Assembly: GCF_021590045.1 (NCBI RefSeq)
Contig: NZ_CP062221.1
Span: 496,001 to 560,000 of the forward strand
Length of the DNA: 64,000 bases
Reading direction: 5' to 3'
DNA from: Cellulomonas palmilytica
GTDB taxonomy: Bacteria; Actinomycetota; Actinomycetes; Actinomycetales; Cellulomonadaceae
Below are positions 1-64,000 of this stretch, in pieces. The translations under genes and the position numbers were made by a program. The notes beneath the pieces are model-generated. The model searched no databases. It worked only from the letters and a program-made list of their open reading frames with translations, and was not told where the DNA came from. Within the stretch, counting starts at the first letter, position 1. Each line of letters begins with the position of its first letter.

Positions 1-2
1 TG

Positions 3-500
3 CTGTTCGCGAGCCTGCCGAGGCCGGGCCACGACCACCGGCGGGCGGTCGCGTGGGGCTGGCCGCCGCGCGCGGCGCTGGCCGCGCTCGCGCTCGTCTA
101 CTGGCTCACGGGTGTGCAGAAGCTGCGGCACTCGGGCGTCGGGTGGGCGCTGTCGGACAACATGACGTGGGTGCTGCGGCAGGGCGTCTCGCCGCACGCG
201 GACGGGCTCGCGCAGTGGGTGGCCGACCACGTGGTGGTCGCGAGCGCGCTCGCGACGGGTGCGCTGCTGCTCGAGCTGACCGCGCCGCTGTGGCTCGCGT
301 GGCGCCGGACGCGCGCGCTGTTCGTGCTCGCGGTCGCCGTGATGCACGGCAGCATCTGGCTGTTCCTGGGCATCGACTACTCGGCGTGGGTGCTCACGGC
401 CGCGGCGGTCGCGCTGCCGATGAGCCTCGCGCCGACGCGCCGGTTGCGCGACGCGCCGGGACCCCTGGGACGCCTGGTATCGGCTCTCGCACGGGCGTAG
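3..500 (+). CDS. C-terminal part of an HTTM-like membrane protein (partial)
   Basis: The reading frame is open from the left edge of the window to a stop at 500, so the start lies outside. About 165 residues are visible. Three or more hydrophobic stretches can be seen: one near LALVYWLTG, one spanning the VVVASALATGALLLEL and PLWLAW region, and two more after that around a conserved-looking MHG and GIDYSAW segment. The pattern resembles the vitamin-K-dependent-carboxylase-like HTTM/DoxX membrane families, but only the tail is present, so the family assignment is an inference. It is followed after about 155 bp by an ABC-type ATPase gene on the same strand. Confidence 0.55.
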   Translation: MFASLPRPGHDHRRAVAWGWPPRAALAALALVYWLTGVQKLRHSGVGWALSDNMTWVLRQGVSPHADGLAQWVADHVVVASALATGALLLELTAPLWLAWRRTRALFVLAVAVMHGSIWLFLGIDYSAWVLTAAAVALPMSLAPTRRLRDAPGPLGRLVSALARA

Positions 501-655
501 AGACCGTTTCCGGCCGACTTAATCGTTACATTCGGACAAATCTCCGCGCGTCGGACGACAAGATGCCACCCAAGCGGGTCGTCGGACCTCGGCGTACCCG
601 CGGCCGGCTCTCCCCACGAACCCCGGCCACCCCCGACGCAACGCTGCGAGGCGCC

Positions 656-1342
656 ATGTCCGTGCTGTCCGCCTGCGACCTGGTCGCACGCACCGGATCA
701 CCGGCCGAGCTGCGCGGTGCCCATCTCGAGGTCGCCGACGGCGAGGCCGTCGCGCTGCTCGGGCCCGCCCGCTCCGGCACCACCACGATGCTCCAGGCGC
801 TCGCCGGGCTCGTGCACCCCGTGCGCGGTCGCGTGCGGCTCGACGGCCGGGACCTCGCGTCGCTGCGCCCGCACGAGCTCGCCGCCACGCGCCTGAGCGC
901 GCTCGGCCTCGTCTTCCCCGACGACGACCTGCTCCCCGAGCTCACGCTCGTGCAGAACGTCGAGCTCCCGCTGCTGCGCATGGGCGTGCCCGGCACGGAG
1001 GCCCGGCACCGCGCCGCGGCGCTGCTCGGCCGCCTGTTCGTCGGCGCCGGTGCGGACCTGCTGCCCGAGGCCGTGTCGTTCGGTCAGCGCCAGCGCGCCG
1101 CCGTGGCGCGCGCGCTCGTGCACCGGCCGCGCGTGGTGCTCGCCGAGGACCCGACCGCCGGCCTCGACTCGTGGCGTGCGCTCGCGCTGTTCGGGCTGCT
1201 CGTCGCCGTCGCGCGCGACACCGGCACCGCGGTGGTCGTCGCCACCCAGGACCCGGAGCTCGCGCAGCTCGCCGACCGCGTGGTCGAGCTGCGCGACGGC
1301 CTGCTCGTCGAGAGCCCGACCGCGCGCACCTACACGCGCTGA
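656..1342 (+). CDS. ABC transporter ATP-binding-like protein with degenerate nucleotide-binding motifs
   Basis: This 228-residue protein has the length and order of a LolD/FtsE/MacB-type ABC ATPase. The start is ATG 656, preceded by a GAGG about 6 bp upstream; the frame is open further upstream but looks non-coding. Every key motif deviates. The P-loop at residues 36-43 reads GPARSGTT, with Thr42 where the Lys should be. The signature is SFGQ (141-144) instead of SGGQ. Walker B ends A-E-D-P-T (163-167), with the Asp/Glu pair swapped, and the H-loop His is Gln198. The D-loop AGLD is kept. The family normally powers export or lipoprotein release with a permease partner, but none lies beside it. 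It probably cannot hydrolyse ATP normally; a regulatory or pseudo-ATPase role is inferred. Confidence 0.75.
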   Translation: MSVLSACDLVARTGSPAELRGAHLEVADGEAVALLGPARSGTTTMLQALAGLVHPVRGRVRLDGRDLASLRPHELAATRLSALGLVFPDDDLLPELTLVQNVELPLLRMGVPGTEARHRAAALLGRLFVGAGADLLPEAVSFGQRQRAAVARALVHRPRVVLAEDPTAGLDSWRALALFGLLVAVARDTGTAVVVATQDPELAQLADRVVELRDGLLVESPTARTYTR

Positions 1343-1369
1343 GCCGGTCGCGCCCGGGCGACGAGCGCG

Positions 1370-1756
1370 TCAGGCGTCGTCGCGCGTGCGCGCCTCGCGC
1401 AGGTCCCGCGTGAGCTCGTCCGTCACCAGCAGGTCGTTGCGCACCTTGCCCGTGCGGTAGCCCGCGCGCCCCACCATGTGCGCCGCCACGGGCGCGGTGA
1501 GCAGCCCGAACACCGCGACGAGCACGAGCGCCCACACCGCACCGCCCGAGCGCAGCCGCAGGCCCAGCCCGACGAGCACGAGGACCAGCCCGAGCACCTG
1601 CGGCTTGGTCCCCGCGTGCATGCGTGAGAGCAGGTCAGGGAACCGCAGCGCCCCGACCCCCGCAGCGAGCACCAGGAACGAGCCGCCGAGCAGCGCCACC
1701 ACGGACACCACGTCCGCGAGCGTGTCCCAGCCCGAGCCGCCCTCGAGACCGTTCAC
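1370..1756 (-). CDS. mnhG: Monovalent cation/proton antiporter subunit MnhG/MrpG
   Basis: This small membrane protein of 128 residues has three hydrophobic helices and the family motif region FPDLLSRMHAGTKP around residues 39-52, typical of MnhG/PhaG. It is the last gene of a six-gene Mrp operon on the minus strand. Its start at 1756 overlaps the stop of mnhF by 4 bp, which suggests translational coupling. MnhG is a minor subunit of the multi-subunit Na+(K+)/H+ antiporter in the cytoplasmic membrane. The C-terminal tail after residue 100 is charged and probably cytoplasmic. Confidence 0.9.
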   Translation of the reverse strand: MNGLEGGSGWDTLADVVSVVALLGGSFLVLAAGVGALRFPDLLSRMHAGTKPQVLGLVLVLVGLGLRLRSGGAVWALVLVAVFGLLTAPVAAHMVGRAGYRTGKVRNDLLVTDELTRDLREARTRDDA

Positions 1757-2148
1757 CGGACCTCCCCCTCAGCGCCGCCGCCGTGGTGCTCCTCGGGCTC
1801 CGCCGCGGGTCGCAGCTCGGCCTCCTCCGCCTCGCGGCGCGCGGCCTCCTCGGCGGCGACCTCCTCGCGCGTGCGCACGCGGCCCTCGCCCTCGGGCTCG
1901 ACGGCCGCGAACCGCGCGATCGTCACCGACCCCACGAAGCCGACGAGCGAGAGCACGACGAGCACGGGCACCACGTCGGCGCGGCGCTGCGACGCCGCGT
2001 ACAGCGCGAACGCCGCGATCACCGCGGTGACCGTGATGTCGAGCGCGATGGTCCGGTCGAGCATCGACGGACCGCGCTCGGCCCGGACGATCGCGAGCGC
2101 GGCACCGACCGTGATCATGGCCGCGCAGACGAGCACCACCCAGGTCAT
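1753..2148 (-). CDS. mnhF: Monovalent cation/proton antiporter subunit MnhF/MrpF
   Basis: The 131-residue product starts at ATG 2148; longer upstream frames run through mnhE and are rejected. Three transmembrane segments are visible, with the family-typical RGPSMLDRTIALD segment near residues 26-38. The C-terminal 45 residues form a Glu/Arg/Ala-rich hydrophilic tail that is longer than in many homologues. The start overlaps the mnhE stop by 4 bp (ATGA), so the gene is part of the coupled Mrp antiporter operon. MrpF is thought to form part of the small-subunit module of the antiporter. Confidence 0.9.
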   Translation of the reverse strand: MTWVVLVCAAMITVGAALAIVRAERGPSMLDRTIALDITVTAVIAAFALYAASQRRADVVPVLVVLSLVGFVGSVTIARFAAVEPEGEGRVRTREEVAAEEAARREAEEAELRPAAEPEEHHGGGAEGEVR

Positions 2149-2711
2149 GCGCGCACCCCCGTCTCGGCCGGGCCGAGCAGGCCCGCGGACCGCAGCTCGG
2201 CGCGGGACGCGAACGCACGCAGCACGCGCTCCTCCTGGTCGAGCACCGCCTGCCGCGCGGCCTCGATGCCGCCCGCCGCGTCCACGTCCAGCACGTGCAG
2301 GTACAGCCGGCCGGTGAGCCGGTGCGCCTCGACGACGAGCGAGCCGGGCACGAGCGAGCACAGCTCGGCGGTCATCGTGAGGTACAGGTCGGAGTGGCTG
2401 CGCAGCTGCACGCCGATCACCGCGCCGTGCGGCGTGTACCCGGGCCGCAGCGCGATGAACGCGACCTCGAACGACGCGCGCACCAGGTCCCACCCGAACC
2501 GCGTGAACAGCTTCACCACGCCCCAGGGGTGCACCGTGCCGTGGAAGTCGACGGACGCCATGTGCAGCCCGAGCGTCACGAACAGCGCGAGCACGACGCC
2601 CGCGAGCACGTTGGCGACGGACAGGTCGCCCCACAGGAAGACCCACACGACCGTCAGCCAGACGACCGTGCCCCAGGGCAGGCGGCGCGCGCGCCGCGGG
2701 TGCAGGCTCAC
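2145..2711 (-). CDS. mnhE: Monovalent cation/proton antiporter subunit MnhE/MrpE
   Basis: I place the start at GTG 2711, which overlaps the mnhD stop by 4 bp, giving 188 residues. Two hydrophobic helices near the N-terminus are followed by a soluble domain containing SLVPGSLVV and LYLHVLDVD, both typical of MnhE. The long frame extending upstream is a shadow of mnhD. The protein is an accessory subunit of the Mrp Na+/H+ antiporter, and its position between D and F is the usual one. Confidence 0.9.
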   Translation of the reverse strand: MSLHPRRARRLPWGTVVWLTVVWVFLWGDLSVANVLAGVVLALFVTLGLHMASVDFHGTVHPWGVVKLFTRFGWDLVRASFEVAFIALRPGYTPHGAVIGVQLRSHSDLYLTMTAELCSLVPGSLVVEAHRLTGRLYLHVLDVDAAGGIEAARQAVLDQEERVLRAFASRAELRSAGLLGPAETGVRA

Positions 2712-4306
2712 GGGTGCTCCCCGGTGGTCGCGGGCTCGTCGGGCTGCTCGTCCGGCTGCTCCTCGGCCCTCTCCTCCGTCACGTCCGCGGACTCGCCCTC
2801 GCCGCGCTCGCCGTCGGGCAGAACCGCGTGGATGTACGTGGTCCGCAGCGTGAACGCGTTCGCGGCGCGCTCGGTGTACGCGTACAGCGGACCGGCGGCG
2901 AACGTCAGGGTGAGGCCGACGAGGACGAGCGCGGCGGTCGGGCCGACCATGCCGAACGGCAGGTGCGCGCGGCGCGGGGTGTCGGCCGGCGACTGCCAGA
3001 ACGCCTTGTTCCACGCCTTCACGAGCGCGTACAGCGTGAGCAGCGACGTCACGACGGACCCGACGACGAGCACGTACGCGAGCGGGGTGCCCGCGTCGAC
3101 GCCCGCCTGCAGCAGCCCGAGCTTGCCGAGGAACCCGGACAGCGGCGGGATGCCGGCGAGGTTCATGGCGGGCACGAAGAACAGGATCGCGAGCACGGGG
3201 GCGATCTTCGCCAGGCCGCCGAGGCGGGTCAGCGACGTGGACCCGCCCACGCGCTCGACGAGGCCGACGACGAGGAACAGCGCGGTCTGCACGGTGATGT
3301 GGTGCGCGACGTAGTACACCGCCGCGGTCCACCCCGCCTCGGTGGACAGCGCGATGCCGAAGATCATGTAGCCGATGTGGCTCACGAGCGTGAACGACAG
3401 GAGTCGTTTGATGTCGTCCTGCGCGACCGCGCCGAGGATCCCGACGACCATCGTCGCGAGCGCGGCCCACATGAGGACGTCGTCGAGCTGCCCGCCGGGG
3501 AACAGCAGCGTCTGCGTGCGGATGATCGCGTACACGCCGACCTTGGTGAGCAGGCCGGCGAACACCGCGGTCACGGGTGCGGGCGCGGTCGGGTAGGAGT
3601 CCGGGAGCCACGCGGACAGCGGGAACACCGCCGCCTTGACGGCGAACGCGAGCAGCAGCAGCACCTGCAGCGTGAGGCGCACGTCCGGGTCGATGTGCGG
3701 CAGGCGCAGCGAGAGCTGCGCGAGGTTCACGGTGCCGGTCGCGGCGTAGATCGCGGCGAGCGCGACGAGGAACAGCACCGAGGACAGCAGCGCGACGACG
3801 ACGTAGATCGTGCCCGCGCGGATCCGGTCGCGCGTGCCGCCGAGCGTGATGAGCACGAACGACGCCGCGAGCAGGATCTCGAAGCCGACGTAGATGTTGA
3901 ACAGGTCGCCCGACAGGAACGCGTTGGCGACGCCCGCGGCCAGCACCAGGAACGTCGGGTGGTAGATCGAGACGGGTGCGGACTCCTCGTCGTCGTCCCG
4001 GCCCTGCGCGAGCGAGTACAGCAGGACGCAGAGCGTCACGGCCGACGAGATCGTCAGCATGAGCGACGAGAGCCGGTCCGCGACGAGGTTGATGCCCACG
4101 GGCGCGGCCCAGCCGCCCACGTCGACGACGAGCGGGCCGTTGTCCGCCTGGAACAGCAGCACGAGCGACGCGGCCAGGACGAGCGCGAGCGCGGTGACCG
4201 AGACCACCGGCTGCACGCGCGGGCGGCGGTACAGCGCGAGCGTCAGGCCCGCGCTGAACAGGGGGATGACGACGGGGAGCGGGACGACCCAGGTCCAGTC
4301 GCTCAC
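2708..4306 (-). CDS. mnhD: Monovalent cation/proton antiporter subunit MnhD/MrpD
   Basis: The 532-residue product starts at GTG 4306, four bases inside the end of mnhC. It is a polytopic membrane protein of the NADH dehydrogenase ND2/ND4-like family with about 14 hydrophobic helices. The conserved Lys-containing segment FAVKAAVFPLSAWLPDSYP and the following GLLTKVGVYAIIR stretch are characteristic of the proton-conducting helix bundle. The C-terminus carries an acidic Glu-rich tail after about residue 490. It is the main antiporter-like subunit along with MrpA. Confidence 0.93.
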   Translation of the reverse strand: MSDWTWVVPLPVVIPLFSAGLTLALYRRPRVQPVVSVTALALVLAASLVLLFQADNGPLVVDVGGWAAPVGINLVADRLSSLMLTISSAVTLCVLLYSLAQGRDDDEESAPVSIYHPTFLVLAAGVANAFLSGDLFNIYVGFEILLAASFVLITLGGTRDRIRAGTIYVVVALLSSVLFLVALAAIYAATGTVNLAQLSLRLPHIDPDVRLTLQVLLLLAFAVKAAVFPLSAWLPDSYPTAPAPVTAVFAGLLTKVGVYAIIRTQTLLFPGGQLDDVLMWAALATMVVGILGAVAQDDIKRLLSFTLVSHIGYMIFGIALSTEAGWTAAVYYVAHHITVQTALFLVVGLVERVGGSTSLTRLGGLAKIAPVLAILFFVPAMNLAGIPPLSGFLGKLGLLQAGVDAGTPLAYVLVVGSVVTSLLTLYALVKAWNKAFWQSPADTPRRAHLPFGMVGPTAALVLVGLTLTFAAGPLYAYTERAANAFTLRTTYIHAVLPDGERGEGESADVTEERAEEQPDEQPDEPATTGEHP

Positions 4307-4779
4307 GGCTGCACCACCCCCTCGTCGGTCTCGTCGCGGGCCTCTTCGGCCTCCTCGTCCAGGGACTGCGCGGTCGCCTCGGTGTCGGCGTCCGTGACCG
4401 CGCGTTCGTCGATCGCCGCGAGGCGCGCGATGCGCCGGTCCTCGACGTCGTCCTGCACCTCGTCGTGCCGCTGCAGCTGCCACGACCGGTACGCCATGGC
4501 GAGCAGGAACGCGGTCATGCCGAGCGTGATGACGATCGCGGTGAGCACCATGGCCTGCGGGAGCGGGTCGCTCATCTGCCCCTCGTCGGCGGCCCCGACG
4601 ATCGGCGGGCGGCCCGCGCGGCCGCCGGCCACGAGGAACAGCAGGTTCGCGCCGTTGCCGAGCAGCACGACGCCGATCAGGACGCGCGACAGGGACCGCT
4701 CGAGCAGCAGGTACACGCCGGCCGCGAACAGCACGCCGATCGCGATCACGAGCGTGACGTTGGGCGTCATGTCGATCAC
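4303..4779 (-). CDS. mnhC: Monovalent cation/proton antiporter subunit MnhC/MrpC
   Basis: This 158-residue NuoK-like protein has three transmembrane helices in the first 105 residues, including GVVLLGNGANLLFL and ALTAIVITLGMTAFL-type segments. They are followed by a 50-residue acidic cytoplasmic tail that is unusual in length. The ATG at 4779 overlaps the mnhAB stop at 4776 by 4 bp. A second ATG three codons later (4770) is an alternative start. The family is homologous to complex I NuoK and forms part of the ion pathway. Confidence 0.92.
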   Translation of the reverse strand: MIDMTPNVTLVIAIGVLFAAGVYLLLERSLSRVLIGVVLLGNGANLLFLVAGGRAGRPPIVGAADEGQMSDPLPQAMVLTAIVITLGMTAFLLAMAYRSWQLQRHDEVQDDVEDRRIARLAAIDERAVTDADTEATAQSLDEEAEEARDETDEGVVQP

Positions 4780-7700
4780 CGGCGCTCACCCGCCCCGGTG
4801 AGGACGTCGGCACCCTCGGCGAACGCCGGGTCCTCGCCCGTCTCGGCGCGACGGTCGAGCTCGGCACCCAGCGAGCGCAGGATGTCGAGCACCAGGCCGA
4901 TGACGACGAGGTACACGCCGATGTCGAAGAACAGGCTCGTCACCAGGTGCACGTGGCCGAGCAGCGGCACGTGGAAGTCGATGATCCACGACCGCAGCAC
5001 CGACCCGCCGACGACGAGCCCGACGAGCCCCACGCCGGCCGAGAGGAACAGCCCCGTGCCGAGCAGCAGACCGGGCTGCACGGGCGCGGCCTCGCCGAGC
5101 TCGTACCGCCCGCCCGCGAGGTAGCGCACGATCAGCGCGATGCCCGTCACCAGGCCCGCGGCGAACCCGCCGCCGGGTGCGTTGTGGCCGCTGAACAGCA
5201 GGAACACCGAGTACACGACCATCGTGTGGAACAGGAGCCGCACGACGACCTCGAAGATCACCGAGCGCCGCTGCGGCGCGAGCGTGGCGACCGCGCGCAG
5301 CCACACCCGGTTGGTCGCGGGCGCGTCGACGCGCGCCTGGTCCGTGGCGCGGCGCAGCGCCGCCATCGGGTCCGTGCCCGCCCAGACCTTGCGCTCGTTG
5401 AGCGCGTCCTTGGCGCGGAAGATCTGCCCCGTGCGGCGCGAGAGGAAGACGAGCGACGCGACACCGGTGGCCGCGACCAGCAGCACCGAGATCTCGCCCA
5501 TGGTGTCCCACGCGCGGATGTCGACGAGCGTCACGTTCACGATGTTCTTGCCGCCGCCCCAGCTCACGGCCTCGTCGGCGAAGTGCTCGGTGACGGGCGC
5601 GTGCACGCGGGCCCACGGTGCGACGAGCGCGACCCCCGCCGCGGTGAGACCGACCGCGAGGCCCAGCGCGAGCCGCAGCCAGCGCGACGCCGCGAGCGGG
5701 CGGTCGGAGAAGTACGGCGGGATGCGGCGCAGCACGAGCACGAACACGACGAGCGTGACGGTCTCGGTCAGCACCTGCGTGAGCGCCAGGTCCGGCGCGC
5801 CCTGCAGCAGGAACAGGCCCGCGACCGCGTACCCGCCGATGCCCAGCAGGATCACGGCCTTGAGGCGACGACGAGCACGCGCGACGAGCACCGCCGAGAC
5901 GACCGCGGCCGCCGCGAACACCGCCTGCCCGGGGTGGTCCCACGCCCGCACCGACGCGGGCCACCGGCCGCCCGCGAGCAGGCTCCCGCCGACCGCGAGG
6001 ACGAACACGACGAGCACGATGCCCAGGTACAGCGGCAGCGAACCACGCTGCGTGGTCGCGGTGACGTCCGCCGCGACGTCGTCGAGGCGACGCATGAACC
6101 GCCGGTACAGGTGGTCCGCGTCGGGGCCGCGGTACGTGGTGCGGCCCTGCAGCACCTCGACGCGCTCACGCACCGTGAACAGCGCCGCCCCCGCGCCGAG
6201 GATGACGAGCGTCAGCACGAACGTCGGCGTGAACCCGGCCCACAGCGCGAGGTGGCCGGGCTCGCCCACGTGCAGCGTGTCCGCGTACGGCTCGAGCAGG
6301 TGCTCGCCGAGCTGCGGCAGGAGCGCCGCGACCAGGCCGAGCAGGCCGAGGATCATCGCGGGCCACACGAGCAGCAGCGACGGGTGCGAGACCGCGGCGG
6401 GCTCGGCGTCGGGCTGGGTCGCCACGGCGCTCGTCGTGCCCGGGCCGCGTGCGCCGTCCGCCTGGGTCGCCGCCGCGGCGTCCGCGAGCGCCGACTCGGG
6501 GATGACCGCGCGCTTCGTCGCGAACGCGCCCCACCACAGCCGCAGCCCGTACGCGACGGTCAGCACCGACCCGACCGCGACGGACACGAGCACGATCAGC
6601 CCGACCGCGTGGTCGTCGAGGTGCTCGATCGCCTCGAGCCCCGCCTCTTTGGCGACGTACCCCGCGAACGGCGGCAGGCCGATCATGCTCGCGGTGCCGA
6701 GCGCGCCCGCGAGCGCGGTGAGCTTGAGCTCCTTGCCGACGCCCGACAGGCGCCGCAGGTCACGCGTGCCGGTCGCGGCGTCGACCACGCCGACGACGAG
6801 GAACAGCGTCGCCTTGAACATCGCGTGCGCGCCGAGCATCGCCAGCCCCGCGAGCGCCGTGGCGCGCGTGCCGAGCCCGACGAGCAGCGTGATGAGCCCG
6901 AGCTGGGACACCGTGCCGAACGCGAGGACGAGCTTGAGGTCGTGCTGGCGCAGCGCGCGGTACCCGCCGAGCAGCAGCGTGCCGCACCCGAGCACCACGA
7001 CCACCCACCGCCACAGCGCGTGCTGCGAGTACGCGGGCGCGAACCGCGCGACGAGGTAGACGCCGGCCTTCACCATCGCCGCGGCGTGCAGGTACGCCGA
7101 GACGGGCGTCGGCGCGGCCATCGCGGCGGGCAGCCAGAAGTGGAACGGGATGAGCGCGGACTTCGTCGCGGCCCCCGCGAGCAGGCACGCGATCGCGGCG
7201 GTCGCGGTCGCACCGCCGGGCGGGTCCGCGACCACCTCGCTCAGCCGGTACGTGCCCGCGGCCTCGCCGAGCAGCACCACGCCGACGAGCATCGCCAGCC
7301 CGCCCGCGGTCGTGATGACGATCGCCTGCATGGCCGCGCGGCGGCTCGCCTTGCGGTCGCTGTAGTGGCCGATCAGCAGGTAGGAGGTGACGGTCGTCAG
7401 CTCCCAGAACACGAACATGAGGATCATGTCGTCGGACGTGACGAGCCCGAGCATCGCGCCCGCGAACGCGACGAACACCCCGCCGAACCGCCCCAGCCCC
7501 TGCGCGGACGCGGAGAAGTACGCGGCGCAGTAGACGAGCACGAGCGCACCGACGCCGCCGACGACGAGCGTCATGAGCCACGCGAGCGTGTCGAGCCGGA
7601 ACGTCAGCCCCAGCCCGAGCTGGCTGATCCACTCGATGCTCTCGACAGGGCCTTTGCCCGACTGGACCTGCGAGGTCCAGCTCAGCGCCCACGCGGCCGC

Positions 7701-7838
7701 GGAGGCCGGCGCGAGCGCGAGCGCCCAGAACGCCTTGCGGCCCCAGAGCCGGACGAGCGTGGGCGCGGCGAGGGCTGCTGCGAGGTGGATGACGAGCAGC
7801 AGCAGCACGCGGGCGGGCTCCGTCCTGTCGGGGCGCAT
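4776..7838 (-). CDS. mnhA: Fused Mrp antiporter subunits A and B
   Basis: This is a 1020-residue polytopic protein. Residues 1 to about 750 match MrpA (ND5-like), with the conserved AATKSALIPFHFWLP and HAMFKATLFLVVG segments that carry the proton-channel lysines. From about residue 865 a second module matches MnhB, with the PGGGFAAGL loop. Such A-B fusion is common in actinobacteria. ATG 7838 is the first gene of an operon in which every junction (A/C, C/D, D/E, E/F, F/G) overlaps by 4 bp. The complex exchanges Na+ or K+ for protons and supports pH and salt homeostasis. A linker around residues 440-475 is rich in Ala/Asp and lacks helices. Confidence 0.93.
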   Translation of the reverse strand: MRPDRTEPARVLLLLVIHLAAALAAPTLVRLWGRKAFWALALAPASAAAWALSWTSQVQSGKGPVESIEWISQLGLGLTFRLDTLAWLMTLVVGGVGALVLVYCAAYFSASAQGLGRFGGVFVAFAGAMLGLVTSDDMILMFVFWELTTVTSYLLIGHYSDRKASRRAAMQAIVITTAGGLAMLVGVVLLGEAAGTYRLSEVVADPPGGATATAAIACLLAGAATKSALIPFHFWLPAAMAAPTPVSAYLHAAAMVKAGVYLVARFAPAYSQHALWRWVVVVLGCGTLLLGGYRALRQHDLKLVLAFGTVSQLGLITLLVGLGTRATALAGLAMLGAHAMFKATLFLVVGVVDAATGTRDLRRLSGVGKELKLTALAGALGTASMIGLPPFAGYVAKEAGLEAIEHLDDHAVGLIVLVSVAVGSVLTVAYGLRLWWGAFATKRAVIPESALADAAAATQADGARGPGTTSAVATQPDAEPAAVSHPSLLLVWPAMILGLLGLVAALLPQLGEHLLEPYADTLHVGEPGHLALWAGFTPTFVLTLVILGAGAALFTVRERVEVLQGRTTYRGPDADHLYRRFMRRLDDVAADVTATTQRGSLPLYLGIVLVVFVLAVGGSLLAGGRWPASVRAWDHPGQAVFAAAAVVSAVLVARARRRLKAVILLGIGGYAVAGLFLLQGAPDLALTQVLTETVTLVVFVLVLRRIPPYFSDRPLAASRWLRLALGLAVGLTAAGVALVAPWARVHAPVTEHFADEAVSWGGGKNIVNVTLVDIRAWDTMGEISVLLVAATGVASLVFLSRRTGQIFRAKDALNERKVWAGTDPMAALRRATDQARVDAPATNRVWLRAVATLAPQRRSVIFEVVVRLLFHTMVVYSVFLLFSGHNAPGGGFAAGLVTGIALIVRYLAGGRYELGEAAPVQPGLLLGTGLFLSAGVGLVGLVVGGSVLRSWIIDFHVPLLGHVHLVTSLFFDIGVYLVVIGLVLDILRSLGAELDRRAETGEDPAFAEGADVLTGAGERR

Positions 7839-8074
7839 GGCCGCCGTCCGGATCGTCCCGGACGACGCCGTGCCTGGGCAGGGGATCGGTCAAGACTCTA
7901 CCAACGCATCGCCGTCGGACCCGGCCGCGCCGCCCCTCTCACCCGTGTGACCTAGGCCCCCTTTCGCAGGTCCCCTCTCCGCTTCTCGTCGGCGCGGGCA
8001 GCCCCCGCGACGCGGCGGCGACCGGTCGACGGACGGGGGGACCGCGAACCGGGCGGGTCGGTAGGTTGTGCCGC

Positions 8075-10261
8075 GTGAACGGGGTGCAGTGGGTGGGGCT
8101 CGTGGTCGTCGTCGCGGCGACCGTCGCCGGCGTGTGGTCGTTCGCCCGCGGGGTCACGACGATCGTGCGGACCGTCGCCGTCGGGCGTCCCGCTCCGGGG
8201 CGCCTGTCCCCGGTGGGCACGCGCCTGGCGACCCTCGCGCGCGAGGTGCTCGGGCACGGGCGGTTCCAGCACCGGCCGGTGGTGCGCGCCGCGCACTGGG
8301 TGGTCATGGTCTCGTTCCCCGTGCTGTTCGTGACGGTCGCGACCGCCTACGTGCAGGTCGTCGACCCGTCCGGCGCGCTCCCGCTCGTCGGGCACCTGTG
8401 GCCGCTCGAGTGGGCGGTCGAGGCGCTCGCGTGGACCTCGCTCGTCGGGATCGTCGCGCTGTTCGTCCTGCGCCTGCGCATCCGCCCCCGCACCGCGCAG
8501 CCGCTCGAGCAGCAGCGCCGCTCGCGGTTCTTCGGCTCGACGCAGTGGCAGGCGTTCTACGTCGAGGCGACGATCGCCGCGGTCGTCGTCGCCGTCATCG
8601 CGCTGCGCGCCCTGGAGTACGCGCTGCAGGCGCAGGCCGGTGAGGGTTCCGCGAGCGCGTTGCACTTCCCGCTCACGGCCTGGCTGGGCGAGGCGTGGGT
8701 GGGCGCGACGACGAGCGCGCTCGAGACCGCGGTCGTCGTGCTCGCGACCGTGAAGATCGTCATCTCCATGGCGTGGCTGGTCGTCATCGGCCTGCAGCCC
8801 ACCATGGGCGTCGCGTGGCACCGGTTCCTCGCGCTCGTCAACGTGTACGCGCGCCGTGAGCCGGACGGCACACCCGCGCTCGGCCCGCTGCAGCCGCTCA
8901 CGCTCGCCGACGGCACCCCGGTGGACCTCGCGGCCCTCGAGGACCTGCCCGACGACGCGCGCCTGGGCGTCGGCGCGATCGAGGACTTCACGTGGAAGGG
9001 CCTGCTCGATTTCTCGACGTGCACCGAGTGCGGCCGCTGCCAGGACCAGTGCCCCGCGTGGGCCACGGGCAAGCCGCTGTCCCCCAAGCTCGTCACGCTG
9101 TCGCTGCGCGACCACGCCGCCGCGACCGCCCCCTACCTGCGCGCAACGGACGGCACGCGCACGCTCGACGACGAGCACGCGGGCCTCGACCTCATCGGCA
9201 CGGGCGTGATCGACCCCGACGCGCTGTGGGCGTGCACCACGTGCGGTGCGTGCGTGCAGCAGTGCCCCGTCGACATCGAGCACGTCGACGCGATCGTCGA
9301 CATGCGCCGCTACCAGGTGCTCATGGAGTCCGCGTTCCCCAAGGAGCTCGGCGGCACGTTCACCAAGCTCGAACGCCAGGGCAACCCGTGGGGGCTGCCC
9401 GCGCGTGCGCGCCTCGACTGGGCCAAGGGCCTCGACTTCGAGGTGCCCGTCGTCGGGAACGACGTCGAGTCGGCCGCGGACGTCGACTACCTGTTCTGGG
9501 TCGGCTGCGCGGGCGCGTACGAGGACCGCGCCAAGCGCACGACGAGGGCCGTGGTCGAGCTCCTGCACGCCGCGGGGGTGTCGTTCGCGGTGCTCGGTGA
9601 CGGCGAGACGTGCACGGGCGACCCGGCCCGCCGCGCGGGCAACGAGCTGCTCTACCAGATGCTCGCCGCGCAGAACGTCGAGGTGCTGAACGAGGTCGGC
9701 GCGACGCGCATCGTCGTGACCTGCGCGCACTGCTTCAACACCATCAGCCGCGAGTACCCGCAGCTCGGCGGCCGGTACGAGGTCGTCCACCACACCGTGC
9801 TGCTCGACCAGCTCATCGGCGACGGTCGCCTCACGCTCCTGCCCGCCGACGACGAGCGCACCGTCACCTACCACGACCCGTGCTACCTGGGCCGGCACAA
9901 CCAGGTGTACTCCCCGCCGCGCGAGCTGCTCGGTGCGATCCCCGGCGTGCAGGTGAAGGAGATGCCGCGCTCGGGCGCGGACTCGTTCTGCTGCGGCGCG
10001 GGCGGCGCGCGCGTGTGGATGGAGGAGTCCATCGGCACGCGCATCTCGACGGCCCGCGCGACCGAGGCCCTCGCCACGGGCGCGGACGTCATCGCGACCG
10101 CCTGCCCCTACTGCACCGTGATGCTCACCGACGGCGTCGCCGCCGCCCGCACGGCCGACGCGGGCTCGTCGTCGGGCGCGCAGTCCGGCACCCAGGTGGG
10201 CGTCCCGGAGGTCGCCGACATCGCCGTCCTCCTCCGCGACCGCCTGGCCCACACCCCCTGA
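8075..10261 (+). CDS. Membrane-anchored Fe-S oxidoreductase with CCG domains
   Basis: The start is taken as GTG 8075, though TTG 8066 is possible; the product is about 728 residues. The N-terminal third contains about five hydrophobic helices of a NarI-like cytochrome module. Two CX2CX2CX3CP ferredoxin-type motifs follow, beginning at Cys316 (CTECGRCQDQC) and Cys387 (CTTCGACVQQC). The C-terminal half has heterodisulfide-reductase-type CCG domains, including FCCGAGGA at about 638-645. This layout matches the actinobacterial (Fe-S)-binding oxidoreductase related to GlpC/HdrD, which probably transfers electrons to the quinone pool. The donor is unknown. It is divergent from the mnh operon, with about 235 bp between the two starts. 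Confidence 0.85.
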   Translation: MNGVQWVGLVVVVAATVAGVWSFARGVTTIVRTVAVGRPAPGRLSPVGTRLATLAREVLGHGRFQHRPVVRAAHWVVMVSFPVLFVTVATAYVQVVDPSGALPLVGHLWPLEWAVEALAWTSLVGIVALFVLRLRIRPRTAQPLEQQRRSRFFGSTQWQAFYVEATIAAVVVAVIALRALEYALQAQAGEGSASALHFPLTAWLGEAWVGATTSALETAVVVLATVKIVISMAWLVVIGLQPTMGVAWHRFLALVNVYARREPDGTPALGPLQPLTLADGTPVDLAALEDLPDDARLGVGAIEDFTWKGLLDFSTCTECGRCQDQCPAWATGKPLSPKLVTLSLRDHAAATAPYLRATDGTRTLDDEHAGLDLIGTGVIDPDALWACTTCGACVQQCPVDIEHVDAIVDMRRYQVLMESAFPKELGGTFTKLERQGNPWGLPARARLDWAKGLDFEVPVVGNDVESAADVDYLFWVGCAGAYEDRAKRTTRAVVELLHAAGVSFAVLGDGETCTGDPARRAGNELLYQMLAAQNVEVLNEVGATRIVVTCAHCFNTISREYPQLGGRYEVVHHTVLLDQLIGDGRLTLLPADDERTVTYHDPCYLGRHNQVYSPPRELLGAIPGVQVKEMPRSGADSFCCGAGGARVWMEESIGTRISTARATEALATGADVIATACPYCTVMLTDGVAAARTADAGSSSGAQSGTQVGVPEVADIAVLLRDRLAHTP

Positions 10262-10370
10262 CCCCTGCCGGGGTCGGCTCGGACCCTGGCGGATCGCAGC
10301 CACGCCTGACGGTCCGCACGCGATGACCACGTCAACCCGGCGCCCCGGGAGCTCCCGCGTCGACACGGGC

Positions 10371-10457
10371 GAGAGCGATGACGGTCTCGGCGACCCACCG
10401 CCGCGTGAGCCCGGGGTTGCTCCGGGAATAGGCGGGCTGAGCCGGAGGAAGGGCGGG
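10371..10457 (+). repeat. Dispersed palindromic intergenic repeat, copy 1
   Basis: This copy shares long identical stretches with copies at 11171, 18131, 35826 (inverted) and 59281. The common parts are GAGCGATGACGGTC, then GTTGCTCCGGGAA, then GGGCTGAGCCGGAGGAA. The central arms TTGCTCCGG and CCGGAG(C/G)AA are inverted repeats that can fold into a hairpin. It lies in the 266-bp non-coding stretch between the Fe-S oxidoreductase and the toxin remnant. No other feature is visible in 10262-10527. Confidence 0.75.
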
Positions 10458-10527
10458 TTCGGAGGGGTGGAGTCGGAGAAGATGGGCACACCTCGCCGCC
10501 GACGCCGCCGGCCCGGACACTCGGACG

Positions 10528-10590
10528 TCTCTGCGACTCTTCGAGACGTGGGTGAAGCCGCGTGCGATGAGCCCCATTGCTGTCCGGTAG
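10528..10590 (+). pseudogene. C-terminal remnant of an AHH-type toxin
   Basis: One frame ends at TAG 10588-10590 and reads SLRLFETWVKP...SPIAVR. This matches the C-terminal part of the remnant at 18230-18583 (FLRLFKQWVRDP...NPLAVR) at most positions. Only this tail can be recognised, and everything upstream is repeat or unrelated sequence. It sits directly upstream of an Imm11-like gene, exactly as the second remnant does. This is a short similarity read by eye, but the conserved order of remnant then immunity gene at both loci supports it. Confidence 0.45.
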
Positions 10591-10600
10591 CGTCGTGGCG

Positions 10601-11125
10601 GTGCTGAGCTACTTCCAGGTGATCGCAACGCCCGTGCCCACCGCCAGGCGGTTGTCCGCCGATCAGGACTTCGTCCGCAAGCTCCGCTTCACGCCCGGGT
10701 GGCGCATGAGCCCCCCGTCGATCGAGTGGCAGCTCCAGATCGACCAGCCCACCGACTGGGTCCGGAACATCGACCAAGCCAGGGCAGTGTCTCCGGCGGT
10801 CCGTGAAGTAGTCGAGCCGTTGCTCGGGCCTGCCGACGAGGTCCAGTGGATCCCCGCCACGGTCCGCACACGTGAGGGCGATCCGCTGCCCTATTGGGTG
10901 ATGCACTTCCCGCACCCCACTGACATCTACGACGAGGACCGCACGATCCGGGGAGCCAGCCCCATCCCGATGTCCGCGGCACTGTCCGCCGCCAAGCTCG
11001 AGGGCCACACCGTCGTCCCCGGCCCGCTGACGTCGTACACCTACCTCGCCGAACCCGTGCTCCAGGCCATGAAGGAGCGCGGCCTGACCGGCTACTCGAT
11101 CGAGAAGCGCCACCACCCCCGGTAG
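10601..11125 (+). CDS. Imm11-like (DUF1629-type) immunity protein, copy 1
   Basis: The product has 174 residues from GTG 10601, chosen by alignment with the paralogue at 18580; GTG 10595 is also possible. It is cytosolic, with no signal peptide. The pattern of AVSPAVREVVEPLL, then EVQWIPATVRTREG, then PYWVMHFPHP, and a C-terminal LTGYSIEKR resembles the Imm11/DUF1629 immunity fold found beside AHH nucleases. About 70 percent of its length is nearly identical to the second copy, especially residues 50-170. It follows a decayed toxin tail by 10 bp, so it is probably an orphan immunity gene. The family assignment is by motif order only. Confidence 0.6.
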   Translation: MLSYFQVIATPVPTARRLSADQDFVRKLRFTPGWRMSPPSIEWQLQIDQPTDWVRNIDQARAVSPAVREVVEPLLGPADEVQWIPATVRTREGDPLPYWVMHFPHPTDIYDEDRTIRGASPIPMSAALSAAKLEGHTVVPGPLTSYTYLAEPVLQAMKERGLTGYSIEKRHHPR

Positions 11126-11170
11126 CCGACTCCCACCCCGACCCCGTCACAGCTCCGGGAATGATCAACC

Positions 11171-11267
11171 AGAGCCGGAGCGATGACGGTCCGGCGACGC
11201 CCCGCCGCGTGAGCCCGGGGTTGCTCCGGGAATGGGCGGGCTGAGCCGGAGGAAGCGCGGGGTCGGC
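11171..11267 (+). repeat. Dispersed palindromic intergenic repeat, copy 2
   Basis: This copy begins AGAGCCGGAGCGATGACGGT and includes GTTGCTCCGGGAATGGGCGG and GAGCCGGAGGAAGCGCGGGG. It is very close to copy 3 at 18131. It lies between the Imm11-like gene and the convergent FAD-dehydrogenase gene, so together with copy 1 it brackets the toxin/immunity module. Confidence 0.75.
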
Positions 11268-11296
11268 GGCAGAGGGTCGGAGGGCCGGCCGGAGAG

Positions 11297-12673
11297 TCAG
11301 AGTTTCTTGCCGGGGTTGAGGATGCCCGTGGGGTCGAAGGCGGTCTTGATGGCGCGCTGGAGGGCGCGGACGTCCGGGCCGAGCTCGTCGTCGAGGGCCT
11401 CGAGCTTCTCGACGCCGATGCCGTGCTCACCCGTGACCGTGCCGCCCAGGGAGCGCGCGAGGCGCAGGACGTCGCTCATCGCGGCGTGCGCGGCGACGGT
11501 CTGCGCGGGGTCGGCGGGGTCGAACGCGACGACGGGGTGCAGGTTGCCGTCGCCGACGTGGCCGCCGGTCGCGACGAGCACACCGCGCGCGGCCGCGATG
11601 TCCGCGAGCCGGTCGATGAGCTCTCCCAGCCGCGAGCGCGGGACTGACACGTCGCCGTTGAGGGACCCGCCGCGCAGCGCGCGCATCGCGGGCTGGAACG
11701 CGCGACGCGCAGCGAGCAGCGAGTCGAGCGCCTCGGGCGACGCGCCGACCTCGACGGCCAGCGCACCGGCTGCGCGCATGGCGTCGGCGTAGGCGTCGAG
11801 CGTCGCGGTCGCGTCGCCGCGCTCGTCGGTCACGGCCAGCAGCCACGCGCCGGCGCCCTCCGGGACCCCGGCGGACGGCGCGTACGCGGCGACGGCCCCG
11901 GCGACCACGCCGTCGAGCAGCTCGAGCGTGGACGGCCGGTGCGGGCCGCCGACGATCGCGACGGCCGCGGCGAGCGCGTCGGGCACCGAGGCGAACGTCG
12001 CGGAGACACCCCGCTCCGGACCGGGCGCGGGTAGCAGGCCGAGCGTGGCCTGCGTGACGACGGCGAGCGTCCCCTCGGACCCGACGACGAGCCCGGTCAG
12101 GTCGTACCCGGCGACGGCCTTCACGGTGGTCGCGCGCGTGTCGAGCACCGTGCCGTCGGCGAGCACGACCTGCAGCGAGCGCACGAAGTCCCTGGTCACG
12201 CCGTACTTCACGCAGCGCATGCCGCCGGCGTTCGTCGCGATCGTCCCGCCCACCGTGGCGCGCGACGCGGACGCCGGGTCCGGCGGGTAGAACAGGCCCT
12301 GCTCCGCGACCGCGGCCTGCAGGTCCGCGACGAGCACGCCCGGCTCGACCACGGCGACCTGGTCGACGGGGTCGATGCGCAGCACGCGGTCCATGCCGGA
12401 CAGGTCGAGCAGGATCGCGCCGGGCACGGCGTCGGCGGCGCCGGCCAGGCCGGTCAGCGCGCCCTGGGGCACCACGGGCACGCCGTGGGCGTGCGCCACG
12501 CGCAGGGTCGCGGCGACGTCGTCGGTCGAGCGCGCCCGGACCAGCGCGAGCGCCGCGCCGTCGGCGAGGGGTGCGGCCGCGGCCTCGTCGTGCGCGCGCG
12601 CCGCGACGGCCGCCTCGTCGAGCACGAGCACGTCGTCGGGAAGGATCCCCGCGAGCCCGTCGAGCACGCTCAT
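11297..12673 (-). CDS. FAD-linked oxidase, glycolate/D-lactate dehydrogenase (GlcD-like)
   Basis: This is a 458-residue flavoprotein. The PCMH-type FAD-binding domain (about residues 35-215) contains GGTIATNAGGMRCVKYG. The C-terminal cap has GHVGDGNLHP and GEHGIG, the usual GlcD/vanillyl-alcohol-oxidase C-terminal motifs. It has no signal peptide and is likely cytosolic or membrane-peripheral. ATG 12673 overlaps the stop of the LVIVD gene by 4 bp, and the gene ends a five-gene operon with a sugar-type ABC importer. The family oxidises 2-hydroxy acids, so the imported compound or a breakdown product may be a hydroxy acid. That substrate link is an inference. Confidence 0.85.
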   Translation of the reverse strand: MSVLDGLAGILPDDVLVLDEAAVAARAHDEAAAAPLADGAALALVRARSTDDVAATLRVAHAHGVPVVPQGALTGLAGAADAVPGAILLDLSGMDRVLRIDPVDQVAVVEPGVLVADLQAAVAEQGLFYPPDPASASRATVGGTIATNAGGMRCVKYGVTRDFVRSLQVVLADGTVLDTRATTVKAVAGYDLTGLVVGSEGTLAVVTQATLGLLPAPGPERGVSATFASVPDALAAAVAIVGGPHRPSTLELLDGVVAGAVAAYAPSAGVPEGAGAWLLAVTDERGDATATLDAYADAMRAAGALAVEVGASPEALDSLLAARRAFQPAMRALRGGSLNGDVSVPRSRLGELIDRLADIAAARGVLVATGGHVGDGNLHPVVAFDPADPAQTVAAHAAMSDVLRLARSLGGTVTGEHGIGVEKLEALDDELGPDVRALQRAIKTAFDPTGILNPGKKL

Positions 12674-13914
12674 CGCGCCTCCCCCTCGTACTGCAGCACG
12701 TACAGCCCCGCGTTGTAGTCCGTGACGTACGCGCGCAGCTCGGCGTCGACGAACACGTCGAAGCTCTGGACGACCCGCGGCCGGCCGGGGCGCGTGTCGA
12801 CCATCCGCACGGGCGCGGGCGGGACCCACCACGCGACCTCCTGCGGTCGGTACGGGTCGGTGAGGTCGTAGGCCCGCACGCCGGCGTTCTGGTAGGTCGC
12901 GAACGCGAGGGTCTCGGAGACGAACGAGCCGGGCCGGTTCTCGTGCAGGTTGTGCGGGCCGAAGTGGCCGCCCTTGGCGAGGTAGTCCTCGTCGGCGGGC
13001 TGCGGGAACGTCGAGATCGGCCACGGGTTGGCGGGGTTGCGGATGTCGAGCACCCACGTGCGCTTGTCGCCGTCCGCGCCGTCGTCGGCGATCGCCTCGT
13101 CGGCCACCAGCAGCAGGTCCCGGCCCGGCAGGGGCAGCGCGGTGTGCGTGCCGCCGCCGAACGGCTCGGTCCAGTTGCGGGCGGCGACCAGGCGCGGGGC
13201 GGTCCGGTCGGCGACGTCGAGGATCGTCAGGCCGCCGTCGCGCCACGACGCGTAGGCGGTGTCGCCGTCGACGATCGCGTGGTGCAGGCCGTACCGCCAG
13301 CGGTCGGTGTCCCACGTCGGGGTCTCGCCGCCGGCCTCGTGCATGCCCGGCAGCCACCAGCGCCCGGCGGGGACCGGGTGCGCGGGGTCCGCGAGGTCGA
13401 TCGTCAGCAGGATGTAGTCGGTGAACCCGTCGAGCAGCGCGGACGCGTACGCCCACCGCCCGCCGGTGTACCAGAGCCGGTGCAGGCCCACGCCCTCCAC
13501 GGGCATGAACGCGATCTCGCGCGGCTGCCCGGGCGTCGAGATGTCGAACACGCGCAGCCCGGCGGCGTACCCGCGCTCGGCCTGCAGCGCGGGCTGCCCC
13601 ACCGAGCGCGTGTAGTAGTCGGACTCGACCTGGAACTCGGTGTCCGCGAACAGGTCCTTCGCGTTCACGACGAGCAGCAGCCCCTCGGCCGCCTGCAGGT
13701 GCACCGACCAGGTGCCCGGGGGCGCGGCGACGAACCCGACGGTCCTCGGGTCGCGCGGGTCGCGGACGTCGATCACCGAGAGGCCGCCGGAGAACGCGTG
13801 CGCCACGTACGCGAACCCGTCGACGACCATCACCTGGCAGCCGTCGGGCCGCCCGCCCTGGTCGCTGTGCCCCAGGAACGAGAACCCGTGCGCGTGGTCG
13901 GGTGTGTGGGTCAT
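12670..13914 (-). CDS. LVIVD-repeat beta-propeller protein
   Basis: The 414-residue product contains repeated units of the type GGLSVIDVRDPRDPRTVG, GLRVFDIS.PGQP, GGLTILDVADRTAP and GVRAYDLTDPYRPQ. These are LVIVD repeats predicted to form a beta-propeller. No signal peptide is evident at the N-terminus (MTHTPDHAHGFSF), which is odd because many LVIVD proteins are secreted. Several His residues (MTHTPDHAHG; GGHFGPHNLHENR) could bind metal. The gene lies one base downstream of the permease gene and overlaps the FAD-dehydrogenase gene. An enzymatic role such as lactonase or a carbohydrate-binding role is possible, but nothing in the sequence decides it. Confidence 0.75.
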   Translation of the reverse strand: MTHTPDHAHGFSFLGHSDQGGRPDGCQVMVVDGFAYVAHAFSGGLSVIDVRDPRDPRTVGFVAAPPGTWSVHLQAAEGLLLVVNAKDLFADTEFQVESDYYTRSVGQPALQAERGYAAGLRVFDISTPGQPREIAFMPVEGVGLHRLWYTGGRWAYASALLDGFTDYILLTIDLADPAHPVPAGRWWLPGMHEAGGETPTWDTDRWRYGLHHAIVDGDTAYASWRDGGLTILDVADRTAPRLVAARNWTEPFGGGTHTALPLPGRDLLLVADEAIADDGADGDKRTWVLDIRNPANPWPISTFPQPADEDYLAKGGHFGPHNLHENRPGSFVSETLAFATYQNAGVRAYDLTDPYRPQEVAWWVPPAPVRMVDTRPGRPRVVQSFDVFVDAELRAYVTDYNAGLYVLQYEGEAR

Positions 13915-13915
13915 G

Positions 13916-14944
13916 TCAGGCCTCCTTGCGGCGCCAGAACGCGAACGCGAGCGCGACGACGAACACGCCGCCCTTGACGATGTCCTGCGCGTAGTACGGG
14001 ACGCTCATCATCGTCAGCCCGTTGAGCAGGATCCCGATGAGCAGGGCGCCGAGCAGCGTGCCGACGACGCTCGGGCGCTTCTGCCCGAAGATCGCGTACC
14101 CCACGTACGCGGCCGCGACCGCGTCCATGAGCATCGGCGCCCCCGCGGACACCTGCCCCGAGCCGATCCGCGACGTCAGCACGATCCCGCCGATCGCGGC
14201 CAGCAGCCCCGACAGCACGTACGCGAGCGTCTTGAGCCGCCCCACCGGCAGACCGAAGTGCCGCGCCGCCTCGACGTTCCCGCCGACCATGTACATGTGC
14301 CGCCCGGTCGTCGTACGCGTGAGGAACAGGTGCGCGACCACGACGACGACGAGCAGCAGCACCGCCGCGAACGGCAGCCCCAGCAGCGTGCCCTGGCCGA
14401 TCCTCAGGAACGACGGGATGACGATGCCCGGCGCCGGGGCGCCGTCGTGCTCGACGCCCGCGTAGATCGAGTACCCCGACGTGTACGTCAGCTGGATCCC
14501 GTTGACGACGAACAGCATCGCGAGCGTCGCGAGCAGGTCCGGCAGGCGCAGCTTCACGACGAGCGCGGCGTTGGCCAGCCCGACCAGCACGCCCAGCAGC
14601 AGCGGCACGAGGATCGCGACGAACAGCTCCTGCTGGTAGTAGACCATCGCGGCCGCGGCGCCGATCGTCGCGAGCGACGCCGTCGAGCCGATCGACACGT
14701 CGAACCCGTCGACGACGAGCGAGAACGTCACGCCGAGCGCGAGGAACGCCGAGACCGACACCGACTTGAGGATGTCGGTGAAGTTCTTGAACGTCAGGAA
14801 GTTGTCGTTGACCACCGCGAAGAACACGATCAGCGCCACGATCACGCCGAGCGCGGCGTACCGGCGCGTGAGGTCCGCGCGGCGGCTGCGCGTGGCGACC
14901 GGAACGGTCGTCGGGGTGACGGTCGGGGTGGCGGTGCTGGTCAT
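13916..14944 (-). CDS. Sugar ABC transporter permease (RbsC/BPD_transp_2 type)
   Basis: This 342-residue integral membrane protein has about ten helices. The BPD_transp_2 hallmarks are present: VDGFDVSIGSTASLATIGAA, GRHMYMVGGNVEAARHFGLPV (the loop contacting the ATPase) and the SGLLAAIGGIVLTSRIGSG region. The start ATG 14944 overlaps the ATPase stop by 4 bp. It is the only permease in the operon and presumably forms a homodimer, as in ribose-type importers. Confidence 0.9.
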   Translation of the reverse strand: MTSTATPTVTPTTVPVATRSRRADLTRRYAALGVIVALIVFFAVVNDNFLTFKNFTDILKSVSVSAFLALGVTFSLVVDGFDVSIGSTASLATIGAAAAMVYYQQELFVAILVPLLLGVLVGLANAALVVKLRLPDLLATLAMLFVVNGIQLTYTSGYSIYAGVEHDGAPAPGIVIPSFLRIGQGTLLGLPFAAVLLLVVVVVAHLFLTRTTTGRHMYMVGGNVEAARHFGLPVGRLKTLAYVLSGLLAAIGGIVLTSRIGSGQVSAGAPMLMDAVAAAYVGYAIFGQKRPSVVGTLLGALLIGILLNGLTMMSVPYYAQDIVKGGVFVVALAFAFWRRKEA

Positions 14945-16461
14945 TCGGACGTCTCCACGGCGAGCATGAGGTCGAGGGGGGTCGCGTCGGCCGCGGGCAG
15001 GTCCGCGACGACGCCGGTACGGGTCAGGACGACGACGCGGTCGGCGATGCGCAGCGCGTCGTCGGGCTCCGCCGTGAGGTACAGGACGCCCGCGCCCGCG
15101 TCGGCGGAGCGCTCCACGGCCTGGAAGATCGCCTCCTTGGCGGCGACGTCCACGCCCTTCATCGGCTCGTCGAGCACCAGCAGCCGGCGCTCGCCCGCCC
15201 ACTTGGCGACCGACACCTTCTGCTGGTTGCCGCCCGACAGGCGGCGCGTGACCGGGCGGGTGCTCGCGGGCTGCACGTCGTACTCCGCGACGAGCGCGGC
15301 GGCGCGACGCTCCTCCGCGCGCGGGCGGACCAGGCCGCGCAGGCCCAGCGACAGGTGCGTGGCCACCGACTCGTCCAGCCACAGCCCGTGCCGGCGCCGC
15401 TCCTCGGGGACCAGCGCGATCCCCGCGGCGACCGCGGCGGGCGGCGAGCCGATGCGGCGCTCGTGGCCGTCGACGCTCGCGCGGTACGCGCCGTGCAGGC
15501 CGAGCAGCCGCTCGGCGAGCGAGGACTTCCCCGCCCCGAGCAGCCCGAACACCGCGACGACCTCCCCGCGTCCGACGCGCAGGTCGACGGGCACGCGGTG
15601 GCGGCCCACGGGCAGGCCGCGCACCTCGAGCACGGGCGCGCGCTCGTCGGACGCACGCTCGTCGGACGGACGCTCGTCGGCGACCACGGGCTCGTCGGAC
15701 GCGCTCCCGGTGCGGTGCGCGCGACGCACCGCGACGGTCCGCTGCCCCGTCATGGCCTCGACGACCGCGTCCGGGTCGGTGTCCGCGGCGCGCGCCTGCA
15801 GGACCGTGCGCCCGGCACGCAGGACGGTCAGCTCGTCGGCGAGCTCGAACACCTCCGCGAGGCGGTGGGAGATGAAGACGATGCCGATGCCGTCGGCCTG
15901 CATCGCCCGCACGATCCGGTAGAACCGCTGCGTCTCGACGGCGTCGAACGAGGCCGTCGGCTCGTCGAGCACGACGTACCGCGCACGCCCGGCCACGGCG
16001 CGCACGAGCGAGAGCACCTGCTTCTCGTACAGGGTCAGGTCCGCGACCTGACGGTCGACGTCGAGCTCGACGTCGTAGCGCTCGAGCAGCTCGCGTGCGA
16101 GCGCCCGGTTGCGGCGCGGGTGGAACAGGGCCGTGCGCGCCTCGCGCAGGAGACCGACCGTGAGGTTCTCGTGGACCGTGAGGTCCGGGACGAGCGCGCG
16201 GTCGACCTCCTGCGCGAGCAGCACGATCCCCGCGCGCGTCGCGGCGCCGGGCCCGTCGAGCCGGACCGGCTCGCCCTCGACGACGACCTGCCCGCGCGTG
16301 GGCGCGAACTGGCCGGTGGCGACGTGCACGAGCGTGCTCTTGCCGGCACCGTTCATGCCGAGCAGCGCGTGCACGCGGCCGCCGACGACGGTCAGGGACA
16401 CGTCGTGCAGGACGGGTCCGTCTCCGTAGTCGTGCGTGATGCCGTCGAGGGCGAGCGTCAT
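14941..16461 (-). CDS. Sugar ABC transporter ATP-binding protein (RbsA/MglA type)
   Basis: The 506-residue tandem ABC protein has P-loops GMNGAGKST (first half) and GLLGAGKSS (second half). It has a normal Walker B with DEPTASFD in the first half and the signature LSGGNQQK in the second. The first-half signature is degenerate (DLTLYEKQV), as often seen in RbsA-type proteins where one site is weak. A linker near residues 255-275 contains a short repeat of SDER-type units. It couples ATP hydrolysis to the permease encoded next, with a substrate-binding lipoprotein encoded upstream. Confidence 0.9.
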   Translation of the reverse strand: MTLALDGITHDYGDGPVLHDVSLTVVGGRVHALLGMNGAGKSTLVHVATGQFAPTRGQVVVEGEPVRLDGPGAATRAGIVLLAQEVDRALVPDLTVHENLTVGLLREARTALFHPRRNRALARELLERYDVELDVDRQVADLTLYEKQVLSLVRAVAGRARYVVLDEPTASFDAVETQRFYRIVRAMQADGIGIVFISHRLAEVFELADELTVLRAGRTVLQARAADTDPDAVVEAMTGQRTVAVRRAHRTGSASDEPVVADERPSDERASDERAPVLEVRGLPVGRHRVPVDLRVGRGEVVAVFGLLGAGKSSLAERLLGLHGAYRASVDGHERRIGSPPAAVAAGIALVPEERRRHGLWLDESVATHLSLGLRGLVRPRAEERRAAALVAEYDVQPASTRPVTRRLSGGNQQKVSVAKWAGERRLLVLDEPMKGVDVAAKEAIFQAVERSADAGAGVLYLTAEPDDALRIADRVVVLTRTGVVADLPAADATPLDLMLAVETSE

Positions 16462-16474
16462 GGTCCGGGCTCGC

Positions 16475-17587
16475 TCAGTGCTGCGCCTCGAGCGCCGCGA
16501 TCCACTGCGGCCACTCGTGCTCGGCCTGCGACCAGGCCGGGACGGCGTCGGCGAGCGCGGAGAACTCGATCGCGGCGTCGGGCAGGTCGCTCGAGCGGAC
16601 CAGTGCCGGGGTCACCTCGACCGACGCGCCCGGGTCCTCACCGGCGACCTTCTGGTACGCCAGGCGCGTCTGCCACTGGCCGACCGTCGCCGGGTTCGTC
16701 GCGGACGCCGCGACGAAGTCCGTGCCCGCGTCCCAGAAGTACGGCAGCTCCTGGTCGGTCAGGTCCACCGAGTACACCTGGACGTCCGTGCGGCCCGCGG
16801 CCTTGAGCGCCTCGAACGCACCGCGCGTGAACTCGTTCCAGTGCGACCAGATGACGTCGATCTGGCCCTCGTCGGGGTACTGCTTGAGCAGCGCGTCGAC
16901 CTGCGCCTGCGTGTCGAGCGCGGCGTTGCCGGAGACCACGCCCGCCGTGGTGACCTTGGTGAACGACGGGTTCGCGGCGAGGAACTCGTCGACCACCGCG
17001 AGGCGGCGGTCCAGCGGCGGGTAGCCCGCGACGGACAGCACGACGATCTTCGCGCCGTCCGGGTGGTCCGCCTTGATCGCCTCGAGGCCGTTGCCCGCGA
17101 GCGCGTCGTCGTCCTGGTTGATCGCCGTGATGCCGTCGAGCGTGAGGTCCGAGTCGTACGTGACGACCGTGATGCCCGCGTCGAGCGCCTTCTGGACCGG
17201 GCCGTCGAGCGCCTCGGCCGTGCCGTTGTTGACGAGCAGCACGTCGACGCCCGCGTTGACGGCCGTGTCGACGTTCGACGCCATCTTCGCCAGGTCGTTG
17301 CCGGAGTCGTAGACCTGCAGCGTGCCGCCGAGGGCCTCGACCTGGGACTCGACGCCGCGCGCGTACGTCTCGTACCAGGAGCCGGTGGTGATGCGGGTGA
17401 CGAGCGCGACGTCGAGCGGCTCGGCCACGGCGGCGGGGATCTCGACGTCGGGCGCCACGGTGGCGGCGGCCGTCGTCGGGGCGGCGGCGGGGGTCGTCGA
17501 CGACGACGTGCCCTGCTCCGACGTGCACGCCGACAGCAGCAGGGCGGCGGGCACGACGAGCGCGAGGGCGGTTCTCCAGCGGGACAT
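16475..17587 (-). CDS. Sugar ABC transporter substrate-binding lipoprotein
   Basis: The 370-residue protein has a lipoprotein signal peptide with the lipobox LLLSAC (Cys21) and a Ser/Thr/Ala-rich spacer to about residue 50. A periplasmic-binding-protein type 1 domain of the ribose/xylose class follows. Residues such as VDVLLVNNGTAEAL, GITVVTYDSDL and VIWSHWNEFTRGAF line the expected hinge and ligand cleft. ATG 17587 has GAGGAG about 7 bp upstream. It is the first gene of the operon (binding protein, ATPase, permease, LVIVD protein, FAD dehydrogenase). The ligand is not identifiable by eye. Confidence 0.9.
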   Translation of the reverse strand: MSRWRTALALVVPAALLLSACTSEQGTSSSTTPAAAPTTAAATVAPDVEIPAAVAEPLDVALVTRITTGSWYETYARGVESQVEALGGTLQVYDSGNDLAKMASNVDTAVNAGVDVLLVNNGTAEALDGPVQKALDAGITVVTYDSDLTLDGITAINQDDDALAGNGLEAIKADHPDGAKIVVLSVAGYPPLDRRLAVVDEFLAANPSFTKVTTAGVVSGNAALDTQAQVDALLKQYPDEGQIDVIWSHWNEFTRGAFEALKAAGRTDVQVYSVDLTDQELPYFWDAGTDFVAASATNPATVGQWQTRLAYQKVAGEDPGASVEVTPALVRSSDLPDAAIEFSALADAVPAWSQAEHEWPQWIAALEAQH

Positions 17588-18130
17588 GGGTGTCTCCTCG
17601 GGGGACGGCGACGAGCGTCTCGTCAGCCGTGACGGGGGGAAGGGAAAGGTGGTGCAGGGGTGCTCAGGGCAGGGGACCCTGGCGGGCGGCCGTGACGTGG
17701 TCGGGGGACATCCACACCCGGCCGGGTGCGCGGGCCGGCGACTCGCCGGCGGTGTCGTTCAGTGACGACAGCTGCGACATCGCGGCGCGGCGGCGTCGGC
17801 CGCGCCGGACATTCGGCACGCCGGGGTCAGGCGGCCGGCGGCACGCGGGCCGCTCGCGGGGCGCAGGCCGCTGCCGGCCCGCCCGCTCGTGGCGCGCAGG
17901 CAGGCGAGCGCGCTGGTCGCGCGGTGCGTGCTCTGCTGGTCCACGGTGCCGTCCTGTCCTCGGGTCGGCCCCACGCTATCCCCGCCCTGTCCACTCTCCG
18001 GTCACCGGATCCACGATGCGGACAGGACAAAGCCGCAGGTCAGCCCGAACCCGCACAGACTGCCTGCCGCGCCGGGACCAACGTCCCACCCCCACCCGCG
18101 ACCCCGTCATCCCTCCGGGGACGACCCACC
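17588..18130. other. Non-coding stretch upstream of the sugar ABC operon
   Basis: About 540 bp with no convincing gene. It must hold the promoter of the minus-strand ABC operon. A minus-strand frame at 17759-17974 encodes a Cys/Arg-rich 71-residue peptide ending CRSCRH. It could be a leader peptide but has no clear ribosome site, so I do not call it a gene. No regulator gene and no clear operator were found here. Confidence 0.4.
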
Positions 18131-18227
18131 AGAGCCGGAGCGATGACGGTCTCGGCTGACACACCATCCGCGAACCCGGGGTTGCTCCGGGAATGAGCGG
18201 GCTGAGCCGGAGGAAGCGCGGGGTCGG
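18131..18227 (+). repeat. Dispersed palindromic intergenic repeat, copy 3
   Basis: This copy is nearly identical to copy 2 (11171-11267) over most of its length, from AGAGCCGGAGCGATGACGGT to GGAAGCGCGGGGTCGG. It ends where the reading frame of the second toxin remnant begins, suggesting that the repeat marks the breakpoint of the truncated toxin gene. Confidence 0.75.
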
Positions 18228-18229
18228 GG

Positions 18230-18583
18230 ATGGACGGGGTCGGCGACCGCGGGTCGGAGCGAGCCGTGGTGTCGAGGGGACCGAGGTCAGCGGTGCCAGG
18301 GTCAGAGGTCGTCACCAGATGGACGGAGCTGTTCGACGAGGTCATCAGCGTCTACGACGGACTGGCTCTGACTCAGGACTGGAACATCGTGACGGCGATG
18401 CCGCATCGGGGACGCCACCCAAACGCTTGCCATCAGTGGGTTCTCGACAACGCGCGCCTCGCCCAGAGCCAGGCAGGCGACGACGTGGAAGAGTTCCTTC
18501 GGCTGTTCAAGCAGTGGGTCAGAGATCCGATCTCAGCGAATCCCCTGGCAGTTCGAGGAGCATGGTGGGAATGCCGACGATGA
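18230..18583 (+). pseudogene. 5'-truncated AHH-type nuclease toxin fragment
   Basis: The open frame of up to 117 codons is convincing only from about 18308 onward. It contains DWNIVTAMPHRGRHPNACHQW, then VLDNARL and a C-terminal LRLFKQWVRDP...LAVRGAWW. The HRG.HP..H motif and the overall pattern fit the second half of AHH/HNH-type nuclease tips of polymorphic toxins, which are often paired with Imm11-like proteins. The N-terminal half carrying the AHH motif and any delivery domain are missing, cut off at repeat copy 3. The stop TGA 18581-18583 overlaps the ATG of the immunity gene (ATGA), so coupling has been preserved. Toxin function is unlikely. The family call is an inference from motifs. 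Confidence 0.5.
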
Positions 18584-19098
18584 TCCAAGTGATCGCACGC
18601 GTAACTCGTCCCGCGAAGCGCGTATCGGGCGACCGGGCCTTCATCCGTGACCTCAACTACGCGCCGGGACGCAGGAGCGACTACCACCAGCCGATCGAGT
18701 GGCAGCTGCAGATCGAGCGTCCGACCGACTGGATCTGCACGATCGAGCAGGCCCGCGCGGTGTCTCCGGCGGTGCGTGAGGTGGTCGAGCCGCTGCTGGG
18801 ACCGACCGACGAGGTCCAGTGGATCCCGGCGACCGTCCGCACCCGCGAGGGCGAGCCGCTGCCCTACTGGGTGATGCACTTCCCGCACCCCGTCGACATC
18901 TACGACGAGGACCGCACCATCCGCGGCGCCAGCCCGATCCCGATGTCCGCAGCCCTGTCCGCCGCCAAGCTCGAGGGCCACACCGTCGTCCCCGGGCCGC
19001 TGACCTCCTACACCTACCTCGCCGAACCTGTCCTCAAGGCCATGCAGCAGCGCGGCCTCACCGGGTACTCCATCGAGAAGCGCCACCGTCCGCAATGA
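18580..19098 (+). CDS. Imm11-like (DUF1629-type) immunity protein, copy 2
   Basis: The product has 172 residues from ATG 18580, which overlaps the toxin-remnant stop by 4 bp; in-frame ATGs at 18562 and 18571 are alternatives. The sequence from about residue 45 to the end is nearly identical to the copy at 10601, including VSPAVREVVEPLLGP, GASPIPMSAALSAAKLEG and LTGYSIEKRH. The first 45 residues diverge more. It is cytosolic and small, with the pattern of DUF1629/Imm11 immunity proteins that bind AHH nucleases. A strong hairpin (19160-19191) follows. Retention of two intact immunity genes beside two dead toxins suggests protection against toxins of neighbouring cells; this is an inference. Confidence 0.62.
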   Translation: MIQVIARVTRPAKRVSGDRAFIRDLNYAPGRRSDYHQPIEWQLQIERPTDWICTIEQARAVSPAVREVVEPLLGPTDEVQWIPATVRTREGEPLPYWVMHFPHPVDIYDEDRTIRGASPIPMSAALSAAKLEGHTVVPGPLTSYTYLAEPVLKAMQQRGLTGYSIEKRHRPQ

Positions 19099-19159
19099 CG
19101 ACAACCGACCTCGGACGTACCAGGCGCGCCCGCCTCCCCGGCGAGGTCGTCAGCGAGAC

Positions 19160-19191
19160 GGTGAGTCGTCAGCTCCAACTGACGACTCACC
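19160..19191 (+). terminator. Perfect 13-bp stem-loop downstream of the Imm11-like gene
   Basis: The arms GGTGAGTCGTCAG (19160-19172) and CTGACGACTCACC (19179-19191) are perfect inverted repeats with a 6-nt loop. No T-run follows, which is common in GC-rich actinobacteria. It lies 62 bp after the immunity gene and is the probable terminator, although a protein-binding palindrome cannot be excluded. Confidence 0.6.
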
Positions 19192-19216
19192 GCGGAGCTG
19201 ACAACTTCGCGTGGGT

Positions 19217-19235
19217 GACCCGCCGACGGCGGGTC
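19217..19235 (-). terminator. Short hairpin overlapping the stop of the 19234 gene
   Basis: The perfect 8-bp arms GACCCGCC and GGCGGGTC surround GAC, immediately at the stop codon of the minus-strand hypothetical gene. It may help to end convergent transcription from both sides. Confidence 0.4.
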
Positions 19236-20370
19236 AGAGGTCGGCGGGGTCGATGAGGAAGTCGGCCTCGTCGGCGATCTCACCGCCGACCGCCGCGTGC
19301 AGGGCGCGCGCGATCGCCTGGACCACCGGCGCGCTGCGGGTGCGGGCCACGCGGTGCTCGAACGACGGCCGCTCGAGCTCGAGCTCCTCGATGAGCATCG
19401 GCTCCCACCGCACGCGGTACGCGACCACGCCCTGCTGCGTCCACGGCAGACCCTGGAGCAGCGGCGGCAGCTCGGTCTCCTCGGAGGCCTCGACCGCGAT
19501 CATCCCGTCGACGCCGAGCTCGACGAGCACGCCGTACGACTCGGCCGCGGGCGGCACGGCGAGCATGAGCTCGTCGAACGCGGCGGCCTCCTGGGCGAGG
19601 CGTCGGCGCTCGTCGGGATCCAGCACGCCGTGCTCGAGGAGCGCGTCGCGCAGCCCGGAACCGCCGGGCTCGGGCATGCCGGCGAGGGTGTGCCGCTCGG
19701 CGCGGCCGGCCCCCACCATCGGGCCGTCCCACTCGCTCGTCGGGACGGACAGCCGGGCGCGCGGCGCGGCGCGCTGCACCACGGCGAGCGCCTCGGCGGG
19801 CTCGACCCATCGGTCGGAGAACACCGTGAGGTCGATCGCGGACTCCATGTCGGGCTGCAGCACCACGCCGTTCTGGCCGGTGCGCACGGCGCCGCCGAGC
19901 CGACGAGCGGCCGCGACGAGCCACAGCAGGACGCGCTCCTCCTCGCGGTTCGGGTAGCCGTCGGGGAACGCGCGCTTGAGGCCGTACCGGTCGCCGCCGG
20001 GGGCGGGCTTGACGCCGCGGTCGCGAGGGCACGTGACGTCGAACGCGGTGACGGACGTGACGGGCAGCCCGAGCGCGATCGCGTCGGCCTGCGTGACGGC
20101 GTACGGGCCGGCGAGCGACGAGTGCCGGTTGAGGCGCAGCACGCGCGCTTGCGGCTTGGCGCCGCCGATGCGGATGCCGAGCGCGGCGGTCAGCGGGCGC
20201 GCGCGCTGCCCGCCGGCCTCGCCGTCGGGCTCCTCCCAGCGGGCGTTGAGGAACCGGCTCGCGGCCAGCACCTCGACCTCGTCGGGCTCGACGCCCTCGG
20301 GCAGCGCGAGCACGTGCCGTGTGCGCAGCCCCTCGTCGGACACGGGAAGACGCGGCAGGTCACGCGTCAT
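19234..20370 (-). CDS. Conserved hypothetical protein downstream of dcd
   Basis: The 378-residue soluble protein has no recognised domain, no signal peptide and no membrane helix. It starts 4 bp after the dcd stop, so it is probably co-transcribed with dcd. Its last 75 residues (YRVRWEP...QAIARALHAAVGG...DEADFLIDP) align with the C-terminus of the hypothetical protein at 63242 (YHVRWRP...ARVTAALWRAAGG...DEGGFLVRP), so the two share a C-terminal domain. The N-terminal part mentions ARVLRLNRHSSLAGPYAVTQ and a cluster around GYPNREEERVLLWLVAAARR. I cannot assign a function. A link to nucleotide metabolism is only suggested by the neighbour. Confidence 0.7.
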   Translation of the reverse strand: MTRDLPRLPVSDEGLRTRHVLALPEGVEPDEVEVLAASRFLNARWEEPDGEAGGQRARPLTAALGIRIGGAKPQARVLRLNRHSSLAGPYAVTQADAIALGLPVTSVTAFDVTCPRDRGVKPAPGGDRYGLKRAFPDGYPNREEERVLLWLVAAARRLGGAVRTGQNGVVLQPDMESAIDLTVFSDRWVEPAEALAVVQRAAPRARLSVPTSEWDGPMVGAGRAERHTLAGMPEPGGSGLRDALLEHGVLDPDERRRLAQEAAAFDELMLAVPPAAESYGVLVELGVDGMIAVEASEETELPPLLQGLPWTQQGVVAYRVRWEPMLIEELELERPSFEHRVARTRSAPVVQAIARALHAAVGGEIADEADFLIDPADL

Positions 20371-20374
20371 CGCG

Positions 20375-20950
20375 TCACACCTCCGTGCGGTGGAAGCTCT
20401 GCCAGGAACGGGACGCCGTGGGGCCCCGCTGGCCCTGGTAGCGCGAGCCGTAGCGCTCCGAGCCGTACGGGTGCTCCGCGGCCGAGGACAGCCGGAAGAA
20501 GCACAGCTGGCCGATCTTCATGCCCGGGTACAGGACGATCGGCAGGGTCGCGACGTTCGACAGCTCGAGCGTCACGTGGCCGCTGAACCCCGGGTCGACG
20601 AAGCCCGCGGTCGAGTGCGTGAGCAGGCCGAGCCGGCCGAGGGACGACTTGCCCTCGAGCCGCGCCGCGATGTCGTCGGGCAGCGTGACGCGCTCGAACG
20701 TGGACCCGAGGACGAACTCCCCCGGGTGCAGCACGAACGACTCGTCGGACGGGACCTCGACGAGCCGCGTGAGGTCCGGTTGCTCGGCCGCGGGGTCGAT
20801 GTACGGGTACTTGTGGTTGTCGAACAACCGGAAGAACCGGTCGAGGCGCACGTCGATGCTCGACGGCTGGATCATCGCGGGGTCGTAGGGTTCGAGGGCC
20901 ACCCGGCCCGCGTCGAGCTCGGCGGTGATGTCGCGGTCGGAGAGCAGCAC
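20375..20950 (-). CDS. dcd: dCTP deaminase
   Basis: From GTG 20950 the product is 191 residues, the normal family length. It shows the Dcd/dUTPase-fold motifs [34 protein letters not shown] and the active-site TLELSN segment with the catalytic Glu. It deaminates dCTP to dUTP for thymidylate synthesis, and actinobacterial members can go on to dUMP. It is cytosolic. The promoter must lie in the 230-bp region shared with the divergent cellobiose phosphorylase gene. The upstream in-frame extension is rejected because it lacks family similarity. Confidence 0.93.
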
Positions 20951-21006
20951 GCGCCCACGGTAGTGCCCCGCGCGCGGGCATGGTTTCAGCGCGCTGCACG
21001 CCCCGC

Positions 21007-21044
21007 TATAGTCCTGTTCCGTGAGACGCATGGGAGCGCTCTCG
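21007..21044 (+). promoter_or_regulatory. Probable promoter -10 box and CelR/CebR operator for cellobiose phosphorylase
   Basis: TATAGT (21007-21012) is a plausible -10 box. TGGGAGCGCTCTCG at 21031-21044 matches 12 of 14 bases of the LacI-family CelR/CebR operator TGGGAGCGCTCCCA, known from actinobacterial cellulose/cellobiose genes. Its place about 12-20 bp downstream of the likely transcription start fits repression that is relieved by cellobiose. No CelR gene is in the window. Confidence 0.65.
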
Positions 21045-21182
21045 CACTGGTTCGGCCCCTGATTCACCCCGCACCACACCTGACCATCCAAGGGTCGCCC
21101 GCGGCACCGGAGGCACGGCAGCACCGGTCCGCGCGGCCCGCCACGCAGCACCCCTGCGACGAGCACGGCGAGAGGCACCTCC

Positions 21183-23651
21183 ATGCGTTACGGGCACTTC
21201 GACGACGAGGCACGCGAGTACGTCATCACGACGCCGCACACCCCGTACCCGTGGATCAACTACCTGGGCTCCGAGCAGTTCTTCTCGCTGCTGTCCCACC
21301 AGGCCGGCGGGTACTCGTTCTACCGCGACGCCAAGATGCGTCGCCTCACGCGGTACCGCTACAACAACATCCCCGCGGACGCGGGCGGCCGCTACCTGTA
21401 CGTCAACGACGGCGGCGACGTGTGGACCCCGTCGTGGCTGCCGGTCAAGGCGGACCTCGACCACTTCGAGGCGCGCCACGGCCTGGGCTACTCGACCATC
21501 ACGGGCGAGCGGAACGGCGTGCGCGTCGAGACGCTGTTCTTCGTGCCGGTCGGCGAGAACGCCGAGGTGCAGAAGGTCACCGTCACCAACACGTCCGACT
21601 CCTACAAGTCGCTCACGCTGTTCTCGTTCGTGGAGTTCTGCCTGTGGAACGCGCAGGACGACCAGACGAACTACCAGCGCAACCTGTCGATCGGTGAGGT
21701 CGAGATCGAGCAGGAGGGCCCGCACGGCTCGGCGATCTACCACCGCACCGAGTACCGCGAGCGCCGCGACCACTACGCGGTGTTCGCCGTGAACACGCAG
21801 GCCGAGGGCTTCGACACGGACCGCGACACGTTCGTCGGCGCGTACAACTCGCTCGGCGAGGCCGCGGTGCCGCTCAAGGGCGAGTCCGCGAACTCCGTCG
21901 CGTCGGGCTGGTACCCGATCGGCTCGCACTCGGTGGCCGTGTCGCTCGCGCCCGGTGAGTCGCGCGAGCTCGTCTACGTGCTCGGCTACGTCGAGAACCC
22001 CGACGAGGAGAAGTGGGCCGACGAGGCGAAGCAGGTCATCAACAAGAACCGCGCGCACGCGCTGCTGTCCCGGTTCGCCACCTCCGAGCAGACCGACGCG
22101 GCGTTCGCGGCGCTCAAGGACTACTGGACCGACCTGCTGTCGACGTACTCGGTGAGCTCGAACGACGAGAAGCTCGACCGGATGGTCAACATCTGGAACC
22201 AGTACCAGTGCATGGTCACGTTCAACATGTCGCGCTCGGCGTCGTTCTTCGAGACCGGCATCGGCCGCGGCATGGGCTTCCGCGACTCCAACCAGGACCT
22301 GCTGGGCTTCGTCCACCTGATCCCGGAGCGGGCGCGCGAGCGGATCATCGACATCGCGTCGACGCAGTTCGCCGACGGCTCGGCGTACCACCAGTACCAG
22401 CCGCTCACGAAGCGCGGGAACAACGACATCGGCTCGGGCTTCAACGACGACCCGCTGTGGCTCATCGCGGGCACCGCGGCGTACATCAAGGAGACGGGCG
22501 ACTTCTCGATCCTCGACGAGCCCGTGCCGTTCGACAACGAGCCGGGCTCCGAGGTGCCGCTGTTCGAGCACCTGACGCGCTCGTTCGAGTTCACGGTCAC
22601 GCACCGCGGCCCGCACGGTCTGCCGCTGATCGGCCGCGCCGACTGGAACGACTGCCTCAACCTCAACTGCTTCTCCACGACGCCCGGCGAGTCGTTCCAG
22701 ACCACCGAGAACCAGGAGGGCGGCGCCGCCGAGTCGACGTTCATCGCGGCGCAGTTCGTCCTGTACGGCGAGCAGTACGCCGAGCTCGCGGAGCGCCGCG
22801 GCCTCGCGGACGTCGCCGAGCGGGCGCGCGGCCTCGTCGCCGAGATGCGCGACGCCCTCCTGACGGACGGCTGGGACGGCTCCTGGTTCCTGCGCGCGTA
22901 CGACTACTACGGGAACCCGATCGGGACCGACGCGCACGACGAGGGCAAGATCTGGATCGAGCCGCAGGGCTTCGCGGTCATGGCGGGCGTCGGTGTGGGC
23001 GAGGGCCCGCAGGACACGGACGCCCCGGCGATCAAGGCGCTCGACTCGGTCAACGAGCTGCTCGCGACCGATCACGGCATGGTGCTGCAGTACCCCGCGT
23101 ACACCACCTACCAGGTGCACATGGGCGAGGTCTCCACGTACCCGCCGGGCTACAAGGAGAACGGCGGCATCTTCTGCCACAACAACCCGTGGGTGATCAT
23201 CGCCGAGACGGTCGTGGGCCGCGGTGCGCGCGCGTTCGACTACTACAAGCGCATCACGCCCGCGTACCGCGAGGACATCTCCGACGTGCACCGGCTCGAG
23301 CCGTACGTGTACGCGCAGATGATCGCGGGCAAGGAGGCGGTCCGCCACGGCGAGGCCAAGAACTCCTGGCTCACGGGCACGGCCGCGTGGAACTTCGTCA
23401 CGGTGTCGCAGTACCTGCTGGGCGTGCGGCCCGACTACGACGGCCTCGTCGTCGACCCGCAGATCGGCCCGGACGTCCCGTCGTTCACGGTCACACGTGT
23501 CGCCCGCGGCGCGACGTACGAGATCACGGTGACGAACTCGGGCGCCGACGGCTCGCGCGGCCGGCTCGTCGTGGACGGCGCGCCCGTCGAGGGCAACCTC
23601 GTGCCGTACGCGCCCGCCGGCTCGACCGTGCGCGTCGACGTCACCCTCTGA
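21183..23651 (+). CDS. cbp: Cellobiose phosphorylase (GH94)
   Basis: The 822-residue cytosolic enzyme converts cellobiose plus phosphate to alpha-glucose 1-phosphate and glucose, saving ATP when cellulose fragments are used. Its length equals that of the Cellulomonas gilvus enzyme. The catalytic acid falls at Asp490 in [10 protein letters not shown], as in that enzyme. Other GH94 signatures are seen: [20 protein letters not shown] at the N-terminus, [14 protein letters not shown], and [11 protein letters not shown] near the C-terminus. The N-terminal beta-sandwich covers about residues 1-290, then the linker and the (alpha/alpha)6 barrel. ATG 21183 is preceded by a GAGAGG-type ribosome site. 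A CelR-type operator lies about 140 bp upstream. Confidence 0.97.
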
Positions 23652-23672
23652 CGGGACCTCACCGCAGCACCC

Positions 23673-23754
23673 ACCGCGCCGCCGCCGCACCGTCACCGCC
23701 CCGCCCCAGGCCACCGGCCGAGGGCACGGCGGTGGCCGTGCGCGGCGGCGCGGT
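23673..23754 (+). terminator. Possible long-loop hairpin after cellobiose phosphorylase
   Basis: The arms at 23673-23690 (ACCGCGCCGCCGCCGCAC) and 23738-23754 (GTGCGCGGCGGCGCGGT) pair with one bulge. The loop is about 47 nt, long for an intrinsic terminator, so this is a weak call. Confidence 0.3.
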
Positions 23755-23869
23755 CGCGTCCGGGGGACGTCGGTGTGGCGGTCGTGTGACCGCGGTGGAC
23801 AACCGCTCGCCCGTTTCGTCCGACATGTCACCATGGCGTGCCACGACACGGAACCAGGGGAGAACACAC

Positions 23870-24721
23870 ATGCGCGCCATCACACGGATCGTCGGCGCAG
23901 GGGCTGCGGCGGTCCTCGCGCTCTCGCTCACGGCCTGCGGCTCGGACTCGGGCTCGTCGGACGCGGAGACGAAGGCCGCGACGGACACGTCCGCGACGCC
24001 CGCGCCCGAGAAGGACGACGAGGGCGACGGCGACTCCGGCGGCGAGGAGATCACCGCCGAGTCCCTGTACGCGGCGCTGTCCAGCCAGGTCGGCAAGGAC
24101 ACGTCCTACACGATGACCTCGACGACACCCGGTGCGGCCGGCACGTTCGAGGGCGTCGTCGTCGTCAAGGACGGCAAGACGAGCATGTCGATCGTCAGCG
24201 AGGCGGCGGGCGCGAAGACGCGGATCGTCCTGACGGACGGCGCGTACTACCTGGACCTCGGCGAGATGAGCGAGAACAAGTTCATCAAGATCGACCTGTC
24301 CGACAAGTCGAACCCGTTCGCCGCGATGCTCGGTCCGATCGAGGACATGGGTGACGTGTCGAAGAGCTTCGAGGGCTTCAAGGACTCGGTCGAGTCGGTC
24401 GAGAAGGTCGGCCAGGAGGACGTCGACGGCGTCTCGACGACGCACTACGTCGTCACGGTCGACCCGGCGGCCGCGCTCGCCGCGGTGGGCGAGGGCACCG
24501 TGCCGACGGACGCGGCCTCGGCGCTCGAGGAGGTCTCGTACGACCTGTGGCTCGACGAGGAGAACCGTCCCGCCAAGATGGTCATCGACCTCGCGGGCGA
24601 GAAGATGACCACGACGTACTCCGACTGGGGCGACTCGAGCCTCACGGTCGAGGCGCCGAGCGGCGACGAGCTCTCGCCGCTCACGTGGGAGGAGCTCATG
24701 TCGGGTGGCCTCGGCGGCTGA
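23870..24721 (+). CDS. LppX/LprG-like lipoprotein, copy 1
   Basis: The 283-residue lipoprotein starts at ATG 23870 behind an AGGGGAGA ribosome site. The signal peptide ends in the lipobox SLTAC (Cys23), followed by an acidic Ser/Asp/Glu linker to about residue 60. The rest resembles the LppX_LprAFG curved beta-sheet fold: a strand-rich domain with TMTSTTPGAAGTFEG, GAYYLDLGEM and a C-terminal YDLWLDEENRPAKMVID. The fold binds lipids in mycobacteria; that function is only suggested here. A second gene of the same type lies at 26265, with the same MRAITR start, and a distant third at 35017. It is followed by a clear terminator. Confidence 0.7.
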   Translation: MRAITRIVGAGAAAVLALSLTACGSDSGSSDAETKAATDTSATPAPEKDDEGDGDSGGEEITAESLYAALSSQVGKDTSYTMTSTTPGAAGTFEGVVVVKDGKTSMSIVSEAAGAKTRIVLTDGAYYLDLGEMSENKFIKIDLSDKSNPFAAMLGPIEDMGDVSKSFEGFKDSVESVEKVGQEDVDGVSTTHYVVTVDPAAALAAVGEGTVPTDAASALEEVSYDLWLDEENRPAKMVIDLAGEKMTTTYSDWGDSSLTVEAPSGDELSPLTWEELMSGGLGG

Positions 24722-24740
24722 CACCCGACGACGACGCGGC

Positions 24741-24773
24741 GAGGGCCGGGGCGCAGCGCGCGTCCCGGCCCTC
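24741..24773 (+). terminator. Hairpin terminator after LppX-like copy 1
   Basis: GAGGGCCGGG (24741-24750) pairs with CCCGGCCCTC (24764-24773), with GCGC pairing inside the loop. It starts 20 bp after the stop codon of the lipoprotein gene and faces the end of the convergent tetR gene. Confidence 0.7.
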
Positions 24774-24816
24774 GTGCCGTCCGGGCCCGCATCACGACGT
24801 GTCCGATCCGCCCCCG

Positions 24817-25404
24817 TCAGGCGGGGGCGAGTCCCCGCAGGAGCGCCTCGACGCCGTGCGCGAAGCGGGTGCGCGCGCGGTCGGGATCGGCCGGCGGGCT
24901 GCCGAGGATCTCGATGCCGACCGCGCCGTGCACGGAGGTCCACAGGTGGAAGGCGCTGGCGTCGACGTCGTCGTCGTCGATGACGCCGGCCGCGACCGCG
25001 GCGTCCACGCGTGCGCGGTGCGCGGCGTACGAGCGGGCGCCGCGCTCCTCGACTGCGGGCAGCGGGCCGACGGCGGGGACGATCGGGCTGAACATCAGCA
25101 GGTAGTGGGTGCGGTGCGCGAGTGCCCAGTCCCGGTACGCGTGCGCGCCGGCGACGAGGCGCTCGCGCGGGTCGGCGACGTCGTCGACGGCGGCGGCTGC
25201 GGCGTCGAGCTGCTCGTAGGCGTCGAGGAGGATCGCCTCGACGAGCCCCGGCTTGCCCCCGAAGTGTGTGTAGACGCCGATGGTCGAGCAGCCGGCGGCT
25301 GTGGCGACGGCCCGGACGGTGAGCGCCCCGGCACCGCCCCGGGCGAGCAGGTCGACGGCCGCGTCGAGGATGCGGGCGCGGGTCGTTGACGCGGCGGAAG
25401 GCAC
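24817..25404 (-). CDS. TetR-family transcriptional regulator
   Basis: The 195-residue protein has a typical N-terminal TetR helix-turn-helix, LTVRAVATAAGCSTIGVYTH (about residues 23-42), and a variable ligand-binding C-terminal domain (about 75-195). The start is GTG 25404; the overlapping ATG at 25406 is in another frame. It is divergent from the PEBP lipoprotein gene, with 48 bp between the starts. That gap contains the palindrome GTTATGGGCATAAC, so it most likely represses itself and the PEBP gene. The ligand is unknown. Confidence 0.88.
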   Translation of the reverse strand: MPSAASTTRARILDAAVDLLARGGAGALTVRAVATAAGCSTIGVYTHFGGKPGLVEAILLDAYEQLDAAAAAVDDVADPRERLVAGAHAYRDWALAHRTHYLLMFSPIVPAVGPLPAVEERGARSYAAHRARVDAAVAAGVIDDDDVDASAFHLWTSVHGAVGIEILGSPPADPDRARTRFAHGVEALLRGLAPA

Positions 25405-25412
25405 ATCACTAA

Positions 25413-25436
25413 GTTATGGGCATAACAGCGTTATGG
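25413..25436. promoter_or_regulatory. Palindromic TetR operator between tetR and PEBP gene
   Basis: GTTATG-GG-CATAAC (25413-25426) is a perfect palindrome apart from the centre. A further GTTATGG half-site follows at 25430-25436. Its A/T-rich bases stand out against the surrounding GC. It lies 8 bp upstream of the tetR start and about 17-40 bp upstream of the PEBP start, so binding would block both promoters. Confidence 0.65.
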
Positions 25437-25452
25437 AGCCGAGGAGGTCCCC

Positions 25453-26043
25453 GTGCGCCGACCCACCGCCGCACTCGTCACCGCGTTCGCCGCGCTCGTC
25501 GCGGCGCCGAGCCTCGTCGCGTGCTCGTCGGCAGCCGGCAGCCCCGAGCCCACGGCGACCGCGACCCCCGCCGCCACGGCAGTACCGGACCTCGTCCTGA
25601 CGAGCCCCGACCTCGCGGCCGACGGCACGCTCCCCGCGTGGGCATCGGGGCGGTACTCGTCGGTCTGCCAGGGCGAGAACCGCTCGCCCACGCTGTCCTG
25701 GGAGGGCGGTCCCGACGAGGTCGCGTCCTACGTCCTGACACTGACCGACCCGGCGCACCCGCAGTACGTGCACTGGGTCGTCACCGGCATCCCGGGCGGC
25801 ACCCGCGGTCTCGACCAGGCCGAGGAGGGCGCGATCGACGTCGGCGTCGTCGGGAGCAGCTACCGCGGCGGCGGGATGTACGCCGGGCCGTGCGTGCCGG
25901 GCAACACGTACGTGTACACGCTGTACGCGCTCGACACCGAGGTCGTCGGCGACGCCGCCACCTCGCTCGACGCAGCGCTCGCACTGACCGAGGGGCACGT
26001 GCTCGACGAGGCGACGCTCGAGGTCGTGCCGAGCCCGGGCTGA
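25453..26043 (+). CDS. Secreted PEBP/YbhB-family lipoprotein
   Basis: The 196-residue protein starts at GTG 25453 after GAGGAGG. The signal peptide has a lipobox ending in Cys24 (SLVAC), then a Pro/Thr/Ala linker. Residues 50-195 match the phosphatidylethanolamine-binding/RKIP-like fold: LTSPDLAADGTLP, CQGENRSPTLSWEG, LTDPAHPQYVHWVV, GIPGGTRGL and a YAGPCVPGNTY segment. The ligand pocket motif DPD is here DPA, a mild deviation. Bacterial members have no settled function. It is controlled with, and probably by, the divergent TetR protein. Confidence 0.85.
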   Translation: MRRPTAALVTAFAALVAAPSLVACSSAAGSPEPTATATPAATAVPDLVLTSPDLAADGTLPAWASGRYSSVCQGENRSPTLSWEGGPDEVASYVLTLTDPAHPQYVHWVVTGIPGGTRGLDQAEEGAIDVGVVGSSYRGGGMYAGPCVPGNTYVYTLYALDTEVVGDAATSLDAALALTEGHVLDEATLEVVPSPG

Positions 26044-26119
26044 GCAGTCGCCGCCGGGCGCGTGAGCGGACCAGCTCCTCGCCGCGGACATGCTCGGCCG
26101 ACGACGCACGCCGCTCGAC

Positions 26120-26148
26120 GGGCCGGGACCGCAACCGCGGCCCGGCCC
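26120..26148 (+). terminator. Hairpin terminator after the PEBP gene
   Basis: GGGCCGGGACCGC pairs with GCGGCCCGGCCC across a 4-nt loop with one bulged A, followed by TTCG. It is 76 bp downstream of the PEBP stop and separates it from the next lipoprotein gene. The remaining part of 26044-26264 shows nothing else. Confidence 0.7.
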
Positions 26149-26264
26149 TTCGCCCGTGCGGGTGAACCTCGTCTGCCGGGACCCCCGCCCCTTGGTCCAC
26201 GCCCGATCGGGTGTCAGCATCAGCGCGCAACCCGCACGCTTCCTGACGATCCGAGGTCCCGCGC

Positions 26265-27128
26265 ATGCGCGCCATCACCCGTTCCCTTGCCGCCGCGACG
26301 AGCGTGGCGCTCGCGCTGACCCTCGCCGCGTGCGGGACGTCGTCGGCCGGTTCCGCCGCCACCGCCGACCCCACCGGCGCCGCGACGACCGCGGCCGAGC
26401 CCACCACGAGCCCCGCGGCCGACGACGCGGGCGCTCCGCCGTCGTACACGTCGGCCGAGCTCGTCAGCGTGCTTGCGGCCATCCAGCCGGCCCGGTCGAT
26501 GCGCGCGACCTCGACGACGAGCGCGAGCGGCATGACCGTGACGTCCGAGTCGGCCGTGGTGAACGACGGCGACACCATCGCGGTGGAGAGCGTGAGCGAG
26601 CAGGGCGGCGAGACGATCAGCACCGTCTTCGTCGACGGCGTGTTCTACATGAGCCTCGGCGAGATGACGCAGGGCAAGTTCGTCGAGATCGACCCGACCG
26701 ACACCACCAACCCGCTCGCGGCGTACATGCCGGACATCGACTCGCTGGCGAAGCAGGGAAGCATCCCGCTCAGCGAGGAGATGCTGATCTCGAGCGAGGA
26801 CCTCGGTGTCGAGGAGGTCCAGGGGGTCACGACGCGTCACTACCGCCTCGTGCTCGACACCACCGCGTACATGTCCGTCATGCAGGACGCCAGCGCCCCC
26901 GAGCTCGCCGAGGTGTACGAGCAGATGCCGAAGACGCTCGAGGCGGAGTACTGGTTCGACGAGGACTACCTGGCGGTGCAGTCGACGGTCGAGGTCATGG
27001 GCACGTCGACGACCGTCGTGCTCCGTGACTGGAACGACCCGGGCGTCACCGTCACGGCTCCGGCCGCCGACGAGGTGATCAGCTGGAGCGAGTTCGAGGC
27101 GCTCGCGGAGGCGGCCGCCGGCGCCTGA
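26265..27128 (+). CDS. LppX/LprG-like lipoprotein, copy 2
   Basis: The 287-residue lipoprotein has the lipobox TLAAC (Cys23) and a Thr/Ala-rich linker up to about residue 60. Its mature domain parallels the 23870 protein: TSAELVSVLAAI, SESAVVNDGDTIAV, GVFYMSLGEMTQGKFVEID, VTTRHYRLVLD and a C-terminal EAEYWFDEDYLAVQSTVEV. The two genes share the MRAITR signal start and overall order, so they are paralogues from a duplication that left the TetR/PEBP pair between them. It is probably anchored to the outer face of the membrane; lipid or hydrophobic-ligand binding is an inference. Confidence 0.7.
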   Translation: MRAITRSLAAATSVALALTLAACGTSSAGSAATADPTGAATTAAEPTTSPAADDAGAPPSYTSAELVSVLAAIQPARSMRATSTTSASGMTVTSESAVVNDGDTIAVESVSEQGGETISTVFVDGVFYMSLGEMTQGKFVEIDPTDTTNPLAAYMPDIDSLAKQGSIPLSEEMLISSEDLGVEEVQGVTTRHYRLVLDTTAYMSVMQDASAPELAEVYEQMPKTLEAEYWFDEDYLAVQSTVEVMGTSTTVVLRDWNDPGVTVTAPAADEVISWSEFEALAEAAAGA

Positions 27129-27142
27129 GCCGGCAGCACGTC

Positions 27143-27178
27143 GAGGGGCCGGGACCGCGAGCGCGGCCCCGGCCCCTC
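27143..27178. terminator. Strong hairpin between convergent genes
   Basis: GAGGGGCCGGGACCGCG (27143-27159) pairs with GCGGCCCCGGCCCCTC (27163-27178) with one mismatch and a tiny loop. It lies between the lipoprotein stop (27128) and the end of the convergent acetyltransferase (27202), so it can end both transcripts. Confidence 0.75.
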
Positions 27179-27201
27179 GCTCGTCGGACGGGTGCGAGGC
27201 G

Positions 27202-27804
27202 TCAGAACCGGAGGGTGAGGGTGCGGCCCCAGGCGTGCTGCGCGTACGTCTCGAAGCCGAGGCGGTCGTAGAACGCGATCCCGCCGGTGTTGCGCTCGCT
27301 GACGCCCAGGTGCAGCGCGTGCACGCCGCGGGCGCGCAGCGCGTCGGCGAGCGTGGCGACGAGCTCGCGGCCCCAGCCCTGCCCCTGCAGGCGCGGTGCG
27401 AGGTCGATGTGCAGGTGCGCGGGGAACTCGTCGCAGTGGGGCTCGGGCTCGGTGGGCCAGTCGTGGATGCGGTCGACGAGCACGTGGTCCTGCGTGCCGT
27501 CGCCGGGGTCGGGCACGCGCGGGTACTGGGCCCGCAGCGTGGGCCACCAGTGCGCGTCGAGCCAGCGCAGGAACTCGCGGGAGTCGGCGGTCGCGACGAC
27601 GTACCCGCCGACTCCGTGCTCGTCGACGAGGACGAACGTGAGGCCGGGGTCGGCGACGGGATAGGGCCCGGCGTAGACGTGCCCGATGAGGTCGGGGTTG
27701 CGGTAGAGCGCGGTGGCGTCCCCGCCGGCGTCCGCGGTGAGCAGGCAGAGCCGGTAGATGCCGGAGAGGTCGACGGGGTGGAAGGGACGGATCGTCGGCG
27801 GCAT
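27202..27804 (-). CDS. GNAT-family N-acetyltransferase
   Basis: The 200-residue single GNAT domain begins IRPFHPVDLSGIYRLCL. It has the acetyl-CoA binding motif A QGQGWGRELVATLADAL near residues 140-156, preceded by HLHIDLAPRL, and ends with the usual GIAFYDRLGFETY segment. The acceptor substrate is unknown. The whole protein looks intact and cytosolic. It is divergent from the acyl-CoA ligase gene. Confidence 0.88.
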   Translation of the reverse strand: MPPTIRPFHPVDLSGIYRLCLLTADAGGDATALYRNPDLIGHVYAGPYPVADPGLTFVLVDEHGVGGYVVATADSREFLRWLDAHWWPTLRAQYPRVPDPGDGTQDHVLVDRIHDWPTEPEPHCDEFPAHLHIDLAPRLQGQGWGRELVATLADALRARGVHALHLGVSERNTGGIAFYDRLGFETYAQHAWGRTLTLRF

Positions 27805-27858
27805 CCCCCGATCTCACCAGAGTCGTGGGCGCCGCGTCGCCCGGATGACGGAAGCCAC

Positions 27859-27893
27859 AAGTTACGGAGTAGTAACTTACGGTCCCGTAGGTT
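27859..27893. promoter_or_regulatory. Double palindrome upstream of the acyl-CoA ligase gene
   Basis: AACTTACGGTCCCGTAGGTT (27874-27893) is a near-perfect palindrome of 9-bp arms, just 10 bp before the ligase ATG. An overlapping palindrome AAGTTAC-GGAGTA-GTAACTT occupies 27859-27878. The A/T content is locally high. Motifs of this type, TACGG..CCGTA, are typical of TetR-like regulators of fatty-acid genes; the regulator is not in the window. Confidence 0.6.
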
Positions 27894-27903
27894 AGCCTGA
27901 GGC

Positions 27904-29634
27904 ATGACCTGGAACGGGCAGGAGCCCGACCGCACGACCGCCGACGGCGCCACCGAGCCCGTCACCAGCGCCGCGACCTCGCCCGTCGCCCTCCCCCCGC
28001 TGCCCGACGAACCGCTCACCGCGGCCCTCGCCCGCGCCGCCGCCGACCACGCCGACCGCGTCGCCGTCGACTTCCTCGGCGCGACGACGACGTACCGCGC
28101 CCTGGCCGACGAGGTCGCGCGCGCCGCCGCCGCGCTCGTCGCGCTCGGTGTCCGCGCCGGTGACCGCGTCGCGATCGCGCTGCCCAACTGCACCCAGCAC
28201 CTCGTCGCGTTCTACGCCGTGCTGCGCGTCGGCGCCGTCGTCGTCGAGCACAACCCCACGTACTCCGCCGACGAGCTCGCGCACCAGCTCGCCGACTCCG
28301 GCGCGAGCGTCGCGCTGACCTGGACCAAGGCCGTGCCCGCGGTCCTCGAGGCGCGCGAGCGCACCGACGCGCTCGCCGGGCTGCAGGTCGTCGCCGTGGA
28401 CCTCGTGCACGACCTGACCACCAAGGACCGGCTCCTGCTGCGGCTCCCCGTCGCCAAGGCCCGGCGCACCGCCGCCGCGATGCGCGGCCCCGTCCCCGCC
28501 GACGTCCCGCTGTGGCACCGGCTCGTGCGCGCCGCCCGCCCGCTGCCCGCGTCGCACCCCGGGCCGCGCTCGTCGGACGTCGCCCTGCTGCAGTACACCG
28601 GCGGCACGACCGGCACCCCCAAGGCCGCCGTGCTCACGCACGCCAACCTCGTCGCGAACGCCGAGCAGGGCCACGCGTGGACCCGCCACGAGCGCGGGCG
28701 CGAGGTCGTCTACGGCGTGCTGCCGTTCTTCCACGCGTTCGGGCTGACGCTGTGCCTGTCGTACTCGACACGGATCGCCGCGACGCTCGTCGTGCTCCCG
28801 TCGTTCGACCCCGCGCTCGTGCTCGCCGCGCAGCGCCGCCGCCCCGGCACGTTCATCCCCGCCGTGCCGCCCATGCTCGACCGGCTCGTCACCGCCGCCG
28901 AGAAGCAGGGCGTCTCCCTGCACTCCTTCACGCGCGCGATCTCCGGCGCCATGGCCCTGCCGCCCGCGACCGCGCAGCGCTGGGAGGAGGCCACCGGCGG
29001 GCTCGTCGTCGAGGGCTACGGCATGACCGAGACCTCGCCCGTCGCGCTCGGCAACCCGTTCGACGCCTCGCGTCGCCCCGGCGCGCTCGGCCTGCCGTTC
29101 CCCGGCACCGAGATCCGCGTCGTCTCCCAGGAGGACCCCACGCTCGACGTCCCGCCCGGCGAGGCGGGCGAGCTGCTCGTGCGCGGCCCGCAGGTGTTCG
29201 CCGGGTACTGGAACCGGCCCGACGAGACCGCGGGGCAGCTCCTCGCGGACGGCTGGCTGCGCACCGGTGACGTCGTGCGCGTCGACGACGGGTTCGTCCT
29301 GCTCGTCGACCGCATCAAGGAGATGATCGTGACCGGCGGGTTCAAGGTGTACCCGTCGCAGGTCGAGGACCACCTGCGCAACCTGCCGGGCGTCGCCGAC
29401 GTCGCGGTCGTGGGCGTGCCGGGCGGTGACCTCGGCGAGTCCGTCGTCGCGGCGCTCGTGCTGCGCGAGGGGCACGACGTCGACCTCGCGGCCGTGCGCG
29501 AGTGGTGCGGGCGCCGGCTCGCGCGCTACGCCGTGCCGCGCCGGGTCGTCGTGCTGCCCGACCTGCCGCGCTCGCAGGTCGGCAAGGTGCTGCGGCGCGT
29601 CGTGCGCGACCAGGTGCTCGCCCTGCCGAGCTGA
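27904..29634 (+). CDS. Long-chain fatty acid-CoA ligase / AMP-forming synthetase
   Basis: The 576-residue ANL-superfamily enzyme has the P-loop-like TGGTTGTPKAAVLTH (about 235-249), GYGMTETSP, the hinge region GWLRTGDVVRVDD and a C-terminal VTGGFKVYPSQVE. The catalytic-Lys segment is near RSQVGKVLRR at the end. It activates a carboxylic acid, probably a fatty acid, as an acyl-adenylate and transfers it to CoA. The start is ATG 27904, 10 bp after a palindromic operator. The first 25 residues are hydrophilic and poorly conserved. A strong terminator follows. Confidence 0.9.
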   Translation: MTWNGQEPDRTTADGATEPVTSAATSPVALPPLPDEPLTAALARAAADHADRVAVDFLGATTTYRALADEVARAAAALVALGVRAGDRVAIALPNCTQHLVAFYAVLRVGAVVVEHNPTYSADELAHQLADSGASVALTWTKAVPAVLEARERTDALAGLQVVAVDLVHDLTTKDRLLLRLPVAKARRTAAAMRGPVPADVPLWHRLVRAARPLPASHPGPRSSDVALLQYTGGTTGTPKAAVLTHANLVANAEQGHAWTRHERGREVVYGVLPFFHAFGLTLCLSYSTRIAATLVVLPSFDPALVLAAQRRRPGTFIPAVPPMLDRLVTAAEKQGVSLHSFTRAISGAMALPPATAQRWEEATGGLVVEGYGMTETSPVALGNPFDASRRPGALGLPFPGTEIRVVSQEDPTLDVPPGEAGELLVRGPQVFAGYWNRPDETAGQLLADGWLRTGDVVRVDDGFVLLVDRIKEMIVTGGFKVYPSQVEDHLRNLPGVADVAVVGVPGGDLGESVVAALVLREGHDVDLAAVREWCGRRLARYAVPRRVVVLPDLPRSQVGKVLRRVVRDQVLALPS

Positions 29635-29649
29635 CGCCCGGCCGTGCAC

Positions 29650-29684
29650 AGGTCCGGCGGAACTGCCGCCTCACCGCCGGACCT
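29650..29684 (+). terminator. Hairpin terminator after the acyl-CoA ligase gene
   Basis: AGGTCCGGCGG (29650-29660) and CCGCCGGACCT (29674-29684) form a perfect 11-bp stem 16 bp after the stop. It lies only 18 bp before the next start codon, which leaves little room for a separate promoter for the next gene. Confidence 0.75.
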
Positions 29685-29701
29685 GATGTCAGACTCGGCG
29701 C

Positions 29702-31393
29702 ATGCTCTCGAGGATCATCGCCGTCGGCGCGCTCGCGGTCGCCCTCGTCGCCGGGTCGCTGACCCCCGCGACCGCGGCCCCCACGACCGTCACGTACACC
29801 GGGCGCGTCACCGCCGCCGGCAAGGCGCTCCCCAAGCCCGTGCACGTGCGCTGGTACGAGCCGGCGACCGGGCTCAACGCCTCGACGCTCACGCGGGCCG
29901 ACGGCACGTACTCGCTCCTCGTGCCGGGGCGCGTGTCGCAGTGGGTGCTGGTGGCCAACCCGTACGAGGAAGAGCGCTCGTACTACGACAACTACCAGGA
30001 CCTGCGCACGTTCGCGCCGCAGTACGTGGGCGCTGACGGCGCCACCGACCACGCCTGGGAGGGCCTCGAGCTGCGCCCCGCGCCCACGCAGGACGCCACG
30101 GTCGACATCGACCTCGTGCCGACGGGGACCGTCGTCGGCACGGTCACCGGCGGAGGCGAGGGGACGGAGGTCCTCCTGGAGCGCGCCGACGGCGGCCGGA
30201 CGTTCGTCGACGGCAAGCGGGTGCGCGACGGCTCCTACGTGTTCCGGTTCCTGATCCCGGGCCGGTACCGCGTCCTCGTCCACCGGGGTGGGACCTGGAC
30301 CCCCGTGCACACGACGACCGTGACGGTGCGCGGCGGTGACGAGATCCCGGTCCGCACCGAGCTGCGCGCCGGCGGGACGGTCACCGGTCGCCTGCTGCGC
30401 TCCGGCCGTCCGGTCGCCGGCGTCGAGGTCACCCTGGCGGGCACGTACTTCGCCCGCAGGCTCACGAGCGACGCGCAGGGCCGCTACCGCGCGGACGACG
30501 TGCCGCCCGGCACGTACCGCATCAGCGAGTCCGGCGACGAGAACGGGTGGACGTCGGGCTCCGGCCTGCTCAAGGTCACGTCGAACGCGACGACGACCCG
30601 CGACCTCAAGCTGGTGCGTGAGGGCCGGCTCACGGTCGACGCACGCGGGCAGGACGTCGCGCTCGCCGACGCCGACGGCACCTGGCGGCGATGGCTCTTC
30701 AGCGACCACAGCCTGACGCTGCCGCCCGGTCAGTACCTCGTCTGGACGAAGGCGAAGAGCGGCTGGTCGCGCACCGCCGTGACGATCCGCTCCGGCAAGC
30801 TGACCCAGACCGGGAAGCTGCGTGCGGACCGCCCGTTCGTGACCGTCCGCGGGAAGATCACGGGCGGCGGCGCGTCCACGACCTCCCGACCCAAGACGGT
30901 CCGCGTCTGCGACCTCACGTGCGACGTCCCGCCGACGGGCTTCACCCCCGCGCCCGTCAGCGTCGCGGCGGACGGGACGTTCGTGGCCACCTCGGTCATC
31001 CCGGGGGCGGTCTCCGTCACCGCGAGCCAGAAGGGCTGGCAGCCCGTGACGAAGAAGGCCGTCACGGGAGGGTCGTCGACGAGGGTCGACGTGCGGCTGA
31101 CCACGCAGGGCGGCGCGCTGCGCGTGAAGCTGGTGACGCCGAACGGCGTCCCGCTGACCGGCCGGGTCAGCCTGACGAGCGACACCGTGACCGAGTCCTT
31201 CTGGCTCGAGAACGGCTCCATCGACACGTGGGACGGCCGGATCGCGCCCGGGACGTACCGGATCACGTCCGACGAGATCGTGGGCTCGCGCGGCGCGGCC
31301 ACGCCGTTCTGGCTCGACGTGCCCGGCACGTTCACCGTGCGGCCCGGCGAGAGGGTGGACCTGGGCACCGTGCGGACCGTGCTGCAGCGATAG
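29702..31393 (+). CDS. Secreted carboxypeptidase-regulatory-like repeat protein, tandem copy 1
   Basis: The 563-residue protein has a Sec signal peptide (hydrophobic VGALAVALVAG, cleavage after ATAA near residue 26). The mature part is almost all beta-sandwich units of the carboxypeptidase-regulatory/CNA-B-like type, seen as recurring DGTYSL, GRYRV, GTVTGRLL, GRYRADDVPPGTYRIS and GTYRIT patterns. A conserved CX3C pair (VCDLTCD, about residue 403) occurs at the same place in the two following paralogues, suggesting a disulphide. It lacks a sortase signal or membrane anchor and is probably released or wall-associated. No enzyme domain is visible. It is the first of three tandem paralogues; its function is unknown. 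Confidence 0.75.
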   Translation: MLSRIIAVGALAVALVAGSLTPATAAPTTVTYTGRVTAAGKALPKPVHVRWYEPATGLNASTLTRADGTYSLLVPGRVSQWVLVANPYEEERSYYDNYQDLRTFAPQYVGADGATDHAWEGLELRPAPTQDATVDIDLVPTGTVVGTVTGGGEGTEVLLERADGGRTFVDGKRVRDGSYVFRFLIPGRYRVLVHRGGTWTPVHTTTVTVRGGDEIPVRTELRAGGTVTGRLLRSGRPVAGVEVTLAGTYFARRLTSDAQGRYRADDVPPGTYRISESGDENGWTSGSGLLKVTSNATTTRDLKLVREGRLTVDARGQDVALADADGTWRRWLFSDHSLTLPPGQYLVWTKAKSGWSRTAVTIRSGKLTQTGKLRADRPFVTVRGKITGGGASTTSRPKTVRVCDLTCDVPPTGFTPAPVSVAADGTFVATSVIPGAVSVTASQKGWQPVTKKAVTGGSSTRVDVRLTTQGGALRVKLVTPNGVPLTGRVSLTSDTVTESFWLENGSIDTWDGRIAPGTYRITSDEIVGSRGAATPFWLDVPGTFTVRPGERVDLGTVRTVLQR

Positions 31394-31399
31394 GACGGG

Positions 31400-31415
31400 T
31401 GTGACCGTCGTCACG
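31400..31415 (+). promoter_or_regulatory. CRP/GlxR-like site upstream of tandem copy 2
   Basis: TGTGACCGTCGTCACG fits TGTGA-N6-TCACA in 9 of 10 conserved positions. It starts 7 bp after the previous stop and lies 43 bp upstream of the ATG at 31458. The same type of site occurs before copy 3. Confidence 0.45.
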
Positions 31416-31423
31416 ATCCGGAC

Positions 31424-31440
31424 CCGGGCAGAACGCCCGG
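31424..31440 (+). terminator. Small hairpin between tandem copies 1 and 2
   Basis: CCGGGC and GCCCGG form a 6-bp stem with a 5-nt loop, 31 bp after the copy 1 stop and 18 bp before the copy 2 start. It could act as a weak terminator or a leader structure. Confidence 0.3.
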
Positions 31441-31457
31441 ATGCCACAATCTGGCGC

Positions 31458-33131
31458 ATGCTCCCGAGGTTCGCCACCGTCGGCGCGCTCGCCGTCGCCC
31501 TCGTCCTCAGCACGCTCACCCCGGCCGGGGCGGCCGACGACACGGTGACCTACACGGGCCGGGTGACCGTCGGCGGGGCCACGCTGGCGGTCCCGGTGCA
31601 CGTCGGCTGGTACGAGCCCGCGAGCGGCGACCAGGGCTCGGTCCTGACCGCGAGCGACGGCACCTACGCGCTACCCGTCCCCGTGAGCACCTCCGACTGG
31701 GCGCTCGTCGCGAACCACGGGTCCGGCGACCCGCTCACCTACGCGCCGGAGTTCGTCGGCGCCGACGGGCGGGGCGACCACGCGTGGCAGGCCCTCGACC
31801 TGCGCCCCGACGCCACGCAGGACGCGACGGTCGACATCGACCTCGACGCACGCGGCTCGATCGCCGGTACCGCGACCGGCTTCGCGCCCGGGCACGCCTG
31901 GGTCGACCTCAAGCGCGCCGACGGCAAGGGACACCTGCACGACGCGCAGCGCGACGTCCGCGACGACGGCGCGTTCGAGTTCCGCGACCTCGTGCCCGGC
32001 CGCTACCGCGTGGTCCTGCACCCCGCCCGCGACGACCGGACGATCACCACGTCGGCGGTCGTCACCGTCCGGCCCGGGCAGCAGTCCGCGTTGCCGCTGG
32101 TCGCGTCGACGGGCGGCACCCTCACCGGACGCCTGCTCGGGTTCGGCAGGCCGGTGGCCGGCGTCCGCGTGACGGTCCACGGCGACGGCGCGACGCGCCA
32201 GGTCACGACGGACGCGCAGGGGCGCTACCGGGTGCCCGGGCTGCCCGCCGGCACCTACCGGGTCGCGGAGAGCGGCGTGGACAACGGCTGGTCGTCGGGC
32301 AGCGGGCTCGTGCGCGTGAGGGTCGGGGCGACCACGACGCGCGACCTGACGCTCGAGCGCGAGGGCGCGCTGGTCGTGCGGGCGCCGGACCTGCTCGTCG
32401 TCCTGGCCGACGTGGGCGGCAACCGGGTGCGGGAGCTCGACCGCACGCGCGTGACCGTCCCGCCCGGTCGCTACCTCCTGTACGCGGCCAGCGGCCTGCG
32501 CTGGACCCGCACGGACGTCACGGTCCGCGCCGGGAAGGTCACCGACGCCGGCACGCCGCGCCCCGACAAGGCGTTCGTCAGCGTCCGCGGCGAGGTCACC
32601 GGCGGCGACACCCGCGCGAACGCCAAGAAGCGCACCGTCGCCGTGTGCGACACCCTGTGCGGCGGTCCCGACGGCCGCACGGCCACCGTCCGCGCCGACG
32701 GGACGTACACCGTGAGCGGCGTGGTGCCCGGGGTCGCGCTCGTCCAGGCCGAGCAGGCCGGGTGGCAGCCGGGACGCACCGTCACGCGCATCGGCACCTC
32801 GGCTGCGACGAACCTGCAGCTGCGCCTCACGACCGAGAACGCCCGCGTGCGCGGCACGCTGCGCTACCGGGGCGCGCCCGTCCAGGGCAGCGTCTCGTTC
32901 TCCCGGTCGGGGGCGGTCGCGCTCACGCGCGAGCTCACGGGCGGCGCGCTCGACACCGGGACGGCCCGGCTCGCCCCCGGCACCTACCGGATGACGCTCG
33001 ACGCGCCGGCCGGCTCGTACCTCGCCCGCACCCCGTTCTGGTACGACCTGCCCGGCGACCTGGGAACCGTGACCGTGAGGTCCGGCCAGACGCTCGACCT
33101 GGGGACCGTCGAGGTCGCGTTCCGCCGTTAG
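31458..33131 (+). CDS. Secreted carboxypeptidase-regulatory-like repeat protein, tandem copy 2
   Basis: The 557-residue protein starts at ATG 31458, where a signal peptide begins (MLPRFATVGALAVALVL, cleavage after AGAA). The frame extends upstream but that part is the regulatory region. It is colinear with copies 1 and 3: VTYTGRVTVGG at the N-terminus, GRYRVPGLPAGTYRVAES, a CX3C pair in VCDTLCG, and a C-terminal TPFWYDLPG. It consists of repeated beta-sandwich units and has no catalytic motif. A CRP/GlxR-like palindrome lies upstream, so expression may respond to carbon status. Confidence 0.75.
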   Translation: MLPRFATVGALAVALVLSTLTPAGAADDTVTYTGRVTVGGATLAVPVHVGWYEPASGDQGSVLTASDGTYALPVPVSTSDWALVANHGSGDPLTYAPEFVGADGRGDHAWQALDLRPDATQDATVDIDLDARGSIAGTATGFAPGHAWVDLKRADGKGHLHDAQRDVRDDGAFEFRDLVPGRYRVVLHPARDDRTITTSAVVTVRPGQQSALPLVASTGGTLTGRLLGFGRPVAGVRVTVHGDGATRQVTTDAQGRYRVPGLPAGTYRVAESGVDNGWSSGSGLVRVRVGATTTRDLTLEREGALVVRAPDLLVVLADVGGNRVRELDRTRVTVPPGRYLLYAASGLRWTRTDVTVRAGKVTDAGTPRPDKAFVSVRGEVTGGDTRANAKKRTVAVCDTLCGGPDGRTATVRADGTYTVSGVVPGVALVQAEQAGWQPGRTVTRIGTSAATNLQLRLTTENARVRGTLRYRGAPVQGSVSFSRSGAVALTRELTGGALDTGTARLAPGTYRMTLDAPAGSYLARTPFWYDLPGDLGTVTVRSGQTLDLGTVEVAFRR

Positions 33132-33174
33132 GGGTGTTCTGCCCGGGTCGGGGCACGGGTGATGGCGCATTCCG

Positions 33175-33190
33175 TGTGACCGCTGTCACA
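33175..33190 (+). promoter_or_regulatory. CRP/GlxR-like site upstream of tandem copy 3
   Basis: TGTGACCGCTGTCACA is a perfect TGTGA-N6-TCACA match. It lies just 8 bp before the ATG at 33199, so binding would cover the transcription start or ribosome site and most likely repress. Confidence 0.55.
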
Positions 33191-33198
33191 CTGCGGCC

Positions 33199-34872
33199 AT
33201 GCTGCGCGCCCTCGTCGCCACGACCGTCACCACCGGGCTCCTTCTCGGCGCGCTCCAGGCTCCGGCGACGGCCGACGACGAGACCGTCACCTACTCCGGC
33301 CAGGTGCTCACCGCGTTCGGCGGGAGCACGGTCGCCCACATCCACGTGAGCTGGTACGTCCCGGCCACGGGCGCGTACGGGTCCGTCGAGACGGAGCCGA
33401 ACGGCCTGTACTCCCTCCCGGTCCCCACGGGCACGACGGACTGGTACCTGCTCGCGAACGTCGAGCTCCGGCCCAGCGGCGTCTACCCCGGCAACTACGA
33501 GTACTCGTACGCCTTCGTCGGGGCCGGCGGAGCCGAGGACTTCCTCTGGCAGACGCTCGACCCCCTGCCCCCCGCGGTCGAGGACGCCACGCTCGACGCC
33601 CACCTGCGCCGGGACGGCGAGCTCCGCGCGGGCGCGCTCCAGGACCTCGGCGCCGAGTCGTCGTACGAGCTCTGGAAGGCCGGCGGCAGCGAGCGGCCGC
33701 TGCGCACCTCCCGCCCGTGGGGCGAGCAGGACTACCAGACCTGGCCCATGACCCCCGGCCGGTACCGGGTCCTCCTGCGGCCGCGGGACGGTGTCCACCT
33801 CGACACGTTCTCCGACGTCGTCGACGTCATCGACGACATCGAGGTCGGGACAGGCATCGACCTGCGGGTCGGCGCGACGGTCACCGGACGCCTGCTCGCG
33901 TCCGGGAAACCCAAGTCGGGCCTCCAGGTCCGCGTCCAGGGTGAGCACGGGACGTGGAGCGCGACGACCGACGCGAACGGCCGCTACCGCGTGCGCGGAC
34001 TGCCGACGGGGACGTACCGCGTGAGCGAGCAGCGCCTCGACAACGGGTGGTCCACCGGCACCGCGCTCGTCGCCGCGACCGAGGGCCGCACGACCACCCG
34101 CGACCTCACGCTCGTCCGCGAAGGTGCGCTCGCGGTCAGCGGGCCGGGCACGGTCGTCGTCGCGACGACCGAGGGCCGACGTGTCCGGGAGGTCACCGGC
34201 ACGCGCGTGACGCTCCCGCCCGGCACGTACGACGTGTACGCGAGCGACCGCACCCGCTACGCGAGCAAGCGCGTCACCGTCCGCGCCGGGAAGACCACCG
34301 ACGCGGGACGGCTGCGGCTGGGCCGCCTCACGGTCACCGCGTACGGCGACATACGCAGCGCCGACCAGACGGGCCGCAAGCGGGCCACGGTGTGCGACCT
34401 CCTGTGCGACGGCACCGACCCGCTCTCCGTGATCGCCGACGAGAACGGCCAGTTCACGGTCCCCGGAGTCATCCCGCACCTGCCCGCGACCATCACCGCG
34501 CAGCAGGTCGGCTGGGTCCCCGTCAGCGTCGAGGCGAAGCCCGCGCGGTCGGTGCACACCCCGATCAGGCTCACGCAGCGGATGGCGACGCTGCGCGGGC
34601 GCGTGCAGTTCCGCGGCGTGCCCGTCGCTGGGACGGTCGAGCTGGTCCAGAAGGGCACGGTCGTCGCGTCCCGCACGCTCGACGACGGCGCGTTCACGTT
34701 CGGCACGCGCGAGACGCTCCCCGGCACGTACCGGCTCCGCCTCGACGCCGACCCGTCGATCCTCACCGGTCAGCCGTTCTGGTACGACCTGCCCCCGGGT
34801 CTGACGAAGCTGACGCTCGCACCGGGTGACGTGCGCGACCTCGGCGCGGTCGAGGTGACGGTCGGTCGGTAG
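33199..34872 (+). CDS. Secreted carboxypeptidase-regulatory-like repeat protein, tandem copy 3
   Basis: The 557-residue protein has a signal peptide (MLRALVATTVTTGLLLGAL, cleavage near APATA). It shares order and motifs with copies 1 and 2: VTYSGQVL, GRYRVRGLPTGTYRVSE, the CX3C pair in VCDLLCD and PFWYDLPPG near the end. The three proteins are about as long as each other but clearly diverged, so the duplication is not recent. Directly after its stop the same reading frame continues with what looks like the signal-peptide end of a further copy (34873-35004). Confidence 0.75.
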   Translation: MLRALVATTVTTGLLLGALQAPATADDETVTYSGQVLTAFGGSTVAHIHVSWYVPATGAYGSVETEPNGLYSLPVPTGTTDWYLLANVELRPSGVYPGNYEYSYAFVGAGGAEDFLWQTLDPLPPAVEDATLDAHLRRDGELRAGALQDLGAESSYELWKAGGSERPLRTSRPWGEQDYQTWPMTPGRYRVLLRPRDGVHLDTFSDVVDVIDDIEVGTGIDLRVGATVTGRLLASGKPKSGLQVRVQGEHGTWSATTDANGRYRVRGLPTGTYRVSEQRLDNGWSTGTALVAATEGRTTTRDLTLVREGALAVSGPGTVVVATTEGRRVREVTGTRVTLPPGTYDVYASDRTRYASKRVTVRAGKTTDAGRLRLGRLTVTAYGDIRSADQTGRKRATVCDLLCDGTDPLSVIADENGQFTVPGVIPHLPATITAQQVGWVPVSVEAKPARSVHTPIRLTQRMATLRGRVQFRGVPVAGTVELVQKGTVVASRTLDDGAFTFGTRETLPGTYRLRLDADPSILTGQPFWYDLPPGLTKLTLAPGDVRDLGAVEVTVGR

Positions 34873-35004
34873 CGGGCCCGCACCACGGTCGTCACCGCGG
34901 CACTGCCTCTCGGCGGGTCGTCGCCCGCCGCCGCCGCCGACGACGACGTCGTCGTGACCTGCACGTCCCCCACCGGGGTGCTGCGCGAACCTGCCCGGTG
35001 CTGA
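34873..35004 (+). pseudogene. Possible remnant of a fourth tandem copy
   Basis: The frame running on from the copy 3 stop reads RARTTVVTAALPLGG, then SSPAAAADDDVVVT, and ends at TGA 35002. The Ala-rich stretch followed by ADDDVVVT resembles the signal-peptide end and mature start of copy 3 (APATADDETVTYSG). There is no start codon, and the similarity stops after about 40 codons. It is weak evidence, read by eye. Confidence 0.3.
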
Positions 35005-35016
35005 GAGAGTTCGGCC

Positions 35017-35784
35017 GTGCAACTTCCGCCGCTGTCCCGGGTGCCGGCGCTCGTCGCCGTCGGCGGGCTGCTCGCGGGCGGGTTCACCGGTGCGCTCGCC
35101 GGCGGCGCGCTGGCGGACGAGGGCGGCCCGCGGCCGTTGCCGCGCGTCGCCGTGCGGTACGACACCGCGCACGTCATCACGGACCTCGCGCAGGCGCTCG
35201 CGGCCACCGACACCTACACGTTCGAGCTGCGCGTCGACCCGCAGGCTCCCGTCGTCGCGGGCGCCGCCGAGCGCGAGGGCGACGGGTGGGACCTCGTCGG
35301 ACGCATCGACGAGGACGGCGCGACGAGCGAGCTGCGGCTCGTCGACGACGACGCGTACGCCTCCCTGCCCGGCCTCACCGACGGGTTCGCCCGCACGTCA
35401 CGCACCGACCCCGCCGACCCGCTCGTCGGCGCGTACGTCGACTACCTCGCGGTCGTCGACCTGGGGAGCCGGTTCGCCGACATCCGCGACGCGGTGGCCT
35501 CCGTCGCGCCGGGCGGGGCGTCGATCACCGTCGACGACGTGGCCGCGCAGCCGTTCGACGTCGTCGTCGACCTGCGCCGCGCGACGGGCGCGACCGGTGA
35601 GCGGTACACGAGCGGCGCCGTCTCCAACCCGTACTGGATGCTCCGTCTGTGGATCGGCCCGGACGGACTGGTCCGCCGCTACGCCGAGCCGGCCGGCACC
35701 GTCGAGGCCGACCTCACGGGCTGGAACACGGACGTCGACATCGACCCTCCCGACGACTTCACCGAGCTCGACCCCCGCGCCTGA
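35017..35784 (+). CDS. Exported LppX-like protein without lipobox
   Basis: The 255-residue protein starts at GTG 35017. An N-terminal hydrophobic segment (ALVAVGGLLAGGFTGALAGGAL) acts as signal or anchor; there is no Cys, so it is not a lipoprotein. The strand pattern TYTFELRVDP, DGWDLVGRIDEDG, DDAYASLPG and a late YWMLRLWIGPDGLVRRYA resembles the two LppX-like lipoproteins at 23870 and 26265, so I see it as a distant third member. Function is unknown; binding of a hydrophobic ligand is only suggested by the fold. Confidence 0.6.
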   Translation: MQLPPLSRVPALVAVGGLLAGGFTGALAGGALADEGGPRPLPRVAVRYDTAHVITDLAQALAATDTYTFELRVDPQAPVVAGAAEREGDGWDLVGRIDEDGATSELRLVDDDAYASLPGLTDGFARTSRTDPADPLVGAYVDYLAVVDLGSRFADIRDAVASVAPGGASITVDDVAAQPFDVVVDLRRATGATGERYTSGAVSNPYWMLRLWIGPDGLVRRYAEPAGTVEADLTGWNTDVDIDPPDDFTELDPRA

Positions 35785-35825
35785 CCCACCCCTCGTCGTC
35801 CCGTGCTCAGGTGCCCGGTCGACCG

Positions 35826-35966
35826 CGTGGTTCCTCCGACCCCGTGGTTCCTCCGGCTCCGACCGCCCGTTCCCGGAGCAACGACGGTCTCGGCGGGCAG
35901 GACGACGACGAACCCGCCATCCCTCCGGCTTCATGGGTCCGGACCCGGAGCAGACGCGGGGTCACG
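35826..35966 (-). repeat. Dispersed palindromic intergenic repeat, copy 4 (inverted)
   Basis: Read on the minus strand this contains CCGTCGTTGCTCCGGGAACG and GGAGCCGGAGGAACCACGGG, matching the family core in reverse orientation. A second partial unit (CCGGACCCGGAGCAGACGCG) follows. It occupies most of the gap between the 35017 gene and tRNA-Gly. Confidence 0.7.
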
Positions 35967-36082
35967 GCTGTCGACCGGCTCGGGGCGCCCGTCGGGATGC
36001 GGTTCGACTGGTCACGAGCGGCCGCTATGCTGTCGGGTGCCGACCGCGGCTCGGCGCCTCCGGGCGTCCGAGGACGGTTCGC

Positions 36083-36156
36083 GCGGGTGTAGTTCAATGG
36101 TAGAACTTCAGCTTCCCAAGCTGACAGCGCGGGTTCGATTCCCGTCACCCGCTCCA
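36083..36156 (+). tRNA. tRNA-Gly (anticodon CCC)
   Basis: The acceptor arms GCGGGTG and CACCCGC pair fully and CCA is encoded at 36154-36156. The anticodon stem TCAGC/GCTGA encloses loop TTCCCAA with anticodon CCC. The T-arm has GGTTCGATTCC. The D-arm contains AGTTCAATGGTAGAACT, typical of tRNA-Gly. It borders a region of toxin-antitoxin-like and frameshifted genes and could be an integration site, but I found no repeated 3' end in the window. Confidence 0.95.
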
Positions 36157-36283
36157 TCGTTTCCGCAGGTCAGAGACTTGCGGACGCTGTGTCAGAGCTC
36201 GCTGGGGACCCTTCCGCTGGTCGGCTCGTTGCCACAACACCCTTGAGTTCGAGGCTGATTTCGCGCTGACGTGGCGACGGGAA

Positions 36284-36311
36284 TGAGTACTATAGGTTTC
36301 ACGTGAGTACT
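36284..36311 (+). promoter_or_regulatory. Direct repeats TGAGTACT and -10-like box before the nucleotidyltransferase gene
   Basis: TGAGTACT occurs at 36284-36291 and again at 36304-36311, exactly 20 bp apart (two helix turns), with TATAGG between them as a possible -10 box. The encoded protein has its own helix-turn-helix, so autoregulation through these repeats is plausible. Confidence 0.5.
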
Positions 36312-36334
36312 TCACGACTCACTTGGAGCCGATG

Positions 36335-36961
36335 ATGGACGTCTCGAACCCGATCGCCGACGTGGTGCCGTCCGCCCACGGCCCCGTGCTTGCCGTGCTG
36401 GCGTCCACCTCGACACCGCTCACCGGCCGCGCGATCGCCGAGCTCACACGCCCGCGCGTCTCCCAGTCGCGCGCCGCGCGCATCCTCATCGAGCTCACCG
36501 GGTCCGGCCTCGTCGACCGGACCCCGGCAGGAGCCGCGTCACTCTTCTCCTTGAACCGCGAGCACGTCGCCGCATCGGCCGTCGAGGCGCTCACATCCCT
36601 GCGCCAGCGGCTGTGGAGCCGAATCAGCGAGCACGCAGACGGATGGCCCAAGCCCCCGGACGGCGTCGTCGTCTACGGGTCCGCCGCACGAGGCGATGGC
36701 GGCGGCGCCAGCGACATCGACCTCCTCGTCATCCGGCCCGCCGACGTGGACCCCGATGACGCCGACTGGCATGCGGCTGTCACGGACCTCGCCGCGCGCG
36801 TCACCCGCTGGTCTGGAAATCCGTGCGAGATCCTCGACCGCTCCGGTCAGGAGCTTCGGGCCATGGCCGCAGCGGGTGAGCGCCTCCTGAGCGAGATCCG
36901 GCGCGACGGGCGCGCGATCGTCGGGTCGATCTCACTGGTCCCTGCCCCGAAGGCAGCCTGA
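36335..36961 (+). CDS. HTH-nucleotidyltransferase (MNT-type antitoxin candidate)
   Basis: The 208-residue protein starts at ATG 36335, with TTGGAG 6-7 bp upstream (ATG 36332 is the alternative). Residues 15-75 form a winged-helix domain (GPVLAVLASTSTPLTGRAIAEL and RVSQSRAARILIEL). From about residue 107 a minimal nucleotidyltransferase domain follows with the motif VVYGSAARGDGG...SDIDLLVI, which has the GS and DxD metal-binding residues. Such proteins serve as antitoxins to HEPN partners, some by adenylylating the toxin. The downstream gene, one base later, is HEPN-like but frameshifted. Confidence 0.8.
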   Translation: MDVSNPIADVVPSAHGPVLAVLASTSTPLTGRAIAELTRPRVSQSRAARILIELTGSGLVDRTPAGAASLFSLNREHVAASAVEALTSLRQRLWSRISEHADGWPKPPDGVVVYGSAARGDGGGASDIDLLVIRPADVDPDDADWHAAVTDLAARVTRWSGNPCEILDRSGQELRAMAAAGERLLSEIRRDGRAIVGSISLVPAPKAA

Positions 36962-36962
36962 G

Positions 36963-37341
36963 GTGGGCGCCCGGGAGGACTCGCTCGGTCACCTGCGGAA
37001 GGCCCGCGAGTTCCTCGATGCTGCCGGCCTGGAGCTGGACCTGGAGCTCCATACAGCGGCGGCGTCATCGGCGGTGCTAGCCGGGATCAACGCCAAGGAC
37101 GCGATCTGCCTCCAGATCACGGGTCGCACCGGCAAGTCCGAGGACCCACCGCTCCGCCGTGCCGGAGCTCGCCGCTGCCGGGCCCGCGGGCAAGGCACTG
37201 GAGTCAACTTTCCGCCGGCTCCTCGGGCTCAAGACCGCCGCGCAGTACCAAGCCGGGCCGATCAGTCGGACGGATGCCACGAAGGCCGTCGACTGGGCGA
37301 CGCGCATGGTCGACGCCGCGCGGGACGTCACCGGCTCCTGA
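36963..37341 (+). pseudogene. Frameshifted HEPN-domain protein (toxin partner)
   Basis: From GTG 36963 the frame begins like a HEPN protein (LGHLRKAREFLDAAGLELD, AKDAICLQITGRTGKSED). It then changes frame at a CCC run at 37145-37147. Removing one C restores the continuation HRSAVPELAAAGPAGKALES and TKAVDWATRMVDAARDV up to the stop at 37341. The intact product would be about 125 residues, a normal SAV_6107-like HEPN length. It follows the HTH-nucleotidyltransferase gene by one base, as in MNT/HEPN pairs. The lesion may be a true inactivating mutation, a slippery-site variant or a sequencing error. Confidence 0.65.
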
Positions 37342-37428
37342 CCGGCCCTCGGCCCGGTCAGACTCTCGGTCTGCACCGGCCCGTCCTCGTTCTCCGACAC
37401 CCGACGCCAGGTCCCGTACCGTGACCGC

Positions 37429-37764
37429 GTGGACGACGACGAGGCCGACGAGCGGTACGACCGCCTGGTCGCGAACCTCGTCGCCGCTGCGGACCTCCTG
37501 ACCCGCGTCGGTGAGTCGTACTGGGCGGCGTGGATGACTGAAGCGCACCGCCAGATCACCGCGCAGGACGCGCACGGACTCGAGCACCTGCTGCGCGCCT
37601 ACGGCGGCATGGGCAGCTTCACCGAGATCGCCTCCGTCCTGCACCACAGGCACCTGCCTGACGACCTCGACACCTGCCACGCGGAGGCCGAGCTGAGCCG
37701 GCTCGGCTCGGCCCTGCACGACGACGCGGACGCCCTGCTCCGCCGCTTCGAGCACCACCGCTAG
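37429..37764 (+). CDS. Small hypothetical protein (DUF6966-like)
   Basis: The 111-residue cytosolic protein starts at GTG 37429 and is mostly helical. It contains LTRVGESYWAAWMTEAHRQI and LEHLLRAYGGMGSFTEIASV. The GGMGS segment recalls small proteins grouped as DUF6966; this is from memory and not certain. No partner gene is evident. It is convergent with the broken HTH-nucleotidyltransferase gene. Confidence 0.6.
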   Translation: MDDDEADERYDRLVANLVAAADLLTRVGESYWAAWMTEAHRQITAQDAHGLEHLLRAYGGMGSFTEIASVLHHRHLPDDLDTCHAEAELSRLGSALHDDADALLRRFEHHR

Positions 37765-37812
37765 CTCCGCGCCGACGAGGTCGCGGTCGGTCGGGCGCAA
37801 TCGTCGCGCGAC

Positions 37813-38329
37813 CTAGAGACGGACCGCCTCGGCCGAGGCGGAGTCGGCGACGTGCGGGGCGAGGGCGCTCGCGGGTGCGACGTCGACGCGCTCGCTCAGC
37901 AGGGCCGAGACCTCGTCGGCGATCGCCCCCAGTGGGAGCAGGCCCCGGGTGTGGACGTCCAGGTCGACGAGCAGGTCGATGTCGGAGTCCGGGCCGTCCT
38001 CGCCGCGTGCGACGGAGCCGAAGACCCGGACGTTGGAGGCGCCGTGCCGGTGCGCGATGCGCGATGCGCCGCACGCGGTCCCGGTTCGCGCGCAGCTTCG
38101 CCATGCGCGGCGAGCGGACGTCGAGATGACGCGGCGACGACGTCGCTCCGATCTCCAGTCGCTGCCCCATCGCCGCGAGCAGGCGGTCCAGGGTCTCGAC
38201 CGACGGCGAGGCGACCCCCGACTCGTAGCGCGAGATTGCGGGCTGCGACGTCCCGGCCCGTGCCGCGAGCGCGTCCTGGCTCAGCCCGGCCGCCTCCCGG
38301 CTCGTCCGGATCAACGTCGCTGCATCCAC
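37813..38329 (-). pseudogene. XRE-HTH nucleotidyltransferase, frameshifted by a 7-bp tandem duplication
   Basis: GTG 38329 opens a protein with an XRE-type helix-turn-helix (LSQDALAARAGTSQPAISRYE, about residues 16-36). After RDRVRRIAHR the frame breaks. At 38051-38064 the unit TGCGCGA is present twice in tandem. With one unit, the frame continues as HRHGASNVRVFGSVARG and DSDIDLLVDLDVHTRG, a minimal nucleotidyltransferase domain, to a TAG at 37813-37815. The repaired protein would be about 169 residues. The whole is an antitoxin-type HTH-MNT gene. The tandem repeat makes reversible slippage possible. Confidence 0.7.
38051..38064. repeat. 7-bp tandem duplication that breaks the HTH-nucleotidyltransferase gene
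   Basis: TGCGCGATGCGCGA is two exact copies of TGCGCGA followed by a partial third (TGCGCC). Loss of one copy restores a continuous reading frame through the nucleotidyltransferase motif. Confidence 0.75.
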
Positions 38330-38349
38330 AGTCCCGCCATACCGCTAGA

Positions 38350-38357
38350 GGTATACC
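38350..38357. promoter_or_regulatory. GGTATACC palindrome upstream of the HTH-nucleotidyltransferase gene
   Basis: The perfect 8-bp palindrome is A/T-rich for this region and lies 21 bp upstream of the GTG start. It is a plausible operator or promoter element for the XRE-type regulator. The assignment is tentative. Confidence 0.35.
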
Positions 38358-38390
38358 CGCCACGGGTGACAGTCGCGGATCTCTCGTGGG

Positions 38391-38450
38391 GTCGTGCGTT
38401 TCTCGCCAAGTCGTGCAGAGGAACGCGCGACTTGCCGAGAAACGCACGAC
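38391..38450. repeat. Long inverted repeat (26-bp arms)
   Basis: The arms 38391-38416 (starting GTCGTGCGTTTCTCG) and 38425-38450 (ending CGAGAAACGCACGAC) pair at 24 of 26 positions around an 8-nt loop. The repeat lies between the broken HTH gene and the large five-gene operon. It is far longer than a normal operator. It could be a miniature transposable element, a pair of terminal repeats or a strong transcription barrier. Confidence 0.7.
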
Positions 38451-38606
38451 TTCGCCGGGGGCGGGGGCGGGCGGGGGCGGGTGGGTGAATCGTGGTGGGA
38501 GGGGGGCGCGGTGACGGGTGGGTGACGGTGTGGTGGCGGTCGGTGCGTGCCATGGCTGTGGCGGCACGACGACGTGAGCACAGCCGAGGAGCAGGGGAGC
38601 ACCGTC

Positions 38607-41600
38607 ATGGCACGCGAGAACCAGGGGATCCGGGTCTCCATGAAGCCCCAGGCGCCGGGGACGGGCCCGACACCGGGCCGCGACCCGAACGAGCCCGGCG
38701 GCACGCGCGACGGAGCCTCGACGGACCCGGGCCGGATCCCCGTGCAGAGCCTCGACCTCGAGGACCTCGGCCTGCAGGTCGACATCGACCTCGAGCAGGT
38801 CAAGTCGGTCCTCGAGGACCGGCTCAAGGCGACCGCGCAGATCTTCTCCACGCTCGACGTGGTGAAGAAGGACCTCGACGTCTTCCTCCCGAAGGTCCCC
38901 GAGCAGCTGCCCGCGGCGGTGTACGGGCGGTTCGTGAACCCGGACGGGTCGCCGGCGGCGCTGGTCGCGGTGACGGCGCTCGCGCCGCAGGGGCCGTCGT
39001 CGTCGCCGGACGGCTCGTCGTACGACGTCAAGCTGCCGTGGTCGAACCCGGAGACGCGCACCGACTCGCGCGGCGCGTTCAAGATCGTGCTGCCGCCGCG
39101 TCCGCTGCCCGACGACGGGCTGCGGCTGCTGGTGCGCGGCGGGAACCGGATCGTGGAGTACGGGCTGCGGCGCTCGGACCTGGTCGCAGGCGCGGGGAAC
39201 GTGGGGCTGCTGCCGCTGGACGAGATCGTCACGCCGCTGCCGCGCAGCGTCGTCTCCCAGCTCGGGGACGTGGTGCTGCCGACGAGCGAGGACGACGTGC
39301 TCGCGGACCCGGGCGAGTTCGCGGAGCCGGTGCCGGCGTTCACGCTCGGGCAGGGCGAGTGCGGGCAGTCGTTCCGCTCGAACGCGGGGGTCGTGGACCG
39401 GTTCCGGTACTCGATGCTGGTGCGGCTGGTCGCGCCGCAGCTGTCGAACCGGCGGCTCGCGTCGCGGTTCGGGCGCGGCGACAGGTTCGCGTCGCTGTCG
39501 GCGAGCACCGTCGGGCTGGGCCGCTACCTGGGTGCGGGCCAGATCGCGGAGGCGATGGGCGAGCTGGGCTCGTGGGAGATCGTCGAGCGGGTGCCGATCG
39601 AGCAGCCGATCGACGTGCAGTCGTTCCTGGACCGCGTGGAGACGGACCCGCGGTCGGTGCCGAAGGCCGCGAGCCTCGGCATGGGCTACATCGTCAAGAT
39701 GCACCAGACGTGGATCCCGCAGGGTCTGTCGCTGGGCGACCTGGTGTACTCGCTGCCGCTCGCGCCGGGTGAGCAGCAGCGCATCGCGATCTCGGAGGAG
39801 ACCGAGACGCTGTCGGTGCGGGACCTGGAGTCCATGACGGCCGACGAGCAGCAGTCGTACAACGAGCGCGCGGACTCCTCGACGAACGCGGTGTTCCAGT
39901 CGGCGTTCGACGAGTCGGCGAGCGGCGGGTCGCGCATGAAGGTCCGCACCGAGGCGGGCAGCTTCGGCGGCGGGCTGGGCATCGGCGCGATGTTCTCCGG
40001 CGTGGTCGCCGGCCTCGGCCTGGCGGGCGGGTACTCGGACTCGACGACGACGGGCTCGTCGTCGTCGTGGCAGACCGCGAGCCGCGACTACGTGTCGAAC
40101 GCGTCGCAGGACTTCCACTCGAGCCTCGCGCGGCAGGCGGCGGCCCGACGACGCTCGTCGCGCACGTCCGTGCGGCTGGCGAGCTCGAGCGAGAGCCGCC
40201 AGGTGGTCACGAAGGTCATCACGAACCACAACCACAACCACGCGCTCACGATGATGTACTGGAGCGCGCTGCGGCACTTCGCGGTGTCCAGCCAGGTCGA
40301 CGACGTGCAGCTCATGGCGTTCGTGCCGCTCGAGCTCGTGCAGTTCCTGCCGACGTTCCAGCCGCGCACGCTGCCGACGGGCGAGTACACGCGCGCGCAG
40401 CTCATGGCGCGGTACGACGCGCTGCTGCGCCACCACGACGTCATCGAGCCGCGCGTGCGGTTCAAGCCGGAGCTGACGCGCGGCCTGAAGGTGCTGCGCT
40501 CGCTCGCGGGCAACCCGACGATGACGGTCCAGGCGTCGTCGGGCAGCGCGGTGGACATCGTCAACCTCACGGTCACGGGCACGTTCCTGCCGTTCGAGGA
40601 CGTGTACGTCACGGCGGTCTCGTCGACGGGCGCACGCGTGGGGCCGGTGAAGATGTCCGCCGCGAGCGCGAGCGTCACGACGGGGCTCCCGACGAAGGCC
40701 GCGCTGCTGCAGCACCTGCGCGACCGCCGCGCGGGCTCGTTCGAGACCCGCACCGCGGCGCTCACGCTGCCCGACCACATCGCGCGCAGCGAGCTGTCGC
40801 GGTTCGAGTTCTCGCGCACGTGGCGCACGTTCAGCTACAAGACCGACCCGCTCGCGGGTGTCGACCTGGGCGCGCTGTCGAACATCTTCGACATCCTGCG
40901 CAGCCTCGACGTGACGATGGCGGCCGACGAGCTCGAGCGTGAGCTGGGCGGTCCGGTCGTGTTCGACCCGACCGCGGTGATCGGCCCGCTCGACGTGATC
41001 GAGGCGTACAACGGCGCGGGAGGCACGGAGCGCATGCCCGTCGTCATGCCCGTCGCGGCGAAGCGTCTGCCGCCCGAGCTGTCGTTCGCGGACGTGCTGC
41101 GCATCGAGGGTCTGCTGCAGCACGTCGTGCAGAACACCGTCGCGTACTCGAAGGCCGTGTGGCAGTCCCTCACGCCCGAGGAGCGCGCCATCATGCTCGA
41201 GCAGTACACGATCGGCGTGCCGACGGGCGGCATCCCGGACGCGTCGCAGCAGGTCCCGCTGCTGAACTGCGTGGCGAACGAGGTCGTCGGGTACTTCGGC
41301 AACGCGGCGCTCATGCCGTTCTTCATCCCGGCGCCGCTGGCCGAGAAGGTCGGCTTCACGTCCCGGGACATCCAGGAGGCGCTGCTCAAGTTCCACCGGC
41401 AGGCGTTCGCGCCGCCGCAGTCGTCGATCACGCTGCCGGCGCGCGGCGTGCTGGGCGAGGCGGTCCTGGGCTCGTGCGCGTCGGCCGAGAAGATCGACCT
41501 CACGCGGTTCTGGAACTGGCAGGACTCGCCCGCCGACGAGGCGGAGAAGACCGCCGACGTGGCGACCGCGTTCGGCTCGGCCAACCAGCTCGTCGGCCCG

Positions 41601-42125
41601 AACGGCGCGCAGGGTCCGGCGTCGCTCGAGTCGAGCCCCATGATCACGATCAACCAGGGCCCGACGGCACTCACGCCGGCCGAGCTGGCGACCGCGCTCA
41701 TCGCGTCGCAGCCGACGACGAACCTGCCGACGGACCTCACGGGCCTCACGCAGCTCGGGGCGCAGATGAAGGTGCAGACCGAGACCACGGCGGACTCCCT
41801 CACCAAGACCATCGCCGAGGCGTCGGGGCTGGCGAAGGCCGCGATGACGGCCGTGACCGGGGCGATCGACGCCAAGAACGGCGGCAAGGACCAGGGCGGC
41901 ACGGGCTCGGGCGGCACGGGCTCAGGCGGCACGGGCTCAGGCGGCACGGGCTCGGGTGGCACAGGCTCGGGCGGCACGGGCTCGGGCGGCACGGGCGGCG
42001 GGTCCGGCGGCTCCGGCTCCGGCGGGTCCGGCAGCGGGTCCGGGGGCTCGGGCGGCAGCGGAGGGTCCGGTGGGTCCGGGGGCTCCGGCAGCCCCGTCGA
42101 CGGCGGCGCGGCCCCCAGCCTCTGA
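38607..42125 (+). CDS. Large unknown protein of the M64-peptidase operon
   Basis: The 1172-residue protein starts at ATG 38607 after GGGGAG; the longer upstream frame is rejected. No signal peptide. Residues about 105-190 look like a carboxypeptidase-regulatory beta-sandwich (VYGRFVNPDGSPAALVAV; TDSRGAFKIVLPP). Residues 450-475 form a Gly-rich hydrophobic patch (GGGLGIGAMFSGVVAGLGLA) followed by Ser/Thr-rich sequence. At 540-548 there is a striking NHNHNHALT motif that could bind metal. A middle region contains PDHIARSELSRFEFSRTWRT and a helical part near 840-900 (SFADVLRIEGLLQHVVQNTV). The last 80 residues are a low-complexity Gly/Ser/Thr tail. I recognise no enzyme. It leads a five-gene operon with a zinc peptidase. 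Confidence 0.75.
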   Translation: MARENQGIRVSMKPQAPGTGPTPGRDPNEPGGTRDGASTDPGRIPVQSLDLEDLGLQVDIDLEQVKSVLEDRLKATAQIFSTLDVVKKDLDVFLPKVPEQLPAAVYGRFVNPDGSPAALVAVTALAPQGPSSSPDGSSYDVKLPWSNPETRTDSRGAFKIVLPPRPLPDDGLRLLVRGGNRIVEYGLRRSDLVAGAGNVGLLPLDEIVTPLPRSVVSQLGDVVLPTSEDDVLADPGEFAEPVPAFTLGQGECGQSFRSNAGVVDRFRYSMLVRLVAPQLSNRRLASRFGRGDRFASLSASTVGLGRYLGAGQIAEAMGELGSWEIVERVPIEQPIDVQSFLDRVETDPRSVPKAASLGMGYIVKMHQTWIPQGLSLGDLVYSLPLAPGEQQRIAISEETETLSVRDLESMTADEQQSYNERADSSTNAVFQSAFDESASGGSRMKVRTEAGSFGGGLGIGAMFSGVVAGLGLAGGYSDSTTTGSSSSWQTASRDYVSNASQDFHSSLARQAAARRRSSRTSVRLASSSESRQVVTKVITNHNHNHALTMMYWSALRHFAVSSQVDDVQLMAFVPLELVQFLPTFQPRTLPTGEYTRAQLMARYDALLRHHDVIEPRVRFKPELTRGLKVLRSLAGNPTMTVQASSGSAVDIVNLTVTGTFLPFEDVYVTAVSSTGARVGPVKMSAASASVTTGLPTKAALLQHLRDRRAGSFETRTAALTLPDHIARSELSRFEFSRTWRTFSYKTDPLAGVDLGALSNIFDILRSLDVTMAADELERELGGPVVFDPTAVIGPLDVIEAYNGAGGTERMPVVMPVAAKRLPPELSFADVLRIEGLLQHVVQNTVAYSKAVWQSLTPEERAIMLEQYTIGVPTGGIPDASQQVPLLNCVANEVVGYFGNAALMPFFIPAPLAEKVGFTSRDIQEALLKFHRQAFAPPQSSITLPARGVLGEAVLGSCASAEKIDLTRFWNWQDSPADEAEKTADVATAFGSANQLVGPNGAQGPASLESSPMITINQGPTALTPAELATALIASQPTTNLPTDLTGLTQLGAQMKVQTETTADSLTKTIAEASGLAKAAMTAVTGAIDAKNGGKDQGGTGSGGTGSGGTGSGGTGSGGTGSGGTGSGGTGGGSGGSGSGGSGSGSGGSGGSGGSGGSGGSGSPVDGGAAPSL
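41895..41999 (+). repeat. 15-bp tandem repeat encoding a GGTGS tail
   Basis: Seven near-identical units of GGCGGCACGGGCTCG encode a repeated Gly-Gly-Thr-Gly-Ser tail. A further Gly/Ser-rich stretch continues to about 42105. Such arrays commonly vary in copy number between strains. Confidence 0.8.
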
Positions 42126-42186
42126 CACGGCACGCGCACGCCTGACCGGCCCGACGACGAACGACGACGAACACGGAGACGAGACG

Positions 42187-43170
42187 ATGTCCGAACCGAC
42201 CACCACCCCCGCGGCGAGCACCGCCGAGGACCGCGCGATCGACGCGCTCACGAGGATCCTCGACTCCGCGATCTCCCCGCAGATGCTCGAGGCGCAGCAG
42301 CTGATCCTGCGTCGCCTGGCGACCGCGGGCGACCTGTTCCCGTCGCGCGTGCCGGCCCCGCTGAACATCACGCAGGTCGGCGGGTACCTCAACCTCATCC
42401 AGGACGACGCGGTGATGCGCGCGCAGGTGCTGGCCTCGACGCTCGGCGTCGCGGGCCCGAACCCGACGCCGGGCTTCGACCCGGTGCTCCCCCCGCTGTA
42501 CCTCACGGCCCGCGTCAACGACCGGCCCGCGGGCGGCGCGCAGGCGGCGATCCCGGTGAGCGTGCAGGTGCGCAGCGACCTGGCGGCCGCGTTCGACGCG
42601 GTGCGGGCGGCGCTGCACGCGCAGGGCGCGACGCTGCCGGTGCTGAGCGCGGTGCGCCCGCTGCCGCCCGCGGGCATCGGGGTGCCGGCGCCCGACGACC
42701 TGCTGCCGTACCTGGGCCGCGTGCTCGAGCTCGTGCCGTCGACCGCGCTGGTCGACCCGGCGACGGACGCGCTCGCGCTCGGGCAGGAGGGCGGTGCGGG
42801 CCCGCAGACGCTGGTGGCGCGCGTGCTCGACCCTGCGGCGCCGGACGCGGGCTCGGTGCCCGAGGCGGCGTGGAGCCTGTGGGACTGCGACGCGACGGCG
42901 TGCACGCAGGTCACGGTCACGGGCAGGTTCGTGCGGCTGGCTCCTGTGCTCGAGGGCGCGGGCTGGTACGCCCCGCCGCCGGGTGCGCCGACGTCCTCGT
43001 CGGACGCGGGTGCCTGGTACCGGTTCACGAACACGACCGGCCTGGTCGCGGGCGTCAGCCGGTTCGGCGACGAGCTCGCGCTGATGTGGTCGGCGGGGCA
43101 GATCGCCGCGTCGAGCGTGCGCGAGAAGGTCGCGGCGGTGTGGGACGGCACGGCGTTCGTGGAGGCGTGA
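42187..43170 (+). CDS. Unknown protein, second gene of the M64 operon
   Basis: The 327-residue protein starts at ATG 42187, 61 bp after the large gene. No signal peptide and no clear membrane helix. The N-terminus is helical (AEDRAIDALTRILDSAISPQ, MLEAQQLILRRLATAGDLFP). A middle Ala/Pro-rich part includes LPPLYLTARVNDRPAGGAQ, and a C-terminal beta-rich part has WSLWDCDATACTQVTVTGRF with two Cys residues and ends WDGTAFVEA. No family is recognised. It sits one base before the next gene, so it is co-translated with it. Function unknown. Confidence 0.7.
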   Translation: MSEPTTTPAASTAEDRAIDALTRILDSAISPQMLEAQQLILRRLATAGDLFPSRVPAPLNITQVGGYLNLIQDDAVMRAQVLASTLGVAGPNPTPGFDPVLPPLYLTARVNDRPAGGAQAAIPVSVQVRSDLAAAFDAVRAALHAQGATLPVLSAVRPLPPAGIGVPAPDDLLPYLGRVLELVPSTALVDPATDALALGQEGGAGPQTLVARVLDPAAPDAGSVPEAAWSLWDCDATACTQVTVTGRFVRLAPVLEGAGWYAPPPGAPTSSSDAGAWYRFTNTTGLVAGVSRFGDELALMWSAGQIAASSVREKVAAVWDGTAFVEA

Positions 43171-43171
43171 C

Positions 43172-43741
43172 ATGAGCGAGGACGCGGGCGGCACGGGGAC
43201 GGGCGGCGGCACGCGCGGCGGTCCGGGCCGCGACGACGAGGAGCAGCGCGACGCGGGGCGTCCGGCGCTGCGCCCGTCCCAGGTGCGCGCCGCTGCGGCG
43301 CGTGCCCAGGAGGCGGCCGCGGCCGGCGGGGGCGACTCGCCCGCGCCGGCCGCCTGGCGCGTCACGTTCTCCTACACCGGCGAGAAGGTCAGCGTGGTCG
43401 CGCAGCAGCACGTCGCGATGCTCGCCCCGCCCGACGACCGCGCGCTCGTCGAGGCGGGCTCGCGCGGCTCGTGGGCGGAGGTGCGCGACGCGGACGGCAC
43501 GGTCCTGTACGCCCAGGTGCTGCACCAGCCGGTCCGCGCGCAGCACGAGGTGCACAACCGGTACGGCGTCGCCCCGAAGCAGGTGACGGCGGACGAGGTG
43601 CGCGGCGCGTTCCAGGTCGTCGTGCCGGACCTGCCGGGCGGCGTGGAGCTCGTGGTGCGCGGCCGGGCGGACGTGGACGACGCGGCGCGCAAGGCCCCGC
43701 GCCAGCTCGTGAAGGTGCGACTCGGACAGGGGCAGGGCTGA
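43172..43741 (+). CDS. Unknown protein, third gene of the M64 operon
   Basis: The 189-residue protein has a disordered Gly/Arg/Ala-rich N-terminal 60 residues. A compact beta-sandwich-like domain follows (WRVTFSYTGEKVSVVAQQHV, WAEVRDADGTVLYAQVLHQP, GAFQVVVPDLPGGVELVVRG). It has no signal peptide and no Cys. The domain may be an adaptor or structural module. Its stop (TGA 43739-43741) shares one base with the peptidase ATG, indicating tight coupling to the peptidase gene. Confidence 0.68.
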   Translation: MSEDAGGTGTGGGTRGGPGRDDEEQRDAGRPALRPSQVRAAAARAQEAAAAGGGDSPAPAAWRVTFSYTGEKVSVVAQQHVAMLAPPDDRALVEAGSRGSWAEVRDADGTVLYAQVLHQPVRAQHEVHNRYGVAPKQVTADEVRGAFQVVVPDLPGGVELVVRGRADVDDAARKAPRQLVKVRLGQGQG

Positions 43742-44889
43742 TGGGCGTCGCCGACGGTGCGGTCGTCTCGACGACGAAGATCGTCGACCACGGCCCCGAC
43801 GCGAGCCGCTGGTGCCTGGTCATCCTCGCGGAGGGCTACCGGGCGGCCGAGCTGCCGAAGTTCCGCACGGACGCCGAGGCGTTCGTCGCGCGGTTGTTCG
43901 CGACACCGCCGTTCACGGAGATGTGGTGCGCGATCAACGTGTACCGGGTCGACGTGTCGTCGACCGACTCGGGCGCGGACGAGCCCGTGGCGTGCGCCGA
44001 CGAGCCCGCGCCCGGCACCGGGTCGGGCGCGACGCCGCGCACGTACTTCGACGCGACGTACTGCAACAACGGCATGCGCCGGCTGCTGTACGGCGACGAG
44101 GCGCTCGCGCTGGTCACCGCGAGCACCGCGGTGCCGGAGGTCGACGCGACGGTCGTGATCGTCAACAACCCGGTCTACGGCGGCGCGGGCGGCTCGACGG
44201 CGTGGTTCTCCACCGCGCCCGACGCGGCGGAGATCGGCATCCACGAGCTCGGGCACTCCGCGTTCCGCCTCGCCGACGAGTACGGCGGCGGCACGACCGG
44301 CCCGTGGCCCGGCGGCGAGCCCGTCGAGCCGAACGTCACCACGGACACGGCCCGCGCGACGACGAAGTGGCGCGACCTGATCGCCGCGACCACACCGCTG
44401 CCCACGCAGACCCGCGCGCCGCGCCCGTGCATCGGCCCGGACACCGAGGCCGCGAGCCCGGTCGCCGCGGACGTCGTCGGGCTGTTCGAGGGCGGCTCGA
44501 TCTTCAACTGCGGCATCTACCACCCCATGCACAAGTGCAAGATGCGGCTGCTGAGCGAGCCGTTCTGCGTGGTGTGCCGGCGCGCGATCGCCGCGGTGCT
44601 GCAGCCGCACCTGCCCGCGTTCAGCGGCCCGCACACGGGCCGGCAGTTCACGGGGCCGGTCGCGCCGCGACAGACGGTCACGTGGTTCACGTACGACTGG
44701 CCGGCGTGCTGGCACACGGTCTGGACGGTCGTGCCGACCTCACCCGTGACGCCCGTGGGCGGGGTGCGATGGGAGGTGCGCGTGCAGCGCACGTCGCGCG
44801 AGCGGCTGCAGTACTGGGTCGCGGTCACGAACGAGACGGACCAGCCCGTCACGGTCGACGGTCGCTACGAGGTGGTCGCGACGGTCTGA
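43741..44889 (+). CDS. M64-family (IgA peptidase-like) zinc metallopeptidase
   Basis: The 382-residue protein has the zinc motif HELGHSAFRLADEYGG starting at His168, with His172 as second ligand and Asp179 as likely third. The N-terminal part is typical of M64 (WCLVILAEGYRAAELPKF, YCNNGMRRLLYGDEA). A Cys-rich segment CGIYHPMHKCKMR and FCVVCRRA follows at about 258-282. No signal peptide is present, unlike secreted M64 enzymes, so it is either intracellular or released by an unusual route. Residues about 300-382 form an extra C-terminal beta domain that is duplicated as the next gene. The substrate is unknown; the operon partners are natural candidates. Confidence 0.82.
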   Translation: MGVADGAVVSTTKIVDHGPDASRWCLVILAEGYRAAELPKFRTDAEAFVARLFATPPFTEMWCAINVYRVDVSSTDSGADEPVACADEPAPGTGSGATPRTYFDATYCNNGMRRLLYGDEALALVTASTAVPEVDATVVIVNNPVYGGAGGSTAWFSTAPDAAEIGIHELGHSAFRLADEYGGGTTGPWPGGEPVEPNVTTDTARATTKWRDLIAATTPLPTQTRAPRPCIGPDTEAASPVAADVVGLFEGGSIFNCGIYHPMHKCKMRLLSEPFCVVCRRAIAAVLQPHLPAFSGPHTGRQFTGPVAPRQTVTWFTYDWPACWHTVWTVVPTSPVTPVGGVRWEVRVQRTSRERLQYWVAVTNETDQPVTVDGRYEVVATV

Positions 44890-44913
44890 CCGGACGCGCG
44901 GATAGGGGATGTC

Positions 44914-45168
44914 ATGCAGGTCGGCACGCAGTTCGCCGGGCCGGTGCCCGCGGGCGCCAGCAAGAAGTGGTTCACGCACTCGTGGCCCGTCGGGGAGCAC
45001 GTGGTGTGGACGGTGGTCCCGACGACGATCGGCGCCACCGGTGCGCAGGTCGCGTGGGACGTGCAGGTGCAGATGGCAGGCGCGGGCCTGCTGACGTACT
45101 GGATCACGGTACGCAACCTGTCCGCGGCCGAGGTGCAGGTCCAGGGCCGCTACGCGGTCCTGACGTGA
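44914..45168 (+). CDS. Standalone copy of the M64 peptidase C-terminal domain
   Basis: The 84-residue protein starts at ATG 44914 after GGGGATG, 24 bp after the peptidase stop. It aligns along its whole length with the last 80 residues of the peptidase: QFAGPVPAGASKKWFTHSWP against QFTGPVAPRQTVTWFTYDWP, then VVWTVVPT against TVWTVVPT, and GRYAVLT against GRYEVVAT. It is a small beta domain with no signal peptide. A role as a competitor, inhibitor or shared assembly module of the peptidase is an inference. Confidence 0.75.
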   Translation: MQVGTQFAGPVPAGASKKWFTHSWPVGEHVVWTVVPTTIGATGAQVAWDVQVQMAGAGLLTYWITVRNLSAAEVQVQGRYAVLT

Positions 45169-45247
45169 CCTGGTCCCGGCCGCGAGGTTGCTCCGAGGCG
45201 CCGCCACCACCGCAGGACGTGTCGGGCCAGCGAGGTTTGGCGACCTT

Positions 45248-45279
45248 AGGTGATTTACTTGCGCTGGATAAAGTCACCT
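45248..45279. promoter_or_regulatory. Inverted repeat upstream of the AAA-type ATPase gene
   Basis: AGGTGATTTA (45248-45257) and TAAAGTCACCT (45269-45279) form an inverted repeat with a single extra base, in a locally A/T-rich stretch. It ends 18 bp before the ATG at 45298. It may contain the promoter and bind a regulator. Confidence 0.5.
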
Positions 45280-45297
45280 CAACTTCCAAAGGCGCCC

Positions 45298-46521
45298 ATG
45301 GACCCCGTGCTGAACCCGTACACGCCGAACGCGGGCGCCCGGCCCGACGTCGTCGTCGGCCGCGACGACCAGCTCGCCGCATTCGACGTGCTGCTGAAGC
45401 GCATCGCCCGCGGCCGCACCGAGCAGTCGATGATCTTTACCGGGCTGCGAGGCGTCGGCAAGACCGTGCTGCTGGGACAGTTCCGGGAGGTGGCACTCAC
45501 GCAGGACTGGAGCGTGATCGAGTACGAGGTCGTGAAGCACGACGACTCGGCGTTCCGCATGGACATCGCCGCGCGTCTTCGGATGGCGCTGCTCGAGCTG
45601 GAGCCACGGACGCGGTGGTCCGACCGGTTCAAGAAGGCCGCGGCGGCTCTGGCGTCGTTCACGGTGTCCGTCGACGCCGAGGGGACCTGGCAGGCCGGCC
45701 TGAACGTCGACGCGATCGAAGGGCTCGCCGACCACGGTGACCTGTCGATGGACCTGACTGACGTTCTGCTCGCGGTCGGTGAGGCAGCGCAGGACAAGCG
45801 GAGGGGCGTGGTGCTGCTGCTCGACGAGATCCAGTTCCTGAGCAAGGTCCAGCTGGAGTCCCTGATCGTGGCGCTGCACAAGGTGGTCCAGCGCGCGGTG
45901 CCCATCACGCTCGTCGGCGCGGGACTGCCGCAGATCGCCGAGCTCGCCGGAGACGCGAAGTCCTACGCCGAGCGGTTGCTCAAGTTCCCGTCGATCGGGA
46001 ACCTCGAGGAGCAGGACGCCAAGCGCGCCCTGAACGAGCCGGCGATCGCCGAAGGCGTCGAGTACACCGAAGACGCACTCGACCTCGCGTTCGAGTTGAC
46101 CGGCGGATACCCGTACTTCATCCAGGAGCTTGGGCACGCCGTCTGGGGAGCCGCGAGCACGGCTCCGATCACGCGCGCGGACGTCCAGGACGCGTGTGAG
46201 CTCTACGAGGCGAAGCTCGATGCGTCCTTCTTCAGGGTGCGCCTGGACCGTGCGACCGAGCTGCAGAGCGCATACCTCCGCGCGATGGCTCAGCTTGGCC
46301 CGGAACCGCAGAAGGCCGGCGAGGTGGCGTCGGTCCTCGGGCGTGAGTCCACACAGCTCGGACCGACCCGCGCCGAGCTCATCGACATGGGACTGCTGTA
46401 CACGCCGCAGCACGGATACGCCGCGTTCACGGTTCCGCACTTCGACAAGTTCATGCTCCGAGCAATGCCCAACCTCGTGGTCCCGCCCTTGAAGCGCCGG
46501 TCCAAGGGTGTCGGCTCGTAG
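45298..46521 (+). CDS. AAA-family ATPase (COG1672-like, AAA_16)
   Basis: The 407-residue protein has Walker A GLRGVGKTV at about residues 46-54 and Walker B VVLLLDEIQFL near 172-182. Sensor-like TLVGAGLPQIAELAGDAKSY and a C-terminal winged-helix-like part (GEVASVLGRESTQLGPTRAEL) complete an ORC/AAA_16-type layout. Family members are widespread in actinobacteria and archaea as standalone genes of unknown role. The start is ATG 45298, because the frame upstream covers the inverted repeat. The base composition (more A/T, GAT/AAG codons) differs slightly from its neighbours, which hints at later acquisition. Confidence 0.8.
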   Translation: MDPVLNPYTPNAGARPDVVVGRDDQLAAFDVLLKRIARGRTEQSMIFTGLRGVGKTVLLGQFREVALTQDWSVIEYEVVKHDDSAFRMDIAARLRMALLELEPRTRWSDRFKKAAAALASFTVSVDAEGTWQAGLNVDAIEGLADHGDLSMDLTDVLLAVGEAAQDKRRGVVLLLDEIQFLSKVQLESLIVALHKVVQRAVPITLVGAGLPQIAELAGDAKSYAERLLKFPSIGNLEEQDAKRALNEPAIAEGVEYTEDALDLAFELTGGYPYFIQELGHAVWGAASTAPITRADVQDACELYEAKLDASFFRVRLDRATELQSAYLRAMAQLGPEPQKAGEVASVLGRESTQLGPTRAELIDMGLLYTPQHGYAAFTVPHFDKFMLRAMPNLVVPPLKRRSKGVGS

Positions 46522-46595
46522 CGCGGGGTATCTCACCCGGCGCCGGGCGGCACCTTCCGCGTGGGGTGGCAGCGAGGCCACCGCGGGAGGCAGCG

Positions 46596-47351
46596 ATGAC
46601 GACGACGTCCGTGGTGCGCACGAGCGGCCTCGTCGTGCACCTGCTCGACGGCCCGTACGTCACGCGTGACGGCGCGTACGTCGACCTGCCGGACGGGACG
46701 CGCACGCTCGTCGTGCTGCTCGCACGCCGCGGCACGCAGGTGGACCGGGGGCGCGCGGCGCACGAGCTGTGGCCGGACTGCGGCAGCGGGCGCGCGCACG
46801 GGAACCTGCGCTCCGCGCTGTGGCGGCTCAACCGGTGCGCGCCGGGGCTCGTGGACGCGTGCCGGCGCACGCTGCGGCTCGGCCGGGACGTCGCGGTCGA
46901 CGTCGCGGACGTCGTGGCGTGGTCGCAGCGCGTCGCGGACGGCTCGGCGGGGGTCGACGAGGTGCTCGACCGGGTCCCGCACGTGGTGCGGCCGACCGTC
47001 GAGCTGCTGCCCGGCTGGGACGACGACTCCGTGCTGCTGGACCGCGCGTGGCTGCGCCAGCAGGTGCTGCACGCGTTCGAGCGCGCGGCGGCACGATGGC
47101 TGGACGACGAGCCCGCGGCAGCGGCCCAGGTCGCGGCGGCGCTCGTGCACGCCGAGCCGCTGCGGGAGTCCGCGCAGCGGCTGCTGCTCGAGGCGCTGCT
47201 GGCCGAGGGCAACCGCGTCGAGGCGCACCGGGCGCTGGACGAGCACCGGCGGCTGCTGCGCCGCGAGCTCGGAGTGGACGTCTCCCCCGAGCTGGACGCG
47301 CTGGTCAGGGCCGGTGCGCGGGCCGGTGCGAGGGCCGTCGCCGCGCCCTGA
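46596..47351 (+). CDS. SARP-family regulator (OmpR-type HTH plus BTAD)
   Basis: The 251-residue protein starts at ATG 46596, preceded by GGGAGG. The N-terminal 95 residues match a Trans_reg_C winged helix of Streptomyces antibiotic regulatory proteins (VDLPDGTRTLVVLLARRG, VDRGRAAHELWPD, LRSALWRLNR). The rest is the bacterial transcriptional activation domain with helical repeats (LLEALLAEGNRVEAHRALDE, LLRRELGVDVSPELDAL). Such regulators typically activate biosynthetic clusters. Heptamer repeats of the SARP-box type lie 56 bp after its stop, in front of the exporter gene. Confidence 0.85.
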   Translation: MTTTSVVRTSGLVVHLLDGPYVTRDGAYVDLPDGTRTLVVLLARRGTQVDRGRAAHELWPDCGSGRAHGNLRSALWRLNRCAPGLVDACRRTLRLGRDVAVDVADVVAWSQRVADGSAGVDEVLDRVPHVVRPTVELLPGWDDDSVLLDRAWLRQQVLHAFERAAARWLDDEPAAAAQVAAALVHAEPLRESAQRLLLEALLAEGNRVEAHRALDEHRRLLRRELGVDVSPELDALVRAGARAGARAVAAP

Positions 47352-47406
47352 TACCGCACGCGACCACATCGTCACGGCCCCTTTCCGCACGGGCGCATGT
47401 GGCAAC

Positions 47407-47435
47407 CCACAGACGGACCACAGACCGGCCACGCG
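47407..47435 (+). promoter_or_regulatory. Putative SARP box: heptamer direct repeats at 11-bp spacing
   Basis: CCACAGA (47407-47413), CCACAGA (47418-47424) and CCACGCG (47429-47435) recur every 11 bp, separated by 4-bp spacers. This is the classic arrangement for SARP binding. It lies about 75-100 bp upstream of the MFS exporter start and just after the SARP gene. Confidence 0.6.
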
Positions 47436-47508
47436 GGCGTTCCCGTCCGGTCGGTGCCGCTCCTAGCGTCGAGACGTCCGAATCGTCCCCGACGCAAGGA
47501 GCGAGGCC

Positions 47509-49062
47509 ATGAGCACCGACGCACCGCCGCGCACGTCGACCCGGTCCCTGGTGCTGTGCGCCTGCCTCGCCCAGGTGGTCGTCGTGCTCGACACGACGAT
47601 CATCGCCGTGGCGCTGCCCGACGCGCAGGCCGAGCTCGGGTTCGGCGACGCCGACCGGCAGTGGGCCATCACGGCGTACACGCTCGCGTTCGGCTCGCTG
47701 CTGCTCGTCGGCGGGCGCATCTCGCAGGTCCTCGGCGCGCGCACCGCGTTCATGGTCGGCGTCGCCGGGTTCGGCGCGGTGAGCCTCGCGGGCGGGTTCG
47801 CGTCGAGCTTCGGCCTGCTGGTCGCGGCGCGCGTCGCGCAGGGCGTGTTCGCGGCGCTCATGGCCCCGACGAACCTGTCCCTGATGAACACCGCGTTCCC
47901 CGGCAAGGACGAGCGCGCCAAGGCGTTCGCGATCTTCGGTGCGGTCGCCGGCGCGGGAGCCGCGCTCGGGCTCGTGCTCGGCGGCGCACTCACGCAGGCC
48001 GGCAGCTGGCGCTGGTGCTTCTTCGTCAACGTGCCGCTCGCGCTGCTCACGGTGCTGCTCGCGACGCGCGGCCTGCGCGGCACGTCCCCGGCCCGCCGCG
48101 GTGTGGTGCTCGAGGACGCCGCGGGTCTGCTGCTCGGGTCGAGCGCGGTGTTCTGTGTGGTCTTCGGGTTCTCCCGCGCGGAGACCCTCGGCTGGGACCA
48201 CCCGCTCACGATCGGCCTGCTCACGGCCGGGGTGCTGCTCGGGGCCGGGTTCCTGGCCCGCGAGCGCGTCGCGCCCTCGCCGCTCGTGCCGCTGTCGATC
48301 GTCACCGACGCGCGCCGCGCGAGCTCGTACCTGACGATCGGGCTCGTCGGGCTCGCGCAGATGGGCTCCTCGCTCTACCTGACGTTCTACCTGCAGCGCG
48401 ACCTCGGCTACACGCCGCTGCGCACGGGCATCGCGTTCCTGCCGATGGTCGGCGGGCTCGTCGTCGCCGCCGTGGTCTCGACGCGCGTGCTCGTGCCGCG
48501 CGTCGGGCTGGCCGCGACGTTCGTCACGGGTGCCGTCGTGCAGGCGGCGGGCTTCGCGTGGATCGCGACGCGCGTCGACGTCGCGACGACCGACGCCGGC
48601 CCGCTCGTCGCGCCCATGGTCCTCGCCGGGTTCGGTCTCGGGCTCGTCATGGCGCCCGCGATGTCGTCCGCGACGCACGGCGTCGGGCCCGCGCACTCGA
48701 GCATCGCGTCGGCGTTCGCGAACACGAGCCAGCAGCTCGGCGCGTCGCTCGGCGTCGCGTTCCTGTCGACCGTCGCGGCCGACGCGATGACCCGGACCCT
48801 GACGTCGGGCGCCGACGAGCTGCGCGCGAGCATCGCGTCGGCCGTCGCCGCCGCGGGCGCCGAGCCCGGGTCCGCGCAGGCCGCCGCGATCCGCGACCAG
48901 ATGGTCGCGCAGGCCGCCCGGTCCGCCGAGATCTCGGCCTACAGCACCGGCCTGACGGTCCTGGCGCTGATCTGCGCCGCCGTCGCGGTCGCGGTCGTCG
49001 CGGTGTTCGCCGCCGACCGCCGCCGCACCCGCACGCCCGACCTCGTCGACGCCGTCGTCTGA
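47509..49062 (+). CDS. MFS exporter, DHA2/EmrB-QacA family
   Basis: The 517-residue protein has about 14 hydrophobic helices. It carries the family motif VVLDTTIIAVALP in helix 1, GGRISQVLGARTAFMVG as motif A between helices 2 and 3, and a Pro/Gly-rich motif C-like region (GAVAGAGAALGLVLGGALTQ). It starts at ATG 47509 behind AAGGAGCG. DHA2 transporters export drugs and natural products by proton antiport. Its place between a SARP box and the NRPS gene suggests that it exports the product and gives self-resistance. Confidence 0.9.
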   Translation: MSTDAPPRTSTRSLVLCACLAQVVVVLDTTIIAVALPDAQAELGFGDADRQWAITAYTLAFGSLLLVGGRISQVLGARTAFMVGVAGFGAVSLAGGFASSFGLLVAARVAQGVFAALMAPTNLSLMNTAFPGKDERAKAFAIFGAVAGAGAALGLVLGGALTQAGSWRWCFFVNVPLALLTVLLATRGLRGTSPARRGVVLEDAAGLLLGSSAVFCVVFGFSRAETLGWDHPLTIGLLTAGVLLGAGFLARERVAPSPLVPLSIVTDARRASSYLTIGLVGLAQMGSSLYLTFYLQRDLGYTPLRTGIAFLPMVGGLVVAAVVSTRVLVPRVGLAATFVTGAVVQAAGFAWIATRVDVATTDAGPLVAPMVLAGFGLGLVMAPAMSSATHGVGPAHSSIASAFANTSQQLGASLGVAFLSTVAADAMTRTLTSGADELRASIASAVAAAGAEPGSAQAAAIRDQMVAQAARSAEISAYSTGLTVLALICAAVAVAVVAVFAADRRRTRTPDLVDAVV

Positions 49063-49161
49063 CCGTCGCCTGACCGACCCGTCAGCCCGACCTCGTCCGC
49101 ACAGCCCTCCGTCGTACCTCTCGTCCGCACACGCACTCCCTCGACCCCAGGAGGCACCACC

Positions 49162-52100
49162 GTGACCGTGACGTCCCGCTACCCCGCCACCCCTGCGCAG
49201 CGCGGCATGTTCCTGCACCACGCGGCGAACCCCACCGACACCGCGTTCGACCTCGCGTTCGTGTTCCGCATCGAGGAGCCCGTCGACCTGGACCTGCTGG
49301 TCGAGGCGACGCGTGCGGTGTTCACCGCGGCGGTCGGGGCGAGCACGTCGTTCGAGCACGGCACGGACGGCGTGACCGCGGTCGTGCGGCCCGGCAGCGC
49401 GGTCGTGCGCGTCGTCGAGCTGCCGCCGGACCCGGTCGCGGACCAGGACCGCGATGCACGGATCGCGCTCGAGACCGAGGCGATCGTCGCGTCCGGCCCG
49501 ATCCCGCCCGGTGCGTCCGAGCAGCTCACGGTGCGCGTGTACCCGGGCGACGGCGTGCACCACCTGACGCTCGTGGCCTCGCACCTCGTCGGCGACGCGT
49601 ACTCGTTCTACCGCACGGTCGACGCGATCTCGACGCTCTACACGCTGCCGACGGAGGCGTGGCCGCAGGTCCTCGACGGGCTGCGCGACCACCCCGGCAC
49701 CGTGCCGCCCACGCCCACGTCGCCCGGCGCGGTCGCCCGGTACGGCGAGCTGCTGGCGACCGCGGACGACCTGCGGCACGCCGAGCTCGAGCCGCGGCGC
49801 GGCGAGGGCCCCGTCACGGGCACGCACCACCGCTGGTCGCCCGACCCGGCCACCGCCGCCCGCATCCGCGCGAGCGAGACGTGGACGGAGCACGGCGCCG
49901 CCACCACGTTCTTCACCGCGTACGCCGCGACGCTGCAGCGGCTCGCGGGCCGCGAGACCGTCGCGCTCGGCGTCCCGCTCGCGGGCCGCGCCGGCCACCG
50001 CGCCAAGAACGCGATCGGGTTCTTCGTCAACACGCTCCCGCTGCCGGTGCGGATCGACGCGACGACCACGTGGCGCGAGCTCGCCGCGCAGGTGCGCTCC
50101 GGGATCCGGCTGCTGCAGGCCAACCAGGGCCTCGACCTGTCCGGCCCGGACGGCGCGGACCTGCTGGGCGGCACGTTCCACGGCGTCGACAACGCGGTGA
50201 CGTTCTACAAGCAGAACCTCGTGCTGCAGCTGCCCGGCACGCGCGTCACGTCCGTCCCGCTGCGCCGCGACGCGCTGCCGTACCCGCTGACGGTCACGGC
50301 GTCCGACGACGGCGAGCGCATGGAGCTCGACGTCGCGGTGGCCGACCACCTCGAGGCCGCGGACGCGCCCGGGCTGCTGCGCGCCGCGCTCGACGCCCTG
50401 ACCCGCACGCCCGACGCGCCGGTCGTCCGGGACGTGGTCCTCGTGGACGCCGACGAGCCGCCCGCGCCCGCCGCCGCGCCCACGCGCCGCACGGTCGTCG
50501 ACGACCTCGAGGACGTCGCGCAGCGCACCCCGCACGCGGTCGCGCTGCGGGCCGGCGGCGTCGACGTCGACTACGCGACGCTCGTCGGACGCGTGCGTGC
50601 CACCGCGGCCGCACTCGACGCCGCGGGGGCCTCACCGTTCGTCGTCGTGACGCTGCCGCGCAGCGTCGAGGCGGTCGTCGCGATGCTCGGCGTCATGGCC
50701 TCGGGCCGCACGTACGTGCCGGTCGACCCGGCCGCACCGCCGCGCCGCGCCGAGCTCATCCACGCCCGCGTCGCGCGCGAGCTCGACGGCCGCGTGACCG
50801 TGCTCGCCGAGCCGGGTGCGCAGCACGTGCTCGCGCAGCGCCCGGACGTCCACCTGCTCGACGGGCACGCCGTGACCCGCGGCGACGGCACCGGGCTGCC
50901 GCGCACGCTGCGCCGCGGCACCGACCTCGCGTACGTCATCTTCACGTCGGGCTCCACGGGCGAGCCGAAGGGCGTCGTCGTCCGGCACGACAACGTCACC
51001 GCGCTCCTGGACGCCGCGCTCGACGCGGTGCCGCACGAGCCGTCCGACCGGTGGTGCCTGTTCCACTCGCTCGCGTTCGACTTCAGCGTGTGGGAGGTGC
51101 TCGGGCCCCTCACGCGCGGCGGCTGCCTCGTCGTGCCGCAGGGCGACGAGGTCGCCAACCCGCAGGCGTTCGCCGCGTTCCTCGCCCGCGAGCGCGTCAC
51201 CGTGCTCAACCAGACGCCGTCCGCGTTCCGCCGGCTGTCCGACGTGCTGGTCCGCGCCGGCACGACGCTGCCGGACGTGCGGCTCGCGGTGTTCGGCGGC
51301 GAGGCCCTGTACCCGCAGGACCTGCGCCCGTGGCTCGACCACGTCGGAGCCGGCACGCGGTTCGTCAACATGTACGGGATCACCGAGACGACGGTGCACG
51401 TCACGGCGCGCGAGATCACACCCGTCGAGGCGCGCACGCAGGGCCGCAGCCTCGTCGGCGAGCCGCTCGCGCACCTCGGAGCCGTCGTCGTCGACCCGTT
51501 CGGGCGGCTGTGCCCGCCCGGGGTGAGCGGCGAGCTGCTCGTCACCGGCGCGGGGCTCGCGCAGGGGTACCTGGGACGGCCCGACCTCACCGCCGAGCGG
51601 TTCCGCACGGTCGTCGTCGACGGGCGGCGCGAGCGCGCGTACGTCACGGGCGACCGTGTGCGGCGCGACGGCGACGGCGAGCTCGTCTACGTCGGCCGGG
51701 TCGACGACCAGGTGCAGCTGCGCGGGTACCGCATCGAGCTCGGCGAGGTGACGTCCGCGCTCACCGCGGACGCCGGGGTCGGTGCGGCGGTCGTCCGGCT
51801 GCTCGAGCCCGCCGGGACCGAGCCGTTCCTCGCGGCGTGGGTGGTGCCCGCGCCGGGCGGCACGCTCGACGACGAGGCCGTCTCGGCGCTGCGCCGCGCG
51901 CTCGGCGAGCGGCTGCCCGCGTACATGGTCCCCGCCGCGATCGTGCCCGTCCCCGCGATCCCCACCAACCAGAACGGCAAGCCCGACCTCGACCGCCTGC
52001 CCGCACCGACCGCCGGGCCCGCCGCCCACGCGTCCGCTCCCGCGGACGGGGACGACGAGGACGACGACCTCGCGCACCGGATCGCGCGCGTCTGGCAGGA

Positions 52101-52293
52101 CGTCATCGGCGCCGGCCGCGTCCGCCCGCACGACCGGTTCATGGACGTCGGCGGCACCTCGATGCACGTCATGCAGGTGCACGAACGCCTGCGCACCGGC
52201 CTCGGCCTCGTCGACGTCACGCTCGTCGACCTGTTCGAGCACGCCACCCCCGCCGAGCTCGCGGACTTCGTCCTGAGCCGCGCGGACCGCTGA
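49162..52293 (+). CDS. NRPS: condensation-adenylation-carrier, predicted threonine
   Basis: The 1043-residue protein starts at GTG 49162. An N-terminal condensation domain (about 1-430) has the active-site motif as SHLVGDAY (140-147): the second His is kept, but the first is Ser and the final Gly is Ala. The adenylation domain (about 440-950) has FTSGSTGEPKG (594), FDFSVWE (639), NMYGITETT (736), the TGDRVRRDGDGELVYVGRVD hinge and NGKPD. Reading the pocket by alignment to GrsA gives D-F-W-N-V-G-M-V-H-K, one conservative change from the threonine code. The carrier domain (975-1040) has GGTS with the pantetheine Ser1000. A single N-terminal C domain suggests N-acylation of threonine. It is followed by the KS-ACP-TE gene. 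Confidence 0.9.
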   Translation: MTVTSRYPATPAQRGMFLHHAANPTDTAFDLAFVFRIEEPVDLDLLVEATRAVFTAAVGASTSFEHGTDGVTAVVRPGSAVVRVVELPPDPVADQDRDARIALETEAIVASGPIPPGASEQLTVRVYPGDGVHHLTLVASHLVGDAYSFYRTVDAISTLYTLPTEAWPQVLDGLRDHPGTVPPTPTSPGAVARYGELLATADDLRHAELEPRRGEGPVTGTHHRWSPDPATAARIRASETWTEHGAATTFFTAYAATLQRLAGRETVALGVPLAGRAGHRAKNAIGFFVNTLPLPVRIDATTTWRELAAQVRSGIRLLQANQGLDLSGPDGADLLGGTFHGVDNAVTFYKQNLVLQLPGTRVTSVPLRRDALPYPLTVTASDDGERMELDVAVADHLEAADAPGLLRAALDALTRTPDAPVVRDVVLVDADEPPAPAAAPTRRTVVDDLEDVAQRTPHAVALRAGGVDVDYATLVGRVRATAAALDAAGASPFVVVTLPRSVEAVVAMLGVMASGRTYVPVDPAAPPRRAELIHARVARELDGRVTVLAEPGAQHVLAQRPDVHLLDGHAVTRGDGTGLPRTLRRGTDLAYVIFTSGSTGEPKGVVVRHDNVTALLDAALDAVPHEPSDRWCLFHSLAFDFSVWEVLGPLTRGGCLVVPQGDEVANPQAFAAFLARERVTVLNQTPSAFRRLSDVLVRAGTTLPDVRLAVFGGEALYPQDLRPWLDHVGAGTRFVNMYGITETTVHVTAREITPVEARTQGRSLVGEPLAHLGAVVVDPFGRLCPPGVSGELLVTGAGLAQGYLGRPDLTAERFRTVVVDGRRERAYVTGDRVRRDGDGELVYVGRVDDQVQLRGYRIELGEVTSALTADAGVGAAVVRLLEPAGTEPFLAAWVVPAPGGTLDDEAVSALRRALGERLPAYMVPAAIVPVPAIPTNQNGKPDLDRLPAPTAGPAAHASAPADGDDEDDDLAHRIARVWQDVIGAGRVRPHDRFMDVGGTSMHVMQVHERLRTGLGLVDVTLVDLFEHATPAELADFVLSRADR

Positions 52294-52320
52294 CCCGACC
52301 ACACCCACGGGAGCACGCCC

Positions 52321-55014
52321 ATGACCACGCAGCCCACCCACCGCCAGCACAACCACCGCGAGCACACCCGGTCCGAGCCCCAGCGCGAGCACCACCGCGA
52401 CTCCGTGAGCGTCGTCGGCGTCGCGCTGCGCGTCCCGGGCGCCGACCACCCCGACGCGTTCTGGGACCTCACGGTCCACGGACGCACGACGTTCGAGCAG
52501 GTCGACCGCGACGACTCCCGCGAGGCCGGGTACCGCGACGAGCAGCTCGCCGACCCCGCGTTCGTGCCCGTGCGCTCGGCGCTCGGCGACGTCGCGGCGT
52601 TCGACGCGGACGCGTTCGGCATCAGCGCCCGCGACGCCGCGCTCATGGACCCGCAGCAGCGCGTGTTCCTGGAGACCGTGCGGCAGGCGCTCGACGACGC
52701 CGGCCTCGGGGTCGACGGCGACGACGACCTGCGGGCGCTGCGGGTCGGCGTGTTCGGCTCGTCGTCCAGCAGCACGTACCTGCCCGGCCCCGTGACCCGC
52801 GCGGGCCTGTGGGACGCGACCGACCTCAACTTCTCCGCGATGCTCGCGAACGACAAGGACTTCCTGTGCACGCGGACGAGCTACACGCTCGGTCTGACCG
52901 GACCGTCGGTCGTGGTCCAGTCCGCGTGCTCGAGCTCGCTGCTCGCGGTGCACCTCGCGCGCGCCGCGCTGCTCGCGGGCGAGTGCGACGTCGCGGTCGT
53001 CGGCGGCGTGTCCGTGTCCCTGCCGCACCTGGGCGGGTACCTGCACCGCGCGGGCAGCATCTTCAGCGCGCGCGGCACGTGCCGACCGTTCGACGCGGCC
53101 GCCGACGGGACCGTCAAGGCGCACGGCGCCGCCGCGATCGTCCTCACGCGCACCGCGCACGCTCCCGCCGACCGCGTGTACGTCGAGGTCGCGGGCTCGG
53201 CGGTGAACAACGACGGCGCGGACAAGGTCGGGTACCCCGCACCGAGCGTCGCCGGGCAGAGCGCGGTGGTCGCCGCGGCCCTGCGCGACGCCGGCCTGAC
53301 CGCCGACGACGTGCGGTACGTCGAGACGCACGGCACGGGCACCGCGATCGGCGACCCGATCGAGCTGCGCGCGCTCGCGCTGGCCCGCGGGCTCGGCGAC
53401 GGGACGACGAGCGCGCCCTGCTACCTCGGCGCGGTCAAGGGCAACCTCGGGCACCTCGACGCCGCCGCGGGCGTCACGGGCGTCATCAAGGCCGCGCTCG
53501 TGCTCGAGCGCGGCGTGGTCCCGCCGCTCGCGGGGTTCTCGACCCCGAACCCGCTGCTCACGACGGACGGCTTCGCGTTCCCGACGAGCCCCGTGGACGC
53601 GCCGTGGCTCGAGGCGGCCGGCGTCAGCTCGTTCGGCATGGGCGGGACCAACGTGCACGTCGTGCTGCGGCGGCGCGCCGACCGCGCCCGGCGGCCGGCG
53701 GTGTGGGGCGGGCGCACGCTGCGGCGCACGCGGCACTGGCTGGACGACGCGGTGGCGACGGCGCCCGTCGCTCCCGCAGCGTCCGCCGGCCTGGGGGCGT
53801 TCGCCGCGCCGGTCGCCGTGCCGGTCGCCGCGCCCGTCACGGCCTCGGGGTCCGCCGTCGTCGGCCAGGTCGAGCCGCAGGTGCTCGCGATCGCGCGCAG
53901 GCTCCTGGTGCACCCGACGCTCGCCCCGCACGACGACCTCGTCGACGCGGGCGCCGACTCCCTCACGCTCGTCGACCTGCTCGCGACGCTGCGCGACGAC
54001 GTCGACCCCGCGCTCGAGTTCGCGGACCTCGAGCAGGCGCGCACGGTCGCGGCGCTCGCGGCGACCATCGCGGCACGCCGCACGTCGTCGGACCCCTCGC
54101 CCGGGCCCGACGCACCCGCCGCCACCCAGGGGGCCGACGACGCGCGACCCGCGGCGCTGACCGCACCCGTGGGGCTCGTCCGGGTCACCGCGCCGCGCGA
54201 GCGGACCGTCTACCTGGTCCACCCCGCGGGCGGCACGACCACCTGCTACGCGGGCCTCGCGCCGCACCTCGACCCGCGGCTCGGCGTCGTCGCGATCGGC
54301 TACCCGCCCGAGCTCGTCGGGCACGGTCCGAGCCTGCGCGCGCTCGCCGCGACGTACCTCCAGGCGATCCGGGCGGCGCAGCCCCACGGCCCCTACCTCA
54401 TCGGCGGGTACTCGTTCGGCGGGAACCTCGCCGCGGAGATGGCGCTGCAGCTCGAGCAGGCGGGCGAGGAGGTCGAGCACCTCGTGATGGTCGACTCGCA
54501 CCCGCCGCACGCGTACACGTCCGGCGACTGCGGGCCCGAGGACTACCTCGCGGCGTTCCCCGCTCTGCTCCACGCGCTCGTCCCCGGCCTGCGCCTGGGC
54601 CCCGGCGTCGCCGGCGCGCGTGACGCGCGGGACGTGCTCGAGCGGGTCGTCGAGCCCGCGTGGCCGACGAGCGTGCGCGACGAGCTCGCGCGGTTCTTCG
54701 ACATGTGGCAGGAGAACCACCGGGCCCTCAAGCGGTGGACCCCCGACGCGGACCTCACGTGCCCCGTGCTCGTCGTCGAGGCGTCCCGGCCCGAGCCGCC
54801 CGAGGTGCTCGACCGCCTCGGCATCGCGCACACGAGCGTGCGGGAGTGGCAGCGGTACGCGAGCAGCCTGGTGGCGTACGCGCCCGTCGAGGGCGACCAC
54901 TACTCGATCTTCCGCGACGACGACGCGCTCGCGACGATCGCCCGGGCGCTGTCCTCGGTGCTCGACACGGCAGCCGCCGGCCACCACGACCCGGCGCTGG
55001 CGGGCACCCGATGA
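52321..55014 (+). CDS. PKS-type KS-ACP-thioesterase without acyltransferase
   Basis: The 897-residue protein starts at ATG 52321. The ketosynthase (about 28-450) has the catalytic triad Cys203 (SACSSSLLA), His337 (ETHGTGT) and His378 (GNLGHLDA). An Ala/Pro/Val linker follows, then a carrier domain with GADSL (Ser547). The C-terminal thioesterase (about 610-885) has GGYSFGG with the nucleophile Ser698. No acyltransferase, ketoreductase or dehydratase is present, so the extender must be loaded in trans or the KS must use a pre-loaded carrier. It probably extends the threonyl chain from the upstream NRPS and the thioesterase releases it. Confidence 0.88.
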   Translation: MTTQPTHRQHNHREHTRSEPQREHHRDSVSVVGVALRVPGADHPDAFWDLTVHGRTTFEQVDRDDSREAGYRDEQLADPAFVPVRSALGDVAAFDADAFGISARDAALMDPQQRVFLETVRQALDDAGLGVDGDDDLRALRVGVFGSSSSSTYLPGPVTRAGLWDATDLNFSAMLANDKDFLCTRTSYTLGLTGPSVVVQSACSSSLLAVHLARAALLAGECDVAVVGGVSVSLPHLGGYLHRAGSIFSARGTCRPFDAAADGTVKAHGAAAIVLTRTAHAPADRVYVEVAGSAVNNDGADKVGYPAPSVAGQSAVVAAALRDAGLTADDVRYVETHGTGTAIGDPIELRALALARGLGDGTTSAPCYLGAVKGNLGHLDAAAGVTGVIKAALVLERGVVPPLAGFSTPNPLLTTDGFAFPTSPVDAPWLEAAGVSSFGMGGTNVHVVLRRRADRARRPAVWGGRTLRRTRHWLDDAVATAPVAPAASAGLGAFAAPVAVPVAAPVTASGSAVVGQVEPQVLAIARRLLVHPTLAPHDDLVDAGADSLTLVDLLATLRDDVDPALEFADLEQARTVAALAATIAARRTSSDPSPGPDAPAATQGADDARPAALTAPVGLVRVTAPRERTVYLVHPAGGTTTCYAGLAPHLDPRLGVVAIGYPPELVGHGPSLRALAATYLQAIRAAQPHGPYLIGGYSFGGNLAAEMALQLEQAGEEVEHLVMVDSHPPHAYTSGDCGPEDYLAAFPALLHALVPGLRLGPGVAGARDARDVLERVVEPAWPTSVRDELARFFDMWQENHRALKRWTPDADLTCPVLVVEASRPEPPEVLDRLGIAHTSVREWQRYASSLVAYAPVEGDHYSIFRDDDALATIARALSSVLDTAAAGHHDPALAGTR

Positions 55015-55499
55015 GCGGCGAACGCGCCACGATGCTCGCGGTGTTCGCGGTGCACAACGCCGAGGAGATCGCGTTCGGCGACCGCGGCACGCCGTTCGAC
55101 CCGGAGCTGCTCGCGCGCGTCGGCCTCGAGCCCGAGGACTACGGACCGCAGCGCATGGCGCTCGCGACCGCCGTGATCACCGCCGCGGTCGCGGCCCTGA
55201 CCCGGGGGTTGGACGACTCGCCCGGACCCGTGCGGGCCGGTGCCGCGGTCGCCGCGGCCGGTGCGCTCGCGCTCAACGGCGTGAGCCACGTCGGGCGCGC
55301 GGCGCGGTTCCGCGAGTACAACCCGGGGCTCGTCACCGCGCCCGCGCTGCTCGTCGCCTCGGCGCGAGCCGCCCGGCACGCCGCGCGCGTCGGCGGGCTG
55401 CGGCCGGCCACCACGGCCGCGTGCGTCGTCGCGGGCGCCGTGGTGACGCTGCCGGTGATCGTCGGCTCGCTGCGTGTCGCCCGGGTCCTGCGCCGCTGA
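55011..55499 (+). CDS. HXXEE-domain membrane protein
   Basis: The 162-residue protein overlaps the KS gene stop by 4 bp (ATGA at 55011). It has the HNAEE motif at residues 15-19 and a second conserved set around HVGRAARFREYNPGLVTAP, both typical of the HXXEE family. Four or five hydrophobic helices make it an integral membrane protein. The conserved His/Glu residues look like a metal-dependent active site. Tight coupling to the synthase suggests a tailoring or lipid-related step; its reaction is unknown. Confidence 0.78.
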   Translation: MSGERATMLAVFAVHNAEEIAFGDRGTPFDPELLARVGLEPEDYGPQRMALATAVITAAVAALTRGLDDSPGPVRAGAAVAAAGALALNGVSHVGRAARFREYNPGLVTAPALLVASARAARHAARVGGLRPATTAACVVAGAVVTLPVIVGSLRVARVLRR

Positions 55500-55577
55500 G
55501 CCCCGGCGCTGCCCCTCGGCCCTCCCTCTGGACCCCCTCCGTACCGCCCAGCCCCACACCCACCGAGAGGAACTCCC

Positions 55578-56498
55578 ATGACCGCCACCCTGATCGACGG
55601 GCGCTCGCTCCAGCGCAGCCTCGTCGCCCCCGCCGTCGCCGCCGCGGCAGCCGCCGGGGTCCGGCCCCGCGTGACGCTCATCAGCGTCGACAACCCCAAC
55701 CCGATGCTGGCCGTCAACCGCGGCCTGCACGTGCGCACCCTGTCGGCGTACGGCATCGACTGCGACGACGTGACGCTCGGCCCCGACACCGTGCTCGACG
55801 AGCTGCTCGCGACGATCGCGCTCGCGAACGCCGACCCGGACGTGCACGGGATCATGGTGCTCATGCCGCTGCCCGCGCACATCGGCGTGCGCGACGTGCT
55901 GCCGGCGATCGCCCCGGAGAAGGAGCTCGAGGGCCTGCACCCACGGCACTCCGCGGGCCTGCTCGCGTCCAACGTGCGCGAGGACGACGCGGTGCTGCCG
56001 CTCGTCGGCGAGGCCGTGCTGCTCGCGCTCGCGGCCAGCGACATCCCGGTCGAGGGCCGCACGATCGTGCTGCTCACCGAGACCGGGCTCATGGCGAGCA
56101 ACCCGGTCGCGAACGTCGTCGCACGCGTCGCCGCGCCCGCATTGCTGCCGCTGTCCGCACCGTTCTCGCTCGTGCCGATCGACCACCCGCAGGCGCGCGA
56201 GCTCACCCGGACCGCCGACGTGCTCGTCGTCAGCCTCGAGCACCCCGAGGTCGTCACGGCCGACTGGGTGCGGCCCGGCGCCACCGTCATCGACTTCAAC
56301 CCGATGCTCGTCGGCACGACGACGCGCGAGGACGGGACCGTGGTGCCCGTGCTGCGCGGCGGCGTCGCCACCGAGGACGTGGCCCGCGTGGCCGGCGCGA
56401 TCATGCCCGTGCCGGGCGGGATCGGTCCCGTGATGCTCGGTCTGCTCATGCGCAACGCCGCCCGCGCGGCGACCCGCACCGCCGCGCTGCCGGTCTGA
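55578..56498 (+). CDS. Divergent FolD-like protein lacking the catalytic Tyr/Lys
   Basis: The 306-residue protein has the two-domain layout of methylene-tetrahydrofolate dehydrogenase/cyclohydrolase. MVLMPLPAHI (about 94-103) and PGGIGPVMLGLLM near the end are well kept. However, the segment at residues 38-57 that should carry the catalytic Tyr and Lys (YVxxK) contains neither: it reads DNPNPMLAVNRGLH. The K-D-V-D-G motif is KELEG, and the nucleotide-loop GRSxxVGxP is altered to GRTIVLLTETG. Housekeeping activity is therefore doubtful. Its place in the cluster suggests a dedicated one-carbon or folate-binding role. Start ATG 55578. Confidence 0.78.
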   Translation: MTATLIDGRSLQRSLVAPAVAAAAAAGVRPRVTLISVDNPNPMLAVNRGLHVRTLSAYGIDCDDVTLGPDTVLDELLATIALANADPDVHGIMVLMPLPAHIGVRDVLPAIAPEKELEGLHPRHSAGLLASNVREDDAVLPLVGEAVLLALAASDIPVEGRTIVLLTETGLMASNPVANVVARVAAPALLPLSAPFSLVPIDHPQARELTRTADVLVVSLEHPEVVTADWVRPGATVIDFNPMLVGTTTREDGTVVPVLRGGVATEDVARVAGAIMPVPGGIGPVMLGLLMRNAARAATRTAALPV

Positions 56499-56580
56499 GC
56501 ACGCGATTCACCCCGGCGTCGACCCCAGGCGTGTCCGCGGTGCGGGCTAGTCTGAGGCCGACGTCGAGGGGGGAGTCGTC

Positions 56581-59259
56581 GTGTTCGTGCGCGAGCAGGA
56601 GCTGGCGCGCGTGCAACGTGCGTGCGACGCCTCGGAGATCGCGATCGTCGTCCGGGGCCCGCGCGGGTCCGGACGGACGACGTTCGCGCGCGAGGCCGTC
56701 GAGCGGTTGCCGCGCGCTTTCGACGTGCGCGCGAACCCCAACGAGTCGTCGTGGCCGTTCGCGGGCATCTCGTCGCTGCTGTACGCGATCGACGACGAGC
56801 GCTGGCGGCACCTCGCGCTGTCGCTGGGGTCCGCGGCGGACCTCGACGTGGTCGTCGTCGCGCACCGCATCCTGACGCTCCTGCACGAGCACGACGCACC
56901 CGCGACCGTGCTGCTCGTCGACGACGCGGACCTGCTCGACCCGCAGAGCCGCGCCGTCGTCGGGTTCCTCGCGCGGCGGCTCGCCGGGACGGGGCTGCGG
57001 CTCGTCCTGCTCGTCGAGAACCGCCCGCCCGAGCTCGACGGTCTCGACGAGGTCGTGCTCGCGCCGCTCGACGCGCGCCGCACGCGCGCGCTCGTCGCGC
57101 ACCTCGCGCCCGCCCGGCACCACCCCGCGGTGCTCGACGTGGTCGCGCACCGCAGCGGCGGGTCCCCCGCCGACGCCGCGAACCTGCTCGCGGGCCTCAC
57201 GCCCGCGCAGGCCGCGGGCAGCGCGCCGCTCGAGCTGCCGCTGCGTCCCGGCCACGCCGAGCACGTCGTGCGACGGCTCGCCCAGCTCCCGCCCGCGCAG
57301 GCGGCTCTCGTCGAGCTGCTCGCGCTCGCGCCGCGCACCCACGCGGGCGACCTGACCGGCAGCGACGAGCTCGAGGTGGTGGACGAGCTCGTCGCGGCCG
57401 GCTGGGTCGCGCGCGACGGCGCGTGGCTGAGCCTCACGCGGGAGCCCGTGCGCTCCGCGGTGTTCCACTCGACGAGCGCGCGCCGCCGCCGCGAGCACCA
57501 CCGCCGCGCGGTCGAGCACGTGAGCGACCCGTACGCGAGCGACTGGCACGCGAGCTTCGTCGACCCCGGCCCGCGTGCCGCCGAGGCGCTGCGCCGCGCC
57601 GCGCTCGGGCTGCTCGCCGAGGGGTCCCCCGACGTCGCGTTCGAGTACGTCGAGCGCTCCCTGCTGCTCGCGCAGCCCGACGCGCGCGGCGCCGACCACC
57701 TGCTCGTCGTCGCCGCCGCGTACTTCTACCGCGGCCACCTGGAGATCGCGCGGCGCTACGTCGACATCGCGGAGTCCGTCGAGGAGGCGTCGCCGCACTC
57801 GCGGCTCGTCGTCGCGAGCCTGCGCGTGCGCATCGAGTACGTCGCGTCGCAGAGCCTGCTCACCGCGCTCGCCGAGCGCGCGCTCGAGCTGCACGGCGCG
57901 TCCGCGCCCGACGAGTCCGTGCTGCTGCTCGCGCTGCTCGCGACGTACAGCACCGAACGTTGGGAGCTCACGCGCGCGGCCGAGTACCTGGCGCGCATGG
58001 ACGCGCTGCTCGGCGTCGCGCACGAGCCCGCGCACACCGTCGCCGAGAGCGCCGCGATCCTGTTCGACGCGATGTCCAGCGCCCGCGCGCGCTCGCGCAG
58101 CACCGCCGTCGCCGTCGAGGTCGGCACGAACCCGTCGGCGGCGACCGCGCTCATGACGCGTGCCCGCGCCCTGACGTACGCCGAGCGGTACGACGAGGCG
58201 CGCGACCTGTTCCGCACGCTGCTCGCGTCCCCGGCGGCGGTCGACCCGCTGTGGGTCGTGACCACGCGCCTGTACGACGCCGACAACGACCGCCTCGCGG
58301 GTGACCTGCGCGCCGCGACCGCGACCGTCGCCGCGCTCGTCGAGCAGGACGAGCTGCCCCACGTGCACCGGCCCTACCGCCTGTTCCACGAGCTCTGGTA
58401 CTTCCACGAGACGGGCCGCACCGACCGCGCGCGCGAGTGCGAGGACGAGCTGCTCGACATCTCCCGCGGCAGCCGCAACCCTGCGATCTCCGCGCGCGTC
58501 GACGCCTACCTCGGGGCGCGCGCCCTGCACGCCGGGGACCTCGACGAGGCCGCCCGCGCGCTCATGCGGTGCCGCATGGTCTCCGCCGGGCCGCCCGGCC
58601 CGCACCTGTACCGGTGCGACGCCGACCTCGTCGAGGTGCTCGTGCGCACCGGCAACACCGCCGCGGCGCGCACGATCGTCGACGACCTCGCGCGGCGGTC
58701 CGCGTCCGCGTCGTCACGCTGGTCCGCGCTCGCGCTCGCCCGCTGCCGTGCGCTGCTCGCACCGGACGACGAGGCCGTGCGCGCGTTCGAGGACGCCGCC
58801 GCGATGTCCGGGCCGCGGGACTGCGACTACGAGCTCGCACGCACCCTGTCCGCGTTCGCGGTGCGGCTCGACGCGCTCGGGGCGGGCGAGCGCGCCGAGC
58901 GGGTGCGCGAGGACGCGGCCGCCACGTACCGGCGCATCGGGCTGCCGTGGTGGGCCGGGGACCTCGTCGGGTCCGACGAGGGTGCGCTCGCCGCCGCAGG
59001 CTCAGCGGCGGGGCTGCCCGTGGCCGGGGCACGCTCGTCCGCCGCGCAGCCGGGTGCGCGGTCGTCGGACCTCGTCGCGGCGCTGTCGGACGCCGAGCGG
59101 GACGTCGTCGAGCTCGTCGTCGCGGGGCTGCGCAATCGGGAGATCGCGGCGCAGCTGTTCCTGTCGGTGCGGGCGGTGGAGTCGCGGCTCACGGCCGTCT
59201 ACCGCAAGGTCGGCGTCCGCTCCCGAGCCCAGCTCGTCTCCGTCCTCACCCACCCCTGA
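56581..59259 (+). CDS. LuxR-family large ATP-binding (LAL) regulator
   Basis: The 892-residue protein starts at GTG 56581. The N-terminal AAA/STAND part has a P-loop-like GPRGSGRTT (about residues 24-32) in which the canonical Lys is Arg, and a Walker-B-like VLLVDDADLLD. The middle is helical TPR-like. The C-terminus is a LuxR helix-turn-helix (LSDAERDVVELVVAGLRNRE, IAAQLFLSVRAVESRL; about 832-880). LAL proteins switch on secondary-metabolite or sugar genes in response to ligand. It ends the cluster and, with the SARP gene at the other end, gives two cluster-situated regulators. Confidence 0.87.
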   Translation: MFVREQELARVQRACDASEIAIVVRGPRGSGRTTFAREAVERLPRAFDVRANPNESSWPFAGISSLLYAIDDERWRHLALSLGSAADLDVVVVAHRILTLLHEHDAPATVLLVDDADLLDPQSRAVVGFLARRLAGTGLRLVLLVENRPPELDGLDEVVLAPLDARRTRALVAHLAPARHHPAVLDVVAHRSGGSPADAANLLAGLTPAQAAGSAPLELPLRPGHAEHVVRRLAQLPPAQAALVELLALAPRTHAGDLTGSDELEVVDELVAAGWVARDGAWLSLTREPVRSAVFHSTSARRRREHHRRAVEHVSDPYASDWHASFVDPGPRAAEALRRAALGLLAEGSPDVAFEYVERSLLLAQPDARGADHLLVVAAAYFYRGHLEIARRYVDIAESVEEASPHSRLVVASLRVRIEYVASQSLLTALAERALELHGASAPDESVLLLALLATYSTERWELTRAAEYLARMDALLGVAHEPAHTVAESAAILFDAMSSARARSRSTAVAVEVGTNPSAATALMTRARALTYAERYDEARDLFRTLLASPAAVDPLWVVTTRLYDADNDRLAGDLRAATATVAALVEQDELPHVHRPYRLFHELWYFHETGRTDRARECEDELLDISRGSRNPAISARVDAYLGARALHAGDLDEAARALMRCRMVSAGPPGPHLYRCDADLVEVLVRTGNTAAARTIVDDLARRSASASSRWSALALARCRALLAPDDEAVRAFEDAAAMSGPRDCDYELARTLSAFAVRLDALGAGERAERVREDAAATYRRIGLPWWAGDLVGSDEGALAAAGSAAGLPVAGARSSAAQPGARSSDLVAALSDAERDVVELVVAGLRNREIAAQLFLSVRAVESRLTAVYRKVGVRSRAQLVSVLTHP

Positions 59260-59280
59260 ACCCCCTGACCCCTCCGGTCC

Positions 59281-59486
59281 ACCCCGCCCTTCCTCCGGCT
59301 CTGACGCCGCCGAGCCGGAGCAACCCCGGGGTCGACCGCGCTTCGATGTCGCCGACCCCGCCATCGCTCCGGGAAAGGGCGGGCTGAGCCGGAGCAACCC
59401 CGGGGTCGGCGGTCGAACCGCACGCCGAGACCGTCGTTGCTCCGGGTCCGGGGGTCGGGAGCCGGAGCAACCGCGGGGTCGTCGGA
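59281..59486 (+). repeat. Dispersed palindromic intergenic repeat, copy 5 (multi-unit)
   Basis: Several units of the family occur here in both orientations: GAGCCGGAGCAACCCCGGGG (twice, at 59311 and 59387), GTTGCTCCGGGTCCGGGGGT and GAGCCGGAGCAACCGCGGGG. The arms TTGCTCCGG/CCGGAGCAA are perfect here. It fills about half of the 409-bp gap between the LAL regulator and the ATP-grasp gene; the rest shows nothing recognisable except the promoter region of the latter. Confidence 0.75.
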
Positions 59487-59668
59487 GGGGACTCTCCGGG
59501 GGCGCGGTGCCGGACGGGGACGTGATGAGGGGCCGGCCCGTCCCCCGACGGCCGGCCCCACGGAGGCAACACTGCGTAATCCGGACCGAATCAGTCAAGT
59601 AATCGCATCACGCGGCTCACGATGCGAGACGACGGCCGATCTGCCTGCGCGTACGTCAGACTCGACGT

Positions 59669-62254
59669 GTGATCGACGTGCTCTCCTCCGCCGGTCCGCC
59701 CGGCACGCGCCCCGAGGGCACGTGGCACTGGCTGCCCGAGCAGGCCGACGCGCCCTCGGCGGCCGACCTGGATCGGGCGCGCACCGAGGCCGAGGCGCTG
59801 CTCGCGGACCACGGCGTCACGTACGGCGCGGCCGACGAGCTCGAGCCGTGGCGCCTCGACCCGACGCCCGTCGTGCTCGGCGAGGACGACTGGTCGGGCC
59901 TCGAGGCCGGGATCACCCAGCGCGCCGAGCTGCTCGACGCCGTGCTGCAGGACCTGTACGGCGCGCGGCGCCTGCTCACCGACACGCTCCTGCCGCCCAC
60001 CGCCGTCGTCGCGCACCCCGGGTTCCTGCGCGCGGTCGACGGGCTGCGCCTGCCGGGCGGGCGCGAGCTCGTCCTCGCCTCGACGGACCTCGCGCGCGAC
60101 GACGACGGCACGTGGCTGTCCCTCGCGGACCGCACGCAGGCGCCCTCGGGGGCCGGCTACACGATGGAGGGCCGGCGCGTCGTCGCGCAGGTGCTCGCGA
60201 GCGTCTACCGCGCGACCCCGATCGCGCGGCTCGGGCCGTTCTTCCGCGCGCTGCGCCAGACGCTGCACGACGTCGCGCCCCCGTCCGCGAGCGCGCCGCG
60301 CATCGCGCTGCTCACGCCCGGCCCGGGCTCCGACACGGCGTTCGACCAGGCGTACCTCGCGTCGATGCTGGGTCTGCCGCTGGTCGAGGCGTCCGACCTG
60401 GTGGTGCGCGACGGGCGGCTGTGGGTGCGCGCGCTCGGCGGCACCGAGCCCGTGGACGTGCTGCTGCGGCGGGTCGACGCCGCGTGGTGCGACCCGCTCG
60501 ACCTGCGCTCCGGCTCACGGCTCGGCGTGCCCGGCCTGGTGCGCGCGGTGCGCGGCGGCACGCTCTCGGTGGTGAACCCGCTCGGCTCGGGCGTGCTCGA
60601 GAACCCCGCGGTCCTGGCGGCGCTGCCCCGGCTCGCGCGCACCGTGCTCGACCAGGACCTGCTGCTGCCGTCCGCGCCCACGTGGTGGTGCGGCGAGGCC
60701 TCGTCGCTGTCGCACGTCCTGGCGCACCTCGACGAGCTCGTCGTGCTGCCGCTGTCCCGCGAGCAGGACGCGGTGCTCGGCTGGACGCTCGACGCCGCGG
60801 CGCGCGAGGAGCTCGCGGCGCGGATCGCCGCCGAGCCGTGGCAGTGGGCGGGGCAGGCGCGCGTGGGCGGCGGCGCGGTCGTCGAGCCTGTGGGGCCCGA
60901 CGAGGCAGCGGGGTCCGACGAGGCAGCGGGGCCGGGCGCGGCAGCGGGGTCCGGCGAGCCGGCGCGGCCGGTCGGTCCGGGCGTCGGGGTGCTGCGCACG
61001 TTCGCGGTCGCGCACCGCGGCACGTACACGGTCATGGCCGGCGGGCTCGCGCGCGTCGCGCACGGACCCGTCGTGTCGTCGCGGACCGGCGCGGTCGCGA
61101 AGGACGTGTGGGTGCTGTCCGGCTCCACGCCCGACGCCGCGCCCGAGGCACCCGAGGGCGTCACCGAGGTCGCCGCGGCACGCCGCACCCGCCTGGGCGT
61201 CTCGTCGCGCACCGCCGAGAACCTGTTCTGGATGGGCCGCTACGCCGAGCGCGCCGAGGACCAGGCGCGCGACCTGCGGGTCGTCGTCGACCGGTGGGAC
61301 GACTTCCACGGGCGCCCGCGCTCGGCGGGCGGTCGCGCGCTCGCGGTGCTGGTCACCGCGTTGGTCGACGAGCTGCACGACCCCGACGCCGCGTCCGAGC
61401 AGCCCGCGCCGACGCTCCGGGAGATCGCGCTCGACCGCGGCCTCGAGGGGTCGATCGCCGCGTCCGTGCGCGGCCTGGGCCAGGCCGCGGCCGCGGTGCG
61501 CGACCAGCTCTCGACCGACACGTTCGGACCGCTCGCACGCATCGAGCGCGCACTGCGCTCCGAGCGCGCCCGCCAGCGCATCCCCGAGGGCGGGCTCGAC
61601 CTCGGCGTCGACCACGTGCGCGCCGCGACCGCCGGCCTGCGGCCCGTGCTCGACCGCACGCTCGAGGGTCTGCTCGCGGTCGCCGGCACCATCGCCGAGG
61701 GGCTCGTGCGGGACGTCGGCTGGCACCTGCTCGACGCGGGCCGGCGCCTGGAGCGCGCGCAGCACGTCGTCGCGTCGCTGCGCCGCACGCTCGTCGGGCC
61801 CGACACCCGGACCGTCGAGGCGCACCTCGTGGACTCCGTGGTGCTCGCGCACGAGTCCTCGATCACGTTCCGCCGCCGGTACGGCGACCACACGGGCGTG
61901 CCCGCGGTGCTCGACCTGCTGCTGCTCGACGAGAGCAACCCGCGCTCGCTCGCGTTCCAGCTCGACCGGCTCGCGCACGACCTCGCCGGCATCCCGATGC
62001 GAGCCCGACCGACCGACGAGCGCGACCGGCTGCTCGCGCAGGTGCGCGACCTCGTCGCCGAGCTCGACCCGGCCGCGGCCGCCGCGATCGACGAGAACGG
62101 GCGGCGCACCCGGCTCGCGGAGCTGCTCGACTCGATGCACTGGCGCCTGCTCGCGCTCGCCGACGAGATCGAGGCCGTGCACTTCGCGCGGCCCGTCGCC
62201 GCACGCGCGCTCGACGACCCGTGGGACGCGGGCGACGAGGAGGACGTGCCGTGA
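59669..62254 (+). CDS. Circularly permuted ATP-grasp / alpha-E fusion protein
   Basis: The 861-residue protein starts at GTG 59669. Residues 1 to about 500 match the circularly permuted ATP-grasp type 2 domain (DLYGARRLL, HPGFLRAVDG, LLTPGPGSDTAFDQAYLAS, VVNPLGSGVLENPA). Residues about 510-850 match the alpha-E helical domain (AENLFWMGRYAERAEDQARD; SITFRRRYGDHT). These are two genes in many bacteria and fused here. They co-occur with the transglutaminase encoded next in predicted peptide-modifying systems that can include the Anbu peptidase; Anbu is not visible here. A short Gly/Ala/Pro/Asp repeat (about 410-430) marks a linker. Confidence 0.87.
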   Translation: MIDVLSSAGPPGTRPEGTWHWLPEQADAPSAADLDRARTEAEALLADHGVTYGAADELEPWRLDPTPVVLGEDDWSGLEAGITQRAELLDAVLQDLYGARRLLTDTLLPPTAVVAHPGFLRAVDGLRLPGGRELVLASTDLARDDDGTWLSLADRTQAPSGAGYTMEGRRVVAQVLASVYRATPIARLGPFFRALRQTLHDVAPPSASAPRIALLTPGPGSDTAFDQAYLASMLGLPLVEASDLVVRDGRLWVRALGGTEPVDVLLRRVDAAWCDPLDLRSGSRLGVPGLVRAVRGGTLSVVNPLGSGVLENPAVLAALPRLARTVLDQDLLLPSAPTWWCGEASSLSHVLAHLDELVVLPLSREQDAVLGWTLDAAAREELAARIAAEPWQWAGQARVGGGAVVEPVGPDEAAGSDEAAGPGAAAGSGEPARPVGPGVGVLRTFAVAHRGTYTVMAGGLARVAHGPVVSSRTGAVAKDVWVLSGSTPDAAPEAPEGVTEVAAARRTRLGVSSRTAENLFWMGRYAERAEDQARDLRVVVDRWDDFHGRPRSAGGRALAVLVTALVDELHDPDAASEQPAPTLREIALDRGLEGSIAASVRGLGQAAAAVRDQLSTDTFGPLARIERALRSERARQRIPEGGLDLGVDHVRAATAGLRPVLDRTLEGLLAVAGTIAEGLVRDVGWHLLDAGRRLERAQHVVASLRRTLVGPDTRTVEAHLVDSVVLAHESSITFRRRYGDHTGVPAVLDLLLLDESNPRSLAFQLDRLAHDLAGIPMRARPTDERDRLLAQVRDLVAELDPAAAAAIDENGRRTRLAELLDSMHWRLLALADEIEAVHFARPVAARALDDPWDAGDEEDVP

Positions 62255-63171
62255 GCCGCACGTACGACCTCGTGCACCGCACGACCTACACCTACCCGCA
62301 GGAGGTCACGGACTCCTACGGCCGCACCGTCATGACGCCGCGGGACCTGCCCGGGCAGACGGTCCTGAGCAGCCACGTCGAGGTCGACCCCGCGCCCGCC
62401 GACACGGCCGTGCAGCACGACTACTTCGGCAACCGCACGACGTTCTACGCGGTCACGCAGCCGCACACGACGCTCGTCGTGACCGCGCGGTCGACCATCG
62501 AGATCACGCGCGTGCAGCCCGACGCGGACGCCCTCCCGCAGGTCGCGTGGGACGAGGCGGCCGAGGTGGTCGCCACCGGGTCGGCGGCCGCCGCGTTCTC
62601 GTCCGACGTGCTGGTGCAGGTCCGCGAGATGGTGCTGCCGTCGACGCACGTGACGTTCGTCGACGAGGTACGCGCGTGGGCGCAGCCGTCGTTCGAGCCC
62701 GGGCGGCCGCTCGCGCAGGTGGTCGTCGACCTGTGCCACCGCATCCGCCGCGAGCTCACGTACCGCACCGGGTCGACGACCGTGCACACCACGCAGCGCC
62801 AGCTCCTCGCGCAGCGCGCGGGTGTCTGCCAAGACTTCGCGCACCTGATGATCGCCGCGCTGCGCCTGCACGGCGTGCCCGCGCGGTACGTCAGCGGGTA
62901 CATCGAGACGCTCCCGCCGCCCGGGCGCGAGAAGCTGCGCGGCGCGGACGCGTCGCACGCGTGGGTCTCGGTGTGGGTCCCGGGCGCCGGGTGGGTGGAC
63001 GCGGACCCGACGAACGACCAGCTCGTCGACGACCGGTACGTGGTGCTCGGCTGGGGCCGGGACTACCACGACGTGCCCCCGCTGCGCGGCGTGATCTTCA
63101 CCGAGGGGCGCGGGTCGAAGCTCTCCGTGCAGGTCGACCTGGTGCCGTCGGGGTCGCCCGCGTTCGAGTGA
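62251..63171 (+). CDS. Transglutaminase-like cysteine protease-family protein
   Basis: The 306-residue protein starts at GTG 62251 and overlaps the ATP-grasp/alpha-E stop by 4 bp. The N-terminal beta domain (YDLVHRTTYTYPQEVTDSYG) is typical of bacterial transglutaminase-like proteins. The catalytic triad is Cys193 (AGVCQDFAHL), His236 (ASHAWVSVW) and Asp252 (VDADPTND). No signal peptide. It is part of the conserved ATP-grasp, alpha-E and transglutaminase set, thought to form and cleave peptide-like bonds on a small-molecule or protein substrate; the substrate is unknown. Confidence 0.9.
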   Translation: MSRTYDLVHRTTYTYPQEVTDSYGRTVMTPRDLPGQTVLSSHVEVDPAPADTAVQHDYFGNRTTFYAVTQPHTTLVVTARSTIEITRVQPDADALPQVAWDEAAEVVATGSAAAAFSSDVLVQVREMVLPSTHVTFVDEVRAWAQPSFEPGRPLAQVVVDLCHRIRRELTYRTGSTTVHTTQRQLLAQRAGVCQDFAHLMIAALRLHGVPARYVSGYIETLPPPGREKLRGADASHAWVSVWVPGAGWVDADPTNDQLVDDRYVVLGWGRDYHDVPPLRGVIFTEGRGSKLSVQVDLVPSGSPAFE

Positions 63172-63180
63172 GCAGCGGGG

Positions 63181-63250
63181 CCAGCGTGGGTCAGCAGGGG
63201 TCAGCGGGGGGTCAGCAGGGATCAGCGGGGGTCAGCGGGGATCAGCGGGG
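63181..63250. repeat. Short tandem repeat of GGTCAGC(A/G)G units
   Basis: About seven imperfect units of 9-11 bp (GGTCAGCAGG, GGTCAGCGGG, GATCAGCGGG) fill the gap between the transglutaminase stop and the convergent hypothetical gene. The last unit supplies the stop codon of the latter. Confidence 0.7.
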
Positions 63251-63973
63251 CGGCACCGAGCGGCGCGTGAGCTCCTCGGGCCGCACCAGGAAGCCGCCCT
63301 CGTCGACGACCGTGCCCCCCGCCGCCCGCCACAGCGCGGCCGTGACGCGCGCGATCGTCGGCGCCACGCGCTGGCGCGCGATCGCGGACAGCGACGACTC
63401 CGGGTCCTCCCCGTCGGCCGGCCGCCAGCGCACGTGGTACGCCCACGGGCCGTACTCGCGCCAGTCGAGCGTGGCGAGCACCGCGGGCACGTCGTCGGAG
63501 CGCGCCGAGCGCAGCGTGACCGTGCCGTCGTAGTCGAACACCGCGGTCACCGCGCACTCCTGGGGGACGCCGCCCGCGGGGGTCGGCACCTCGGTGGGCG
63601 AGACGCGCGCGCCGACCATCGCGGGCCGCACGAGCGGCAGCACGTCGCGCGGCGCGAGCGGGACGGGCGACCACAGGGTCAGGCCCGGGGCACCGTTCGG
63701 GTCGGGGACGACGACCTGGCCACGCGCCGCGGGCACGAGCAGACCGCCCGCGTGCCGTGCGGCGGCGGTGCACCACGCGCTCACCTGCGGCGTCGCGGGC
63801 CCCTCGATGCCGTAGAGGTCGAGCGCCCCACCCGCGCGCAGACCTGCCGCGCGCACCTCGTCGGACGTCAGCCGACGCGGCCCGACGAGCACCGCACCGG
63901 CCACGGCGAGCCGACCCGGCACCGAGCTCGCGGGTTCCTGCACGACGATCCCGCGGAACCGTGCGCCCGTCAT
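63242..63973 (-). CDS. Hypothetical protein sharing a C-terminal domain with the dcd neighbour
   Basis: The 243-residue soluble protein starts at ATG 63973, 27 bp from the right edge of the window. No domain is recognised and there is no signal peptide. Its C-terminal 75 residues (YHVRWRP..., TAALWRAAGGTVVDEGGFLV) resemble the C-terminus of the 19234 protein, and the preceding FDYDGTVTLRS and DDVPAVLATLDWREYG also match in type. The N-terminal part includes APRDVLPLVRPAMVGARVSP. The stop lies inside a short tandem repeat. Function unknown. Confidence 0.65.
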   Translation of the reverse strand: MTGARFRGIVVQEPASSVPGRLAVAGAVLVGPRRLTSDEVRAAGLRAGGALDLYGIEGPATPQVSAWCTAAARHAGGLLVPAARGQVVVPDPNGAPGLTLWSPVPLAPRDVLPLVRPAMVGARVSPTEVPTPAGGVPQECAVTAVFDYDGTVTLRSARSDDVPAVLATLDWREYGPWAYHVRWRPADGEDPESSLSAIARQRVAPTIARVTAALWRAAGGTVVDEGGFLVRPEELTRRSVPPR

Positions 63974-64000
63974 GGGCCGGGCCGTGGGTGCGGCGGACGC

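Follow-up and report, generated by a model that had tools for sequence, protein, structure and literature searches.

A conserved gene pair of Cellulomonas palmilytica and other bacteria, accompanied by exchangeable leaderless hydrolases, and its possible role as a carrier

The window, a stretch of 64,000 nucleotides from Cellulomonas palmilytica (contig NZ_CP062221.1, positions 496,001 to 560,000), contains five co-directional genes on the + strand at 38607-45168. Gene 1 (38607..42125) encodes P1, a putative carrier protein of 1172 aa, and gene 2 (42187..43170) encodes its partner P2 (327 aa); these two are referred to below as the core genes. They are followed by the genes for P3 (189 aa; 43172..43741), an M64 peptidase (382 aa; 43741..44889) and P5 (84 aa; 44914..45168). 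The intervals between the five genes are 61, 1, -1 and 24 bases, with an ATG and a TGA sharing one base between genes 3 and 4, which confirms the close linkage described in an earlier note on this DNA. GC content at the third codon position, measured for three of the genes, is 0.98 in gene 1, 0.96 in gene 3 and 0.95 in gene 5, and a promoter and terminator scan found no element. By a hydropathy check of the first 60 residues, as distinct from a signal-peptide predictor, none of the five gene products has an N-terminal hydrophobic segment (best 12-mer mean 0.39-1.51, against 3.0 and 1.85 for two exported-looking controls from the window, the weaker of which lies little above the top value of 1.51). 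This agrees with the absence of signal peptides that the earlier note had claimed, and leaderless is used below in this sense.

Of 7990 candidates scored against P1, 344 are homologues at E<=0.001. P1 has no Pfam, NCBIfam or PHROG row and a single row among the PADLOC anti-phage models (E 0.11), and a precomputed Pfam domain is lacking in all 120 listed homologues of P1. Foldseek against the PDB gave no match at E<=0.001 and no structural match to the whole chain, and PDB profile searches returned nothing useful. PDB sequence matches (E<=0.002) were discarded because all lie within the Gly/Ser tail. Among the structure searches made for P1 and P2, that of BFVD gave one match at E<=0.001, to a Yasminevirus protein (E 1.8e-7).

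Despite the lack of a family name, several regions of P1 can be distinguished. A beta-sandwich like the carboxypeptidase-regulatory and prealbumin-like folds occupies aa ~100-205 (38904..39221, +), although its placement and the kinship of these folds are our judgement, since the Foldseek table (top rows E>=0.012) gives no model range. The carboxypeptidase-regulatory-like domain named earlier is thus weakly backed: the window P1 has no Pfam match to CarboxypepD_reg, whereas 5 of 23 P1 relatives do (best E 0.0081). In the AlphaFold2 model, aa ~358-574 (39678..40328, +) contain very long beta strands, at aa 358-385 and 545-574, that flank helices and a Gly-rich hydrophobic patch at aa 441-492 (39927..40082, +). 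The patch, which is disordered in the model (pLDDT<50) and includes the start of the most hydrophobic 19-mer of the protein at aa 455, is plausibly membrane-active, as the earlier note had proposed; in an alignment of 23 sequences it is much reduced in some relatives such as P0117. In the NHNHNHALT motif at aa 540-548 (40224..40250, +), N540, N542, A546, L547 and T548 are invariant across 23 aligned sequences and N540, N542 and T548 across 112. The model of aa 649-818 (40551..41060, +) matches a PLAT/C2-like fold, but Pfam PLAT is not one of the 15 families to which 23 P1 relatives gave matches at E<=1. Motif, patch and the Gly/Ser-rich tail (41886..42125, +), which is the site of fused enzymes in some relatives, are all present as first described. 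Big_2 was found in one P1 relative. Further tails were recognised by eye only: IPT/TIG-like in L016, L018, L031 and L032, OmpA-like in L029 and L039 (OmpA in L042 is sub-threshold), and, unnamed by Pfam, nuclease-like in L122 and NlpC/CHAP-like in L077 and L101.

P2, one of the two proteins that the earlier note called unknown, is similarly unnamed, with no significant match in Pfam, NCBIfam, PHROG or PADLOC and no Foldseek match to the PDB at E<=0.001. Of 7996 candidates scored against it, 527 are homologues at E<=0.001. An N-terminal helical domain (aa ~13-90; 42223..42456, +) is kept in aligned relatives, with R43, R54, N60, G66, Y67, N69, L86 and G87 invariant across 74 rows, and this domain occurs alone in gut-type loci. 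The zinc ligands of the M15/hedgehog group are His, Asp and His. The remainder of P2 (aa ~100-289; 42484..43053, +) bears a weak likeness to the hedgehog/VanX (M15) fold; the zinc ligands are not conserved, and no His is retained across 66 long rows. IPT/TIG domains occur in 3 of the 74 P2 relatives.

The assignment of gene 4 to the M64 peptidases holds (PF09471, E 2.9e-42, 145.3 bits against a cut-off of 26), with matches to PDB entries 4df9 and 3p1v. The motif given for the family in passages of PMC12402451 is HEXXHXXXGXXD. The catalytic stretch of gene 4, HELGHSAFRLAD, has the HELGH and the Asp but carries Arg at the Gly position, where the L038 enzyme has Gly. The M64 peptidases ThomasA (IgAse) and BF3526 share the Pfam family and the HExxH site with the window enzyme but, according to the same passages, bear signal peptides (PMC12402451), a trait usual for the family rather than diagnostic of it, whereas the window enzyme has no N-terminal hydrophobic segment. 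P5 repeats the C-terminal domain of the M64 enzyme as a separate protein (phmmer 8.5e-16, 43% identity), as had been noticed from the sequence. P3 lies upstream of M64 in all six close M64 loci found, the sixth being G099, while P5 is present in five of them and absent from L038, where M64 lies on the opposite strand in convergent orientation. L125 likewise pairs a tagged protein with a free copy of the tag domain. A RodZ_C match in gene 3 was rejected (19.4 bits, below the cut-off of 23.9), and PADLOC gave no match for genes 2-5.

The earlier note had described an operon built around the M64 peptidase. This does not hold, since P1 homologues without the peptidase, which the note itself had named as counting against its reading, are common and a close M64 relative occurs in only 5 of the 78 P1 loci compared (the window, L002, L003, L006 and L038). 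Among 396 phylum-sample genomes, 11 have an M64-type match, which in the fetched regions lies beside P1 only in the window's own genome. The constant element is instead P2. Of the 78 loci (77 fetched and the window, with some contigs ending early), 68 have room for it, and in 67 of these P1 is followed by P2 or by its N-terminal domain of ~90 residues, which makes 67 of 78 overall. Ten contigs stop at P1, and that of L064 stops 455 bp beyond it. The gap between P1 and P2 is below 200 bp in 62 of the 78 loci, and no P2 was seen beside remote P1 relatives. Ultimately, sequence comparison gives good support for P1 and P2 as the constant core of the main family, with the enzyme as the part that changes.

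The pair has a wide but patchy spread, in loci labelled Actinomycetota, Pseudomonadota, Nitrospirota, Bacteroidota, Bacillota and Fibrobacterota, among others. The flanking genes vary between loci, some copies are on plasmids, and the stretch in the window is bordered by a tRNA-Gly gene (36083..36156, +; ARAGORN), which synteny with G121 places at the edge of a variable stretch. A phage origin was rejected: P1 was found in none of 50,697 phage records, and 51 matches to two peptide patterns in viral contigs included no true relative. In the portions of the openly licensed literature consulted, no description of the pair was found.

Several unrelated enzymes adjoin this core. Neprosin lies 18-45 bp upstream of P1 in four loci from three phyla, one of them on a plasmid typed as conjugative, and neprosin-P1-P2 stays joined in a clade spanning the three phyla (support 99). 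A C70 peptidase (L037), an S8 subtilase (L012) and an Amidase_6 (L016) adjoin the pair elsewhere. Between P1 and P2 themselves lie Amidase_2 genes in L047 (twice) and L062, and in L053 an NlpC/P60-like gene whose Pfam match is sub-threshold (20.0 bits against 23). Fused to P1 relatives are a caspase C14 (E 3.9e-6), an Amidase_2 (E 6.5e-12) and a C70 (E 2e-6), and 3 of 25 gut-type P1 homologues have a fused protease domain. Free and fused forms are related: the L074 tail matches the L047 gene (E 4e-33) and the L077 tail matches the L053 gene (E 2e-11), the NlpC-like assignment of L077 being by homology and not by Pfam. Amidase_2 and NlpC-like enzymes are thus found both fused to P1 and free between P1 and P2. 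One clade (support 99) unites L077, with its NlpC-like tail, L073, in which two other genes sit between P1 and P2, and P0246, which has the fused C70. The C70 proteins of L037 and P0246 share a Pfam family but give no BLAST match at E<0.01.

By hydropathy, an N-terminal hydrophobic segment is missing from the adjacent M64, neprosin, C70, S8 and Amidase_6 proteins that were tested. A GDSL lipase (L018) and a rhomboid (L059) were set aside as cargo because both have one. No recognised hydrolase was found in about 59-61 of the 78 loci when chosen neighbours and tails were scanned, and no meaningful Pfam name was obtained for the 540-aa gene of L053 or for genes of L073, L050, L067 and L077. Judged from these gene arrangements, the slot beside P1-P2 is exchangeable, and M64, together with genes 3 and 5, is one of the things that fill it. 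It had also been suggested that the large protein may be a substrate of the peptidase. That several of the enzymes are peptidoglycan amidases or NlpC-like, some of them fused to P1, speaks against a mainly substrate role for P1. Conflict or non-classical release, as first suggested, remains the best class of reading, but the peptidase is not its centre.

It seems just about probable that P1-P2 is a modular carrier of leaderless hydrolases, resembling polymorphic effectors and lacking a known export route. The association of the enzymes with P1-P2 is well supported by the gene neighbourhoods and fusions; their delivery by it is what we infer. By comparison of loci, P1 is the conserved chassis and P2 its constant partner in the main family, with the enzyme, in part of the loci, either fused behind the C-terminal linker of P1 or encoded beside or between the two. 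P1 and P2 may assemble in the cytosol, bind or tether the enzyme and carry it across an envelope, either once the producer's content has been set free or through an export route yet to be named. The PLAT/C2-like domain, the long beta strands and the Gly-rich patch would contact membrane, and the enzymes would act outside on peptidoglycan or proteins, most likely those of competitors or prey. As guesses, P3 could serve as chaperone or inhibitor, with P5 supplying the loading domain in free form.

Like polymorphic toxin systems (Zhang et al. 2012; PMC3482391), P1-P2 combines a conserved front with variable C-terminal enzyme domains and stand-alone enzyme cassettes; passages of that paper name caspase, NlpC/P60 and papain-like peptidases as toxin or releasing domains. 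A minority of P1 proteins have such a C-terminal domain, with C14, Amidase_2 and C70 as the fused enzymes, and the L074/L047 and L077/L053 pairs provide stand-alone genes homologous to fused domains. Unlike those systems, P1-P2 often has the enzyme as a separate gene, has a constant partner in the main family, and has neither a detected trafficking domain (Pfam and NCBIfam; P1, five gut-type relatives, L016 and further relatives scanned) nor, almost throughout the scanned neighbours, immunity genes. The sole immunity candidate is an Imm26 beside the remote relative L101, below cut-off (20.8 bits against 23.3).

P1-P2 is a widespread pair without a family name in the libraries searched that recurs beside leaderless extracellular-type hydrolases, and it names partners for leaderless M64, neprosin, C70 and amidase genes, which without them would pass for orphans. 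If delivery is true, the pair would provide a new pathway of enzyme release or of antagonism between bacteria; if P1 is instead activated by protease, it would represent a new kind of death module. In either case, its loci are natural enzyme swaps ready for testing.

It is unlikely that P1-P2 forms an as yet unrecognised kind of delivery particle, with no kinship to contractile, type VI or other described injectors, in which leaderless proteases and wall hydrolases would be loaded in trans or in cis and a PLAT-anchored beta-strand apparatus would insert them, in one- and two-membrane bacteria alike. Extracellular contractile injection systems deliver leaderless cargo, and in C. humilata P1-P2 adjoins contractile-tail-like genes (named by eye), but the other loci compared have no relatives of these genes. 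The sheath PF04984 was found in G000, G079 and G188 but not in G066, G099 and G151, so that three of six sampled genomes with full-length P1 show no phage sheath. A part in contractile injection was therefore rejected, and no secretion system tied to P1-P2 was found.

A gasdermin-like role, in which a linked protease cuts P1 and the patch and PLAT-like domain then enter the membrane of the producer itself, killing it as a defence, is rather unlikely. Bacterial gasdermin operons place a membrane-active protein beside exchangeable proteases, and P1 likewise combines its Gly-rich patch and PLAT-like fold with four unrelated protease families beside it (M64, neprosin, C70 and S8) and a fused caspase. 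The patchy, tRNA-bordered and partly plasmid-borne occurrence would also suit defence, and PMC12799240 reports protease-activated effectors in bacterial immunity. Unlike gasdermin operons, however, the slot also holds wall-cutting enzymes, and enzymes are fused to P1; cleavage is an insufficient explanation because Amidase_2 and NlpC-like enzymes share the slot, the former also in fusion with P1. Furthermore, most loci show no protease, PADLOC gives no significant match, the patch is not constant among relatives, and no gasdermin appears in the sequence or fold matches, in which the pore-former Foldseek rows (Tpp80Aa1, Cry78Aa, membrane attack complex) have a probability of 0.25 or less.

Self-lysis is improbable. 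Here P1 would open the producer's membrane from inside while the enzymes break wall or content, as altruistic death or for the release of common goods. A wall hydrolase beside a membrane-active protein is holin/endolysin logic, which the Amidase_2 and NlpC-like genes between P1 and P2, next to the protein with the membrane-active-looking patch, would fit, but neither M64 nor neprosin is a wall enzyme, P1 is to our knowledge far larger than any holin, and the phage searches described above yielded no relative. An extracellular, spore or biofilm layer built of P1-P2 and matured or remodelled by the hydrolases is more doubtful again: the long strands, Gly/Ser tail and Ig-like additions (IPT/TIG, Big_2) are consistent with it, but P1 has no N-terminal hydrophobic segment, the swapped enzymes have unrelated substrates, and caspase, C70 and amidase are fused to P1. 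Most improbable is an ordinary island with a chance peptidase link, for although flanks differ and M64 is infrequent, the main family keeps P2 as a constant, the neprosin clade stays joined across three phyla, and enzymes sit between the two core genes or in fusion with them.

Past an AAA_16 gene downstream of the cassette lies a BTAD-type regulator (46566..47351, +; PF03704, E 4.6e-13). Its tie to the cassette is uncertain: no relative at 1e-10 was found in L096 or L038, both M64 loci, whereas relatives at E<1e-24 adjoin the cassette in L002, L003/L095 and L006 and also lie beside the P5-type locus L125.

Five genes running in the same direction occupy 38607-45168 of the window, separated by gaps of 61, 1, -1, and 24 bases, which confirms the short gaps and overlaps described in the earlier note. 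They encode P1 (1172 aa), P2 (327 aa), P3 (189 aa), an M64 peptidase (Pfam), and P5, an 84-aa copy of the M64 C-terminal domain. Genes 1, 2, and 5 gave no Pfam rows at E ≤ 1, gene 3 gave a single sub-threshold Pfam match, NCBIfam and PHROGs gave no rows for any of the five, and PADLOC gave only one, at E 0.11. The genome, one contig of 3.83 Mb, contains a single P1 and one M64 gene, matched as two stretches. Directly 3′ of P5 lies an AAA_16 ATPase gene (45250-46521), for which none of the other 77 loci has a relative at E ≤ 0.001. A Foldseek search with the P1 model against BFVD found an uncharacterised Yasminevirus protein (E 1.8e-7, 510 columns).

The protein search, which scored 7990 candidates, returned 344 P1 homologues at E ≤ 0.001, and none of the 120 listed carries a precomputed Pfam domain. 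Across 84,980 species genomes scanned, 215 stretches encode a P1 relative, and the best 80, corresponding to 77 loci, were kept. Record titles of these best 80 name Actinomycetota, Pseudomonadota, Nitrospirota, Gemmatimonadota, Planctomycetota, Verrucomicrobiota, Bacillota, Bacteroidota, and Fibrobacterota, along with two archaeal MAGs; phyla were assigned from names, and MAG labels may be wrong. Together with the window, these loci make up a set of 78, in which P2 follows P1 in 67, within 200 bp in 62 and at a longer distance in five (a broken P1 frame in L021; one or two intervening genes in L047, L053, L062, and L073). The contig ends at P1 in 10 of the remaining 11 and 455 bp past it in L064. 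Close M64 relatives occur in five of the 78 (the window, L002, L003, L006, and L038). The earlier proposal of an operon built around the peptidase thus gives way: the constant core of the main family is P1-P2, and M64 is one of the enzymes that fill a slot beside, between, or fused to them.

A gut-type P1 clade (Bacteroidota, Fibrobacterota, part of Bacillota, and a few others) has a P2 of just 80-120 residues or so, 182 in one case, matching the N-terminal domain of its counterpart in the window. Its P1 has an N-terminal extension, with DUF4332 in all five proteins scanned. P2 was not found for the remote P1 relatives L100, L101, L103, L117-L119, and L122-L124. Since a profile of the remote relatives matches four gut-type P1 genomes (E 2e-34 to 5e-37), the P1 core forms one superfamily. 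Proteins of about 450-540 aa in L149, L150, and L103, from Bacteroidota genomes and G151, comprise the long-strand part of P1 only.

Several other enzymes occupy the slot. Neprosin genes lie upstream of P1 at 19 bp (L036, Pfam), 25 bp (L033, Pfam), 45 bp (L070, by clustering), and 18 bp (annotated neprosin family, on a Novosphingobium plasmid typed conjugative). Pfam also identifies a subtilase S8 145 bp upstream (L012) and neighbouring C70 (L037) and Amidase_6 (L016) genes; L031 was placed with L016 by clustering only. Between P1 and P2 are two Amidase_2 genes in L047 and one in L062 (both Pfam), as well as an NlpC/P60-like gene in L053 at a sub-threshold 20.0 bits (Pfam cut-off 23). Fused to P1 are a caspase (L065), an Amidase_2 (L074), and a C70 (P0246, a P1 homologue), all by Pfam, and 3 of the 25 gut-type homologues listed carry C14 or C70. 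In BLAST comparisons, the fused Amidase_2 of L074 matches the free L047 gene (E 4e-33) and the P1 tail of L077 matches the L053 gene (E 2e-11), while the C70 domains of L037 and P0246 do not match at 0.01. Such enzymes occur in at least 19 of the 78 loci counting L031 and L073, or at least 17 without both, which is a floor from the chosen neighbours and tails scanned; the same scan saw no recognised enzyme in about 60.

On a P1 tree of 81 rows (quick IQ-TREE, SH-aLRT support only), the four neprosin loci form a single clade (support 99) with hosts in Nitrospirota, Actinomycetota, and Pseudomonadota. M64 is found both in the clade of the window and in a distant one (L038), and slot genes differ among L077, L073, and P0246, which share one clade (99). 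Tails of the remote relatives, read by eye, are variable too. A GIY-YIG-like ORF and an Imm26-like gene, both just below the Pfam cut-off, adjoin the remote P1 of L101 (5097-6354).

The enzyme families found in the slot normally work outside the cytosol, on peptidoglycan or on proteins. The earlier claim that none of the five window proteins has an export signal holds in a hydropathy check: together with the tested linked M64, neprosin, C70, S8, and Amidase_6, their best N-terminal 12-mers score -0.02 to 1.58, against 3.0 and 1.85 for two control proteins, in a test that covered window proteins and adjacent enzymes. GDSL (2.89) and rhomboid (2.56) neighbours were set aside as cargo, given their N-terminal hydrophobic segment. 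Because the slot enzymes are tied to P1-P2 yet made without export signals, and normally act outside the cytosol, the simplest reading is that P1-P2 would be a carrier bringing enzymes out or into another cell; its assembly, loading, release, and target are all steps that we infer. Less likely is gasdermin-like activation by a linked protease, which would agree with the slot's proteases but not with its wall enzymes. Those same wall enzymes are consistent with a self-lysis module, likewise less likely, which M64 and neprosin do not fit. A P1-P2 carrier would work like a polymorphic-effector system (PMC3482391), but P1-P2 has no recognised trafficking domain and, so far, no immunity genes, and it is not filed as a member. 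Searches of openly licensed literature turned up no description of the pair.

A sixth M64 locus, G099 (L096), lies beyond the 78. P3 stands beside M64 in all six and P5 is present in five, the exception being L038, where M64 is on the opposite strand. L125 encodes an 888-aa protein, propeller-like by eye, whose C-terminal domain is of P5 type, along with a free P5 copy and a BTAD regulator (6023-8953 and 3980-4726), and its stretch has no P1; the arrangement of a tagged protein with a free tag recurs here. A P5-type domain also forms the C-terminus of a 674-aa protein in L126 (5295-7319), where a QEQGH motif was spotted by eye; the L126 genome has a remote P1 on a different contig.

Of 200 genomes sampled from 25 genera of the window's family, 9 have a P1 match, and six of these matches, including the window's, are full-length. 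In the phylum sample 3 of 396 genomes have one, and the two besides the window's are remote. Among plasmids, 25 records have a P1 match, two covering at least 80% of P1. The same-genus genome G121 is syntenic with both window flanks (27.2-29.6 kb, tRNA-Gly at 36.0 kb, and 59.6-64.0 kb) and keeps only three scraps of the P1-to-P5 cassette, in order (39600-39705, 39870-39938, and 44688-44889). The cassette therefore lies within a variable stretch bordered by a tRNA gene and was lost from G121 by natural deletion. In G121 the scraps lie beside tRNA-Gly (L102, 4428-6968). In the window, a nucleotidyltransferase gene (PF01909) adjoins tRNA-Gly; after it come small ORFs and an ORF on the minus strand that looks XRE-like by eye, and these genes (36323-38329) are possibly of toxin-antitoxin type. 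In C. humilata, contractile-tail-like genes (by eye; L098, 3-5108) are convergent with P1-P2, and the distance from P1 to a sheath gene is some 12 kb. A gene cluster including a sigma-54 activator lies a few genes upstream of P1 in L012, L013, L017, and L039 (Pfam checked in L013 only), and a response-regulator-type gene is upstream of P1 in L040, L056, and L120 (Ruegeria); expression may thus be inducible.
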